From a virus, in the IMG/VR virus record IMGVR_UViG_3300042474_000476, positions 1 through 49,708 of that record: a DNA stretch of 49,708 bases, one strand, 5' to 3'. Below the pieces are notes generated by a model, which searched no databases, was not told the origin of the DNA, and saw only the letters and a list, made by a program, of their open reading frames with translations. Both the position numbers and the translations under genes were made by a program. Below are positions 1 to 49,708 of the stretch, in pieces (positions within the stretch are counted from its first letter, which is position 1; the number at the start of each line of letters is the position of its first letter).

Positions 1-848
1 TTGTTGCTACTATCAACTCAGTACTAGAAGCAGGATTTGATCCTGTGTTTTGTGATGTTGATGCTCAAACTGGCCTAATGGATCTGAATACTATTCCAGT
101 TCCAGCCGATGAACTAGCGGCTATCATGTATGTTAACTTATTTGGTAATGTGCTTAATCAAGAACAGCTGATCACCTATATGGAAATGTTCAGTGAAGAA
201 AAGATTCCTGTTATCGAAGATGCCGCACAAAGTTTTGGTGCTTACTATCGTGGTGTGCCCAGTGGCAAATTGGGTGATGTCAGTTGCTTGAGTTTTGATC
301 CTACAAAGAATCTAAATAATTATGGATCAGGCGGTATGATCCTAACTGATGATCCAGCTATCTGGGAGTTAGTCAATGACTATCATGACAATGGTAAGGG
401 CAATGGTAATATGCAATCTGGCACTAACAGCAAGATGAGTGAAGCAGACTGTGCCCAGATGTTAATTAAATTAAAATACTTTGATCAGTGGCAAGCACGC
501 CGTAAAGAAATCGCAGAATACTACTCAGAAGAACTAGATGGTCTGGTTGGCATTCCACCTGTTGATATGAATGTAGAGCATGCTTGGAGTAAGTTTGTTA
601 TTCATCATCATAGTCGATCGAGTTTATACACTGATCTATTAAACACGGGAGTTGAAACCCGAATTAACTACGAAACACCTTTGCATCAACAGTCAGTGGC
701 ATTTAGTTTTACTTCCTTTGATGACACGGGTATATTAGAAGGTGCTGAAAATTTTAGTCGTACTTGCTTGAGTTTACCAATCTATCCAGAACTAGAAGAC
801 TACGAAATTGAATATGTAGTTGATGCTATCAAACAGAATATCGGCTAG
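1..848 (+). CDS. DegT/DnrJ/EryC1/StrS-family sugar aminotransferase, 5' end cut by window
   Basis: PLP-dependent aminotransferase that would transfer an amino group to a keto-sugar nucleotide in the cytoplasm. The reading frame is open from base 3 (VATINSVLEAGFDPVF precedes the GTG at 45), so the gene starts outside the window; the GTG is not the true start. Family marks are the ATxNAVLxAGxxPVFxDVD-type segment, EDAAQSFGA, and SFDPTKNLNNYGSGG, whose lysine is the expected Schiff-base residue. The C-terminal small domain with LPIYPELED is present, and the gene ends with TAG at 846-848. Only about the N-terminal quarter is missing by comparison with the usual length of about 370 aa. It is the only plus-strand gene at this end and overlaps the convergent gene at 829 by 20 bases. 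Aminotransferases of this family make amino sugars for LPS or capsule; the exact substrate cannot be told. Family assignment is firm. Confidence 0.9.
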   Translation, partial: VATINSVLEAGFDPVFCDVDAQTGLMDLNTIPVPADELAAIMYVNLFGNVLNQEQLITYMEMFSEEKIPVIEDAAQSFGAYYRGVPSGKLGDVSCLSFDPTKNLNNYGSGGMILTDDPAIWELVNDYHDNGKGNGNMQSGTNSKMSEADCAQMLIKLKYFDQWQARRKEIAEYYSEELDGLVGIPPVDMNVEHAWSKFVIHHHSRSSLYTDLLNTGVETRINYETPLHQQSVAFSFTSFDDTGILEGAENFSRTCLSLPIYPELEDYEIEYVVDAIKQNIG

Positions 849-2130
849 CATAATATTCCTGTAACCACGCCCACTCAAAGCTCCGCATTAGCTCCGTATA
901 ATCACCGTTGACCTTATTGTAATACTCAACAGCATCAGCGGCACCTAATAGACTAAATTCAGCATGGTCACCATCTGCCACGGTTAACCACGTATCTAAA
1001 CGGTAACTGCTTTCGACACTGCTGGTTTTAGCTACGTCATCTTTGAGTTTAATCACTTCACGGAAAGCAGTACGCCAAGTTAGTTCTGGTGTGGTGTTGT
1101 AATGAGCAACAGCACTCAGACGAGGAACCACAGCATGTACTTTGCTTAGAGTAAAGTCTAGTCCGGGACTATCTGTAGCTAATACTAATTTCTTGTTGTA
1201 GGCGATAACACCCATGTGGCCATACTCTAATCCATTTACAAGATTACGACTGTGGAATATATAATGCTTGGGTTCTTGTAACCAATCTGGTTGCCAGGAC
1301 CAATCAAAATCTGGTATAACTTCTAATTTAGCAAACACAGCCCAGAACCAAGGAGTTGAACTTAGTTCAGCTGCCGCTTTATATGCGGTACTACGTCCAT
1401 CGACATCTATTACTCGTTTAACTGCTCGCCCACAAGTTTGAGCAAGATGGGTATACCAACGTTCTGCTTCGGGTTCGCCGTTGCTGATGTAGATAATATC
1501 CAGCAAATTAGGTGTCAGATATGCGGTTTTTTGCTTGATAATATAGGGATAATCATAGATTTGAGACACTAAATGTGCCTGAACGTCACGTGGGGCTATA
1601 CTGATACTACCTGCGTCATTGAAACTATAAAAGGCACGGTTGGACCAAAGTGGAGGATGAAAATCTACAGTTTGATTAATCCAAACATAAGGTGTGTTGA
1701 ACTTGTAGTTTTTAAGTTCTGTGGTAATGTCTTCTGTAGTTGTAGTTAATACCGGCCAGGATAATCTAGGTACACCAGGGTAATGCCAATTGACATCCTT
1801 GTACCATTCTAGCATGGCTATGTCCCACTGCTTTTTAAATTCGTCTACGTTGATCAGGAATGTATCACCGAACTTCTCATAGCTACTGTGCCAACAATGT
1901 AATTGATAGGCTTCCCATGGTGGAGAACGATAATCAAAATCAAAGTCTGTGTAGTCACAGCAACTAGCAACGACCCAGATCCAAGGTGTGCGAGCACGAG
2001 CAATACAACGCTTAATCGTATCTAGATGATTATCATAGTAACGAACAACCTTGGCATGTGGGAAACGTTCAGCTAATGTCGCAACATTAGCATCGTGCCC
2101 GCCCATGTCCATGATAAACACATCAAACAC
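829..2130 (-). CDS. Internally duplicated glycosyltransferase-like protein (433 aa)
   Basis: No family was recognised with certainty. The protein has two copies of one module: residues about 1-110 (DVFIMDMGG, then TPWIWVVASCCDY and FDFDYRSP) and residues about 209-315 (DIIYISNGE, then TPWFWAVFAKLEV and DFDWSWQP). The second copy is similar to the 299-aa protein at 14167-15066: both share a YKAAAE/HKAAAD helix and an RNxxNGLxYGxxG segment. That relative carries DGDN, a DxD-type metal and sugar-nucleotide site, while both copies here lack it (VASCCD and VFAKLE). A nucleotide-diphospho-sugar transferase-like fold is inferred, and catalysis may be lost. The start overlaps the kinase gene by 8 bases and the gene is last in the accessory operon. 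It could be an inactive partner subunit. Certainty is high that it is a gene and moderate on the fold. Confidence 0.7.
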   Translation of the reverse strand: MFDVFIMDMGGHDANVATLAERFPHAKVVRYYDNHLDTIKRCIARARTPWIWVVASCCDYTDFDFDYRSPPWEAYQLHCWHSSYEKFGDTFLINVDEFKKQWDIAMLEWYKDVNWHYPGVPRLSWPVLTTTTEDITTELKNYKFNTPYVWINQTVDFHPPLWSNRAFYSFNDAGSISIAPRDVQAHLVSQIYDYPYIIKQKTAYLTPNLLDIIYISNGEPEAERWYTHLAQTCGRAVKRVIDVDGRSTAYKAAAELSSTPWFWAVFAKLEVIPDFDWSWQPDWLQEPKHYIFHSRNLVNGLEYGHMGVIAYNKKLVLATDSPGLDFTLSKVHAVVPRLSAVAHYNTTPELTWRTAFREVIKLKDDVAKTSSVESSYRLDTWLTVADGDHAEFSLLGAADAVEYYNKVNGDYTELMRSFEWAWLQEYYASRYSV

Positions 2131-2551
2131 GTTTATTTCTCGCTATATAGTTAGTCACTACTTTAACTAGTTCAGCATGAGTATTGTTAAACCATTGTTC
2201 AACATGATAGTCAACCTGTGTTGGGGGTTCAAATATGGTATTAGTATCTGCAAATTGGCCTTCTTCAATGGTGTCCATCCAAATAGTATAGTCAGCTTTA
2301 AATATATTTCTTAATTCTTCTGTGGGGCAAATAAAATCTGCTACTACTATTTTACCGGCTAGTTCAATACCATCTGCCAGATACCTCATTCGTTGTGCTT
2401 GTCTTAGACGTCCTTCAGAAGTAAAATCCCAATCATCATATTTTCCTCTAACTTGATCGGCATTGACCCATACTCCGCCAATCAACTCTGCCAATGGTTT
2501 GGCTAAAGTTGACTTACCACTTCCTGGTAATCCCATAATCAATATTTTCAT
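2123..2551 (-). CDS. APS-kinase-like P-loop small-molecule kinase
   Basis: A small cytoplasmic P-loop kinase of the adenylylsulfate kinase type. Residues 7-15 are a Walker A motif, GLPGSGKST. WVNADQVR (about 28-35) matches the APS-kinase substrate segment with the Asp and Arg that contact the nucleotide. VVADFICPTEELR (about 69-81) matches the characteristic S/DFISPxxxxR stretch. At 142 aa it is shorter than bacterial CysC (about 200 aa) and lacks part of the C-terminal region, so true APS kinase activity is uncertain; phosphorylation of another small metabolite or sugar is possible. The start forms an ATGA overlap with the stop of the carbamoyltransferase gene, so the two are probably translationally coupled. 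Phage genomes sometimes carry such kinases in surface-glycan clusters. Confidence 0.8.
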   Translation of the reverse strand: MKILIMGLPGSGKSTLAKPLAELIGGVWVNADQVRGKYDDWDFTSEGRLRQAQRMRYLADGIELAGKIVVADFICPTEELRNIFKADYTIWMDTIEEGQFADTNTIFEPPTQVDYHVEQWFNNTHAELVKVVTNYIARNKRV

Positions 2552-4023
2552 GACAATACCCTTACACCATATAGTTGTTCAAAACGGTCAGCATCTGCAC
2601 GATCATTGACCATGGGTTCGCCACGTATATTTAGACTGGTATTTAACAACATAGGACATCCAGTCCAAGTGTACCATGCTTCTAGTAATTGTCTTATACC
2701 GCTGCCATCTTTTGATACTGTCTGTACCCGACTAGTTTCATCAGCATGCACGATAGCAGGAAATTCTTGTGGACGCAAACACCCAGCCACTGTCTGCATG
2801 TACGGACTAGTCTTCCACCCGCGTGGCATGGCAAAATATTCTTCAGCTAACTCTTCTAAGATAACAGGTGCGAAAGGACGGAACTTCTGGCGACGTTTGA
2901 TTTCATTGACTCGATCTTTTATGTCGGGCCCACGAGGGTCTGCTAATAAACTACGATTACCCAAGGCTCTCGGACCAAATTCAGCACGTCCACTAGCCAC
3001 TCCAACTATTTTATTTGTTACGAGTTCATTGAGGATATCTTTGACTGGATAAGCTCCAGGTATATCAGTGCCAAGGAAAGCCGTGCGCCAATCTAATCTC
3101 TTGCCATAGGTCAGGGCAGCCGCACCAAGACTGCTGCCAGCGTCACCCGGATTTGGCATGATCCAGATATTGTCAAAGTATTCTCCTAACATTTCATTAG
3201 CACTGCAATTGAGAGCACACCCTCCCATGTAGACTAAATTCCTACCATGGCCTATCTGTCGAGCTCGTTCCATGATAGCTTTTAGGCACAGTTCAAATGA
3301 ATACTGCGCACTGGCCGCGATAGTTTCATTGCTGAGTTCCGGCATGTATTCATCACAGCCAAGGTGTAGATTATACTTAAATTCCAATAGGTGTCGATTA
3401 GCAACAAAGTGACTGTGCAAAGGCATAAACTGTGTGCCGTAGGCAGCCATACCCATCAGGATATATTCTTCATCTAGAGGTTTAAGTCCAGCACGTTTGG
3501 TCATGGCTGAATAGAACAGTCCAAGGCTGTGTGGATACTTTTGGCTCCATAGTTTCTCATATCGGGCTTGGCCATCTACGTATTCAGCAGACCAAATACT
3601 GGCTGTGTCCCATTCACCTATGGCATCAATGACAACTACTGTAGCACGATCATATGGACTTGTTTGGAATCCTGCGGCAGCATGGCTGAGATGATGCGGA
3701 TAATAGTCAATTGGTAACTTGTCCAGACCACTCCAAGATGCTACTTCTCTAAGAGTGGTACGCAGAGATCGGAAATTAAATGCTTCTTTATATTGTCCAG
3801 CATAGAGTTGGCGAGTGCGTTTAACCCAAGGGCGTTCGTAGTAGGCAATGCGATCTGGCATGCCGTATTGACTGACACAGTCAGACAGGATCTTGGTGTT
3901 TAATTCACTGTCGTGTTTCTTTTTGCTATAGCGTTCACTGTGTGCGGCAAATAAGATCTTATCATCGCTGATAAGACTTACTCCCGCGTCATGAAACCCA
4001 GCCGAGATGCCTAATATGTTCAT
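2548..4023 (-). CDS. NodU/CmcH/TobZ-family O-carbamoyltransferase
   Basis: Expected to transfer carbamoyl from carbamoyl phosphate, through carbamoyl-adenylate, to a hydroxyl of a sugar or other small molecule in the cytoplasm. It has both family domains. The N-terminal Kae1-like part shows ILGISAGFHDAGVSL (3-17), the metal-binding histidines in PHHLSHAAAGF (109-119), VVIDAIGEWDT (130-140), GGCALNC (about 267) and NPGDAGSSLGAA. The C-terminal YrdC-like part shows GRAEFGPRALGNRSLL, FRPFAPVILEE, TSRVQTV and LLNTSLNIRGEPMV. At 491 aa it is shorter than TobZ or NodU (about 570 aa) but all hallmark motifs are present, so it is probably active. Its 5' end overlaps the upstream SGNH gene by 35 bases and its stop overlaps the kinase start. 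Carbamoylation of a nodulation-factor-like, LPS or glycan sugar is the natural inference. Confidence 0.93.
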   Translation of the reverse strand: MNILGISAGFHDAGVSLISDDKILFAAHSERYSKKKHDSELNTKILSDCVSQYGMPDRIAYYERPWVKRTRQLYAGQYKEAFNFRSLRTTLREVASWSGLDKLPIDYYPHHLSHAAAGFQTSPYDRATVVVIDAIGEWDTASIWSAEYVDGQARYEKLWSQKYPHSLGLFYSAMTKRAGLKPLDEEYILMGMAAYGTQFMPLHSHFVANRHLLEFKYNLHLGCDEYMPELSNETIAASAQYSFELCLKAIMERARQIGHGRNLVYMGGCALNCSANEMLGEYFDNIWIMPNPGDAGSSLGAAALTYGKRLDWRTAFLGTDIPGAYPVKDILNELVTNKIVGVASGRAEFGPRALGNRSLLADPRGPDIKDRVNEIKRRQKFRPFAPVILEELAEEYFAMPRGWKTSPYMQTVAGCLRPQEFPAIVHADETSRVQTVSKDGSGIRQLLEAWYTWTGCPMLLNTSLNIRGEPMVNDRADADRFEQLYGVRVLS

Positions 4024-4645
4024 AGATTTTATCTGCTACTATCGCATGCCCTTGTTCTAAGAAATGTCCATCAGGTCCTTGAGGGGTTCCGTATGTCCAT
4101 TCCATCATGGTTTTATTTGGCCATCCTGGATAGTACATTGGATCAATTTGATTTGCCAATTGAGGAACTAATAATCTCATTTTTTCTCTAGGGGATGTTG
4201 GATCATAACATTCAGTAAATGCGTCCAACATAATGTATTTCTTATTTGTTTGTTTAAGATAATTTTGTAATAAGATAACACGAATTAACTGTTGTGAATA
4301 TAGATATAGATCGTCATGATGTCGATTAATATAGTTTAATAAGTCTCGTCTATATGTTAATTCATCTTTAAAAAGGTTACCTGTACTCCCAGGCCAAATA
4401 TCATATATGCCGTGTTCATCTGCCATTTCAATTCTAGCAAAATGACTCCATGCTACTATAACAATGTCGTAGTCGCTAGCATGTTCGACGGTATTGCGTA
4501 GAATCTTAGTATTACCTGCGCCAGGTTTTCCTAAATTGGTTATTTCGCTATTAAGTTTTTTACCTAAAAGATAAGGCCAAGCAAAATTACGATCTGCTAG
4601 TTCTTCTCCGTAGGTAAAACTGTCACCAACTGCTAATAAACGCAT
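3989..4645 (-). CDS. SGNH/GDSL-hydrolase-like protein (218 aa)
   Basis: An SGNH-fold ester-hydrolase-like protein. Block I is LAVGDSFTYGEEL (4-16) with the candidate nucleophile Ser8. PGAGNTKIL (about 40-48) supplies Gly and Asn of the oxyanion hole. Block V is GPDGHFLEQGH (about 190-200), giving the Asp-x-x-His pair. There is no signal peptide, so it should act inside the cell. Family members remove or transfer acetyl groups on carbohydrates, or hydrolyse lipids and esters. The gene starts with a TAATG junction with the 33-aa mini-gene upstream and its end overlaps the carbamoyltransferase by 35 bases. It is related in plan to the 263-aa protein at 4721, so the operon holds two SGNH proteins. 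The substrate is unknown; sugar O-deacetylation or acyl transfer is only inferred. Confidence 0.75.
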   Translation of the reverse strand: MRLLAVGDSFTYGEELADRNFAWPYLLGKKLNSEITNLGKPGAGNTKILRNTVEHASDYDIVIVAWSHFARIEMADEHGIYDIWPGSTGNLFKDELTYRRDLLNYINRHHDDLYLYSQQLIRVILLQNYLKQTNKKYIMLDAFTECYDPTSPREKMRLLVPQLANQIDPMYYPGWPNKTMMEWTYGTPQGPDGHFLEQGHAIVADKIYEHIRHLGWVS

Positions 4646-4746
4646 TATTTGTAAATGAATGGATCTCTTTTACGTAATTCTTTTAGTTTTTTACGATATT
4701 GAATTTCTAGCTTGATACGATTAATAATGTTTTTTAACCAACTCAT
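4645..4746 (-). CDS. 33-aa basic mini-protein ending in DPFIYK
   Basis: A short gene in the interval between the two SGNH genes. It reads M-SWLKNIINRIKLEIQY and then RKKLKELRKRDPFIYK, a lysine/arginine-rich amphipathic helix with a distinctive C-terminal DPFIYK. A strong ribosome binding site (TAAGGAGA) lies 6 bases before the ATG, inside the end of the 263-aa gene. The stop overlaps the next start as TAATG. The good RBS, the exact fit between neighbours and the low-complexity-free sequence support a real gene. Function is unknown; a nucleic-acid- or membrane-surface-binding helix is possible. I have an impression that short proteins ending this way recur in T4-like marine phages, but that needs a search. 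Confidence 0.72.
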   Translation of the reverse strand: MSWLKNIINRIKLEIQYRKKLKELRKRDPFIYK

Positions 4747-5512
4747 CAAATTTCTCCTTAATTAATTTTACTGCATCTTTATGGGCATCTTCTAAGGGAT
4801 GACCGTCGTGTCCTATACTATACTTATTCTCCACTGCCCATTGGTAAAAGCCTCTTGGTGCTTGGGTTTCATTAGCTTGTGTTCCAACTGGAAAAAAGAA
4901 CCACATCTTCCAATCAATTTGATTATACAAGCAAGATATAGTATCATCTTGCTTGGCAATCGTGTAATTATTTAAGAATCCAGTGTCTGCACAGGTAAAA
5001 AGATGAGGAATATTATTTACTTTTAGATAATTCTGTAGATAAATTATTTCCTTTAAGGTTGAATATGTTTCCCAATACTCCAAAAATCCTACATTGGCAA
5101 AATAACATTTAGCAAATTCACCTATACCGAGTTGATCTGTTTTAATTTTATGTTTATCAACTAATAGATTATTTCCGGCATCATGATCATCGTATTGTTT
5201 TCCAATTGACCATGTATTAATAACTTCCCATCGTTGAGTTTCTTTAATATTAAATCTAAACTCGTATCTATTAGGAAATGTCCAAAATACCATAGCAATT
5301 TGTTTTTTATTTTTATTTTTTTCACAGGTTGTCATAGTCATTCTGGCAATACTATCATTTGCATTTCCGGGATATGCTGCACATTGATATTCAAAATCTT
5401 TAGCAAGTAATGCCGGAAATGTATTCATGCTATACCCAAGAGGACCTCCATGGTGGCTGTCTGCCAACTCACTGCCCCAGATAAAACTATCACCCCCTGC
5501 TACTAAAATCAT
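4721..5512 (-). CDS. SGNH/GDSL-hydrolase-like protein (263 aa)
   Basis: Second SGNH-like protein in the operon. Block I is LVAGGDSFIWGSEL (3-16) with candidate nucleophile Ser9. YPGNANDSI (about 48-56) carries the oxyanion-hole Gly and Asn. The C-terminal HDGHPLEDAHK (about 233-243) holds the Asp-x-x-His type block V with a second His further along. There is a central insertion rich in aromatic residues compared with the 218-aa relative. No signal peptide or membrane segment is seen. The start lies 23 bases inside the upstream 364-aa gene, and the last 26 bases overlap the 33-aa mini-gene. A role in de-esterifying or acylating the same compound handled by neighbouring enzymes is inferred from context only. 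Confidence 0.75.
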   Translation of the reverse strand: MILVAGGDSFIWGSELADSHHGGPLGYSMNTFPALLAKDFEYQCAAYPGNANDSIARMTMTTCEKNKNKKQIAMVFWTFPNRYEFRFNIKETQRWEVINTWSIGKQYDDHDAGNNLLVDKHKIKTDQLGIGEFAKCYFANVGFLEYWETYSTLKEIIYLQNYLKVNNIPHLFTCADTGFLNNYTIAKQDDTISCLYNQIDWKMWFFFPVGTQANETQAPRGFYQWAVENKYSIGHDGHPLEDAHKDAVKLIKEKFDELVKKHY

Positions 5513-6584
5513 ATCCTGGCTTCATCATGTTAATTTGTTGTTGTTTATAATCTGCATCAGTCCAGCAATAATCAAATGTGTTTTTTATTCCATCCACTTC
5601 TATACTGTAGATATCTAGGTGTTGTTCTAACTGATCCCATATTTCTTGATAATTTGAAGTTTCAAAACTACGGTGTAGATCAACTTGTCCTATAGGCAAA
5701 TATCCTAAACTTAAACTAGGATCTTTTGGGTCGCGATCGTTATCTATCAGCCATTGTCTGAACTGATCCTGCTCTTCGTTGTGCCAGGGATTATTCCCAC
5801 CATAGACAATATCGTTGGCCCATTCTATATCAAATTCTCCGCTGTAATACTTTAATTCTGTGATAGCATCACAAACTGTATCGGTCAGTTTGAGAGCACC
5901 TTCATCACGAAATACTTCATACAGTGTTTTACCAATCTGTGTCCAATGCATATATACTCCGCCAAACACACGATCATATCCATTGACTTTAAATCCTTGC
6001 CTATGCTCATCTGTTAAATCATACCGACGAGTATTTAAAAATGTGGTAATTTGACTAGGTCTGACCCAATATGGTAATGTTACTACTTTTCGTTGACTTA
6101 GTATTAAGTTTTCCATTTCATGGCAAAGTGTATTCAATTCACGTATAGCATATTTGGTAGTGTAGTCAGCACGTTTATAATAATCACTAAGCCCCCACAC
6201 CGTGCCTTGCAAATGCTCGAAATGGTTGTGTAATCGATTTAATATCTCATGGTTAGGGCCATTCGAATCATAATCTGTAGCTACGATATTTTCGGGGGTA
6301 AAATACTCTTCAATCTGATAATCAGGAAAAAAATCATTTATTACGGTTATCGCCTGATTCACTTCATTACATAAAAACGGTAAAGATCTGGCTGTTTTAG
6401 GAAATCCCATGAAGCAGAAATTCTTTTCTAATAGATTACCTGATTCTAATAAAGATTTTAATGCCGATATCCAATCCTGGGCCAATTGGGTATTGTTAGG
6501 CGCAATGTAATAGTCTAATAGATCTGTATGATCTAAAGGATTACGCAGGGTTACCTTAACAGTTGATTGATTGATACCACTCAT
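5490..6584 (-). CDS. Unrecognised 364-aa protein linked to the radical SAM array
   Basis: Not recognised. It is a soluble, acidic, aromatic-rich protein without signal peptide, membrane segment or clear catalytic motif. Visible features are an N-terminal segment with FCMGFPKTARSLPFLCNEVN (about 56-75), a central GFKVNGYDRVFGGVYMHW (about 194-211) and a C-terminal SLSLGYLPIGQVDLHRSF (about 294-311). Histidine, aspartate and tyrosine are frequent, but no repeated metal-binding pattern stands out. The start overlaps the last radical SAM gene by 29 bases and the end overlaps an SGNH gene by 23 bases, so it is made from the same mRNA. It may be a partner or accessory protein of the radical SAM enzymes, or another enzyme of the same pathway. 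No function is proposed. Confidence 0.6.
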   Translation of the reverse strand: MSGINQSTVKVTLRNPLDHTDLLDYYIAPNNTQLAQDWISALKSLLESGNLLEKNFCFMGFPKTARSLPFLCNEVNQAITVINDFFPDYQIEEYFTPENIVATDYDSNGPNHEILNRLHNHFEHLQGTVWGLSDYYKRADYTTKYAIRELNTLCHEMENLILSQRKVVTLPYWVRPSQITTFLNTRRYDLTDEHRQGFKVNGYDRVFGGVYMHWTQIGKTLYEVFRDEGALKLTDTVCDAITELKYYSGEFDIEWANDIVYGGNNPWHNEEQDQFRQWLIDNDRDPKDPSLSLGYLPIGQVDLHRSFETSNYQEIWDQLEQHLDIYSIEVDGIKNTFDYCWTDADYKQQQINMMKPGYDFSSRG

Positions 6585-7869
6585 ACACTTCTCGTCTTTC
6601 CAGTAAAATGTCAGCCAAAGTTAAACTATCTTGGCGGATACTCTCTAATTGTAGCACACGACGTTTGCCTTCTGCAAGAGCTGTTTGCCAAGTATCTGGA
6701 TATTGTTCCTGGAAGGTTGGGCGTAGTTTAAGCTGGATTAGTATGTCCCTTAACGAGCTATTTTGCAGGTGACCTGCAGGGTCTTGGCTAACCAATAGTT
6801 CATCTATCCAAGGATGTAATATCTCTTTGGGTAGGGCTAAAGGCGACATGATAATATCCGGGCTAAAACTAAAGACAACTTTGGCAAGTATGTCTACGCC
6901 CAATTCTGTAGCTAACTTCTCAATATTACGAAGTTCAAACATACCCGGCAGGGTAAGTGTAAAGTCTATTCGTGCTTGTCTACGGTGAGTAGAGATTCCC
7001 ACAACTTCCTGAAAGTTTGCAAGCCACGACGCATAGTCGAGACCTGTGCGGATATATTCTCCAATTGCTCCCGTGCCATCGAGGCTTGCACAGATCTGCC
7101 AGTCACGTAGCCTAGACAAAATATCAGTGCAGAGATTGATGCCGCGATAATTGATGCGACTAAGATTAGTGTTGTATCTAGCGTAAACATTTGGTCCATC
7201 TCCCAGTTCAACAATGCGGTGCATGTATCGCCAATGTTGTTCATACATCAGGGGCTCTCCGCCTACCCAATATACTTCCTCGATTCGATGTTCCTCCACT
7301 GCGGCAGCGAACTCTTGCTCTATTACAGAGCTTTGGAACTTTTCAATTTCGCTTTTAACTTCCGGACGCATCCAATTATTCTTTGGATTATCCCAATTGA
7401 TCATGTCGTGTTGTCTCTGTTCAGTTTCCCATGCACTAGACAACATGTCACCACACATGCGACACTTAAAGTTACAGAGATTACTAAAGCGGTAATCCCA
7501 ACTTACAGGCCGCATAGTTGTTGAACCATGCTCGTCTGTAGTGTCCCATATACTCATATACTTATGGCCGAACATCTGATTAAAATAACTACGGTAAACG
7601 TCTGTGTTAAGTAGTTTATCATTGCACACTTCACATTCAGGTAAGATTTCTCCTGCCATCATACGACGACGCACTGATTTCATATGATCGCTGTTCCAAT
7701 GTTCTTCTAAGGTAATAGGAATATACGTGCCTGTGCCACTAGCAGTATCTATATACTGTTCAAAGTTCTGTGCAGGCTCGCGGCTAGCACAGCACATACG
7801 ACGTTCAGTCTGAGGACTTAGGTATGTATGTACCCAAGGTGCTAGACAAAGTGTCTTAGGTTTTTCCAT
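6556..7869 (-). CDS. Radical SAM protein with N-terminal twitch/SPASM-like Cys module (array member 6)
   Basis: Radical S-adenosylmethionine enzyme. The 4Fe-4S site is CNFKCRMC (132-139, CxxxCxxC) and the SAM-binding GGEP motif lies in YWVGGEPLM. Before it is a cysteine module with CLAPW (Cys8), a CC pair (26-27) and CEVC (79-82). That pattern resembles a twitch/SPASM auxiliary-cluster domain, which in many families sits at the C-terminus but is N-terminal here. At 437 aa the remaining C-terminal half is a partial TIM barrel with a helical tail. It is the last of six consecutive radical SAM genes, overlapping the previous one by 14 bases. Such enzymes generate a deoxyadenosyl radical to modify peptides, sugars or other substrates; the substrate here is unknown. 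The family call is firm. Confidence 0.92.
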   Translation of the reverse strand: MEKPKTLCLAPWVHTYLSPQTERRMCCASREPAQNFEQYIDTASGTGTYIPITLEEHWNSDHMKSVRRRMMAGEILPECEVCNDKLLNTDVYRSYFNQMFGHKYMSIWDTTDEHGSTTMRPVSWDYRFSNLCNFKCRMCGDMLSSAWETEQRQHDMINWDNPKNNWMRPEVKSEIEKFQSSVIEQEFAAAVEEHRIEEVYWVGGEPLMYEQHWRYMHRIVELGDGPNVYARYNTNLSRINYRGINLCTDILSRLRDWQICASLDGTGAIGEYIRTGLDYASWLANFQEVVGISTHRRQARIDFTLTLPGMFELRNIEKLATELGVDILAKVVFSFSPDIIMSPLALPKEILHPWIDELLVSQDPAGHLQNSSLRDILIQLKLRPTFQEQYPDTWQTALAEGKRRVLQLESIRQDSLTLADILLERREVYEWYQSINC

Positions 7870-9058
7870 ATCCCATTGCCTTGGCTATTTCGTTGTGTGA
7901 ATCTAAGAAACTTTGTTCTCTGTATTCATCTGTAGTTTGCATCTTACGTAAGAATTCTTGGCCATTACTACCTTCACCGTTCTTAATAAATTGCACTATA
8001 CGCAAAACTTCTGCTTTAAACTTAGGTGTAAACTCATGTGAAGTTAATCTATTGATAACTAACTCTCGTGCAGGTGCTGTCATCTTACTAATGCACATGT
8101 GCCACGGATCATGCAACATATTAAAGTAAATGTGATCAAACGTCTGTGTTGAGATCCAATCGCATAGCTCTGGTAGGTAGTAGACATTCTGTATGTTCAT
8201 AGTAGTGCAGAGTTGCGTTGATATCTTGCTACTACGTATAGCAGTAAACTTGGCAATATTTGTCTGCACTTCTTCCCAATCTGCCCCATAGCGTTCATAT
8301 TCAAACCGATCATCTACGTTATCAATACTAAATGCTATTTCAACGTGTTTAAAATTACTCCATAACTCTGCAGATTCTGGGAATACTGTTCCATTAGTGT
8401 TATAATGTATCTCGATATTCTCACTAAATCCATGTTCTACTGCATAACGTAATAGATCAAAATGCTGTTCTATTAGGAATGGTTCTCCACCAGTGAACTC
8501 AAAATATTTTATATTAGGCAGTAGTGTTTTTAAGTTATCCCAAAATATTTCGCTCTCGCGCGGCCAGGCTCCGTCTTTAAGATAGGTATATGCTAAATGT
8601 GTTTTTCTATCCACTAACTCAGGAATATAATCTATTTCTTCCTTGGCCCATTTGCTACTAGACCACGACCCACAGATACGACATTTAAGATTGCAAATAT
8701 TGCCCAATTTTAGATCAATAAACCATAGTTGATTAGGGTCGATATTTGTCCAATCAACTCTATCATAATATTCCTTTAGTCTAATGCGACTGTTCATGCG
8801 TTTACTTACTCGCCCAGCAGCTTCTTCATCCCAACAACGACTACATGTTTCTGGCTTACCGCCCGCGAGGAATTCTTTACGTAGGCCCTGCATATACCCA
8901 CTGTGATAAATTTCTTCTAGAGTATTTTCTTTGAGGTTATATTTTCCACCATCTGTTCGCATGATTTCATCCTTGGCTAAACAACAAGGACGAGCCGTGC
9001 CTATAGGACTGGTTTCGATACTAACCCACGGTAGCATACATATTTTCTCAGGCAACAT
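7856..9058 (-). CDS. Radical SAM protein with N-terminal twitch/SPASM-like Cys module (array member 5)
   Basis: Radical SAM enzyme of 400 aa. The cluster site is CNLKCRIC (122-129), preceded by DLKLGN, and the SAM-contact motif is FTGGEPFL. The N-terminal auxiliary module has CMLPW (Cys7), a CC pair (25-26), a LEEIYHSGYMQGLRKEF helix, and CSRC (72-75). This helix-then-CxxC order is the same as in SPASM domains (W/Y-x-S...R...CxxC). The following text is the usual partial barrel, including a YNTNGT strand typical of the family. It overlaps neighbours by 11 and 14 bases. Of the six it is the most canonical, so catalysis is likely intact. The substrate is not predictable. Confidence 0.92.
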   Translation of the reverse strand: MLPEKICMLPWVSIETSPIGTARPCCLAKDEIMRTDGGKYNLKENTLEEIYHSGYMQGLRKEFLAGGKPETCSRCWDEEAAGRVSKRMNSRIRLKEYYDRVDWTNIDPNQLWFIDLKLGNICNLKCRICGSWSSSKWAKEEIDYIPELVDRKTHLAYTYLKDGAWPRESEIFWDNLKTLLPNIKYFEFTGGEPFLIEQHFDLLRYAVEHGFSENIEIHYNTNGTVFPESAELWSNFKHVEIAFSIDNVDDRFEYERYGADWEEVQTNIAKFTAIRSSKISTQLCTTMNIQNVYYLPELCDWISTQTFDHIYFNMLHDPWHMCISKMTAPARELVINRLTSHEFTPKFKAEVLRIVQFIKNGEGSNGQEFLRKMQTTDEYREQSFLDSHNEIAKAMGYGKT

Positions 9059-10361
9059 AACTTCTTAAATCCTTATACTCTGTAAACACATCCTCAAATC
9101 GTTCTTTTCTATATGCATCATGTATGTCATTTACTCTGAAGAATTCTTGGAGCAAATGGCTATTATCATTAGCATTCATAAAGTGTAGCATACCTTCGTA
9201 TCCGCTAGTAGCACGCTGTAAATGATCTTGCGGGCGCAACCATTCAATGTGCTTTTGAACTTTAGCTGTTACTGATTCTTTATATTCTGCAGGTAATGTA
9301 TCAATGCGATCGCGTTCAGGTCCTTGTAGAATATTGATATTCCAATCCTGTGCTTTTAAATATCCTTGATCAACCCAAGCACGGTGAAAATCTGTTACAT
9401 GATCAGCATTATAAAGACTCACTGTACTACTAACATAGAAATCAGTGTTAGGACATGCTGTTAACATATCTTCACGATTGCGTTCAATTTGATCCCACTT
9501 GGTTCCTTTGCGTATATATTCTGCTCTAGATCCCATGCCATCAAGGCTAGCACCAATACTGACATTTTTAAATAACTTCCAATAATCAAGAACATTGTCA
9601 TCTTTTAATGTTAACCTACTAAAGTTAGTATTGTAAATCAATTTAACATTAAACATTTCACGCTTAACAAGTTCTTTAAGTATACGATAATGTTCTTCCA
9701 TCATCATTGGCTCACCACCCGCAAAGTAAACCTGCTCTAAGTATGGTATATGAGGTACTAATTGTTCCCACATATCTGTTTCTGTGCGACCGGCAAACAT
9801 GATTTTAGGATAGTTACGTTTACCGTATAGTTCTTCTTCTTCAGTATACCAACTGCTACTAAACCAGCCGCCGCAGGTACGACAAGTAAAGTTACACAAG
9901 TTACTAAAACGTATATCATAGTAACGTAATTTAAAATCTTCAAAGGTTCCATCTGATTTAGTCTGATCTACGATAGTAATATGCTGCCCAAAGTTTTTAT
10001 TGGTGCTATTACGCATGCTGATAAATCCATTAGCTTCTTGTTCGTAACATTTACTACATTCTTTACAAGGTTGGTCTTCTAACATGTTTTTACGCATAGT
10101 TTTATAAGCATCTTGATTCCAAACAGATTCCATTGTATCTTGTTTGAAATTACCAATAGGATACTTATCATCGCCGAGACAGCAAGGATATGCGCGACCA
10201 TCAGGAAAGGCATGCATGTGTATCCAAGGTATCATGCAGAATACACCACTACGAGTCAACCGATCCAATTGATCAGATCTTAGCTTGCTTTCTTCAATAT
10301 AAACTGGTTTACGATCATTATAATTATAATTTTCGTAATAATCTTTTTCTTTATTACTCAT
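9048..10361 (-). CDS. Radical SAM protein with N-terminal twitch/SPASM-like Cys module (array member 4)
   Basis: Radical SAM enzyme of 437 aa with a 40-residue hydrophilic, tyrosine-rich N-terminal extension. The auxiliary module reads CMIPW (Cys42), CC (60-61), GNFKQDTMESVW, and CKECSKC (99, 102, 105), a full SPASM-like order with one more cysteine than its neighbours. The radical SAM site is CNFTCRTC (156-163) and the SAM motif is YFAGGEPMM. The ASLDG strand typical of SPASM-type peptide and sugar enzymes is present (GASLDGMGS). It begins with an ATGA overlap with member 3 and its end overlaps member 5 by 11 bases. Target unknown. Confidence 0.92.
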   Translation of the reverse strand: MSNKEKDYYENYNYNDRKPVYIEESKLRSDQLDRLTRSGVFCMIPWIHMHAFPDGRAYPCCLGDDKYPIGNFKQDTMESVWNQDAYKTMRKNMLEDQPCKECSKCYEQEANGFISMRNSTNKNFGQHITIVDQTKSDGTFEDFKLRYYDIRFSNLCNFTCRTCGGWFSSSWYTEEEELYGKRNYPKIMFAGRTETDMWEQLVPHIPYLEQVYFAGGEPMMMEEHYRILKELVKREMFNVKLIYNTNFSRLTLKDDNVLDYWKLFKNVSIGASLDGMGSRAEYIRKGTKWDQIERNREDMLTACPNTDFYVSSTVSLYNADHVTDFHRAWVDQGYLKAQDWNINILQGPERDRIDTLPAEYKESVTAKVQKHIEWLRPQDHLQRATSGYEGMLHFMNANDNSHLLQEFFRVNDIHDAYRKERFEDVFTEYKDLRSYVA

Positions 10362-11719
10362 AGAGTATCATACCACTCAGCTAATTGTGGGAACGTAGCT
10401 CTAAAGTCTTTACCTCTACGTTGATCATACTGCTCGTAAAAGTTCTTAAAGTCACGTTGTAATACCTGTAATGCTTGAGAATCTTGTTCAGGCTCATGTA
10501 GGTATTCAATCAATCTACTCAATTGATTTAATTCAAACTCATGACAGAATACATCATCAGCCATAATACCGTAAGCAAACGCTAACTCATCAGCATATTG
10601 CTCACGTACTACCAATGGTAATACTAAGACACTTTGAAAGCTAGGAAAACGTAAGATATTTAGACTAAAGTTAATACTGTCACGACCATATTTACGTTTA
10701 AGATTAACGATACTAATCAAGAATTCTCTGAGACTCAATAAGCATAAGGCATTTATAGTACACATAACATGAAGGCCACGCAGTTTGCCGCTATCCAATA
10801 GATATACCACATTACTGCACCATTGATCCCAATCCAGGCCATCACGTATATAAATCGCGTGTCGGCCAATACTTTCATTGCTGGTATATAAATCCAGTTC
10901 AATACCTTCCGTAGCATCTAATAACCTTTCTAATTTATCTTGTTCAAATCCTAAGTTGCTGTTTATAGCAAGCCGCGTAGCACTCTTGTCACGATTAGCT
11001 TGGAACCAATCAATCAGTCTCCAGGTATAACCAGACATGAGTGGCTCACCACCTGTGATCCTTAGTTCTTTCAGCGTTTTGTGGAGGTCTGTTTCCCACC
11101 ACTTGAAGAAGGCTTCCACATAGGGATTAACATCATTGATAGTATACAACTGACTACTATCGTGCTCATGAGTGAAATGATTCCTACCATCCGAAACCAA
11201 ATTGGTATATCCGCCATTACGCCGGATGTCTTTAACCCAAGTACTACTAAAAGCTGGATTACAATAGCTACAAGCGAACTGGCAAGTGCGATCGAAAGCA
11301 ATCTCCAGGGTCTGTAGGTTAATGTCTTGTTCTGCGTTAGTATTGAAAGCTTCATCTAAGTCTCCATCATCATATATAACTGTTTTATAAACACGGTCGC
11401 TAATAATCTCATCAGATGCGTCCTCTTGATCTGCTATGTCTTCTATCTTCCAGCAGTAGGAACACCCTTCTGGACGTTCACCCTGTTGCATCATACGACG
11501 TTCTTTTTTCTTCTGAGGCGTATTGTGTAAGGCTTTAGGATTAGTTTTAATTGCTTCTACATCAATAGCGTGCGGTAGTGGATGGTGACAGCTGGTAGTC
11601 TGTCCACTGCCTAACCATATAGTAGCGTTGTACCATTTAGCCGCACAGAAACTAGCAGACTTGATATCAATCACTCTACGTTTGTATTGTACGTCTGACT
11701 CGTTAGCTATTTTCGGCAT
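10358..11719 (-). CDS. Radical SAM protein with variant N-terminal module (array member 3, type B)
   Basis: Radical SAM enzyme of 453 aa. Cluster site CQFACSYC (146-153), SAM motif LRITGGEPLM. Its N-terminal module differs from members 1, 4, 5 and 6: CAAKW (Cys25) is followed by SCHHP (Cys44) instead of a CC pair, then NPKALHNT, KKERRMM, GERPEGCSYCWKIED (CxxC at 86-89). The same set is found in member 2, so this is a distinct subfamily. One auxiliary-cluster ligand may be a histidine, or the module may not hold a full cluster. The start overlaps member 2 by 17 bases and the end makes an ATGA overlap with member 4. A paralogous origin with member 2 is clear. Activity is likely, substrate unknown. 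Confidence 0.92.
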   Translation of the reverse strand: MPKIANESDVQYKRRVIDIKSASFCAAKWYNATIWLGSGQTTSCHHPLPHAIDVEAIKTNPKALHNTPQKKKERRMMQQGERPEGCSYCWKIEDIADQEDASDEIISDRVYKTVIYDDGDLDEAFNTNAEQDINLQTLEIAFDRTCQFACSYCNPAFSSTWVKDIRRNGGYTNLVSDGRNHFTHEHDSSQLYTINDVNPYVEAFFKWWETDLHKTLKELRITGGEPLMSGYTWRLIDWFQANRDKSATRLAINSNLGFEQDKLERLLDATEGIELDLYTSNESIGRHAIYIRDGLDWDQWCSNVVYLLDSGKLRGLHVMCTINALCLLSLREFLISIVNLKRKYGRDSINFSLNILRFPSFQSVLVLPLVVREQYADELAFAYGIMADDVFCHEFELNQLSRLIEYLHEPEQDSQALQVLQRDFKNFYEQYDQRRGKDFRATFPQLAEWYDTL

Positions 11720-13097
11720 GCCATTTACACTCTTGCCAGAATTCTTTCATCTGTGGAAACGTCTGTTCAAAACTTAATCCACGACGTTGATCATATTCGT
11801 GAAAGAAACGATAAAAATCAGCACGTGTATCGTGTAGATACTTTTCACCTAGTTTTTTACCTTTCTTCATCCAGTCAACATCACGCTCTAATCGTTGTAT
11901 CTCATAATCTTTAAATCCATCAAATCTATCACTGTCCTCATCTAAGCGATTTAACTTCATCCATTTGGCTACATTTTCTAATATCCGCACATAGCTCTCT
12001 GGCAGGATCTGCAGGCTTTGCCAGCTGGGTGTTCTCAACACAGGAGTATCAAACCAAACACGTTGATAGGTTGTGCTGTATAGCCTACGCAACTCTAAGA
12101 TGTGTTCTAATAGACGTTGTAGTCCTAAGATACTAAGATTATTCATTGTGATGATATAGGTCAAACTGTTACGATCTGGGACCTGTGTTAGATAACGATG
12201 CACGTAGGCTTGGTTGCGTTGGAATTCTAGTCCGTCACGTATGTATTCAGCATGTTCAGCGATACCGGTGTCTAAACTCACATACTGCATGAAATGTTCT
12301 ATCTTTGTACCTGTGCATAAGTCTTTGACTTTAGCAAGATACTTTGCAAATAATTCTTCTGGCACACTGAAGTTACTCGTGACGTCTACATGTAGATCAC
12401 TCTTAGGACTAGCCAGGATATAGTCAAACACGCGATGTGTGTTCTTATCCATTAGAGGTTCACCACCAGTCATGCGGAAGTGTTTAAGACTACCATATAA
12501 GTCAGGCCACCAACGCCAAAATGCTTCTACATAGGGATTGTTCTCACGTACAGGAATAGGTTGGCGACGTCCTTTAAAGTGCATAGGATCATTGTGTGGG
12601 CTCTTTGTAGGATATGCTCCCCAACGTTCCATGTCTTTGCCCCATTCAGTTGAGAACTGCGGACTACAATAACTACAGGCTAGATTACAGCCGTGACTAA
12701 AATTTACTTCAACATAACTAGGAGTAACATCGGCATCCCATGGTTGATCGACTATGTTGTTGTAATGTTCTGCTGCCCAAGGTTCACCACTGCGGTAATG
12801 ACGATCGCTTAGATGCCCGGCATCTTCCATGGTCCAGCAGTAGTTACATTCTTTAGGACGTTCGCCTGCCAGCATCTTCTTGCGTTGTTCTTTCTTATAT
12901 GCTGTGTTATGCAAGGCACTAGGATGGAACTCTAACGGTTGCGCATCAATCTCATGTAGTGGAGGATGGTAACAGCTATTGTTAAGTCCTGTGGGTAAAT
13001 GTAGGCTTACCTGTTGCCATTTAGCCAGACAAAGACTATGTCCTAACTTATCCTTCATCTCTTCTGCCGCTGTCATAAATTTACTTTTAGTTGTCAT
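11703..13097 (-). CDS. Radical SAM protein with variant N-terminal module (array member 2, type B)
   Basis: Radical SAM enzyme of 464 aa, closest in this window to member 3. Cluster site CNLACSYC (137-144), SAM motif FRMTGGEPLM. The N-terminal module has CLAKW (Cys23), SCYHPPLHEID (Cys42), HPSALHNT, KKEQRKKM and GERPKECNYCW (84-87). Both type-B proteins also share NPYVEAFxxWW just before the GGEP strand and FxxxYDQRRG near the C-terminus (FHEYDQRRG). The shared C-terminal signature suggests a common partner or substrate class. It begins with an ATGA overlap with member 1. Catalytic residues are present, and no truncation or frameshift is seen. Confidence 0.92.
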   Translation of the reverse strand: MTTKSKFMTAAEEMKDKLGHSLCLAKWQQVSLHLPTGLNNSCYHPPLHEIDAQPLEFHPSALHNTAYKKEQRKKMLAGERPKECNYCWTMEDAGHLSDRHYRSGEPWAAEHYNNIVDQPWDADVTPSYVEVNFSHGCNLACSYCSPQFSTEWGKDMERWGAYPTKSPHNDPMHFKGRRQPIPVRENNPYVEAFWRWWPDLYGSLKHFRMTGGEPLMDKNTHRVFDYILASPKSDLHVDVTSNFSVPEELFAKYLAKVKDLCTGTKIEHFMQYVSLDTGIAEHAEYIRDGLEFQRNQAYVHRYLTQVPDRNSLTYIITMNNLSILGLQRLLEHILELRRLYSTTYQRVWFDTPVLRTPSWQSLQILPESYVRILENVAKWMKLNRLDEDSDRFDGFKDYEIQRLERDVDWMKKGKKLGEKYLHDTRADFYRFFHEYDQRRGLSFEQTFPQMKEFWQECKWHAENS

Positions 13098-14170
13098 AGA
13101 TTTTTAAATACCTGGGTTAATGCTTCTTTTTTAAATGGTAATACATCAAATAATTTTTCATTCCTAATATTATCTAAAAGTAATGTATGTAATACAGTAT
13201 CCTTAAAGAATTCTTTGTTTACATTATTATTAATTTGTGATCTCATAAAATTAATTTTGCTTTTATCATCATAAAGTTTATCTATTTTATCAATACATGC
13301 TAGTGCTTGATCTTTTAAACTATCTGGTATTACAGATAAACTTAAATAATCTGGAAAATATAAATCTGTTAATGTTACATTAAATCCTAAAAAATATTCT
13401 AGCAATTCATCAAGAAACCAAATATTTAAAATACTCACAGTTGTTGTAATTTGTATGCTTAGATTTGTATTAGAATTTTGATATTCTTTTAGTTTTATAA
13501 AATTCTTTTCAACTGTTTGCCAATCTGCACCTGATCTGATTAAATTAAACTTTTCACCTACAGCATCAATGCTTGACATTACTGTTACACGTTTAAAATG
13601 TTTCCATATATCTAGAATATCTTTATCTTTAAATTTTAATGTAGTCAGATTAGAATTATATGATAATGATATATTTTTACTGTACTCTAGACTAATTAAT
13701 TCTTCTAATAATTCCCATTGTTCAACATTAATAAACGGTTCACCACCAGTGTAGTATATACTTTGCACGATAGGAGACAATATATAATTTTTATAATTTA
13801 CGATATCTTGTTGTTTAATAGGTATAGTATGTCCTAATTCTATAGCCCATTGGCTGCTGTTATCTGGACAACAGGTCCTACATTTTATATTACATAGATT
13901 AGAATTCCGTACATCAATAAATTGATATCCTAGTGCATCTGTTTTCATACTGTTAAATTGTTGTCTATAACTATTTGATCCTCTAGCTTCTGCATCTATA
14001 CACTTATTACACACACCGGGCGCAGATCCTGTTCTTATATCTGCAAATGGATCATCCCCTATATCAGCGATAGGTTTTCTATAAGAATAATCTATTAGAC
14101 AACAAGGTGCTATTGTTCCATTCTGATAGAATGTCACTCCATGATCGATAGCCGCGCATGTCCAGGTCAT
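13094..14170 (-). CDS. Radical SAM protein, AT-rich and shortest (array member 1)
   Basis: Radical SAM enzyme of 358 aa. The cluster site is CNIKCRTC (93-100), followed by an extra Cys at 101, and the SAM motif is YYTGGEPFI. The N-terminal module is compact: Cys5 (TCAAID, without the usual PW), CC at 23-24, and CNKC at 54-57. A YNSNLT strand and a SSIDAVG strand follow, as in SPASM-type enzymes. The gene is clearly richer in A and T than its neighbours (for example 11 G/C in bases 13141-13200 against 25 in 12481-12540) and uses many AAA, AAT and TTA codons, suggesting separate acquisition. It is the first of the six in transcription order, with ATGA junctions at both ends. Confidence 0.9.
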   Translation of the reverse strand: MTWTCAAIDHGVTFYQNGTIAPCCLIDYSYRKPIADIGDDPFADIRTGSAPGVCNKCIDAEARGSNSYRQQFNSMKTDALGYQFIDVRNSNLCNIKCRTCCPDNSSQWAIELGHTIPIKQQDIVNYKNYILSPIVQSIYYTGGEPFINVEQWELLEELISLEYSKNISLSYNSNLTTLKFKDKDILDIWKHFKRVTVMSSIDAVGEKFNLIRSGADWQTVEKNFIKLKEYQNSNTNLSIQITTTVSILNIWFLDELLEYFLGFNVTLTDLYFPDYLSLSVIPDSLKDQALACIDKIDKLYDDKSKINFMRSQINNNVNKEFFKDTVLHTLLLDNIRNEKLFDVLPFKKEALTQVFKNL

Positions 14171-15066
14171 TCTCTTTCCATTATTCCTTTATTCTTAAAT
14201 ATACTCTTGTAGTGGTGCTTAAAGAAACGACTTTCTTCTGGGTCCATATCTACGATAGGCAGGCTTAGTTTTTGTCTTAGTTGATTCCCAATACTGGTGC
14301 AATGATCTGGTGTATCATTCTCAAACTCTTTCCATAATTCTGCTAAGGCATCAAAGTCCTGCACTTGTCGATAATCCCATTCTTTATTTAACATGGTCAT
14401 CCATGTGCCTAAGCGTGCACCATATATTGACCAAAAACCATTATCGACATCTGCACCAACTGTTTGCCAAATACATAGATGATCATAGTTACGATTGTGT
14501 ACTTTAACTTCAAAATCTACAAGTCCTGGACGCTTGCCACGATCTAAACACATCTTTACACCTTCACGGAATCCTGCTCGCCATGCTTGGAATGGTGTGG
14601 CATTGGGATATGTAGTTGAATAGCAATCGTGCATGGCCCAATAGTTGGGATAAAAACAAAACTCTACGTCATTGGCTTCAGTTCCATCTGTATTCTCATG
14701 TGTACGCATAGCATAGACAAATTCTTTAGTCCAGCAACTTAATCCGCCATTGCCATACATCAATCCATTGGCGTGATTACGTGCCTTCCAGCGGAACACT
14801 TTATTTTTAGAGTCTTTGTCTAACTTTAACTGTAGATTAAAGAATTCAGCGTCCGGTATGTTATCACCATCAATCAATACAAAGCGATCAGTAGTGCTAG
14901 CATCTGCGGCAGCTTTGTGTGCTGCATCGCTACCTTTGACTCCGTCTACTCGCTGGGCCCACGGTACTATATTTTGGATCTTAATCCAAGTCTCTTCTTT
15001 ACGAGGTTCGTCATAGCTAAGATAGATGCAGTCTAGATCTGCTATATCAATTATTTCTTTTGTCAT
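14167..15066 (-). CDS. Glycosyltransferase-like protein with DGDN motif (299 aa)
   Basis: Probable nucleotide-sugar-binding, GT-A-like protein. Residues about 11-18 (LDCIYLSY) form a first beta strand, HKAAADAST (50-58) a helix, and FVLIDGDNIP (62-71) a strand ending in DGD, the place where GT-A enzymes carry the metal-binding DxD. RNHANGLMYGNGG (about 97-109) is shared with the 433-aa protein at 829-2130. WRAGFREGVKM (about 172-182) also has a counterpart there (WRTAFREVIKL). No membrane segment is seen. It sits directly upstream of the six radical SAM genes, overlapping the first by an ATGA and the 120-aa gene by 20 bases. Transfer of a sugar to a phage or host glycan is inferred; the family is not precisely identified. 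Confidence 0.7.
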   Translation of the reverse strand: MTKEIIDIADLDCIYLSYDEPRKEETWIKIQNIVPWAQRVDGVKGSDAAHKAAADASTTDRFVLIDGDNIPDAEFFNLQLKLDKDSKNKVFRWKARNHANGLMYGNGGLSCWTKEFVYAMRTHENTDGTEANDVEFCFYPNYWAMHDCYSTTYPNATPFQAWRAGFREGVKMCLDRGKRPGLVDFEVKVHNRNYDHLCIWQTVGADVDNGFWSIYGARLGTWMTMLNKEWDYRQVQDFDALAELWKEFENDTPDHCTSIGNQLRQKLSLPIVDMDPEESRFFKHHYKSIFKNKGIMERE

Positions 15067-15409
15067 AATATCCTACATCTGTATATTTCTCGCCCGGCTC
15101 AACAACGATTCCAGCATGATTCTTTACTATTTTAACACCTTTTGTGCTAAGAGTCAAACTAAAATAATAATTATAAGTTGGTTTCCTTTCAACTATCTGT
15201 CCTTTTTCTACCCATAACCACTGGCATTCTAAAGTTTGATATTCTATTTTGGTTATTGGTACCCAATTTTCATTATTTTCCGGAAAAGTATTTGCCATGG
15301 TATATAAAATCTTGCCCGTATCATCGTAATAAGCACGATATTCTTCATTTACTATTATAGGACTAATACTTTGAAATGCTTTAATAAATTCTATCTCAGT
15401 CTGATTCAT
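15047..15409 (-). CDS. Unrecognised 120-aa protein with EYRAYYDDTGKI motif
   Basis: A small soluble protein without recognised catalytic residues. An N-terminal helix (IEFIKAFQSI) is followed by EYRAYYDDTGKILYTM (about 23-38) and a WVPITKIEYQTLECQWLWVEKGQIV segment (45-69), then a beta-rich C-terminal part (YYFSLTLSTKGVKIV). The R-Y-YDDxGKI...I...Y...VxxGxIV arrangement is the kind seen in small phage proteins of unknown role; this is an impression, not a search result. It overlaps the upstream glycosyltransferase-like gene by 14 bases and the downstream one by 20. It may be an accessory protein of the same pathway or an unrelated phage protein. Confidence 0.65.
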   Translation of the reverse strand: MNQTEIEFIKAFQSISPIIVNEEYRAYYDDTGKILYTMANTFPENNENWVPITKIEYQTLECQWLWVEKGQIVERKPTYNYYFSLTLSTKGVKIVKNHAGIVVEPGEKYTDVGYYDKRNN

Positions 15410-16226
15410 TTACAAAATCCTTTTCATGATAGTGTACAGGATGATATTGATTAATATTGTTAATTCTTATCATTGTTCCATCATGCTCAACATTTACATG
15501 CTCAGTCCAAGGTTGACGATCGCTCCACCCTTGTATACTAGATTTCATATGTACAAAATTAAAAAAATCCAGCGTAGGAACTACACATTTTTCGATGCCA
15601 ATAATTTTAGCAGTAATAGCATAAACTACATCAGTAGTAGGTTCTTGATCGCAAAGTAACATTTCTTGTTGAATTATGTTCCAATTAGTATAGATATTTT
15701 TAGCCGTCTTAAAAAAATCAACAGCGGTTTGACTATATCGAAAATACATCATGCCGTTGTAAATATCAGGAAGATCATTTACCTCAAATAATTTTCTATA
15801 CGGAGACTTTGTCACACGCCGACCTTGATAATCTCGACAATTAAAGCTAAGGCAAACATCACGTAATCTTAATGCATGCAACCAATGCCCTATATCGCGA
15901 GTAAACAATAAATCACTTTCTAATTTGATAGTTTCTTTAAATGGAGTTAAATTCATCACTTGCCATTCATTACTAAGTTTCCATGATTGATTTTTAGCTA
16001 AATCAGTTGGCAATTCTATTACATAATCAAATATCTTGCGATGCTTATCAGTTACTTGATACAAAGTATCAGAATCAACGATAACTGCATATTGATTATC
16101 TATCTGTGTATTTTTGATATTTTTGGCCTGTTGGTATGCCAAATTCAAATAATCGACCTTAGTATTTTGTGCGATAGTTAAGAATCCAAATGGTGATTTA
16201 AATTCACGCATTTGTAGCTGTCTCAA
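15396..16226 (-). CDS. GT-A-like glycosyltransferase homologue with ESD motif (276 aa)
   Basis: Glycosyltransferase-like protein. FLTIAQNTKVDYLNLAYQQA (15-34) is the first strand and helix of a nucleotide-sugar fold; IKLESDLLFTRD (about 99-110) has the DxD-like ESD in the place expected for metal binding; YNGMMYFRYSQTA (about 156-168) resembles the FNAGVMVF-type strand of family 8-like enzymes. C-terminal histidines (HPVHYH) lie near the end. It is a paralogue of the 259-aa protein just upstream (AxNTxxxDYLxxA in both). No signal or transmembrane segment. It starts 23 bases inside that gene. Substrate and acceptor cannot be named. Glu for the first Asp of DxD is tolerated in some families, so activity is uncertain. 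Confidence 0.7.
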   Translation of the reverse strand: MRQLQMREFKSPFGFLTIAQNTKVDYLNLAYQQAKNIKNTQIDNQYAVIVDSDTLYQVTDKHRKIFDYVIELPTDLAKNQSWKLSNEWQVMNLTPFKETIKLESDLLFTRDIGHWLHALRLRDVCLSFNCRDYQGRRVTKSPYRKLFEVNDLPDIYNGMMYFRYSQTAVDFFKTAKNIYTNWNIIQQEMLLCDQEPTTDVVYAITAKIIGIEKCVVPTLDFFNFVHMKSSIQGWSDRQPWTEHVNVEHDGTMIRINNINQYHPVHYHEKDFVNESD

Positions 16227-16983
16227 TTAATTGCTTTAATTCATCACTAACTAGATATTCTTTACTCATGACATGTATGCTCTGTTTGGGCAATACATAA
16301 CCTTGATCATCTATTTGTAAATAAAACTTTTGTCCTTTTAAAGATAATCTTTGTATAGATTTGTTAATGCTGACGATTGGCCACGGAAGGTAATTGCGAC
16401 TGTCTTGATGATAGCCATTGATGATATTATCTGCGATCGTAAAGGCAAAATCATTGCGGAAATTTAGGGCAGATATATTATATAATCGCCAATAATAAAT
16501 AAAATTACGCTCAATCCTAGCTACCAAATCAAATAACATCTGACTCTTGGCTGTTTTATTAAATATCACCACTGTGGCCCATAATGTAGACAGGCTGTAT
16601 TTTCCCATCAATGATGAGGGGGTATCGCCAACGAAATGATTATGTCTGGCTATGGTATAATCTTGTACCGTGTCTAGTATTTTTAATAGATTGCGATCAA
16701 ATATTAAATAATCACTGTCTAATAATATAGTCTGATCATATGGACTGTGTTCATATGCAGCATGTCGGCCACTGTTGTTCCACGGTTCAAATTCCCCGCT
16801 GTCTGTGTTATAGCGTTTGTTTTTGATCGAGGATTCTCCCCCGATTATGGTCACTGGCAATCCTAGATAATGATTGATCAGGCGCTCAGCACGGTGGGCT
16901 ATGGCCAGATAATCTATGGTATCAGTATTTTTAGCAAACAGTACCACACCCCTAGATTTTCCTGATGCGTTTGAGTTCTTCAT
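16204..16983 (-). CDS. GT-A-like glycosyltransferase homologue with DSD motif (259 aa)
   Basis: Glycosyltransferase-like protein. VVLFAKNTDTIDYLAIAHRA (13-32) forms the first strand and helix; LPVTIIGG (42-49) the second strand; YDQTILLDSDYLIFDRNLL (about 82-100) carries DSD in a classic DxD position; LWATVVIFNKTA (about 134-145) is the following strand. This is the pattern of small retaining GT-A enzymes such as family 8. It is paralogous to the 276-aa protein downstream, but the DxD is complete here. No membrane segment. Its start lies 32 bases inside the 105-aa gene. The pair probably acts on one pathway; a nucleotide-sugar donor is inferred but not identified. Confidence 0.72.
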   Translation of the reverse strand: MKNSNASGKSRGVVLFAKNTDTIDYLAIAHRAERLINHYLGLPVTIIGGESSIKNKRYNTDSGEFEPWNNSGRHAAYEHSPYDQTILLDSDYLIFDRNLLKILDTVQDYTIARHNHFVGDTPSSLMGKYSLSTLWATVVIFNKTAKSQMLFDLVARIERNFIYYWRLYNISALNFRNDFAFTIADNIINGYHQDSRNYLPWPIVSINKSIQRLSLKGQKFYLQIDDQGYVLPKQSIHVMSKEYLVSDELKQLIETATNA

Positions 16984-17269
16984 GTTCTATATGCCATGTG
17001 TTCATAGCTGATTGATAATGTTGGCGTGCTTGATCTAATAGTTCTTGCCTGATAATCTTGATTGGATTGTTGTACACGTCTTCTAGATACAGTTCATCAT
17101 CGGGCCAGGTGGCTAAAAAGGCTAATAAATCCGTATCAATGAGGAAAAGTCCCCCTGCATAGGCCAAATGCAGATCTGTTAAGATCTTGGCTTTCAGGGC
17201 CTGTTTGTTTTTTTGGTAGTTGGTAGCTACTCGGATTTGTTCAACTAATTGTTCTGGATTTGTTGGCAT
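16952..17269 (-). CDS. Small conserved-type phage protein (105 aa), first gene of accessory operon
   Basis: A helical cytoplasmic protein of unknown role. TDLHLAYAGGLFLIDTDLLAFL (32-53) is followed by an acidic segment (WPDDELYLEDVYNNPIKI) and a C-terminal helix (LLDQARQHYQSAMNTWHIEHEELKRIRK) suited to a coiled coil. The arrangement looks like a family of about 100-aa proteins in T4-like marine phages; I have no search to confirm it. The ATG lacks a clear Shine-Dalgarno sequence (TTACTAGT precedes it) but lies 50-60 bases after a strong promoter. The 5' untranslated region contains a hairpin that also serves as a terminator for the upstream virion genes. Confidence 0.68.
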   Translation of the reverse strand: MPTNPEQLVEQIRVATNYQKNKQALKAKILTDLHLAYAGGLFLIDTDLLAFLATWPDDELYLEDVYNNPIKIIRQELLDQARQHYQSAMNTWHIEHEELKRIRKI

Positions 17270-17300
17270 ACTAGTAATTATCTTAAAAAGTTTGGGTCAA

Positions 17301-17327
17301 AATAAAAGCACCAATGGTGCCTTTATT
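17301..17327 (-). terminator. Factor-independent terminator closing the virion operon
   Basis: A stem with GCACC, loop ATT and GGTGC, extended by A/T pairs to 12 positions with one mismatch (AATAAA against TTTATT). On the minus strand it is followed by TTTTATTTT. It lies 27-53 bases after the stop of the 313-aa structural gene. It is nearly symmetric and could also act for plus-strand transcripts, but no plus-strand gene leads into it. Confidence 0.8.
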
Positions 17328-17353
17328 ATATACTTTTAGCCAACTCGTGTCAA
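17325..17353 (-). promoter_or_regulatory. Consensus host-type sigma70 promoter for the accessory operon
   Basis: On the minus strand, TTGACA (17353-17348) is followed after exactly 17 bases by TATAAT (17330-17325), a perfect match to the bacterial vegetative consensus. Transcription should start near 17318, inside the terminator hairpin, about 50 bases before the first start codon. The -35 box touches the stop region of the 313-aa gene. This arrangement would express 829-17269 early or in the middle phase with host RNA polymerase. Confidence 0.82.
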
Positions 17354-18295
17354 TTAACTGACAGTTATGGTTCCCCAAACATCTGCTAAGTACGTGACTT
17401 CTGGTTTTACCACATCAATCCTGTGGCGGAATGTGCCAGACACTGCATCATCGAATGCTTCATCTGCACCGTCTGTGTAGGTTATATCATAGATAACCTG
17501 CGTGCCTAGGCCACCATTGGAGCCAGCTGCGCCAGCTACTCTCATGAGTACTTCCAGAGTATTGGCTGTATAGTTTGCATTATCGCTGGTAAGTTTTAAT
17601 ATGGTTTGATTGCTGGTTGTGAGATCCCAATATCCGATAGCTAGTCCATTGGTGGTCAATGTCTCACCTGTACCTGTACGGGTGCTGGTTAGTTGATCTA
17701 GATGCAGTGTACCTATAGCATTCATTAGATCATTATAGCTGGTTTCTTTGTTGTTATCAGTCAAGCCACTTGGTGAGAATACCAAACTAAGTCTACCACC
17801 TGCGTTGAAGAAATATCTGGCCTGATCAGCTGAAGCAAAAGTAACTGTGATCGTACGTGTAAACGTGGTGGTCGCAAATGTCGCATCAAAATTGGCTGAA
17901 GCAGTAGTAGAGCCACGAGTGCTATTGAAATCTAATTTATTTGTATTAACTGTGGTAACGGCTGTGGCTACGTTGGCAAATGCTTGTATAGTAGCACCTG
18001 CTACGATACCAATATTTGATCCTGATGCTAGTCGAGCACCTGCGCCACTTTGATGGGCTAGTGCTAGATTCAATCTCTGTACAAATGTGCTCCATTGTGT
18101 GGCTGTGACTGTTCCTCCAGCACTTACTGTAGAAATAGCACTGGCATCTTGACCATACCCAAATTGACCATTTCCTACTCCCCATACATAAGCAAAATTA
18201 CTTGGGGTACTGGTATAAGTATTAGTAGTGTTACCTCCCCAGGTTAATAAATTATAATCTAATGCTTGTATCGTTCCACCAGTTGTATATGCCAT
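17354..18295 (-). CDS. Virion structural protein, probably tail or fibre related (313 aa)
   Basis: A Ser/Thr/Ala/Gly-rich beta-structured protein. The N-terminal part (MAYTTGGTIQALDYN and WGVGNGQFGYGQ) and the A-T-QW-xxFVQRLNLALAHQ segment (about 87-103) recall small structural proteins of T4-like marine phages. A fibre-like middle (TVTFASADQARYFFNAGGRLSLVFS, about 150-174) and a C-terminal immunoglobulin-like region ending WGTITVS follow. No signal peptide or enzyme motif. It is the last gene of the virion operon, with an 18-base gap after the fibre gene and a terminator behind. Role as a tail-fibre, collar or decoration protein is inferred from position and composition. Confidence 0.72.
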   Translation of the reverse strand: MAYTTGGTIQALDYNLLTWGGNTTNTYTSTPSNFAYVWGVGNGQFGYGQDASAISTVSAGGTVTATQWSTFVQRLNLALAHQSGAGARLASGSNIGIVAGATIQAFANVATAVTTVNTNKLDFNSTRGSTTASANFDATFATTTFTRTITVTFASADQARYFFNAGGRLSLVFSPSGLTDNNKETSYNDLMNAIGTLHLDQLTSTRTGTGETLTTNGLAIGYWDLTTSNQTILKLTSDNANYTANTLEVLMRVAGAAGSNGGLGTQVIYDITYTDGADEAFDDAVSGTFRHRIDVVKPEVTYLADVWGTITVS

Positions 18296-18313
18296 TTTTT
18301 TCTGTTCCTATTT

Positions 18314-19750
18314 TTAACTATTTAGCTTAACGATGGCTTCGATAGTACCTTCGTCATCTGTTGTTTTATTTTCCAATGCTCGTCCAATGACGTTAAACGC
18401 TGTGATTTCTGTACGTTTAGCTGCCCTAGCCAAGCCCATGCCAGCCGACACTAGTCGATCACCCTTGCGAACAACGCCAACGACCCGGACTGGTACACGA
18501 CCATTTACTGCGATAGCTGGGTGTGTATTATTATCACCTGCATCACCGTTCATCAAGAAGCCTGCACGTGTACTTATGACTCCAAATACTGCTTCACTTA
18601 ATTCTTGGACTGCTTGTGTAATTTCTTGGGCGCCACCTAATTCTACTACCGTACCCGGTAACATGGGGGCATCTGCTGCGAATCGTTCTGCCAAGTCGGC
18701 GTATTGTGCTGTCACTGAAGTGCCTACTAGAAATGTAGCATGTACGTTGGCGAATCTATTACCTGCGGATCCGATATTAACTGTATTTGTGACACTTGGC
18801 ATGATTGGTGCTGTGGCAGTGATGTTGCCTGTTACACTTAATCTACCGCTGACTGTTACATTGTTACCAAATGTAGCTGAATTCGTACTAGCAGTAAGCA
18901 ATAGTGCCTGTGCTGTTACACCGTTTTGATTTACGTCAAATCTGATATTTTTGTTTAATGTAGTTTCGCTGACCACTGCTACTGTACCGCTGCTGGCGTC
19001 AAATACTAAGTCAGATCCTACTGTTAGTCCACCAGCCGCACCAAAGGCAAAATTAGTAGTCTGGCTGATATCGCTGCGCAAGAACTGGCTGGCTGTGAAT
19101 CCACCTAGAGTACTTGCACCTGTAGTGGCACCAGTGAATTGTGCTCCTGTTAAGGTGCTGGCGCTGATCAAATTCAATCCTGGGATGATCGTGCTGAATC
19201 CAGGAATCGCAGTCTGTGGAGTGAATGTAGAGTCTTTGCTCAGGATCATGATCACTGAGTTTGATACGAAAAATTGCGTAACCACATGGCTAGCACCAAG
19301 AGTATCTAAGATCGTCTGTGTTACTGGCCCACTGGTACCCGCTGTGCTGGTATATGATGGACCAATGGTGATCCAAGCTGATCCTGACCATACTTTTAGC
19401 TGTGCATTGGCTGTGTCCCACCAAATATCACCAGTGACACTGATTGCGGCACTAGGTGCTGTGGCTGATGTGATACTGCTTGAGATGGGTTTCCATATGT
19501 TGGTATCACTGTTGTAGATCTTTAGGATGTCATTGACATTATCGTACCAAAGTTGTCCGGTTAATGGGGCAGTTGGTGGAGTGGTATTAGAGAAATTTTC
19601 CAATAATTGCACATAATTTTCATTTAAGAAAATGCCGTAACCAGCATAGTTCTTGCCGATCAAGGTCAAGCTAGTGCTCGTGGTATTTACGGTACCATCT
19701 GCTACTGTGGTAATCACCGTTCCAGCTGTTTTTGTGACTGTATATGCCAT
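18314..19750 (-). CDS. Tail-fibre protein with shared attachment domain and YADLAE C-terminal domain (478 aa)
   Basis: Fibre protein with three parts. Residues 1-about 135 (LTLIGKNYAGYGIFLNENYV, GQLWYD, GDIWWD) form a domain shared with the 431- and 441-aa fibres and probably attach the fibre to the baseplate or tail. The middle is a repeated beta shaft with FTPQTAIPGF and TVNIGSAGNRFANVHA. The C-terminal part from YADLAERFAADA (about 350) through GTVVELGG, FGVIST, AVNGRVPVRVVGVVRKGD resembles peptidase_G2-like intramolecular chaperone domains of phage fibres that cleave themselves; that assignment is tentative. Start has an upstream late promoter (19777-19784). It is separated from the glycine-rich gene by 58 bases, the second-largest gap inside the virion operon. 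Confidence 0.82.
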   Translation of the reverse strand: MAYTVTKTAGTVITTVADGTVNTTSTSLTLIGKNYAGYGIFLNENYVQLLENFSNTTPPTAPLTGQLWYDNVNDILKIYNSDTNIWKPISSSITSATAPSAAISVTGDIWWDTANAQLKVWSGSAWITIGPSYTSTAGTSGPVTQTILDTLGASHVVTQFFVSNSVIMILSKDSTFTPQTAIPGFSTIIPGLNLISASTLTGAQFTGATTGASTLGGFTASQFLRSDISQTTNFAFGAAGGLTVGSDLVFDASSGTVAVVSETTLNKNIRFDVNQNGVTAQALLLTASTNSATFGNNVTVSGRLSVTGNITATAPIMPSVTNTVNIGSAGNRFANVHATFLVGTSVTAQYADLAERFAADAPMLPGTVVELGGAQEITQAVQELSEAVFGVISTRAGFLMNGDAGDNNTHPAIAVNGRVPVRVVGVVRKGDRLVSAGMGLARAAKRTEITAFNVIGRALENKTTDDEGTIEAIVKLNS

Positions 19751-19776
19751 TTTTATTACCTATTATTATATTATAT

Positions 19777-19784
19777 TATTTATC
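19777..19784 (-). promoter_or_regulatory. T4-type late promoter GATAAATA before the 478-aa fibre gene
   Basis: The minus strand reads TGATAAATA, one base from the T4 late consensus TATAAATA. It sits 26 bases before the ATG in one of the few gaps of the operon. It lies just behind a small hairpin, so a new late transcript can begin here. A gp55-like factor that recognises such boxes is encoded at 48706. Confidence 0.6.
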
Positions 19785-19787
19785 ACT

Positions 19788-19807
19788 CTTAAACTGTAGT
19801 GTTTAAG
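19788..19807 (-). terminator. Weak terminator-like hairpin after the glycine-rich gene
   Basis: A perfect 7-base stem, CTTAAAC paired with GTTTAAG around a 6-base loop, lies 1 base after the stop of the 299-aa gene. There is no run of T after it, so termination may be partial. It could instead mark mRNA processing or stability between the adhesin candidate and the next fibre gene. Confidence 0.4.
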
Positions 19808-19808
19808 A

Positions 19809-20708
19809 TTAAATTTGTGGAAATATGTAAACAAATCCACTACCGCCAGTGATCGTTGCAGCTGCACCGTTAAGTCCTATGTTAGCTGATCCTCCTGCGG
19901 GTATTAGGCTACCGCCATTTAGTCCAGAATACCCTCCCTGATCCCCGGCTTGTAGGCCACCACCATTACCACCTAAGAGATATCCGCCACCACCGCCTCC
20001 ACCGCCACCACCATCACCGCTTTTATTTTGTCCGTTCGCACCATTAGATGTTGAAGCTAGAGATGGGTTAACATTTAGTGCTGATTGTGGTTGACCATTT
20101 ACAGTACCTACATGACCTCCACCACCTCCACCACCTCCGCCACCTGCAACAGCTACATTACTACCTGTTACTGCGGTATTACTTGCTACGGATAAAATAT
20201 AGCTGGCTTCACCGCCGCCACCACCTGAGCCTGAACTTCCGCTACCGCCACTAGTTCCACCTGTACCACCTTTGAATAATCCTGTAGTTTGTCCGCCCGT
20301 GCCCCCTGCAGCTCCACCACCACCTGATCCGGCTCCGCCGCCGTGGCCAACTCCTACTAGGTAAACATTGCCCGGAGTTACATTGGATGTGAATGTTACG
20401 ATATTTCCAGCATAGCCCGGATGACCTACACCTGGGCTGTCGTTGCCACCACCGCCACCACCCGCACCACCAACAACAAACTGTAGACTGGTAATGCCAT
20501 TGGGCACTGTATAGTAATATACTCCTGGAACTGTGTATGCTGTATTACCTGTGAAATCTGGATAGAATCTCTTATTAAGTCCACCTTGATTAACAAATCC
20601 CTGTCGCAGGCTGGTCCATCCACCGGTTCCACCACCAATGTTTACATAGACTTGTTTTGCTGGTTTCCATGTACTGTCTGCTGGATCTTTAACCCATACT
20701 TTAGGCAT
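19809..20708 (-). CDS. Glycine-rich fibre-tip adhesin candidate (299 aa)
   Basis: The N-terminal 60 residues (VWVKDPADSTWKPAKQVYVN, RFYPDF) look like an attachment module. From GVYYYTVPNGITSLQFVVGGAG (about 62-83) the protein becomes extremely glycine-rich, with runs of 6-10 Gly spaced by short hydrophobic strands (YILSVAS, NVAVAGG, GYLLGG), ending in FVYIFPQI. This resembles Gly_rich_2-type domains and the polyglycine-sandwich adhesins (gp38) of T2-type phages. Receptor binding at the fibre tip is inferred. It lies two bases after the 431-aa fibre gene and just before a hairpin. GGN codon runs at 19988-20025 and 20116-20150 are slippage-prone. It could alternatively be a fibre shaft. Confidence 0.72.
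   Translation of the reverse strand: MPKVWVKDPADSTWKPAKQVYVNIGGGTGGWTSLRQGFVNQGGLNKRFYPDFTGNTAYTVPGVYYYTVPNGITSLQFVVGGAGGGGGGNDSPGVGHPGYAGNIVTFTSNVTPGNVYLVGVGHGGGAGSGGGGAAGGTGGQTTGLFKGGTGGTSGGSGSSGSGGGGGEASYILSVASNTAVTGSNVAVAGGGGGGGGGGHVGTVNGQPQSALNVNPSLASTSNGANGQNKSGDGGGGGGGGGGYLLGGNGGGLQAGDQGGYSGLNGGSLIPAGGSANIGLNGAAATITGGSGFVYIFPQI
19986..20150. repeat. Glycine-codon-rich low-complexity tracts in adhesin gene
   Basis: Two dense stretches of CCA/CCG/CCT triplets on the plus strand (GGN glycine codons on the gene strand), around 19988-20025 and 20116-20150, with similar tracts near 20213 and 20448. Triplet units mean that expansion or loss keeps the reading frame. Confidence 0.65.
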
Positions 20709-20710
20709 AG

Positions 20711-22006
20711 TTACACCTGATACCAGATATCACCGTCATTACCGCCGCTTGGAGCGGCACTAGATATAGTCCTAGTACCTTGGCTGTTCCTACCTGAAGT
20801 TTGGACATAGGTAGTCACATAAGACTGTGATGCAAAACTATTACCTGATAATGTTACACTGTTCGCAGTTATTGATACATTACCCACCGTGATTGACTGT
20901 GCAGTCACATCACCTATTAGGTGTCCATAAAGTGTCTGAGACCATACATTAGCAAATCTGGTTCCACTCGCGCCAATTTCAATGGTATTGTTAGCACTAG
21001 GTAAAAGATTTTGATTGAATGTCGCTGCTCCAGCAAATGTACTAGTTGTTCCCACAGTTAGCGAGCTGCTTATGTTTACAGCACCAAGTTGTGATATTGA
21101 CACATTCGCAAAATCTACAGATCCCGTGGTTGCGTTTAATTTAAGAAGCCTAGTTTTATTACCACCAACATTGGCATAGAAATTCATATCTCTAAGATTG
21201 GTCAGATTATCGATCCTAACTTCATTATTTGCTGTAACTGCTTTGATATTCAAATCTGTAGCTACTACCAGGCCGCCATTGAGTGTAAGTTGATAAGCTG
21301 AGGTAGTGTCCTGGTCACTGCGCAAGAATTGTGTTGAACCAACCCCATTTAAAAATAGTGCGTTGCTAGCATCACCAGTAATTTGACTACCAGCTAAAGT
21401 ATCCGAAGTTACTAGATTTATTCCTGGATTAATTATCGGAAACCCAGCTAGTGTAGTCTGAGGAGTGTATGCCGCATCGTAGCTCATGATTGCTACGATA
21501 TCGTTTGAAATATAGAACTTGATAGCTATATGATTATTAGCACTACTATCTTGTATGGTCTCAACCACTGCGCCAGATAGCGATCCTGGTGTAGTTGTTG
21601 GGGGCCCAATTAACTGCCAACCATTATCACCTATGGTTATGACACCGGTGTAGACATACAGTTGGTAGGTTGTGGTCTTGAACCATAGGTCACCTACGCT
21701 ACCATTGGCTGGAGCCGTGCCTTGCGCTATGCTGCTCGAAATAGGTTTCCATGCAGCTAATCCACTGTCATATACCTTGAGTGTTTTAATTGAACTATCA
21801 TACCAAAGTTGCCCATTGATAGAGTTTGCTGGAGCGGTATCTGACGCAAAATTTTCTAATAGATATACGAAATTTTCATTTAGGAATTCTCCATATCCTG
21901 CATAATCTCTACCTACGAGAGTAAGGCTGGTAGCGATGGTATTCAGGGTAGCGTCTTGAACTACTGCTATGACTGACCCATTCGTTGTGTTAATCGTATA
22001 TGACAT
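20711..22006 (-). CDS. Tail-fibre protein, paralogue 2 of shared attachment domain (431 aa)
   Basis: The N-terminal 140 residues (LTLVGRDYAGYGEFLNENFVYLL about 27-49, GQLWYDSS, VGDLWFKTTTYQLYVY) match the same region in the 478- and 441-aa proteins. A middle segment (MSYDAAYTPQTTLAGFPIINPGINLV) is also shared. The rest is beta-rich shaft (NNTIEIGASGTRFANVWSQTLYG), and it ends in NDGDIWYQV, like the end of the 441-aa fibre. No enzymatic domain is seen. A good ribosome binding site (AAGGT) precedes the ATG. It probably forms trimers attached to the tail. The downstream glycine-rich gene may be its tip or chaperone, as gene 38 is for gene 37 in T-even phages; inferred from order only. Confidence 0.8.
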   Translation of the reverse strand: MSYTINTTNGSVIAVVQDATLNTIATSLTLVGRDYAGYGEFLNENFVYLLENFASDTAPANSINGQLWYDSSIKTLKVYDSGLAAWKPISSSIAQGTAPANGSVGDLWFKTTTYQLYVYTGVITIGDNGWQLIGPPTTTPGSLSGAVVETIQDSSANNHIAIKFYISNDIVAIMSYDAAYTPQTTLAGFPIINPGINLVTSDTLAGSQITGDASNALFLNGVGSTQFLRSDQDTTSAYQLTLNGGLVVATDLNIKAVTANNEVRIDNLTNLRDMNFYANVGGNKTRLLKLNATTGSVDFANVSISQLGAVNISSSLTVGTTSTFAGAATFNQNLLPSANNTIEIGASGTRFANVWSQTLYGHLIGDVTAQSITVGNVSITANSVTLSGNSFASQSYVTTYVQTSGRNSQGTRTISSAAPSGGNDGDIWYQV

Positions 22007-22018
22007 TATATTACCTTA

Positions 22019-23344
22019 TTAGTTTGAGTATTGGAACCAGAAATCACCATCATTTGATCCAATGTCATTTACACCAGGATTAGGTGCTGCGTTGCTAACA
22101 AATTTAGCTGATCCACCCCACCATGTAGTTGCAGTCTTGGCAAATTGCGTAGTTGCTACCAGGCTGTTACCCGATGTGACATAGGTCTGACCTTGTGTTA
22201 CTGCTGTTGCTCCATTAAACAAGTTAAGTCCGCTAGCAGACGCTGTGGCCACAGTGGTACCATTGATCACTATGTTAGCCGACGTGCTGCTAACCCACAT
22301 GTGGCTCGCGCCATCGTAGATCTTGTAAGCATAGAAACCGGAAAAATTACGCACGAATTCTGTGGTAGCGATCATTGTATTAGCTGTCAATGCGGGAGCT
22401 GTGACAGCAGTTGATACTCCCCATAGATTAGCATTAATGAAACTGTTATCCACGTATTGTTTTGTTGCTACGCCCAATGCTACTGCTGGATCTGTATTAA
22501 CCGTAATCTGACCAGCGGTTGTTACTATAAGAGCAACGTTACCTTGATTTACAAGATTTAATGTGCCATTAAGTGTATTGTGTAGGCTTACGTTATTGCT
22601 GGAAATATTAGCAACAAATTGTCCAAATGCTCCCACCGTAAGTCCGCTATCGTTAACGATACTTAATGTGCCTGTGCCACTGTTGTTGATGTTGTTACGG
22701 AAATAGTTAGCGGCCTGTTGTCCACCTAGATTGTTGGCATTTTCTGCTACACCATAGATTGGATACACGCTGCTGAGATTGTGTCCAACTCTGATGTTGG
22801 CAAATCCTGTGATAGGAGTCGCTGGAGTGAAATTTGCACTGCTGATAATAGCAGTTCTAACACCATCTAGATATAGACTCGTTACTGGTATGTTATCGAT
22901 AGTTTCACGGATTGCAGTGCTCTTGCCATCAACCACACTGTATCCAGGACCTACTTGGATCCATCCAGTGCTGGCAAAAGGAGTAGTACCATCATAGACA
23001 TATAATTGTTTGTCTGTGCTAGCCCACCATAAGTCACCTGCGATAGTAGTAGCAGGTGCGGTAGATTGGCTAGTACAGGATCCAATGATCTTCCAAACAC
23101 TACCCGTCCACACTTTAGCCACACTACTACCAGTGTCGTACCAAATTTGCCCTGTATTAGGATTACTTGGGCTTACGCTGTAGGCAAAGTTCACTAGGAG
23201 AGCTACTAGATCATTTTGTATGATCTGACCATATCCACTATAGTTACGACCAACTAAGGTCAAACTGGTTGCGGTGTTATTTATGGTTCCGTCTAGGACT
23301 TCGCCTAGAGTTTGTCCATTGGGTAAATTAATTATGTACGACAT
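22019..23344 (-). CDS. Tail-fibre protein, paralogue 3 of shared attachment domain (441 aa)
   Basis: Third fibre with the common N-terminal domain: LTLVGRNYSGYGQIIQNDLVALL (27-49), GQIWYDTG, GDLWWASTDKQLYVYDG. After it come shaft-like beta segments (FRNNINNSGTGTLSIVNDS, LHNTLNGTLNLVNQG) and short ATKQYVDNSF and ATTEFVRNF motifs, typical of phage fibre shafts. The last residues, NDGDFWFQYSN, resemble the end of the 431-aa fibre. Ribosome site AGGAAG precedes the ATG. Three paralogues next to each other suggest fibres with a common anchor and different distal parts. Confidence 0.8.
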   Translation of the reverse strand: MSYIINLPNGQTLGEVLDGTINNTATSLTLVGRNYSGYGQIIQNDLVALLVNFAYSVSPSNPNTGQIWYDTGSSVAKVWTGSVWKIIGSCTSQSTAPATTIAGDLWWASTDKQLYVYDGTTPFASTGWIQVGPGYSVVDGKSTAIRETIDNIPVTSLYLDGVRTAIISSANFTPATPITGFANIRVGHNLSSVYPIYGVAENANNLGGQQAANYFRNNINNSGTGTLSIVNDSGLTVGAFGQFVANISSNNVSLHNTLNGTLNLVNQGNVALIVTTAGQITVNTDPAVALGVATKQYVDNSFINANLWGVSTAVTAPALTANTMIATTEFVRNFSGFYAYKIYDGASHMWVSSTSANIVINGTTVATASASGLNLFNGATAVTQGQTYVTSGNSLVATTQFAKTATTWWGGSAKFVSNAAPNPGVNDIGSNDGDFWFQYSN

Positions 23345-23357
23345 TTTATCTTCCTAG

Positions 23358-24038
23358 TTATGCTGTCAAGTTTGTTAGCGTTTGAACTCTCACCGTATAC
23401 TCAATTTGAATTAGCCTATTCAGTGCCTTCTGCACCGGGCTGAAAATCACGTGTGTCAATAGTGGTAAACCTGCACCTAGACCATTAGCACCAGGCAATG
23501 ACCCAAACAATCCCAATTCATCAAAGACGAAATCACCGTTGAGATTCTGGCTATTGTCAAACACTGCTTGCCCACTGGGTTCACCATAGTCTAATAAACA
23601 GGTAACTAATATGTCTGTGTATTTCAACCCTGGGGTGTGATTTACTGTTAGCTTGTTATTCAGTGGATCTGTATTGGCTGCATTAGTATCGTCTACGATC
23701 TTAAAATATGTAGGATTATACAAGTCAGCATTCTGTACATTGGTATTAGTAGGCAAATAAGTGATAACGCCAGTAGGGTCTACTGTAGTACCACCGTTGC
23801 CAAAGTGCATCTCAGTGATGAAATTAGTGCCCTTGTTAGCGGCGTTTTGGGCTAGGCATACTGAAAAATTTTCATAGTGTATGGCGTTGCGCTTGTCCAC
23901 GAACACTTCTTTAGATTCGGGGTCAAATATCTTGAGATGGCCTTGGAGGTAAATTCCGCCACGCTCATCAGGCTTTTTTTCGGGTTGATTTTGATTTAGT
24001 TTAGTATCCATACTCTTATTTATCGCTGTATTGTCCAT
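23358..24038 (-). CDS. Virion structural protein (226 aa), tail or fibre related
   Basis: A soluble protein with a charged N-terminal 25 residues (MDTKLNQNQPEKKPDERGG) followed by GIYLQGHLKIFDPESKEV (about 29-46), HFGNGGTTVDPTG (about 79-91) and a C-terminal LTHVIFSPVQKALNRLIQIEYTVRV (about 195-219). The I-F-P-x-K/R...IEYTV ending resembles structural proteins of the tail or fibre hub in T4-like phages. No enzyme motif. The first ATG has a strong AAGGAA ribosome site and is preferred over Met10, which has none. It lies between the repeat fibre and the fibre paralogues with only 8-13-base gaps. Confidence 0.72.
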   Translation of the reverse strand: MDNTAINKSMDTKLNQNQPEKKPDERGGIYLQGHLKIFDPESKEVFVDKRNAIHYENFSVCLAQNAANKGTNFITEMHFGNGGTTVDPTGVITYLPTNTNVQNADLYNPTYFKIVDDTNAANTDPLNNKLTVNHTPGLKYTDILVTCLLDYGEPSGQAVFDNSQNLNGDFVFDELGLFGSLPGANGLGAGLPLLTHVIFSPVQKALNRLIQIEYTVRVQTLTNLTA

Positions 24039-24046
24039 GTTATTCC

Positions 24047-24877
24047 TTATGGATTCTCTATGTTGTATATGCGGCTGGCTAACTGATTTAATGCTGCAGA
24101 TATAGTGGTTACATTACTTGTCCAATGAGCAACGTTGCCCATAGTATAGGCTATACCAGTTAGCTGACTACCGTTGCCAACAAAGCTGTTTGCTGTGACT
24201 GTTCCATTGGTTACGTTGACATTTACTCCAATATTTCCTTGATATGTCGGAAGGTTGGTGATAAAAAATGCTGAGGTCTGCACATTACTGTAAGTTTGAT
24301 TATCAACATATCCCTTCATACCAATGTTAGCTGATGTAACACCTGCATTAGCTGCGGTGATCTGTCCATCAACATATGATTTCATTGAAGTGTTACTAAG
24401 ATTTATGTATCCAATGATGCCAATGTTGGCTGCAGTTACTCCTGCATTTGCCGCACTAATCTGTCCATCAATATAATTTCTTGTAGTAGTATTACCGAGA
24501 TTGATATAACCAATAATACCAATGTTGGCTGTAGTAACTCCTGTGTTAGCTGCTGTGATTTGCCCATCAACGTAGCCTTTCATATTTACATTAGCGATAC
24601 TCTCACTTCCAGATATGCTGTCAACATATCCTTTCATGCCTAAGTTAGCCTGGATAACATTGCTATTAATACCTATGATTAGATCGCTCTGTGTTGCTGC
24701 ATTAGTAAACAATGCAGTAATATTTGCACTTACTCCTGTAGCAACAATATAATCTCTTAGTTGTTGGACATTAGCCTGCACAGTAGTCAGTGTGCCAGTT
24801 ATATTGCTTACTACAGGCACTATTGTATTGGCCTGTACTACCGTTAAATTTGCAAGCTCACTAATCTTAATCGTCAT
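24047..24877 (-). CDS. Repeat-containing tail-fibre or whisker-like protein (276 aa)
   Basis: A low-complexity fibrous protein. The N-terminus (TIKISELANLTVVQANTIVPVV) is of the type that begins phage fibre subunits. Residues about 98-192 are near-perfect 33-residue repeats (YVDGQITAANTGVTTANIG, then IIGYINLGNT), which would make a trimeric beta or coiled-coil shaft. NSFVGNGSQLTGI (about 231-243) is a motif common in phage fibres, followed by a short C-terminal helix (TISAALNQLASRIYNIE). The start lies 2 bases after the stop of the giant gene. A possible late promoter GATAAATA is found 47 bases upstream within that gene (24924-24931). Confidence 0.78.
   Translation of the reverse strand: MTIKISELANLTVVQANTIVPVVSNITGTLTTVQANVQQLRDYIVATGVSANITALFTNAATQSDLIIGINSNVIQANLGMKGYVDSISGSESIANVNMKGYVDGQITAANTGVTTANIGIIGYINLGNTTTRNYIDGQISAANAGVTAANIGIIGYINLSNTSMKSYVDGQITAANAGVTSANIGMKGYVDNQTYSNVQTSAFFITNLPTYQGNIGVNVNVTNGTVTANSFVGNGSQLTGIAYTMGNVAHWTSNVTTISAALNQLASRIYNIENP
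24302..24583 (-). repeat. 99-bp coding repeats (33 aa units)
   Basis: About three head-to-tail copies of a 99-base unit encoding MKxYVDGQITAANxGVTxANIG and IIGYINLxNT. The last copy is shortened to MKGYVDNQ. The copies differ at silent and conservative positions, so they are not very recent. Confidence 0.75.
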
Positions 24878-24879
24878 TT

Positions 24880-27800
24880 CTATTCCTCAGTATAAATTTC
24901 ATCATCTGTTTCAGTGGTTAGTGTATTTATCGCATCTTCAGTAGTCAATGCATTACTTACTCCCGGTATCACTGTACTGGTTACTGGGTAGGCTTTTAAG
25001 AAGTTCGTTGCTGCGGTATTAGCACCTGTAAATCCTAAACCGTCAGTTATTGTACCAACTCCGCTATTGTACCATACGTTAGCATAATAAACATCAACTT
25101 CAGCTACGACCGTGCTACCACTGGTTAAGCCAGTGACAAATGTTATGGTATTGCCATATTCTACGGTCACAGTTACCAGATTACCATCTGTACCTGTGTA
25201 GCTGACCGTAGTTGATGAACTAGCAACTTCGTTGTAAGCATTGATAAATGTTGGTACACCGTCTACAGAAACCCTTAGCTGTTGTTGATTATCCGCATCT
25301 GATCTTAGTTGATATCTAGGTGTTGGAAATACTGTTTGTCCACTGGTAGCTGTGGTAGTTATTCTACTGATGTTTGCAGTTGCTGGAACCAATTGATCTC
25401 GACCGCCGTCTAGAACTTCCATACCAACAGGATAAACACTCGCACTGCCTGTGCCCTGTGTGCCTCTATGGATCTGGCTTAGGATATTTAGGCTAGGCAA
25501 TTGCGCTACGTTAGCAAAGTTGAATGTGGTTGAATTAACATTACCTGTGGTCTTGTAGTAGGCTTCAGCACTGGTTATAGGATAAGCATCATAATCAACA
25601 ATAGTTATAACATTGGCAGTGATATTACTGTAGAAATTAGCAATTAGATCAGTTACAGGAGCACCGTTAGCTGTGTTAGCAATCTTAATGATATTGGCTA
25701 CTGGCACAGTTGGGCTTGTAGATGCATTACCATACACTGATTCTATGTAGTAGGTGATGTTACCAACAACATTACCAAAACTTGTATTAAACTGTATCTC
25801 TGTACCCGTGGTCAGCACTGCGGTTGTAGTAACTCTGATGTTGCTGTTGCCAGCCACACTCCATATTTGTGCATTACCTGATGCTAGAATTTCCGATACC
25901 TGTACTGCATTTATCCCGGTAGTAACTTGTACAGTATTGGCACCCAGGCTAAATGCTGGGCTACCACTGATATAGTAAACAGGAACTGAGGTAGAATTAA
26001 TCACATTAGCAGTCACTATGGCATTAGCACCAATATTAGCCTGCGCGATATATTCACCGCGATTAGCTGTGATCGCTGAACTAAATGTTATGACATTACC
26101 ATAGCTTAGTATACTGCCTGATGTGTAGCTGGTATTAGCTGTCCAGACAGTAACTTCAGAACTATAATTTCTATAATAGGTGATACGTTCACCGTTGATG
26201 AATATGACTCCGGGTGTGGCTGTTAATTTATCTGGTGTACTTAATTTACTAGCATCTGCCACGTATATTTCACTGTCATTGATAGTCAACTGAGATGTTA
26301 GTGCTGTGGCATTAGCTGAGGATATGCGTAGATATCCTGTGTCTCCTAGCATGTTATTAAACACACGATAGGCTATGACATTAGCATTAGCATCAATCTT
26401 GGTATAGATCCTCATATCCAAGGTGTCAAATGCGATACCAGGTACTAGTTCTTCAGGAGCACGACTATGGTATGTGTCGACGAAATCACCACCATAGGTA
26501 ATGAGATCTTCAGGAGCGAATCCCAGTGTTCCACCGTACAAGCTATATAGAGAAATATCATAAGCATTAGTTGATAGCAAGGCGATACCATCTCGGCTGT
26601 ATTGTACTCCATCATAGGCAGTGTTATCCCAGTTTCGGCCAAACAGTGGATCAGATCGGAAAGTTGGTGATCTTACTGGAGCATTAGGATAATCAATGCC
26701 CGTAATCAGCTGATCCAGGCTTTCATATCTTGCTGTGATAGTATCATTGGTTGCTAGAGATACCGGAACACTTAGTGTTATCTGCGATACAGATATGACT
26801 GTACCACCATAGGTTATATCCACAAAATTTTCAGTTACGGCAGCCTGATTGCTTAATGAAATAGTACCAGCTATGGTATTTGCTGTCACCGTGGTGTTCA
26901 ATGGTATTCCAGCACCTGTCACATAGTCACCTAGGACCTGTCCTATGTTCGTGACTATTTCATCTGCACGGATAGCCGTAATGTCTCCGATTACTCCAGT
27001 TACGATCCTGCTACCAGCAACCAGATTGCCAACGATGGTTCCCATAGATCCAACACTGTCAATCATCACTGGTATGTTGCCTACTATCTCAGTGATATAT
27101 CCCGATCTAACACCTAAATTACCAATGTACATACCAGGAAATACTCCATCTACGGAATACACATAGATTGTATTTGTATTTGTGGCACTGTTGGCCAGTG
27201 TTAACGGCACCGTTATCACATCAACTGTTGGCATGATGCTTCCAGGTTCGTAATAGCCCACGATTCGATCATTGGCGTTGTCAAAACGGCCAGCAGCATA
27301 TTCTACATAGTCACTAGCAAGGAATGTAGTTTCCGAAACTGCGTTCGCAGTTATCTCATAGGCCTTGCGGATCATGACATTCCCATCAAGATGTGCATGG
27401 GTGATGATCTGACCTACCGTGTAAGCAGTATTTGATTGCCATTCCTGTACCGTGCTATCGTAGGTAATGCGATCAAATTTGATAGTGGTATCAAAGTTTC
27501 TTGTCTGTGGATTTCTCATAACCGCATAGGCAGTTGCTGGAGTTCCTGTTTCTTGTCCTGGATAACCAAAGCTGATGACGCTACCGGTAAATGTAGTGAG
27601 ATTGCCTGCGTCCATGGTTATCTGCAGATTGCCTTCATCAACACTGGTAATCTGGGTGTCAGCGGCAAACGCTGCATTAGCAGTCATACCAACAAATAAT
27701 CCAGTCACCGTTGACAGTGTGTAGGTATTTGCAGATGTTGCGGAAACATTACCACCGATGGCTATGATGTTGCCAATGGTGCTGCCATTGATGATCACTG

Positions 27801-30800
27801 TTGGTGTGGTGGTATAAGCACTACCTGGATCGGTGACCGTGATAACAGCTATTCCACCAGTGTTACCATCTAGAGTGGCCAAAGCAGTTGCTCCTGATCC
27901 CTTACCATCAGTGCTGACTATAGTGACTAAAGGAGGTAATATGTAACCCTGACCAGGATTTGTTATTCTTATGCTAGAAACCTGCAGATCGCGATTCGTA
28001 TACCACTGATTCCATGGCCATGTCTGCCATGTGGCTGAATCTTGGGTCACATAAGGACGTTCGCCGCTGGGGCTACGGAATATACCATATCCAGTGGATG
28101 TGTCATAATAAGCGGGTAAATCAAAGTCAGTTATATCACCACCAAAGGTATCGTTGCCAGTATAGTCAATCTTGTATTCACGGATCTTGGTCCTGAAAGG
28201 TTTGACTTCGTTGATGTAATCCTGATAGTAGGTTTGATTGTCAACTATGTAACTAGGGAACTGGCTGAGAGTTCTTAATTTATGTGTTATGCTGATGAAA
28301 CTGCTCTTAAACAACCAATCGACGTAGGTCTGCTCAGTCAATAGGTAATTGACCATGACAAAGAATAGCTTGTTAAATTCACCTTGGAGAGTGTTGATGA
28401 ATATGTCATTGTTCAACGCTGTTAAGATATTTCTAATTTCTATATTTGGATTCTGGTCAAATCTGTTGCTGTCAAAATCCTGATTACCAAACCCTAGACC
28501 CTGACCAGCAAAATCTACTAGACTTTGATCCAACTGTATGGTTCCATTCTGTATACCAACTACTCGGAAACTGCTATCAGTCTCTACTTCCACCAGTTGC
28601 CAGGTATTGTTACCTGTGGCATTGCTGATATAGATCAGTTGTCCCTCTGTGGCTGCTAGTTTTAGCGCATCATTGGTGGTATTCACGCTAAAATCAGGTT
28701 TGTCGGTGGCGCTATATCTGGTGCCATCGGGGTTAACTCCATACCAATCTGCGTATTGCCAATATAGATTAGTCTTGTAACTTTGGATGCGAACGATCTC
28801 CCAGGATTTTTGTTCTGATAGCACATACAGTACCCATAGTCCATCTTGGCCAATGTCAGTCAAGACCAATACTCGATATCCTGGATCAAGTTCATCTGTG
28901 TCGATATATTCTAATTCTATTTCAGTAGCCACGCTTTGATCATATTCACCTAGCTTGATATTAGGTATGGGCTCTGCTATGTTCATTCCTTCTAGGTTAA
29001 ACTGTTCAACCACGGGATTGGCCAGTAAGATATCATTTACATACAAGACCATCTCGCTAACGGCCCGTAGACGATCTTCAAACATACTTTGTCTTGGACG
29101 TACTGCGATGCCATAACGATCAGCTGGACTCAGTTTAGGATCAGGTACGGTTGATCCGTTGCGATCTACCCCAGATAGGCTGTCGATCAACTTATCGACT
29201 ATCTTGTCCGAGACTGGATCATTGATGTTATCTTTCTGTACCAATTGGTATTCACTATGTATAACGTCTGTGTTGATGGTCAGCTGATGATCCAAATGCA
29301 TGATAGTATTATCGGCACTTAGATAGTCACTTACATTATAAAATGCTATAGCATCACGGCGTATCATGGCTGCATAGGCAATGTTCTGATTTTTAGGATT
29401 AGCTATAATATCTGCCACGGCTGATATCGGTATGCGTCTGGTAGGATCATTAGGATCAACACTAGTCTTGTTAATGACCCAATAATAGTATTTGGTCGTG
29501 ATTATGCCAGTGAATGCGTCCACGGTTATATCTTCTACATAAGCCGAATCATCAGCATACTTAGGTATACCATCTCCACCATTTATCACATATTGGCTTG
29601 GTGGCACTGTGCTTTCTACCCACTCATAGATTTCGATAGTTGACCCTGGAAATAGTTGCCCCCAATATAGGCTGCGGTAGGTCAGAGTATCTTGTTCATA
29701 GTCAACGTATCGGACTCTTGATAGATTCCACCATACCTTGCCAACTTGATTGCTGCTCCAATAGATGTTAGGGCTGATATCTGCAGCTGGATTAGATCCT
29801 CTATTATAGATTGCGGGATCATATTCTGTCTTAAATGATATTTCCTGTTCAGCTTGTCCAAAGATCTTGCCTTTGGCTGGATCGATGAACTGTAGATCAC
29901 TTAAGATAGTATTATTTTGATTACTGTATAGATAGATCCTATTGATGCTGTCCACATCAACTTTAGGTTGTTGATAACGTATCAATTCCCACCCGCGAGT
30001 CATGATTGGATTCGCAAATATGTAAACTGTACCTGAGTTAGGTGATGCGTTGGCTACCGTAGCACTAGGCGCCGACACCGTGATAAACGTTCCTTCGATG
30101 TCCACAGCAGCACCAAATTGACTGCCCGGAACTAGATCACCAGGATCAAGTTGTTGCGCATAGGCGTAGCGTCCTGGGTTTTCAACTTGGTTGCGAGGAT
30201 CATCATATAACTCATAGATGTACACGCTACCACTGCCCTGTATGCTATCAAACCATCTTGTGGTCGCATCATCAAACCTCGTGCCTAGTGCTGTAATGGT
30301 CGCATCAAATGTGGTAAATTTCCTGGTGGTACCACGGCGACTACCAATGACCAACATGTAGGCATTGGCCGCTAGTTTGACCTTGTTACCAAAGTACTCT
30401 CCAGGATTGCCAAAAGGATTAATAATGATCTGCATGAATGCAAACACTATCGTATTGGCTGCTGCAAGTACCCCGGCACTGCCAGGCTGGCGAACACCGG
30501 ATACTATACGCAGTAGATCCTTGGCCACAGTAACATCAGAATCTAATCTCAGGCGCCCTGCATCATTGGTAGCTGTCACTCCTAGTATACCAGCTGAATT
30601 AATATCATTGACAAGGCTGTCTAATGTAGTTCCTGTGACGGTGACTTCAAAGTCATTTAAGCGGATAGTATCACCAGGAGTGAATATGGGATTTGTTCCA
30701 TAGGCTGTGTTAGTACCATATAAACGACCTTTGTTGTGGAATTTCCATACAGCACCTGAATTGTATTCAGTACCGTTGTCATAGTTAGGTGCTCCGATAT

Positions 30801-33800
30801 AGATCGCACAGTTGTTACTACAGATAGTCAGGCTGGTGCCAAAGTAGGCATCTTTTTGGATGGCTGCTAGTCCGCCTTCTAAGCTGTCTACTCCAACGAT
30901 CCTTTCTAATAGATTAAATTTGTTGACCTCAACGAACATCACGCGACCAATTGGCGGCGGACTGACAAATCTGATAGTATCGCGAACACCTGATATATTA
31001 CCTGCGGCGTTGGCAACTGTATAATTAGTTACCTCAACATTGTCTAAGGTGACTTTATACACATCGGCAATAGGATTTACAGTTCTATAGTCTTGTCCAC
31101 CTGTTCCCGATACTGCGTCAGTGATAGTATTAAATGCTTCGATCACGCGATCCCACACATATACTGACCCAGACCCTGTGTATTCAGTATAGCCTGTTAG
31201 ATTGGCTACATTACCTTGATACAATACATTAGCTGTGGCCATACCAATTGGTATTGAAACTTCGATATTACTGGTTGTGGTTGTAGCAAAAACACCAACG
31301 TTAACCGTGTCTTTGGGCGCACCTACTGCTATCTGTTCACCACCAAAGCTAGAACTTAAGGCAAATCCATATTCAGCACCAGTAACATTACTGATAGTTG
31401 ATGGCATAACCAAAGTGTCTACCAATTGATAGTATGGTTGTTGGCTTATGGTAACGTCGCTTTGTTCAACATTACCGCTGATGAAATCTAATCTGTATCC
31501 AACAGTTAAGTTACCCCCTATGACATAGTCAACTGTTGGGATATAAGTCTTACCACCGCTGGTAACCAGTAATGAATTTGTGTCTGTTGGTACTTCAGGA
31601 ACAAACGTCAATGGAATACTAGAAGTTATTGATACATTAGTTTTAGTAGTTGGATGAATCGCTGTGTCATTTACATAAGCTCCACTGGTAATGAATACGT
31701 TAGCGTCAACAGTTACATTGGCGATAATTATATTAGCACCATAATAGAAGTTAGTAACATTATCAACCTCTAGATTACCTGCGTAAAGATTACCTAGAAT
31801 AGTAGCCCGGGCTCCAGTCACTGGTTGTGAAATTATATCGCCTATGTTTGCTACTATATTACCACTGAAGAATAAGGTATTTTTATCATTAACTGACGTG
31901 ACTTGTTCTTGTGGAGATATGAATCTATTTAGACCATAGGCATACATTTTATTAGTGCCGGGAGCACCTATATAGACCCATTCACCGGTTTGATTAAATG
32001 CTAGACTAGTGCCAAATAAATCTCCAGTGTCTCCTACTAGGACTTGTCCTCTCTCAAAGCTGGTTGAGTTCAATGATTTATTATAAATGTAAATCAGACC
32101 CACAGCAACGTTAGCATTTGCAGTAAAACTAGTGGGTGCGCCTACTCCAAGAGTTACTGACCCATCTGCCCTAGTGGCTAGATCAACTGCTGATCCAAAT
32201 GTTCTAGTGTTAGCCGCCAATGGACTAATACTAAAACTTTCTAAGAATACTCCTTCATAGTTTTTTAGGAAAGTACTAACACTGCCAGTCACTCCGCTCT
32301 GAGGAGATCCTGCTACCACTATCAATCCGTCTGCTGACATCTTGACTGATGTTCCGTAACCGTCATCAGTCGTGTAAGATCCTGATCCTTTTAGTAACTC
32401 TTGTTGATAATCCCATGGTGTTTGTTTTTCATAGACCTTCCATGTGCCGTTAGGTTGTGTGCCAAATGGCTGACCCTGCACTGCTGTAGTTTCTGCATCA
32501 TCATCGATCCAAATCTTATCACCCACTTTCCAACCATTTGGTGGATTTGTCAGACCGTAAATACGACTATCTTCCATGTACTTGAATCGCATGCTGTCCA
32601 TTCTCAACAACATACCACTACCCGATAAGATAGTTAGATTAGCTGTTGATCCTGCATAGGTAACCATGACCTCATTGAGGCTCATGACTCTGTATACCTG
32701 ATAGAATCCATTAAACGCTGTTAGGAAATCTTTAACTAAGAATATATCACCAGAGATAAATCCATGTGGAGTTTTGGTAGTGAAAGTCACATACCCATTT
32801 GATGCATTAGCTACCTGGAGAACTGAATTGTTAGTTTCAGTCACGCGATAGACATTCCAATCCTGTGTGAAATCTTTGGCCACCCATATGGTATATCCAC
32901 TGCCCATGTTGGCTATATCGTTGTTGAGATCTACATAATCTGCTAGATCAAATATGGCTAAATCCACGTCATCAATGTTGACATAACCCGCTGTAGGAAT
33001 ATCATTGTCAACATTACTATACTGGTTTCTGTTTAAGGCCACATTACCAGTATAGCTGCCATAGGATTTATATAGCTGTGATTGATTGAATAAACTTATT
33101 CCATCTGCTAGATTATTGTCTGCGGCAGTAAGGAATCTGGCCACGCTGGGATTTGCACCAAATGCCTGTTCATCTAAGGGTATTTCCACAAATGGATTAC
33201 TGTCCAGGGCTCCATATTCGCCCACACGCATGGCCCATTCTTCATAGAATTTAATGTCGCTGCTTAGATTATTAAATTTCGCAGTCAGCATTTCATTGAC
33301 TGCATTGGCTGTGCCTTTCTGCTTGATGAATCCTTTGTAGAATTCAATCTGTGTGGTCCTAGACAATCCAAGATCTGCTAGATACTGTCGAGGTTTGAAT
33401 CCAATCAACGCATGACTGAAGCTCAGCTGATCTTCATCTCTGATCTTGCTATAGGAGTCATAGTATCCTTGGCTCTGTACTGCCAAGGTTGAGAAATTAG
33501 GTAATAGTCCGGTTCGTATCTGGCTAGCGTCAATCTGTTGCCAAAATTGGAATTGGAATGCTGGGTTAGCCGCAACATCTTGTAAGGCAGTATAATATTG
33601 ATTCTTATAGTCTACTAGATCACCTTTGAGATAGTCTCGACCTTGATTCCAAATGTCAACTACGCCAGAATTATAAATGAATCCAGCTGGGCTGAGACTA
33701 CCATCCCAGGCAGCAGTTTTTTGTCCAACCAGTTTCAACCGATACTGTCTACTGCCGCTTTCTGGTTGATAGATAACGTCGTTAAACACAGTGAGATTGT

Positions 33801-36800
33801 CAAATACTAGTGCATGCTCATACTGTACCAGATTGACTTCAACATAGGCGATCACACTGGCCGAATTATTGAGACTCAACTTAAATGTGCTAGGGGTCCT
33901 TACCACGGTATAGTTGTTATTTTTCACCAGACCAAAATTCTGATCAAGGACCTTGCTGCCATATTGGCTGTCTTCGATACCAGCTGTGATGCTGTTGACA
34001 CTGATAGCATTGATGGTTTCTGCTACAGGACTCAACACAATAATACTACCTGGTTTCCATCCCTGTTGACTCCAATACAAGAATTCTTTGACGCTGAGTC
34101 TAAAGTTACGTATCTCGTTTAGTGTAAGGTCTGTTTCCGTAAAAGTGAATCCCTGCGCGATCAAGAAGCGTTCATAGCTGATCAAGAAATCTGATACCTG
34201 TTGTGGTGTGGTAAATTCATAACCATATGGAACCTGTAGTTTAAGATTCTGATAGTTATTATATATGGTAGCAGATCTATTCTGGACTGTGATCCTGCTA
34301 GCATTAGAATTTACCACGCTAGGAATGATGGTAAAGTAACTGTTGAACAGATCATATCCACGAACGCTATAGCCATTGGTTGTTTTTTCAACTATGACAG
34401 CACTGTAGACTATCTTATCAACTGGTACTGGGTTTTCGTTTAGATAAACCTTATAGTTCTCATTAGGTACTAACACGCTGGCATTGGTGCTGGTTGGACT
34501 GACCTGTTCAGCTAGAACTTCTAGATAACGTTGATCAGTAAATCCTGCTAGCTTGTAGCCAAGATTAACCTGGAAGTTTTCCAGCATAGGTATGAGATAG
34601 GCTGTGGGATTAATACCTAGGTTTGTCAAATAATCAGCGACCCAGTTGATATACCCAGATCCTCTATACACGGTGCCTGAATTGGTGTTACCATTGAAGT
34701 TAACTGCATCTTGTGTGAGATGGTGATTGGTCGTGCGAGTCAGATATTGTTGCGATCCTGCGACAGTTCCGTCAGGTAATTCATCAAGATCATTAAGTAT
34801 ATTCAATGGTGTGTAGTTATAAGTATCAATCAATGATCCAAAATACCTACCCGGTTTAGCCAGCGCCAGGGCTTGTTGTACAGCATAAGGAAATTCACTG
34901 CTGTTCCTCCAAGCAAATTCCACTGGACCGTGTTGACCTACTGCCCATGCACTGGCTGTTCTCTTGCTGTTAAATGATCGTGATAACGCCTGTGCTGGAC
35001 TCAATAGATTACCATTGACATCAACCGGAATTACCGCACTTAATCCAGAGCGGCGATAATTAACATCAACCCCGGCACGGTCACCATAACGGATGAGACC
35101 TGCTTCTAGGTCATCCCATAAGAGTTTATTACCGCCTGTGTATGGCCCTGGACCATAGAATGCCTGCCACCAGTCTGGTTCAGCTGAGAATCCCAGCATT
35201 TCCCAGGGAGTGATATGCGGACGTATGGTGTCATAGAAATATTGATAACAGGCTCGCCACGAACCTTGTAATTTACTACCGTTTATCTTGTCAGTTGATT
35301 CTGCATAGTTCCAGGTAAACTGATCGTTAGGATCAAACGTATCATTGGTTGAATAATCTAGTTTATTGTTTCCGATCCAGTTTAGGAAATCTATGCTGGT
35401 CAATTGATTGATCTCAGCTAGACTATAATCACTGTCTCTGAACTTACCAGGGATCACTCGGAATATATCACCAAACACAGAATTCTGAGGTAGCTTGATA
35501 TTATTATAGATTCTCTTTTCTAATTCAAGTAAAAATTGATCCCTATAATCTCCAAATGATGGAGTGATACTACCATCGTGTCCTCTGATGACCGTTGTGG
35601 GTACTCTATAAGTATCATCTAAGAATATTTCAGGAATGTAAGTAGGCCATAGACCTAACTTGCTGGGTGTTTCTGGTATGTAGTTACCATCAGTGTTTGA
35701 GTATTCGACTATCTTGACTATATCTCCCACGGCAAGTTCTGTGGTAAAATTAATGCTAGGAGTATCTATGCTGAAATTATATTCGATACCTTTGATCAGC
35801 TGAACATTATTTAAATAAACTAACACTGCCTTGTTGCTGAGCTCTTGGTCATTGAATATTTCAGTGATCTCATAGTTCAGTTTCAATGGGTCAAATATTT
35901 CAAACCCATCGATGCTGCCAATCTGACCTACGATATTTTTCAATGGACCGTACGGTACCATGTCGGAGTAATACCAAGGAAATGTTTTGTTCTTGACCTG
36001 AGTGATTCTCGTTATGATCAAGTCAACGCTAGCCACTGGATCATCAGCATTGATACCATTTAAGCTGGTGCTGAGTTCAAAGAACTTGTTTTTAAATCTA
36101 GTGTATTCCTGTTGCGCAAATCTAAGCCCGTTAACAAAATTTGCCTTTTCATCAATCAGGAATAGGCTGGCATATGGGGTTGGTGCTGAATGTTGTAGAA
36201 TCGTGCCACCTTGTTGTTTGATATCAATATCACGGAGATTGCTCTGTGCAAGAACGTCACCTACTAATATCGTGCTGTTCTGTGACTGAGCTATCAAATG
36301 ATTTCTTATCTGACCAAGGGTCAATGTATCAATGTCAATGTTCTGTGCATTTAGATCCAAATTCTGTGGGACTTGATAGAAACCTAATTTACTGACGTCT
36401 CTGCTATAAACCAAGATATCTATCTGATCACCTTGATCTTGCTCAGTGAGAGTTAGCAAAGTGATCTCATTGTTGGCTAATGTCCAACTGCTAGGGTCTA
36501 GATAAACGAAGTTTTGGAACACCTTGACACTGGGAATAGTAGCAGATACATTGGGAGTTATGTCGATCAAAAACGGATTATTAGATCCGTCATAGATATA
36601 ACTGATCTGTTGATACTGTCTGCTGGCTTCTGGAACAGTTAGCCAAGTATTCTTAGGTACTAAAGTTGCAGCATCTCTTATCTTCTGAATATAATTGAGA
36701 TTAATCTTATCTGTTACTAGAACATTATCTGCGGTTATATACTCAAATGTGTCAGTATTAAAATAATTCTGGAACTTGATATCTCCCTGGGTTTGGAAAG

Positions 36801-39459
36801 TCTTGTAGCTCAGAGCAAAACCTAGGATTGGATCAACTGTTCCTGTGCCCTCGACATAACCAAATATCTTAGTACCTCTGAAAGTGCTTCTAGAATATGT
36901 TGAGATACTCTTGCCGGTGCTGTCTAGTATGTCAAATAGGGGAGCCTGCTGTAGGCTTGTTTTCTGTTGACTCTCATTCCATCGAACACCATCATACCAC
37001 CATTGGCTACCTTTGTATTCACCAAATTTAACTACCACTGTAGAATAAGCGTCAACTTCTCCATCATCTGCTAGAGTTAAATCAATATATAATGGTCCAC
37101 TAGGTCTGCCAAAGCTGTCAACATCATACTGAACCAGATTAACCACATAGATCTTGCTGTTTACTAATGGATCTTGATCGGCAGCAAATACCACACGCAG
37201 TCCATTGAATAAGGTTATGCCGAATGCTGTGCTAAAGGTTTTCCCCTGCAGATCGGTAAAGGCATTTAAGGTTGTTGTATCTAATATGTCGATAGGTGCC
37301 TTGGCCACACGTCCTTCATTGATTAACTGTATATCAGATTCAAACTGTATGATAGGTCGTTGTGCTCGGCTGCTTTGATCAAATACTGGTTGGACACCAT
37401 TATACTCGGCTGTGGCTAATATCACGTCAACATGGGTCCAGCGATTATTTCGTGACCAGGCATTGCGATCTCGGCTAGCCCTGTTGATAGTAATATAATC
37501 TGGAAATACCGTATTGAGACGAACTGAACTGACTATAGTACCTTCAGGAATTCCTAAACCGGATACCACCTCACCTATCTGTGATTGATTTACACTGGTT
37601 AATGTAGTTATATAATTTCTACCAAGGATAACTTCTTCATAGATCAATACGCTGGTAGTACCAATCAATATCGTTGTACCTGTGGGGATATTTTCTGTTA
37701 CCTGTTCACTTAGAATTATTCTGATCAGAGGATAATTCGTGGCATTTTCATCATTGTAGGCTTCTGGAGTCACTAGTTCGTCTACTGGCACCAATCTTAT
37801 GCCACTACCGAGATCTCCCACCAATTCAACATAGAACTGGCGATTTTGATAACTAGCGGGAGTAACATCATCACCAAACTGGACTTTTAATCCTGAGGTA
37901 AAATCTACTCCATTGGGACTGGTATAGTTTTGCTTGCCAATTATCTCTTCATCGACATTGATCGTCCATCCTGCATACTCAACGATCTGTACGGGTTGAT
38001 ATAGTGCACCAACAGTGGCATCTTGTATCCATAAGTTGTTTAATGTGCTGGTGATCAAGGGAACTTCTTTGAGGAATCCGTCAAAGTCCTTGTAGTATAA
38101 TTTGTTGGAGTTTACTAATCCATATCTAATGTATATCTTTTCGTTGGTGTTGATATTATCAGTACGAACAAGTTGTACCAAGTAATCAATGTCACCACTG
38201 CTGTTAGTAATGCCAGCATCAACATAGACCACTTTCCACACATCAAAGCGATCTGCATCGAGAACGTTATACCCTGAATTATACGCTGTGCTGACAAATG
38301 AATATGTTCCAGTAACATTAGCAGTAAGATTAGCACTTAATGTTATGGTTAGATTACCTGTGTTAACATTAGCTACTGTAGTACCAGCCGGAATACCAGT
38401 GCCTGATATGATCAGATTAGCATAGACATTTTGTGTTGATTCCAGTTTGATTGTGTTAGTGCCCACTTTACCAAATGCAGCTATGTTAGCCACGTTAGCT
38501 GTCTGTGATCCGTAATTTACATTGCCGTTGGTCCACGCAGCTTCACCTAGATTGTCGTAAGCAGAACTGTTGATAAAGATTAATTCTTTTCCATTGAGCT
38601 GACCAGTGATACCACCATATTGTGGATATGCAGCAAGGAATTGGCTGACTGTTTTATTTTGTAGTGCTGAATATGGCAAGGGTGCCGCATACTCAACTTC
38701 AGCTGCGATTGGCATATTTAGGAATCTATCCTGGGCCGTTGATTGTGGCACACGGAACGTGATAGTACCTTGATCCGTGCCGTTATTTTCTACTCCTAGA
38801 ACATCACGTGAACTAAGTGTTGGAGTAGCTAATAACTTTCCATTGACTCCTAGTTCTGTCTGTATCCATAGCGGATGTCCGGGTTGATCTACTACGAACT
38901 CGTATACGCCGCCGCGTGCTAGGATAATACTGTTGTCAACTGCACCATTGTTCTTGAAGATATATCTATTGTTAGGTGCATCACGCTCTACAGTATAAGT
39001 TACGGTTAGATCAACTCCACTGGTACTGACTTCTACAGGACCAGGACCAGTTGGTGTCCAATAGTATTGGCTGAAATTAACAAACTTATCATAACTGATC
39101 AACGGATCAAATGTATAATATTCTTGTTCAAACAAACGACTCTGATCCGTAGTGATGCCACCATAGTATCGAATCTTAGCTAATAGATCTAGATAGCTAG
39201 CAAAGAAAGTTATGTTTTTCTGTTCATCTCTGATCACTATGCTAGGTTCAAGCTGATAGTTTTGTCTATCTGCATTGGGTTCAACAACGTAGCTGTCTGA
39301 ATTAACAAATGTGGGAGAAAATTTACGACCAATGTATCCATACAGAGTCTGTAGATCTGGTTCACTAACCAATTGATCCATAGTAGCTGACAAGAATTTC
39401 TGATTCGTGTCAGTTTGGAATATCTGTGGTAAAAATGTCTGTGTCTTTCTCGTTGCCAT
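24880..39459 (-). CDS. Giant virion protein (4859 aa) at the gp7 baseplate position, with FG-GAP-like repeats
   Basis: One uninterrupted reading frame, unusually long for a phage. It follows the gp6 gene directly, where T4 has gp7 (1032 aa). The N-terminus (FLPQIFQTDTNQKFL, GYIGRKFSPTF, DQSRLFEQEYYTFDPL, FVNFSQYYW; residues 9-150) looks like the conserved start of the large baseplate or virion proteins of T4-like marine phages. PWEMLGFSAEPDWWQAFYG (about 1410-1430) is another conserved-looking block. Residues about 2360-3150 contain seven motifs of FG-GAP type, suggesting a beta propeller. Residues about 3830-3880 hold two GxGYxxPPxVTI-like repeats. The C-terminal 900 residues are beta-rich fibre-like segments. 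Fibre-like function on the baseplate periphery is inferred. Cleavage in the virion is possible but no site is visible. Confidence 0.85.
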   Translation of the reverse strand: MATRKTQTFLPQIFQTDTNQKFLSATMDQLVSEPDLQTLYGYIGRKFSPTFVNSDSYVVEPNADRQNYQLEPSIVIRDEQKNITFFASYLDLLAKIRYYGGITTDQSRLFEQEYYTFDPLISYDKFVNFSQYYWTPTGPGPVEVSTSGVDLTVTYTVERDAPNNRYIFKNNGAVDNSIILARGGVYEFVVDQPGHPLWIQTELGVNGKLLATPTLSSRDVLGVENNGTDQGTITFRVPQSTAQDRFLNMPIAAEVEYAAPLPYSALQNKTVSQFLAAYPQYGGITGQLNGKELIFINSSAYDNLGEAAWTNGNVNYGSQTANVANIAAFGKVGTNTIKLESTQNVYANLIISGTGIPAGTTVANVNTGNLTITLSANLTANVTGTYSFVSTAYNSGYNVLDADRFDVWKVVYVDAGITNSSGDIDYLVQLVRTDNINTNEKIYIRYGLVNSNKLYYKDFDGFLKEVPLITSTLNNLWIQDATVGALYQPVQIVEYAGWTINVDEEIIGKQNYTSPNGVDFTSGLKVQFGDDVTPASYQNRQFYVELVGDLGSGIRLVPVDELVTPEAYNDENATNYPLIRIILSEQVTENIPTGTTILIGTTSVLIYEEVILGRNYITTLTSVNQSQIGEVVSGLGIPEGTIVSSVRLNTVFPDYITINRASRDRNAWSRNNRWTHVDVILATAEYNGVQPVFDQSSRAQRPIIQFESDIQLINEGRVAKAPIDILDTTTLNAFTDLQGKTFSTAFGITLFNGLRVVFAADQDPLVNSKIYVVNLVQYDVDSFGRPSGPLYIDLTLADDGEVDAYSTVVVKFGEYKGSQWWYDGVRWNESQQKTSLQQAPLFDILDSTGKSISTYSRSTFRGTKIFGYVEGTGTVDPILGFALSYKTFQTQGDIKFQNYFNTDTFEYITADNVLVTDKINLNYIQKIRDAATLVPKNTWLTVPEASRQYQQISYIYDGSNNPFLIDITPNVSATIPSVKVFQNFVYLDPSSWTLANNEITLLTLTEQDQGDQIDILVYSRDVSKLGFYQVPQNLDLNAQNIDIDTLTLGQIRNHLIAQSQNSTILVGDVLAQSNLRDIDIKQQGGTILQHSAPTPYASLFLIDEKANFVNGLRFAQQEYTRFKNKFFELSTSLNGINADDPVASVDLIITRITQVKNKTFPWYYSDMVPYGPLKNIVGQIGSIDGFEIFDPLKLNYEITEIFNDQELSNKAVLVYLNNVQLIKGIEYNFSIDTPSINFTTELAVGDIVKIVEYSNTDGNYIPETPSKLGLWPTYIPEIFLDDTYRVPTTVIRGHDGSITPSFGDYRDQFLLELEKRIYNNIKLPQNSVFGDIFRVIPGKFRDSDYSLAEINQLTSIDFLNWIGNNKLDYSTNDTFDPNDQFTWNYAESTDKINGSKLQGSWRACYQYFYDTIRPHITPWEMLGFSAEPDWWQAFYGPGPYTGGNKLLWDDLEAGLIRYGDRAGVDVNYRRSGLSAVIPVDVNGNLLSPAQALSRSFNSKRTASAWAVGQHGPVEFAWRNSSEFPYAVQQALALAKPGRYFGSLIDTYNYTPLNILNDLDELPDGTVAGSQQYLTRTTNHHLTQDAVNFNGNTNSGTVYRGSGYINWVADYLTNLGINPTAYLIPMLENFQVNLGYKLAGFTDQRYLEVLAEQVSPTSTNASVLVPNENYKVYLNENPVPVDKIVYSAVIVEKTTNGYSVRGYDLFNSYFTIIPSVVNSNASRITVQNRSATIYNNYQNLKLQVPYGYEFTTPQQVSDFLISYERFLIAQGFTFTETDLTLNEIRNFRLSVKEFLYWSQQGWKPGSIIVLSPVAETINAISVNSITAGIEDSQYGSKVLDQNFGLVKNNNYTVVRTPSTFKLSLNNSASVIAYVEVNLVQYEHALVFDNLTVFNDVIYQPESGSRQYRLKLVGQKTAAWDGSLSPAGFIYNSGVVDIWNQGRDYLKGDLVDYKNQYYTALQDVAANPAFQFQFWQQIDASQIRTGLLPNFSTLAVQSQGYYDSYSKIRDEDQLSFSHALIGFKPRQYLADLGLSRTTQIEFYKGFIKQKGTANAVNEMLTAKFNNLSSDIKFYEEWAMRVGEYGALDSNPFVEIPLDEQAFGANPSVARFLTAADNNLADGISLFNQSQLYKSYGSYTGNVALNRNQYSNVDNDIPTAGYVNIDDVDLAIFDLADYVDLNNDIANMGSGYTIWVAKDFTQDWNVYRVTETNNSVLQVANASNGYVTFTTKTPHGFISGDIFLVKDFLTAFNGFYQVYRVMSLNEVMVTYAGSTANLTILSGSGMLLRMDSMRFKYMEDSRIYGLTNPPNGWKVGDKIWIDDDAETTAVQGQPFGTQPNGTWKVYEKQTPWDYQQELLKGSGSYTTDDGYGTSVKMSADGLIVVAGSPQSGVTGSVSTFLKNYEGVFLESFSISPLAANTRTFGSAVDLATRADGSVTLGVGAPTSFTANANVAVGLIYIYNKSLNSTSFERGQVLVGDTGDLFGTSLAFNQTGEWVYIGAPGTNKMYAYGLNRFISPQEQVTSVNDKNTLFFSGNIVANIGDIISQPVTGARATILGNLYAGNLEVDNVTNFYYGANIIIANVTVDANVFITSGAYVNDTAIHPTTKTNVSITSSIPLTFVPEVPTDTNSLLVTSGGKTYIPTVDYVIGGNLTVGYRLDFISGNVEQSDVTISQQPYYQLVDTLVMPSTISNVTGAEYGFALSSSFGGEQIAVGAPKDTVNVGVFATTTTSNIEVSIPIGMATANVLYQGNVANLTGYTEYTGSGSVYVWDRVIEAFNTITDAVSGTGGQDYRTVNPIADVYKVTLDNVEVTNYTVANAAGNISGVRDTIRFVSPPPIGRVMFVEVNKFNLLERIVGVDSLEGGLAAIQKDAYFGTSLTICSNNCAIYIGAPNYDNGTEYNSGAVWKFHNKGRLYGTNTAYGTNPIFTPGDTIRLNDFEVTVTGTTLDSLVNDINSAGILGVTATNDAGRLRLDSDVTVAKDLLRIVSGVRQPGSAGVLAAANTIVFAFMQIIINPFGNPGEYFGNKVKLAANAYMLVIGSRRGTTRKFTTFDATITALGTRFDDATTRWFDSIQGSGSVYIYELYDDPRNQVENPGRYAYAQQLDPGDLVPGSQFGAAVDIEGTFITVSAPSATVANASPNSGTVYIFANPIMTRGWELIRYQQPKVDVDSINRIYLYSNQNNTILSDLQFIDPAKGKIFGQAEQEISFKTEYDPAIYNRGSNPAADISPNIYWSSNQVGKVWWNLSRVRYVDYEQDTLTYRSLYWGQLFPGSTIEIYEWVESTVPPSQYVINGGDGIPKYADDSAYVEDITVDAFTGIITTKYYYWVINKTSVDPNDPTRRIPISAVADIIANPKNQNIAYAAMIRRDAIAFYNVSDYLSADNTIMHLDHQLTINTDVIHSEYQLVQKDNINDPVSDKIVDKLIDSLSGVDRNGSTVPDPKLSPADRYGIAVRPRQSMFEDRLRAVSEMVLYVNDILLANPVVEQFNLEGMNIAEPIPNIKLGEYDQSVATEIELEYIDTDELDPGYRVLVLTDIGQDGLWVLYVLSEQKSWEIVRIQSYKTNLYWQYADWYGVNPDGTRYSATDKPDFSVNTTNDALKLAATEGQLIYISNATGNNTWQLVEVETDSSFRVVGIQNGTIQLDQSLVDFAGQGLGFGNQDFDSNRFDQNPNIEIRNILTALNNDIFINTLQGEFNKLFFVMVNYLLTEQTYVDWLFKSSFISITHKLRTLSQFPSYIVDNQTYYQDYINEVKPFRTKIREYKIDYTGNDTFGGDITDFDLPAYYDTSTGYGIFRSPSGERPYVTQDSATWQTWPWNQWYTNRDLQVSSIRITNPGQGYILPPLVTIVSTDGKGSGATALATLDGNTGGIAVITVTDPGSAYTTTPTVIINGSTIGNIIAIGGNVSATSANTYTLSTVTGLFVGMTANAAFAADTQITSVDEGNLQITMDAGNLTTFTGSVISFGYPGQETGTPATAYAVMRNPQTRNFDTTIKFDRITYDSTVQEWQSNTAYTVGQIITHAHLDGNVMIRKAYEITANAVSETTFLASDYVEYAAGRFDNANDRIVGYYEPGSIMPTVDVITVPLTLANSATNTNTIYVYSVDGVFPGMYIGNLGVRSGYITEIVGNIPVMIDSVGSMGTIVGNLVAGSRIVTGVIGDITAIRADEIVTNIGQVLGDYVTGAGIPLNTTVTANTIAGTISLSNQAAVTENFVDITYGGTVISVSQITLSVPVSLATNDTITARYESLDQLITGIDYPNAPVRSPTFRSDPLFGRNWDNTAYDGVQYSRDGIALLSTNAYDISLYSLYGGTLGFAPEDLITYGGDFVDTYHSRAPEELVPGIAFDTLDMRIYTKIDANANVIAYRVFNNMLGDTGYLRISSANATALTSQLTINDSEIYVADASKLSTPDKLTATPGVIFINGERITYYRNYSSEVTVWTANTSYTSGSILSYGNVITFSSAITANRGEYIAQANIGANAIVTANVINSTSVPVYYISGSPAFSLGANTVQVTTGINAVQVSEILASGNAQIWSVAGNSNIRVTTTAVLTTGTEIQFNTSFGNVVGNITYYIESVYGNASTSPTVPVANIIKIANTANGAPVTDLIANFYSNITANVITIVDYDAYPITSAEAYYKTTGNVNSTTFNFANVAQLPSLNILSQIHRGTQGTGSASVYPVGMEVLDGGRDQLVPATANISRITTTATSGQTVFPTPRYQLRSDADNQQQLRVSVDGVPTFINAYNEVASSSTTVSYTGTDGNLVTVTVEYGNTITFVTGLTSGSTVVAEVDVYYANVWYNSGVGTITDGLGFTGANTAATNFLKAYPVTSTVIPGVSNALTTEDAINTLTTETDDEIYTEE
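30008..32370 (-). repeat. Seven FG-GAP-like propeller motifs in the giant protein
   Basis: Motifs of the form (Y/F)G-x-(S/A)V...(V/I)-x-(V/I)(G/A)AP...V(Y/W)xY: GYGTSVKMSADG/VVAGSP (near residue 2364), TFGSAVDL/LGVGAP (2416), LFGTSLAF/VYIGAP (2479), EYGFALSS/IAVGAP (2692), YFGTSLTI/IYIGAP (2871), YFGNKVKL/LVIGSR (3019) and QFGAAVDI/ITVSAP (3113). GSGSVYVW, GSGSVYIY and SGTVYIF strands close several of them. Spacing varies from about 50 to 210 residues because of insertions. Confidence 0.68.
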
Positions 39460-39467
39460 CTTGGTCC

Positions 39468-42400
39468 CTAAACTGTAGTTACTATCCCTGTGGTATTGAT
39501 CTGTGCCGCTGTAATAGCTGAAATAATCTTGACATCATTGACAGTAGCAGAGCTAGTGATGATCTCATTTATATTAGCATTTACCTGCATCAGGCTGCCA
39601 AACACTTCTGATTCATTGGCTGGTACTATGATGATACTGGAAATCTTTGGAACTAACTGCACATGTAGGTATGCTGCCAGCTCACTGAAATAGAAAGTTT
39701 CACCAAAATCCCAATTGGCGATGTCAAAGTATTGATTGATAGCAGCGATAACTGAAGTCTTGATATCATTATCACTGACTACCACGTTAGGATTCTTGAT
39801 CACTTTAAACGTAGCTCGCAGTGCTGGGATCGCCTTGCTACCAAACAGAGGTTTAAACGCCGCTGGATTATAGATTATAGTATCACTGACAGCCTTATAG
39901 TTATCTAATGTACTATAGTTGGTTTCTAATTCTTCGCTGGTTGGTGCCGCTGGTTCTGTGATAGCACCTGTGATGTCCTGTGCCCACGCTATGTAGTCAA
40001 TAGCATACTGCTGGGTCATTATATACAAGTCAATGATGTTATTTGGACTTGGGTCAATGCGTCGATTGTTTGGACTATTGTGGCGATATTGGAAATAGAT
40101 GTCCTGGCGGCCAAGTTTAGCAGTATAGAGATCCGTGCTACTGGTGCCAGTCTGTTCTACTAGAGTATAAACAGCTCCACTCACATTGAGTTTATAAAAT
40201 TTATTGTCATTTGGTATGTAGAACAACTGTCCGTTTTGATACAGCGTGGCCGAGATCTGTGCATCTCTCAATGAACTATATATAGACACCACGGTGTTGT
40301 TGTCAACAGGTTGTTGCACTGCAAAATTATCGTAGCCTACTGTCTGCACGAAATATACATACTTGCTGTTGGTATTTACAGTTGGGTTTACGATCAGATC
40401 AAATAGTTCAGGGTTGTCAGGAACTCCATCGTTATCACTGTCTGAGAATGACAATAATATCTTGTTGATATCCACATAGCCATCAACATTGGTCACGCTC
40501 TTGTACACGTTCCAGATGTAGTCTAGGGCCAATGGACTAGCATTGTCGGGATTGCTGTTGACTTTTAATACTTTTATCTGATCGCGGATGGTCAATCCTG
40601 TGGCCGCATCAAATATCTTAGTGGTGCCATCGTAGTAGAAGTTGGTTTCCTGCACACTTTCAAACACATAGTTCAATCCACGATAGCTTACTGTATAGGT
40701 CTGGCCCACTGTTTGGAATGCTATGATCCAACTCGAATCAAGAGCTTGCCCACTGGTATTTCCTGCACTTGTCAGATTAAATTCATCCTCGGTGTTCAAA
40801 TCCTGTGGGGTAATGATTTTCCAAGTACCTGACTGTACATCGTATCTTAACCCAAAATTAGCAAAGGCCTGTACGTAGCTAACCATCTGTGCGACCAGGC
40901 TATTTGAGAAATTATTGTTAAACACAGCAAATACCTTGTCACCAATGATGTCTTGTTCTGCTAGATCAAGACCAATCCTGGGGATGACTGCATTGATAGT
41001 TACCGGTCCTTGACCACTAGATAGATTGCCCTGTCCACCATTGGTTCCGTCGCCCACTACTAATTCAATAGCTGCATAGATATAATATTTGTCACCTGGT
41101 TGACTTGGTACACCAACCCTGACATAATTATTAGCATCAAAGTAGTTACCTGGGCCTGCTGAAAATCTCACTATGGAATTCTGTACTATGTATTGATTAT
41201 TACTGGTCACTGCTGATCCAATCTGTAGGATCTTACCACTAGCATCAATGAAAAATCCAGTTGAACCATTGGCGATAGTAGTTGATGTGTGCCAACGAAT
41301 GTCGTTAAGCTCTATCAAGGGATAGTCTGAATAAAAGAATTGTAGGGTTTCGGGTGCTTCTGCTATGGGCTGTATCTGATCATAGATCACTCGATAGATA
41401 TCATTAGTAGTGTTGTAGTCAAAACTAAATGTGTTGATAAATGTATCTTTGTAGATCATACCGTCTTGTGCAAAGATATTGGTGCTGGAATATTTACCTG
41501 TGACATCAATGACATCTAAGTAACGACTGATACCTGAACTGGTTCTATTCACAGCCTTGATTTTTAATATATCATTGAACAGGGTATAGGGTAAGATATT
41601 ATAATCTTCGCCCGTGATCATGCGATTCTGTGTGTAATATTGTTGTGGTGCTTTTTGCTTGATATCGTCAAGGCTTTCTCTGGTGGTAGCATTGGCCACA
41701 GTATACTGTAGGCTGGCCGTGATGTTAAGTGTTTCGATACGTCCTGTGGCTGTGACGTAATTCACGGGGATGACGATGCCCTGCATTTCATCCGGAGTGA
41801 TCTTGTATTGTAAAGCATTACTGGTTCGATAGTAGAGCCTAAAAGTACCTTGTGGAATATTAGCAAAACTTCCATCACCAAATACTAGATCGATCTGATC
41901 ATTGGCACGTGTGTTTACCTGATAGATATTTCTATTTTGCATCTGATTATAGATGACATTTGTATTGGCCACTGCTGGTACGGACTGCCATAGATCATTT
42001 AAATTACCGTTGGCATCTATGCTATATAACCAAATATCGCTGTTGTTGATATTGTTGGTATTAACACCATAAACACGATTAGGAATGCTCTCTCCAAAAT
42101 TAAAATCTATACTTTGTAGAGCTCCCTGTACGAAATAAAGGAAGAACCCTGTGTTAGCAGATCCATTACCTAGATTATCATTCTTATAGAGAACATTAAA
42201 TGGAGCATTCAGGCTGGGATTAGATTCATATATATAGGTCTTACCTGCGCTGGTAGGACTGACCATCTCAAACGGCATCTGGGTGCCCGCTACTGTGGAA
42301 TTAAAGGGGAATCGAGCCAGGGTATTGGTCAATAAATTAATCTGATATTCTTCATTGATGATGCCGTTGATGATCTGGCTGTTACTGGGCTTACCAACGC

Positions 42401-42905
42401 TTTGGTTATTCACGAATGCTGCATTTAGGATCAGGGTGAATTGTTCTAACCAATTGTTGTTACCAGCATCTGCCCAGTTGATCACCAATCCGCTGAGATC
42501 AAGCCCGTTGCTGTCGTATAGGGTTTCAGTGGTACTGACCGAGTCAAACTTCAAAAGACCTTTGCTGTTGATATTGCGTTTGGGATTATAGCTGATCAAG
42601 CGTGCGAGTTTAAGAATACTGTCACGACGTTGTGCTGTGTCGATAAAGTTTTCACGGGCATTTAAGTCGGCGCGGAAAGCAAGACTTTGCCCTAGGAAGG
42701 CGATCATGTCAATCAGTGCGATGAATTCGCTGCTTTCTATGAAGTCGTTAAAATCTTCAGGGTAGTAAAGCTGTAGATAGCTGACCATACTAGCACGCAG
42801 AGTTTCATAATCATAGCTTTGGAAGTCTGCATTACGGAAAGATTGATATAACTTGGTCCAATCTTCTGCAACTAATAAACTGGTTTGTCTCGTGGTGATT
42901 GCCAT
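39468..42905 (-). CDS. gp6: gp6-like baseplate wedge protein (1145 aa)
   Basis: Baseplate wedge subunit of the T4 gp6/baseplate-J type, which forms the inner iron-ring of the wedge with gp25 and gp53. The N-terminal 110 residues (YLQLYYPEDFNDFIESSEFI, IDMIAFLGQSLAFRADLNARENFIDTA, RRDSILKLARLISYNPK) are the gp6 hallmark. The C-terminal 130 residues (KVIKNPNVVVSDNDIKTSV, INQYFDIANWDFGETFYFSEL, LVPKISSIIIVP) are the J-like domain. At 1145 aa it is much longer than T4 gp6 (660 aa); the extra sequence in the middle is beta-rich. It begins 52 bases after gp25 with a late promoter in the gap. Assignment is firm. Confidence 0.92.
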   Translation of the reverse strand: MAITTRQTSLLVAEDWTKLYQSFRNADFQSYDYETLRASMVSYLQLYYPEDFNDFIESSEFIALIDMIAFLGQSLAFRADLNARENFIDTAQRRDSILKLARLISYNPKRNINSKGLLKFDSVSTTETLYDSNGLDLSGLVINWADAGNNNWLEQFTLILNAAFVNNQSVGKPSNSQIINGIINEEYQINLLTNTLARFPFNSTVAGTQMPFEMVSPTSAGKTYIYESNPSLNAPFNVLYKNDNLGNGSANTGFFLYFVQGALQSIDFNFGESIPNRVYGVNTNNINNSDIWLYSIDANGNLNDLWQSVPAVANTNVIYNQMQNRNIYQVNTRANDQIDLVFGDGSFANIPQGTFRLYYRTSNALQYKITPDEMQGIVIPVNYVTATGRIETLNITASLQYTVANATTRESLDDIKQKAPQQYYTQNRMITGEDYNILPYTLFNDILKIKAVNRTSSGISRYLDVIDVTGKYSSTNIFAQDGMIYKDTFINTFSFDYNTTNDIYRVIYDQIQPIAEAPETLQFFYSDYPLIELNDIRWHTSTTIANGSTGFFIDASGKILQIGSAVTSNNQYIVQNSIVRFSAGPGNYFDANNYVRVGVPSQPGDKYYIYAAIELVVGDGTNGGQGNLSSGQGPVTINAVIPRIGLDLAEQDIIGDKVFAVFNNNFSNSLVAQMVSYVQAFANFGLRYDVQSGTWKIITPQDLNTEDEFNLTSAGNTSGQALDSSWIIAFQTVGQTYTVSYRGLNYVFESVQETNFYYDGTTKIFDAATGLTIRDQIKVLKVNSNPDNASPLALDYIWNVYKSVTNVDGYVDINKILLSFSDSDNDGVPDNPELFDLIVNPTVNTNSKYVYFVQTVGYDNFAVQQPVDNNTVVSIYSSLRDAQISATLYQNGQLFYIPNDNKFYKLNVSGAVYTLVEQTGTSSTDLYTAKLGRQDIYFQYRHNSPNNRRIDPSPNNIIDLYIMTQQYAIDYIAWAQDITGAITEPAAPTSEELETNYSTLDNYKAVSDTIIYNPAAFKPLFGSKAIPALRATFKVIKNPNVVVSDNDIKTSVIAAINQYFDIANWDFGETFYFSELAAYLHVQLVPKISSIIIVPANESEVFGSLMQVNANINEIITSSATVNDVKIISAITAAQINTTGIVTTV

Positions 42906-42926
42906 GCTTCTTTTCCTATTATATAG

Positions 42927-42934
42927 TATTTATC
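42927..42934 (-). promoter_or_regulatory. T4-type late promoter GATAAATA before gp6
   Basis: The minus strand reads TGATAAATACTATATAATAGG, with GATAAATA 21 bases before the ATG. The 8-mer is identical to that before the 478-aa fibre gene and one base from TATAAATA. It lies in the 52-base gp25-gp6 gap directly after a hairpin. Confidence 0.6.
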
Positions 42935-42942
42935 AGGAACAA

Positions 42943-42956
42943 AAACTGGGTAGTTT
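42943..42956 (-). terminator. Terminator-like hairpin after gp25
   Basis: On the minus strand AAACT, loop ACCC, AGTTT, then TTGTT. The stem of 5 bases is short and AT-rich, so it is probably a partial terminator. It begins 1 base after the gp25 stop codon and is followed by the late promoter of gp6. Confidence 0.4.
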
Positions 42957-42957
42957 A

Positions 42958-43332
42958 TTATGCTGTGGTTAGTTGGTTGGTCGTGCCGTTAAAATTCAAC
43001 AGCATGACGTTGGTTTGATTGGATAAGACGTAGCGTAGTTGTAGTTCTATCTGTAGACCTTGATCAAATTCAGTAATAATGATATTATCAAAGCTCACAC
43101 GCGGATCATAGCTGGCGATAGCTTTAACATCCTGTGTGATCACGCTTTTTAGATCTTCAGTAAAGGGTTCGTGTAGGACGTTCCAGATGATAGTACCAAA
43201 ATTTGGCCGCATCAATTTTTCACCCTTGCGGATATTGAAGTGATTTAATATATCTTGTTTGATCAGATCAAAGTCTGCGAGGCGGAAATTTCTTCCGTTC
43301 TGCGTGCTAAATCCTTTATATGTAGTGGCCAT
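42958..43332 (-). CDS. gp25: gp25-like baseplate wedge protein (124 aa)
   Basis: Homologue of T4 gp25/TssE, a core wedge protein contacting gp6 and gp53 and starting sheath assembly. RKGEKLMRPNFGTIIWNVLHEP (about 36-57) is the diagnostic block, followed by the DVKAIASYDPRV helix and FDQGLQIELQLRYVLSNQ strands. Length is close to T4 gp25 (132 aa). It is placed 8 bases after the gp5-like gene and before gp6, the usual neighbourhood. Assignment is firm. Confidence 0.93.
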   Translation of the reverse strand: MATTYKGFSTQNGRNFRLADFDLIKQDILNHFNIRKGEKLMRPNFGTIIWNVLHEPFTEDLKSVITQDVKAIASYDPRVSFDNIIITEFDQGLQIELQLRYVLSNQTNVMLLNFNGTTNQLTTA

Positions 43333-43340
43333 AATCGTAT

Positions 43341-44555
43341 TTAGCCCCTATAAAATGGCTCATGCGTTGGAGCCACAGTGCTGATAGTACTAATACTATT
43401 AGCTGTGTTTATCCAGGTTCCCGTATTGCTTTGGAATACTGTATTAGGCAACGAGTTTACTGTTGCTGATACGTTAGCGACCCTGTTCATGTAGATATTG
43501 CCCTGGGCATTTAAATTAATATTTTGATCACTGTGTATGTTAACATTACCTTCACTGCGTAGATTAAATCCCGATTTGCTGTAGATGTTTATGCTGCCAT
43601 CAGCGGTTAACTCGACCCAGCTGTTGCCTTTGGCGTGGCTGATGTAGATGATTTCTTCCGTGTCATTCATGAGTATCTGATGTCCACCTGCTGTGCGCAA
43701 ACGAATCAGCTGATCAACTCCCAATACACTACCATCGTCCATGACAAAGGTATGCCCGCCCTTGCGTGATTTAACACGATAATAGTCTTCCGTCAGCGTA
43801 CCAGCATTCAATTTCCTGACATAATTAGGATCGTCAGCTGGGTCGTTTAAAGGACGTCCTGGGGTGCTGATACCAAATACCTGGCTGGGGGTTTCTCTCT
43901 GGCTGCTGCTGGATATAGTACCTCGAACTGTGTCCTTGTCTAGGCCTTGCTGTTTAAGCACAGCATATTGTGTTTCGTGTATGGGTTTAGGAGCATTATA
44001 AAAATTAGAATTAGTTTCATTAGCAGGTATGTTTTCATTGAATTCTACCACTGGGGGTTGATCGCCAGGTGTGTAACTGGCCTTGGCATTGGCAGTTGCG
44101 AATGTTGAGTTAACGTTTGTGCTGCCAGCAAGTCCAGGCAGCATATATCTACTGAGATTTGAATTTACGCAGGCCATCCAATAACCACGCATGGGATCAC
44201 CAGCGATGAACATACAGATGACTTCTACTCCGATGTCTGGTGGTACCATCCACATGCCATATGTGTGGGTCACGTTAGTAAAAGATTCTTTGTTATCCTG
44301 GGCGTCAGTCTGATTTATTTCTGTGCTAGTATAGCCCATGAATGGGCTAGCGTAGCTTATCGTGCGCCAATTGGCTGGATCATCGGGATTGCCACCCAGC
44401 TCAGGAATGAATACCTGGACGCGACCACAGCGTGTGGGATCAAGATTGTTTTTGACTACACCAATATAAGGAAAAGGTGAGATGTTGGTGGCTGGAGCGA
44501 GATCTGTTCTCAGGCTCTTGTTTATCTTAGTACCAATTCGAAAATCTATCGCCAT
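43341..44555 (-). CDS. gp5: gp5-like baseplate hub and spike protein without lysozyme domain (404 aa)
   Basis: Central spike of the tail. The N-terminal OB-fold (YIGVVKNNLDPTRCGRVQVFIP, about 30-51; MVPPDIGVEVICMFIAGDP, about 103-121) is the gp5 N-domain/VgrG type. Residues about 265-385 (GGHTFVMDDGS, GGHQILMNDTEEIIYI, INIYSKSGFNLRSEGNVNIHSDQNINL) have the VgrG/gp5C pattern of a triple-stranded beta-helix. T4 gp5 has a lysozyme domain between these; here the linker (about 135-260) is Pro/Asn-rich and contains no lysozyme motif. The lysozyme-like domain is on the adjacent 919-aa protein instead. The two proteins probably assemble into one hub. The tip may need a PAAR-like protein not seen in this window. 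Confidence 0.88.
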   Translation of the reverse strand: MAIDFRIGTKINKSLRTDLAPATNISPFPYIGVVKNNLDPTRCGRVQVFIPELGGNPDDPANWRTISYASPFMGYTSTEINQTDAQDNKESFTNVTHTYGMWMVPPDIGVEVICMFIAGDPMRGYWMACVNSNLSRYMLPGLAGSTNVNSTFATANAKASYTPGDQPPVVEFNENIPANETNSNFYNAPKPIHETQYAVLKQQGLDKDTVRGTISSSSQRETPSQVFGISTPGRPLNDPADDPNYVRKLNAGTLTEDYYRVKSRKGGHTFVMDDGSVLGVDQLIRLRTAGGHQILMNDTEEIIYISHAKGNSWVELTADGSINIYSKSGFNLRSEGNVNIHSDQNINLNAQGNIYMNRVANVSATVNSLPNTVFQSNTGTWINTANSISTISTVAPTHEPFYRG

Positions 44556-44566
44556 ATGTGGTTCCG

Positions 44567-47326
44567 TTAGGTTAGTATCGGTGTGTTAGTCTCTGGTTGA
44601 TTAGAGGTATCGATCAACACCGTTGGTGCCGTATTATTTACATTAATTAATCGCTGTTGCGCAGAATCTAATAATGGTGGTATTTCGTTAGTAAACAGGC
44701 TCTGTGCTGATTGTTGTGATGTGGCTTCACCGATCAATTGTGACGGTGGTGGAATTGGCACGTTCTGTACCAGAGGATTCGTATTAAATGGTGCTTGGGT
44801 ATTTGAGTCAAGATCATTTAGTCTCTGATCATTGCTGTTTTGTGATTGATTAACATAATCATACTCAGATTGATTAGGTAATCTGATCAAATTCAAGGTC
44901 TGTGTGAACTGCCCAGATCGGAATTCACTCTGTACCGTTAGTACCTTGTATATGCCCGAAAACACACTGGTCCTATAATTTTGGCTAAACTTCATCAGTC
45001 CTGTAGTTTCATCTATGTCTGTTGGAGTCCTAAATGTCAACAGCACATATATCTCGCCGTAATCAGTGCGTAAACTACCATTACCAGTCAATCTTGGATC
45101 GTTGGTTGGTATGCTAGTGGTGGTCAATGGAGTATAGAAACAGTCATCCTGTTTTAAAAATTGTGGATCACCTAAGATCTTTAGATTAACACTGAGCATG
45201 TCTGCCGCGCTTAATGTCATCAGGCTGTCTTCAAGATCAGCCACTGCTACATCTTTTGCACCAATGCTGCCACCTGTGGCTCTGGCACGGGCATTATACA
45301 CCTGGGGCTTCATGACCATTGGCATGACACTGTTTGGTCCTTGGGTTTGTCCTTGATAATTTCCCGAATTCTGTGCTGTTCCAGCATCTGATTTGCTGGG
45401 TGCTTTGTATATGCTGGCCACTGCGTCTCTATAGGCTGTCTGTGCAGTGTAGTACAGCGTGTTGAAATTGATGTCGAAATCGATCACATCATCATTCTTG
45501 CCTGTGTAGATGTAATTATAGCTCTTGACGAAATTAGTTATTTTGCCCTGTGGAGCCACATCTGATTTGACATTGTAGATCGTATATGGTTGCACGTTGT
45601 AGGTAATATTCCGGCTGTAGACCTTGCGTATGGGATCAAATTCTCCCAATGTAACTGTCGGAGTAGTCCTATACCAATTCAATGGTTGATCCTGTTGCTG
45701 TGCTTTTTGTTGCAGATATGCTTGGGGATCAACTCCGTCGGGTATGGCTATCTGATTTTTGATATAATCACTGTTTCTCACTGCGTTATCAATGATCTTA
45801 TCTATGCTGGTGCCTGCATTGACTCCAACTGTACGAGTCAAGGCATTATAATCTTTGGTAGATGTTCCTAGATTGCTTTGCCTGATGCTGTTGGTATCCA
45901 AGGGATTTGCCATGCTGGTATCTCTGGCACTTAGTGTAGATGCTGAGGCAAAGGCAGAATCGGCTATCTTTGGATCGATATTAAACGCATAGGTATCCGG
46001 AACTGCTATCTTGTTATTTTTTACCAGATCATTTTGCCAGCCATTTAGTGCTGCAGGTAGGCTGGTAACTTGTTTTTGTGGATTGGTGTTGGCGCCAGAC
46101 TGGAACATCTCGCCAACCGACCCAGCAACCAATTCAAAGTTAGCTGGTGTGCTTACCGTGGTTTGATCAAAGGCCGAATGATTATATGGCACTGCCTGTA
46201 TCTGATATTCTGATCCTCGGACCCCAGCCTTGATATTCATCTGTGTGAGTTTTATTGGAAAGCGTTTGGTAATTCCTGGAACTATCCCTACGACTTCCCC
46301 CGCATCATTGCTGGCAAAGAAATCAATCTGTAGGAGGTAAACCATGTCTAGATAATTAGAACAATTTAATTCAGGATCATTGGCTTGATCTAACAGTCGA
46401 TTGATCAGGGTCATGCCATAGGGTTCTAATAGAGTAAATGCCATCTCTATAGCATTGGTGTTGCGAGAATGGCTGTTGGTTCCTATGACCGTGGTCATGG
46501 TAAATTCGTCAAAATAGAAATCTTCAGCAAAATAAGGACTACGTATGAATTGCTTGACCCCAGGAATATTGTTATATCTACCAGCACTGGCCACTAGTAC
46601 TCTGTTGGGCGTGTATGTGCCACTAGCGATCACATTATTATATTCTTGGGCTGACAGCAGGTGCAGGCTCAGTGCGTAGATGTAACTGGGATATTGATGC
46701 AAGACATTGGGCAAAGGTTTGCTGGTATCCACGCTGTCTGGTTGATCGGCCAATGGAACGCTATTAGTTTTTCCACCAGGGATCTTGTAAAATGCAGTCT
46801 GGCCAGGAGCGGTTTCTGTTGCAGGTTCGACTTGGCTGCTGGTTCCTGAATTGGCATCTATGGCAGCCTGTGTGGTTGGTGGTGGAGTCACCGTAGGATC
46901 TCTGCCAGCATAGATGGAGTTAGCATAGTCTATGCGTTTTTGCCTGGCGATTCCACTGCTTCTTTCATAATATTGATCAGTGACAGCTGCGGCTTCACCA
47001 GCGGTGGTTGTTGCTCGGATCCTGGCTCCCGCGGCCTGTTCTTTGCCCTCAGTCAATTCATAGTTTACGAATTCCAACTGTTGGTTCAGATTGGCCTGCT
47101 GTATGGGGAAACCATATTTCGCTTGGAAATCTGCCTGGCGATTTGGCTTCCATTGTGCTATACCGTAGGCTGTTCCGCCATCACCAACAGCATTGGTCTT
47201 GAGATTCACTCCGGATTCTGCTTGGAAATTTCCCACCAGTCCCGCTGCCTGGGCTGGTGTCCACCCCTTGCTGACAAAAAATTCTTGGGCCTGTTGTGCT
47301 GGAGTGGTTACTGATGTGGTAGCCAT
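44567..47326 (-). CDS. Baseplate hub protein with N-terminal phage tail lysozyme domain (919 aa)
   Basis: Residues about 9-140 are a phage tail lysozyme (Phage_lysozyme2-type) domain: GWTPAQAAGLVGNFQAES (21-38) with candidate catalytic Glu37, and GDGGTAYGIAQW (48-59). It should cut peptidoglycan as the tail tube passes the cell wall. After a Pro/Thr linker, FYFDEFTMTTVIG, FTLLEPYGMTLINRLL and DMVYLLQIDFFA (about 270-350) form a hub-like structural part. The C-terminal 400 residues are beta-rich and end in a disordered Asn/Pro/Gln-rich tail. The start is 6 bases after the gp53 stop. It may combine functions spread over gp5, gp27 and gp29 in T4; that part is inference. Confidence 0.82.
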   Translation of the reverse strand: MATTSVTTPAQQAQEFFVSKGWTPAQAAGLVGNFQAESGVNLKTNAVGDGGTAYGIAQWKPNRQADFQAKYGFPIQQANLNQQLEFVNYELTEGKEQAAGARIRATTTAGEAAAVTDQYYERSSGIARQKRIDYANSIYAGRDPTVTPPPTTQAAIDANSGTSSQVEPATETAPGQTAFYKIPGGKTNSVPLADQPDSVDTSKPLPNVLHQYPSYIYALSLHLLSAQEYNNVIASGTYTPNRVLVASAGRYNNIPGVKQFIRSPYFAEDFYFDEFTMTTVIGTNSHSRNTNAIEMAFTLLEPYGMTLINRLLDQANDPELNCSNYLDMVYLLQIDFFASNDAGEVVGIVPGITKRFPIKLTQMNIKAGVRGSEYQIQAVPYNHSAFDQTTVSTPANFELVAGSVGEMFQSGANTNPQKQVTSLPAALNGWQNDLVKNNKIAVPDTYAFNIDPKIADSAFASASTLSARDTSMANPLDTNSIRQSNLGTSTKDYNALTRTVGVNAGTSIDKIIDNAVRNSDYIKNQIAIPDGVDPQAYLQQKAQQQDQPLNWYRTTPTVTLGEFDPIRKVYSRNITYNVQPYTIYNVKSDVAPQGKITNFVKSYNYIYTGKNDDVIDFDINFNTLYYTAQTAYRDAVASIYKAPSKSDAGTAQNSGNYQGQTQGPNSVMPMVMKPQVYNARARATGGSIGAKDVAVADLEDSLMTLSAADMLSVNLKILGDPQFLKQDDCFYTPLTTTSIPTNDPRLTGNGSLRTDYGEIYVLLTFRTPTDIDETTGLMKFSQNYRTSVFSGIYKVLTVQSEFRSGQFTQTLNLIRLPNQSEYDYVNQSQNSNDQRLNDLDSNTQAPFNTNPLVQNVPIPPPSQLIGEATSQQSAQSLFTNEIPPLLDSAQQRLINVNNTAPTVLIDTSNQPETNTPILT

Positions 47327-47332
47327 GATTTA

Positions 47333-47635
47333 TTATATTCCTAGTATAGAAGTTATCGTGTCTTTTTTAGGAATGAATATGATTGCTCCGGGTAGAAAAT
47401 CAAAGATAGGATCTTGCAGGACATTTGGATTGCGTACACTAAATACCCACCATAGACTGCTGTCACCATATAGGTCAAAGGCCAGTAGATCTGGACGACC
47501 TCTATAGATCGCATCGATTTGGTACTGCACGTCATTTGGATCATAAGGTATCGCAGGAATATCAGCAACATCTAAGAAAAAAGCAAATGTATTGGTATTT
47601 GCATAGGGACTGGTCTTGTTGTAAGCGATAGCCAT
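47333..47635 (-). CDS. gp53: gp53-like baseplate wedge protein (100 aa)
   Basis: Small LysM-like wedge protein. IDAIYRGRPDLLAFDLYGDSSLWWVF (about 47-72) and NPNVLQDPIFDFLPGAIIFIP (about 75-95) are the conserved gp53 block, in which the dimension of the tail 'G-D-S-x-W-W' strand is typical. T4 gp53 is 196 aa; this is a shortened form that keeps only the C-terminal core. It starts with a TAATG junction to the 332-aa gene. It precedes the hub genes, as in other T4-like phages. gp53 cements gp6 and gp25 in the wedge. Confidence 0.85.
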   Translation of the reverse strand: MAIAYNKTSPYANTNTFAFFLDVADIPAIPYDPNDVQYQIDAIYRGRPDLLAFDLYGDSSLWWVFSVRNPNVLQDPIFDFLPGAIIFIPKKDTITSILGI

Positions 47636-48633
47636 TAGATAAATCCCCCAAATCCGTTCTGTTGATCAGCCACTAGCTTGCCTGCGGCAAAGTCATCGAG
47701 ATTAAATCTATTGTGTAGATTACTGCGACTGTACATTGGACGCAGAGTCGCCGTGACCGTGCTGGTAGTTGGCACACGTGTAGTAGTTGTGATTGACTTG
47801 GTCCTGCTGTTGCGCACCGTGGCCTGTGTGCTGGGTGTCGTGGCCTGTGTGTTAGATACCAGTAGGCTAGGCACATATTTCTGTTCTTCGGGTGTTAGAT
47901 TCACGCTACGATTAGGATCCACTGGACTAGTATCTAACACTGTCTGACTGATCGGCACTTGGATATAGTCAACATCATTTGACAGCACGTGTGTGAAGTT
48001 AGTGACCACACAAGGTACATGAGGGAAATAGTGGCTGCCATATCCATCTAGGAACACGATGGGTGGTGGATTACCTGCGTTAGATCCCTGTCCAAAGAAC
48101 ATCTTGGTAGCTGAGCGGAAGAAATACACCGCGGCCATGAGATATTGTCCATCTTCCATGTTCTGCACGGTAAAATCACCTGAGATCTGTATATCCTGCA
48201 CTTCACTGTTATTATAGAAATGTGCGGGATAGTTGCTGTGTGTGAGAGGAGTAGATAGATAATTTGCCGCATGACTGACAGTGATGCTGGGAGTATAGGG
48301 CCAGATAACACCATTGGTTTCAAGTAAAGGATGCATGATTGCATTACTGCCTTGGCTTATATCTTGATAAAATAGTTTGGCATTAGGGCTGAGACTCACA
48401 CGCACACGCCAGTCATCTTCCGCGGCTGCTGTAGCACCATTCGTGCCCGACATGCTTTGGAAACCAATGTTGGGTATGCCCTTGGCCATGCTGCTCAAGC
48501 CTCCAAGATTTAGTCCTGAATTATCAAGGCGTTGTTTGCTGGGGTTCAGTAGATCAAACACTGTGTTAGATCCGCCAAAATTCACGCTGGTAGGAGTGGG
48601 TATGCCTGTGTCCTGTTTCGGAAAAAATGCCAT
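47635..48633 (-). CDS. Tail-tube- or baseplate-associated structural protein (332 aa)
   Basis: First gene of the virion operon. Residues about 73-245 show WRVRVSLSP, IMHPLLETNGVIWPYTPSITVSHAANY, FYNNSEVQDIQISGDFTVQN, MEDGQYLMAAVYFFRSATKMFFG and FPHVPCVVTNFTHVLSNDVDYI, the strand pattern of a tail-tube-like fold, as in gp19/gp48/gp54 of T4. The C-terminal 90 residues are Ser/Thr-rich and end RFNLDDFAAGKLV. A role as tube-initiation or hub-cap protein is inferred from fold-like pattern and from lying just before gp53. Which T4 gene it matches is uncertain. AAGAGG ribosome site precedes the ATG, and a late promoter lies 27 bases upstream. Confidence 0.7.
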   Translation of the reverse strand: MAFFPKQDTGIPTPTSVNFGGSNTVFDLLNPSKQRLDNSGLNLGGLSSMAKGIPNIGFQSMSGTNGATAAAEDDWRVRVSLSPNAKLFYQDISQGSNAIMHPLLETNGVIWPYTPSITVSHAANYLSTPLTHSNYPAHFYNNSEVQDIQISGDFTVQNMEDGQYLMAAVYFFRSATKMFFGQGSNAGNPPPIVFLDGYGSHYFPHVPCVVTNFTHVLSNDVDYIQVPISQTVLDTSPVDPNRSVNLTPEEQKYVPSLLVSNTQATTPSTQATVRNSRTKSITTTTRVPTTSTVTATLRPMYSRSNLHNRFNLDDFAAGKLVADQQNGFGGFI

Positions 48634-48648
48634 TTTATCAAATTCCTC

Positions 48649-48678
48649 TTGCTATCATGTATTTATAGACTATATAAT
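48649..48678 (+). promoter_or_regulatory. Sigma70-type promoter for the gp55-like gene
   Basis: TTGCTA (48649-48654), 18 bases, TATAAT (48673-48678). Four of six -35 positions match the vegetative consensus and the -10 box is perfect. Transcription would start near 48685, just before the AAAGGAA ribosome site. Confidence 0.55.
48660..48667 (-). promoter_or_regulatory. T4-type late promoter TATAAATA for the virion operon
   Basis: Perfect match on the minus strand to TATAAATA, the -10-like box of T4 late promoters recognised by gp55 with gp33. Its last base is 26 bases before the ATG of the 332-aa gene, leaving a short leader with an AAGAGGA ribosome site. It lies in the spacer of the divergent sigma70-type promoter for the gp55-like gene. 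Confidence 0.72.
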
Positions 48679-48705
48679 AGTAGTAGTTTAAAAGGAAATG
48701 TAACC

Positions 48706-49590
48706 ATGGCCAGAAAAATAAATTATCTGAATAACAAAGACATCCTCAAGGAAATTGCAAAAAGCAAGCTGACCTACTGTAGTTTCATCAACGATGAAGT
48801 AAAAAATTATGACATGATCGTCTTGGGGGTTGACAAGATCACCAAGAAAGCCATACAGGAAGCACGTAAATCTCGTGCAGAACGCCTGGCTAAAGAAGCA
48901 CAAGAAATAGATTTACTTAATGGAGTTAAGAAAAAACTAGATGAATATCTAACTCCAACCAAAGATATCCCACAAACAGACGTAGTTTTCCGTGTTATGA
49001 CCTGGGGACATATACCAATCGACGACGTTAAACAGAAAAAAGCCGATTTAAAAGCACAAGAAGAATATGATGCTGATGAAGAAAACTTTGAGACTGAATA
49101 TGATGAGCCTGTGGTAGTCAAAGGTGCAACTAAATATACCAAAGTAAACTTTCCTCCTTTCCAACATTATCGCGTTGACGAAGAAGGCACACCTGTCTGT
49201 GTAGGTAAGAGTCATTGGAAAGGTGACGTAGAAAAAGGTAAATTTTCAAAAGATCATGGAACTATGACAGGCAAACTAGCACACATGTTTATTAAACTAT
49301 GTGAACGCTATGCTACTAGATCAAACTGGCGTGGTTATACCTACAACGATGAGATGCGTAGCCAGGCCCTACTACAGTTAAGCCAAATTGGCCTACAGTT
49401 TGATGAAGCAAAAAGCCAAAATCCATTTGCCTATTATACGGCGGCTATCACAAATAGCTTTACACGTGTATTAAACATTGAGAAACGTAACCAAAATATC
49501 CGAGACGATATTTTAGAGATGAACAATTATAGTCCAAGCTATACACGCCAAGGCGACTGGGGTGCAGGTGGTGGGCATTACGAAGAGTAA
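48706..49590 (+). CDS. gp55: gp55-like late-transcription sigma factor (294 aa)
   Basis: Divergent sigma factor that directs RNA polymerase to late promoters. The C-terminal half carries the conserved block: FIKLCERYATRSNWRGYTY (about 188-206), DEMRSQALLQLSQIGLQFD (208-226), NPFAYYTAAITNSFTRVLNIEKRNQ (233-257), which is region-2-like core and -10 binding sequence as in T4 gp55. The N-terminal 130 residues are a charged coiled region and are longer than in T4 gp55 (185 aa). The ATG at 48706 is chosen over the upstream TTG/ATG at 48649 because an AAAGGAA ribosome site precedes it and the earlier start lies in the promoter. The gene stands at the border between early-type and late genes. Confidence 0.92.
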   Translation: MARKINYLNNKDILKEIAKSKLTYCSFINDEVKNYDMIVLGVDKITKKAIQEARKSRAERLAKEAQEIDLLNGVKKKLDEYLTPTKDIPQTDVVFRVMTWGHIPIDDVKQKKADLKAQEEYDADEENFETEYDEPVVVKGATKYTKVNFPPFQHYRVDEEGTPVCVGKSHWKGDVEKGKFSKDHGTMTGKLAHMFIKLCERYATRSNWRGYTYNDEMRSQALLQLSQIGLQFDEAKSQNPFAYYTAAITNSFTRVLNIEKRNQNIRDDILEMNNYSPSYTRQGDWGAGGGHYEE

Positions 49591-49605
49591 TTGGCGACAT
49601 TAGAT

Positions 49606-49634
49606 TTGCACTTTACTCTTAACTTGCGTATAAT
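49606..49634 (+). promoter_or_regulatory. Sigma70-type promoter for the gp47-like gene
   Basis: TTGCAC (49606-49611), exactly 17 bases, TATAAT (49629-49634). The ATG at 49641 follows the -10 box by only 6 bases, so a transcript from here would begin at or next to the start codon and would have little or no leader. Confidence 0.65.
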
Positions 49635-49640
49635 ATAACT

Positions 49641-49708
49641 ATGGCTAATCTATTTAAGAAAGCGGCTGTTCTGACTGACATTCATTTTGGATTAAAGTCT
49701 AACAGCTC
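49641..49708 (+). CDS. gp47: gp47-like SbcD-type recombination endonuclease, 3' end cut by window
   Basis: Only the first 22 codons are visible: MANLFKKAAVLTDIHFGLKS. The hydrophobic strand followed by TDIHFG is the first metal-binding motif of calcineurin-like phosphoesterases (DxH), and the LKSNS continuation is as expected for gp47 of T4-like marine phages. gp47 with gp46 forms the Mre11-Rad50-like nuclease for recombination-dependent replication. In T4 gp55 and gp47 are close neighbours, which supports the call. No Shine-Dalgarno sequence is seen before the ATG. The rest of the gene lies outside the window. Confidence 0.75.
   Translation, partial: MANLFKKAAVLTDIHFGLKSNS

Follow-up and report, generated by a model that had tools for sequence, protein, structure and literature searches.

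A putative transcriptional insulator formed by a superimposed terminator and promoter at an operon boundary of T4-type jumbo phages

Between the virion and accessory operons of a T4-type jumbo phage, an apparent intrinsic terminator and a host-sigma70 promoter are superimposed on the same bases, and together they probably act as a compact transcriptional insulator. Transcriptional insulation is well supported by sequence comparison: the promoter, the hairpin with its T-tract, their geometry and their recurrence with covariation can all be read directly from the DNA, and we infer that termination and initiation take the following form. Polymerase coming in from the late virion operon would make the whole hairpin plus U-tract and be released at about 17300. 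Polymerase started at the promoter would begin at about 17318, inside the hairpin, so that its transcript would be without most of the 5' arm, would carry no terminator and would continue through the accessory operon. Late accessory expression may be added by a second promoter, leaderless and late-type (GATAATTA, 17282-17275), located 3' of the terminator. The original prediction had proposed that the same DNA stops incoming transcripts and starts outgoing ones lacking half of the stem, a proposal that its recurrence at the homologous boundary in dozens of related phages supports.

The window (the whole stretch analysed, 49,708 bases of a virus record) is a fragment of a T4-type jumbo phage, kin of RaK2, GAP32 and Phosso; the best relatives of its wedge protein (34-41% identity) are found in the jumbo myoviruses Sinorhizobium phage Phosso, Agrobacterium phage Atu_ph07, GAP32 and RaK2. 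A DNA-level search of annotated phages with the window found nothing near. All long genes around the boundary lie on the minus strand (Table 1). The first block, running from 48633 to 17354, encodes virion and tail families that include matches to a baseplate wedge protein, a hub/lysozyme and a tape-measure protein, and is separated by 84 bases from a second, tightly packed block (17269 to 829) that encodes several radical-SAM-like proteins and a carbamoyltransferase. The virion operon holds one open reading frame of 4,859 codons (24880-39459), as well as three tail genes within 18314-23344 with similar starts and phrog_14394 matches, which are apparently paralogues and have an unlike gene (19809-20708) in between. 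In the accessory operon, six radical-SAM or radical-SAM/SPASM-like genes follow in succession (6556-14170); the carbamoyltransferase gene (2548-4023) is near this run, and a DegT-type aminotransferase gene (3-848) is on the opposite strand. The first accessory gene had no match in Pfam, PHROG or annotated phages, and a search of Rfam found no RNA family. The start of the gp55-like gene (48706) was chosen by us as the first in-frame ATG.

Table 1. Features of the operon boundary and associated late-transcription signals in the window.
Feature	Position	Strand	Basis
gp55-like sigma factor for late transcription	48706..49590	+	PHROG 12791, E 1.5e-81, query 48682-49590
Late-promoter motif TATAAATA, upstream of virion operon	48660..48667	-	
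Late-promoter motif GATAAATA, upstream of baseplate wedge gene	42927..42934	-	
Late-promoter motif GATAAATA, upstream of tail gene 18314-19750	19777..19784	-	
Last gene of virion (tail) operon	17354..18295	-	ORF; neighbours with tail/virion PHROGs; homologous ORFs before boundary in relatives
-35 TTGACA	17348..17353	-	sequence
-10 TATAAT, 17-bp spacer, 12/12 consensus	17325..17330	-	sequence
Predicted transcription start, A	17318	-	6 nt between start and -10; within 5' arm of hairpin
Putative terminator hairpin AATAAAGGCACC-ATT-GGTGCTTTTATT, 12 bp, 3-nt loop, dG -12.9	17301..17327	-	
T-tract TTTTATTTT, expected 3' end of virion-operon transcripts	17299..17307	-	
T4-late-like motif GATAATTA, exactly 5 nt before accessory ATG, possible leaderless late promoter	17275..17282	-	
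First accessory-operon gene, 105 aa	16952..17269	-	ORF; 80 viral-contig homologues
Remaining accessory operon, mostly overlapping genes; several radical-SAM/SPASM-like genes, carbamoyltransferase	829..16983	-	

The promoter directly follows the tail gene, whose stop codon (17356-17354) abuts the -35 hexamer with no gap, and it is the only 12/12 match to the sigma70 consensus on either strand of the window (0.095 expected per window by chance in dinucleotide shuffles). Its hexamers, its spacing within the 16-18 bp range, its excess over chance and its location on the gene strand are all as expected of a sigma70-type promoter. TTGACA-17-TATAAT had been predicted to reach into the hairpin, and indeed on the minus strand the promoter (17353-17325) runs into the hairpin and T-tract (17327-17299), the last three bases of the -10 doubling as the outer three pairs of the stem. 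Likewise, the 6-nt gap after the -10 places the predicted start at the coordinate originally proposed, near 17318.

On the sense strand, a G-C-containing hairpin (dG -12.9) followed by a T-run has the sequence of an intrinsic terminator, and the 3' end of late transcripts is predicted more probably near 17299-17303 than near 17295, where it had been placed. Within 8000-27000, the hairpin at 17308-17320 has the most G-C pairs of any terminator-like site; it is listed on the plus strand because it is nearly symmetrical, and for the same reason it may stop antisense transcription too. RNA starting at 17318 would retain only ACC of the 5' arm, with a predicted folding energy of -0.3 kcal/mol versus about -10 to -13 kcal/mol for the full hairpin. 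This outcome hinges on the start: were the gap only 3-4 nt, with transcription beginning 2-3 nt earlier, a stem of about -7 kcal/mol would remain, and even with a start at 17318 the window-type layout loses only two of five G-C pairs together with the A-U extension.

Homologues of the first accessory gene are found at 80 viral-contig loci, which yielded 56 further distinct intergenic sequences (57 with the window) in 47 clusters at 85% identity. At nearly all 80 loci, the preceding open reading frame has 310-345 codons and ends 11 to 95 bases before the accessory gene. At strict thresholds, a sigma70 promoter of at least 10/12 is present in 28 of the 47 clusters, against 2.15 in shuffles and 1 antisense, and 35 clusters have a hairpin with T-tract, against 1.1 in shuffles. 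The corresponding antisense count of hairpin plus T is 26 of 47 clusters; several hairpins are nearly symmetrical with A-runs ahead, and therefore direction is not fully fixed by sequence.

The 57 sequences were sorted by hand into five classes: class A (14 sequences including the window), with the hairpin directly after the -10; class B (18 sequences), in which the promoter spacer holds the 5' arm, the -10 is part of the loop or upper stem and transcription would begin in the loop or 3' arm; class C (7 sequences), with a hairpin followed by a sigma70-like promoter that has its -10 ending 6 nt ahead of ATG; class D (10 sequences), with a hairpin and then GATAAATA exactly 5 nt before ATG; and class E (8 of 57), which is without the combined element. 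L028 and L064 are weak members of their classes, three members of class C (L057, L063 and L067) match the -35 poorly, and the T-tract is weak or missing in L046, L052 and L060. The terminator-less intergenic regions of L051, L071 and L088 retain the exact window string AGATAATTACTAGTATG. The three sigma70 geometries (-10 abutting the hairpin, -10 in the loop, promoter after the hairpin) would serve one job.

The overlap might be a chance juxtaposition that is imposed by short intergenic gaps and is itself under no selection, since the gaps are mostly 37-95 nt and leave little room. This is very improbable: a terminator followed, without overlap, by a promoter fits into 64-74 nt in L054, L057 and L059, and at none of the 29 loci that pass both thresholds is the hairpin left intact by the start. 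At all 29, the predicted start comes after some or all of the 5' arm, whereas with hairpin positions swapped among loci 19% of pairs had a leader that kept the whole hairpin and would self-terminate. Not one of 10,000 such permutations equalled the real set, a figure that serves only as a guide and overstates independence because the 29 loci share ancestry. In the strict set, the full hairpins have predicted folding energies of -9 to -20 kcal/mol, and the promoters' own transcripts only 0 to -2.4 kcal/mol. A poorly resolved tree of the first accessory protein, with few columns and many open forks, calls for at least 13 changes of class, of which the starred branches by themselves force three each for classes A and B; these changes of geometry suggest that function outlives layout. 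Since the arrangement recurs with differing sequences and geometries, it cannot be put down to coincidence in a single genome.

Within the loop layout, the stems covary (GGCATAGT/ACTATGCC versus GGGCGTAG/CTACGCCC versus GGGCATAAT/ATTATGCC) around an almost invariant loop promoter, and paired stem changes accompany a near-fixed loop promoter in, for example, L021, L023, L044 and L077. These observations bear on whether the inverted repeat is instead an operator for a promoter-covering repressor, its arms forming a DNA-binding palindrome and its T-tract being incidental. Palindromes that touch or enclose the -10 do resemble classical operators, L060 retains the palindrome with its T-tract lost, and L027 and L051 have palindromes over the promoter without T-tracts. 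However, stems that are wholly unlike between lineages, with compensatory pair changes within a lineage, fit a structure rather than one recognised sequence; the T-tract follows the sense-side arm in nearly all sequences, and in the loop class T-runs after the hairpin exceed A-runs before it; and the hairpin of classes C and D stands apart from the promoter. An operator is thus distinctly unlikely. The insulator reading extends, with evenly balanced probability, to the proposal that such superimposed units, including the form with the -10 in the loop and the start in the 3' arm, are a recurrent, selected insulator class of T4-type jumbo phages, reinvented with varied sequences and layouts, in which promoter occupancy perhaps strengthens late termination.

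The boundary had also been predicted to isolate a late operon from an early or middle one, and it had been suggested that the two transcription modes might collide there and so regulate the operons. The upstream operon is indeed apparently late-type, because a gp55-like late sigma gene is present and TATAAATA, GATAAATA and GCTAAATA motifs stand ahead of virion genes in the window; "early or middle" fits the accessory operon only partly, given GATAATTA-N5-ATG at 17282-17275. Examined as a TATAAATA-like octamer in a genome with a gp55 factor, GATAATTA is one base off the xATAAATA consensus. For the RaK2-clade phage vB_PcaM_CBB, the relevant part of PMC5259590 reports a gp55-like factor, promoters of RpoD-like type and a late motif, ATAAATA, ahead of structural genes. 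On the gene strand of two of three relatives, ATAAATA peaks 5 nt upstream of ATG (15 versus 3 and 9 versus 1; no peak in the third, 3 versus 5), a position that would give leaderless mRNAs, and in one relative ATAATTA-N5-ATG occurs four times sense and never antisense. G[AC]TA[AT][AT]TA is found in 13 of 14 class A sequences, all ten of class D and none of class B or C (L044 has TCTATATA). Class A is thus likely expressed early plus late, B and C early, and D late. With a sigma70 consensus and GATAATTA-N5-ATG in the late register, the accessory operon of the window may therefore be early plus late, and the claim that it is purely early is not secure.

Taken further, the same motif could mean that the accessory operon is late in practice, with GATAATTA or virion-operon readthrough driving it and with a sigma70 promoter that is weak or a relic. 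Ten related sequences in seven clusters have GATAAATA-N5-ATG, a perfect late motif in the same register as GATAATTA, without a sigma70 promoter, and close variants of the motif are used by the window's virion genes. This is unlikely, however, for a promoter that matches at 12/12 and belongs to a type kept at 10/12 or better in most clusters; moreover, the loop class keeps its sigma70 promoters and has no G-initial late motif ahead of ATG, and GATAATTA itself departs from ATAAATA by one base.

Perfect sigma70 sites in long relatives are strongly biased to the gene strand (30:1, 16:1, 15:1, 12:0 and 8:0 versus the other strand) and are therefore evidently real promoters. Three whole relatives have 157 good promoters sense and 26 antisense; four of the sense promoters break a terminator hairpin and one is followed by a weak intact hairpin, whereas antisense promoters do neither. 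The overlap is therefore not the rule at all promoters of the clade, 12 of the 157 following a hairpin. ATG is exactly 6 nt after the -10 in 25 of the 157 good promoters (G001-G003, loci L120-L172), and leaderless starts look common in the clade. A pattern search found the class A layout in a further set of jumbo-phage contigs, where it stands between gp32 and a virion gene, and in L179, where it follows a major-head-like gene and adjoins an HNH endonuclease gene. At the gp32 boundary (43 clusters), a general overlap was rejected, the arrangement occurring in one lineage (L180-L190 without L186 and L189, by pattern search) and in L229 (by upstream scan). Thus the arrangement is recurrent yet concentrated at the tail/accessory boundary. 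Upstream of gp32 in L233, L239, L243, L247 and L251, the 17-bp sigma70 spacer contains GATAAATA (for example TTGACATTGATAAATAGTTTTGTTATAAT), and early and late promoters would therefore be superimposed there.

The overlap of the E. coli frd terminator with the ampC promoter-attenuator, as described in passages of PMC6045580 (citing Grundstrom and Jaurin 1982), is similar in that the downstream gene's promoter is at the end of the upstream operon, beside the terminator. According to those passages, the ampC promoter is upstream of an intact hairpin, which results in attenuation; the predicted start here is inside the hairpin, which would result in escape, and none of the 29 loci has its 5' arm entirely on the downstream side of the predicted start. 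At the nlpD1 terminator/penA attenuator of Burkholderia pseudomallei, the upstream terminator likewise immediately precedes the downstream gene, and right next to it a promoter can arise (PMC6045580), but that promoter is mutational and the hairpin normally attenuates, whereas here the overlap is inherited in many phages. Phage vB_PcaM_CBB shares the promoter classes, the gp55-like factor and intrinsic terminators, although promoters and terminators are listed separately and a superimposed pair was not found in the pertinent sections of PMC5259590. Compact phiX174 also has host polymerase acting at intrinsic terminators and promoters close by, but the sections of PMC3335065 that treat them describe leaky, graded terminators and no start inside a terminator hairpin. 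Literature on the M13 gene III/VIII overlap and on PA5oct transcript mapping gave no lead, and no published terminator-promoter overlap of this kind was found in the open-access literature.

Judged from its sequence, the element noticed in the original prediction is real and informative, and an insulator is its best explanation. The series of layouts at one gene boundary allows direct reporter testing of the rule. If the rule is true, about 50 bases would perform two opposite jobs, with the choice set only by the start point of the transcript, which would offer a ready design for compact genetic insulators and a simple rule by which operons are separated in packed genomes.
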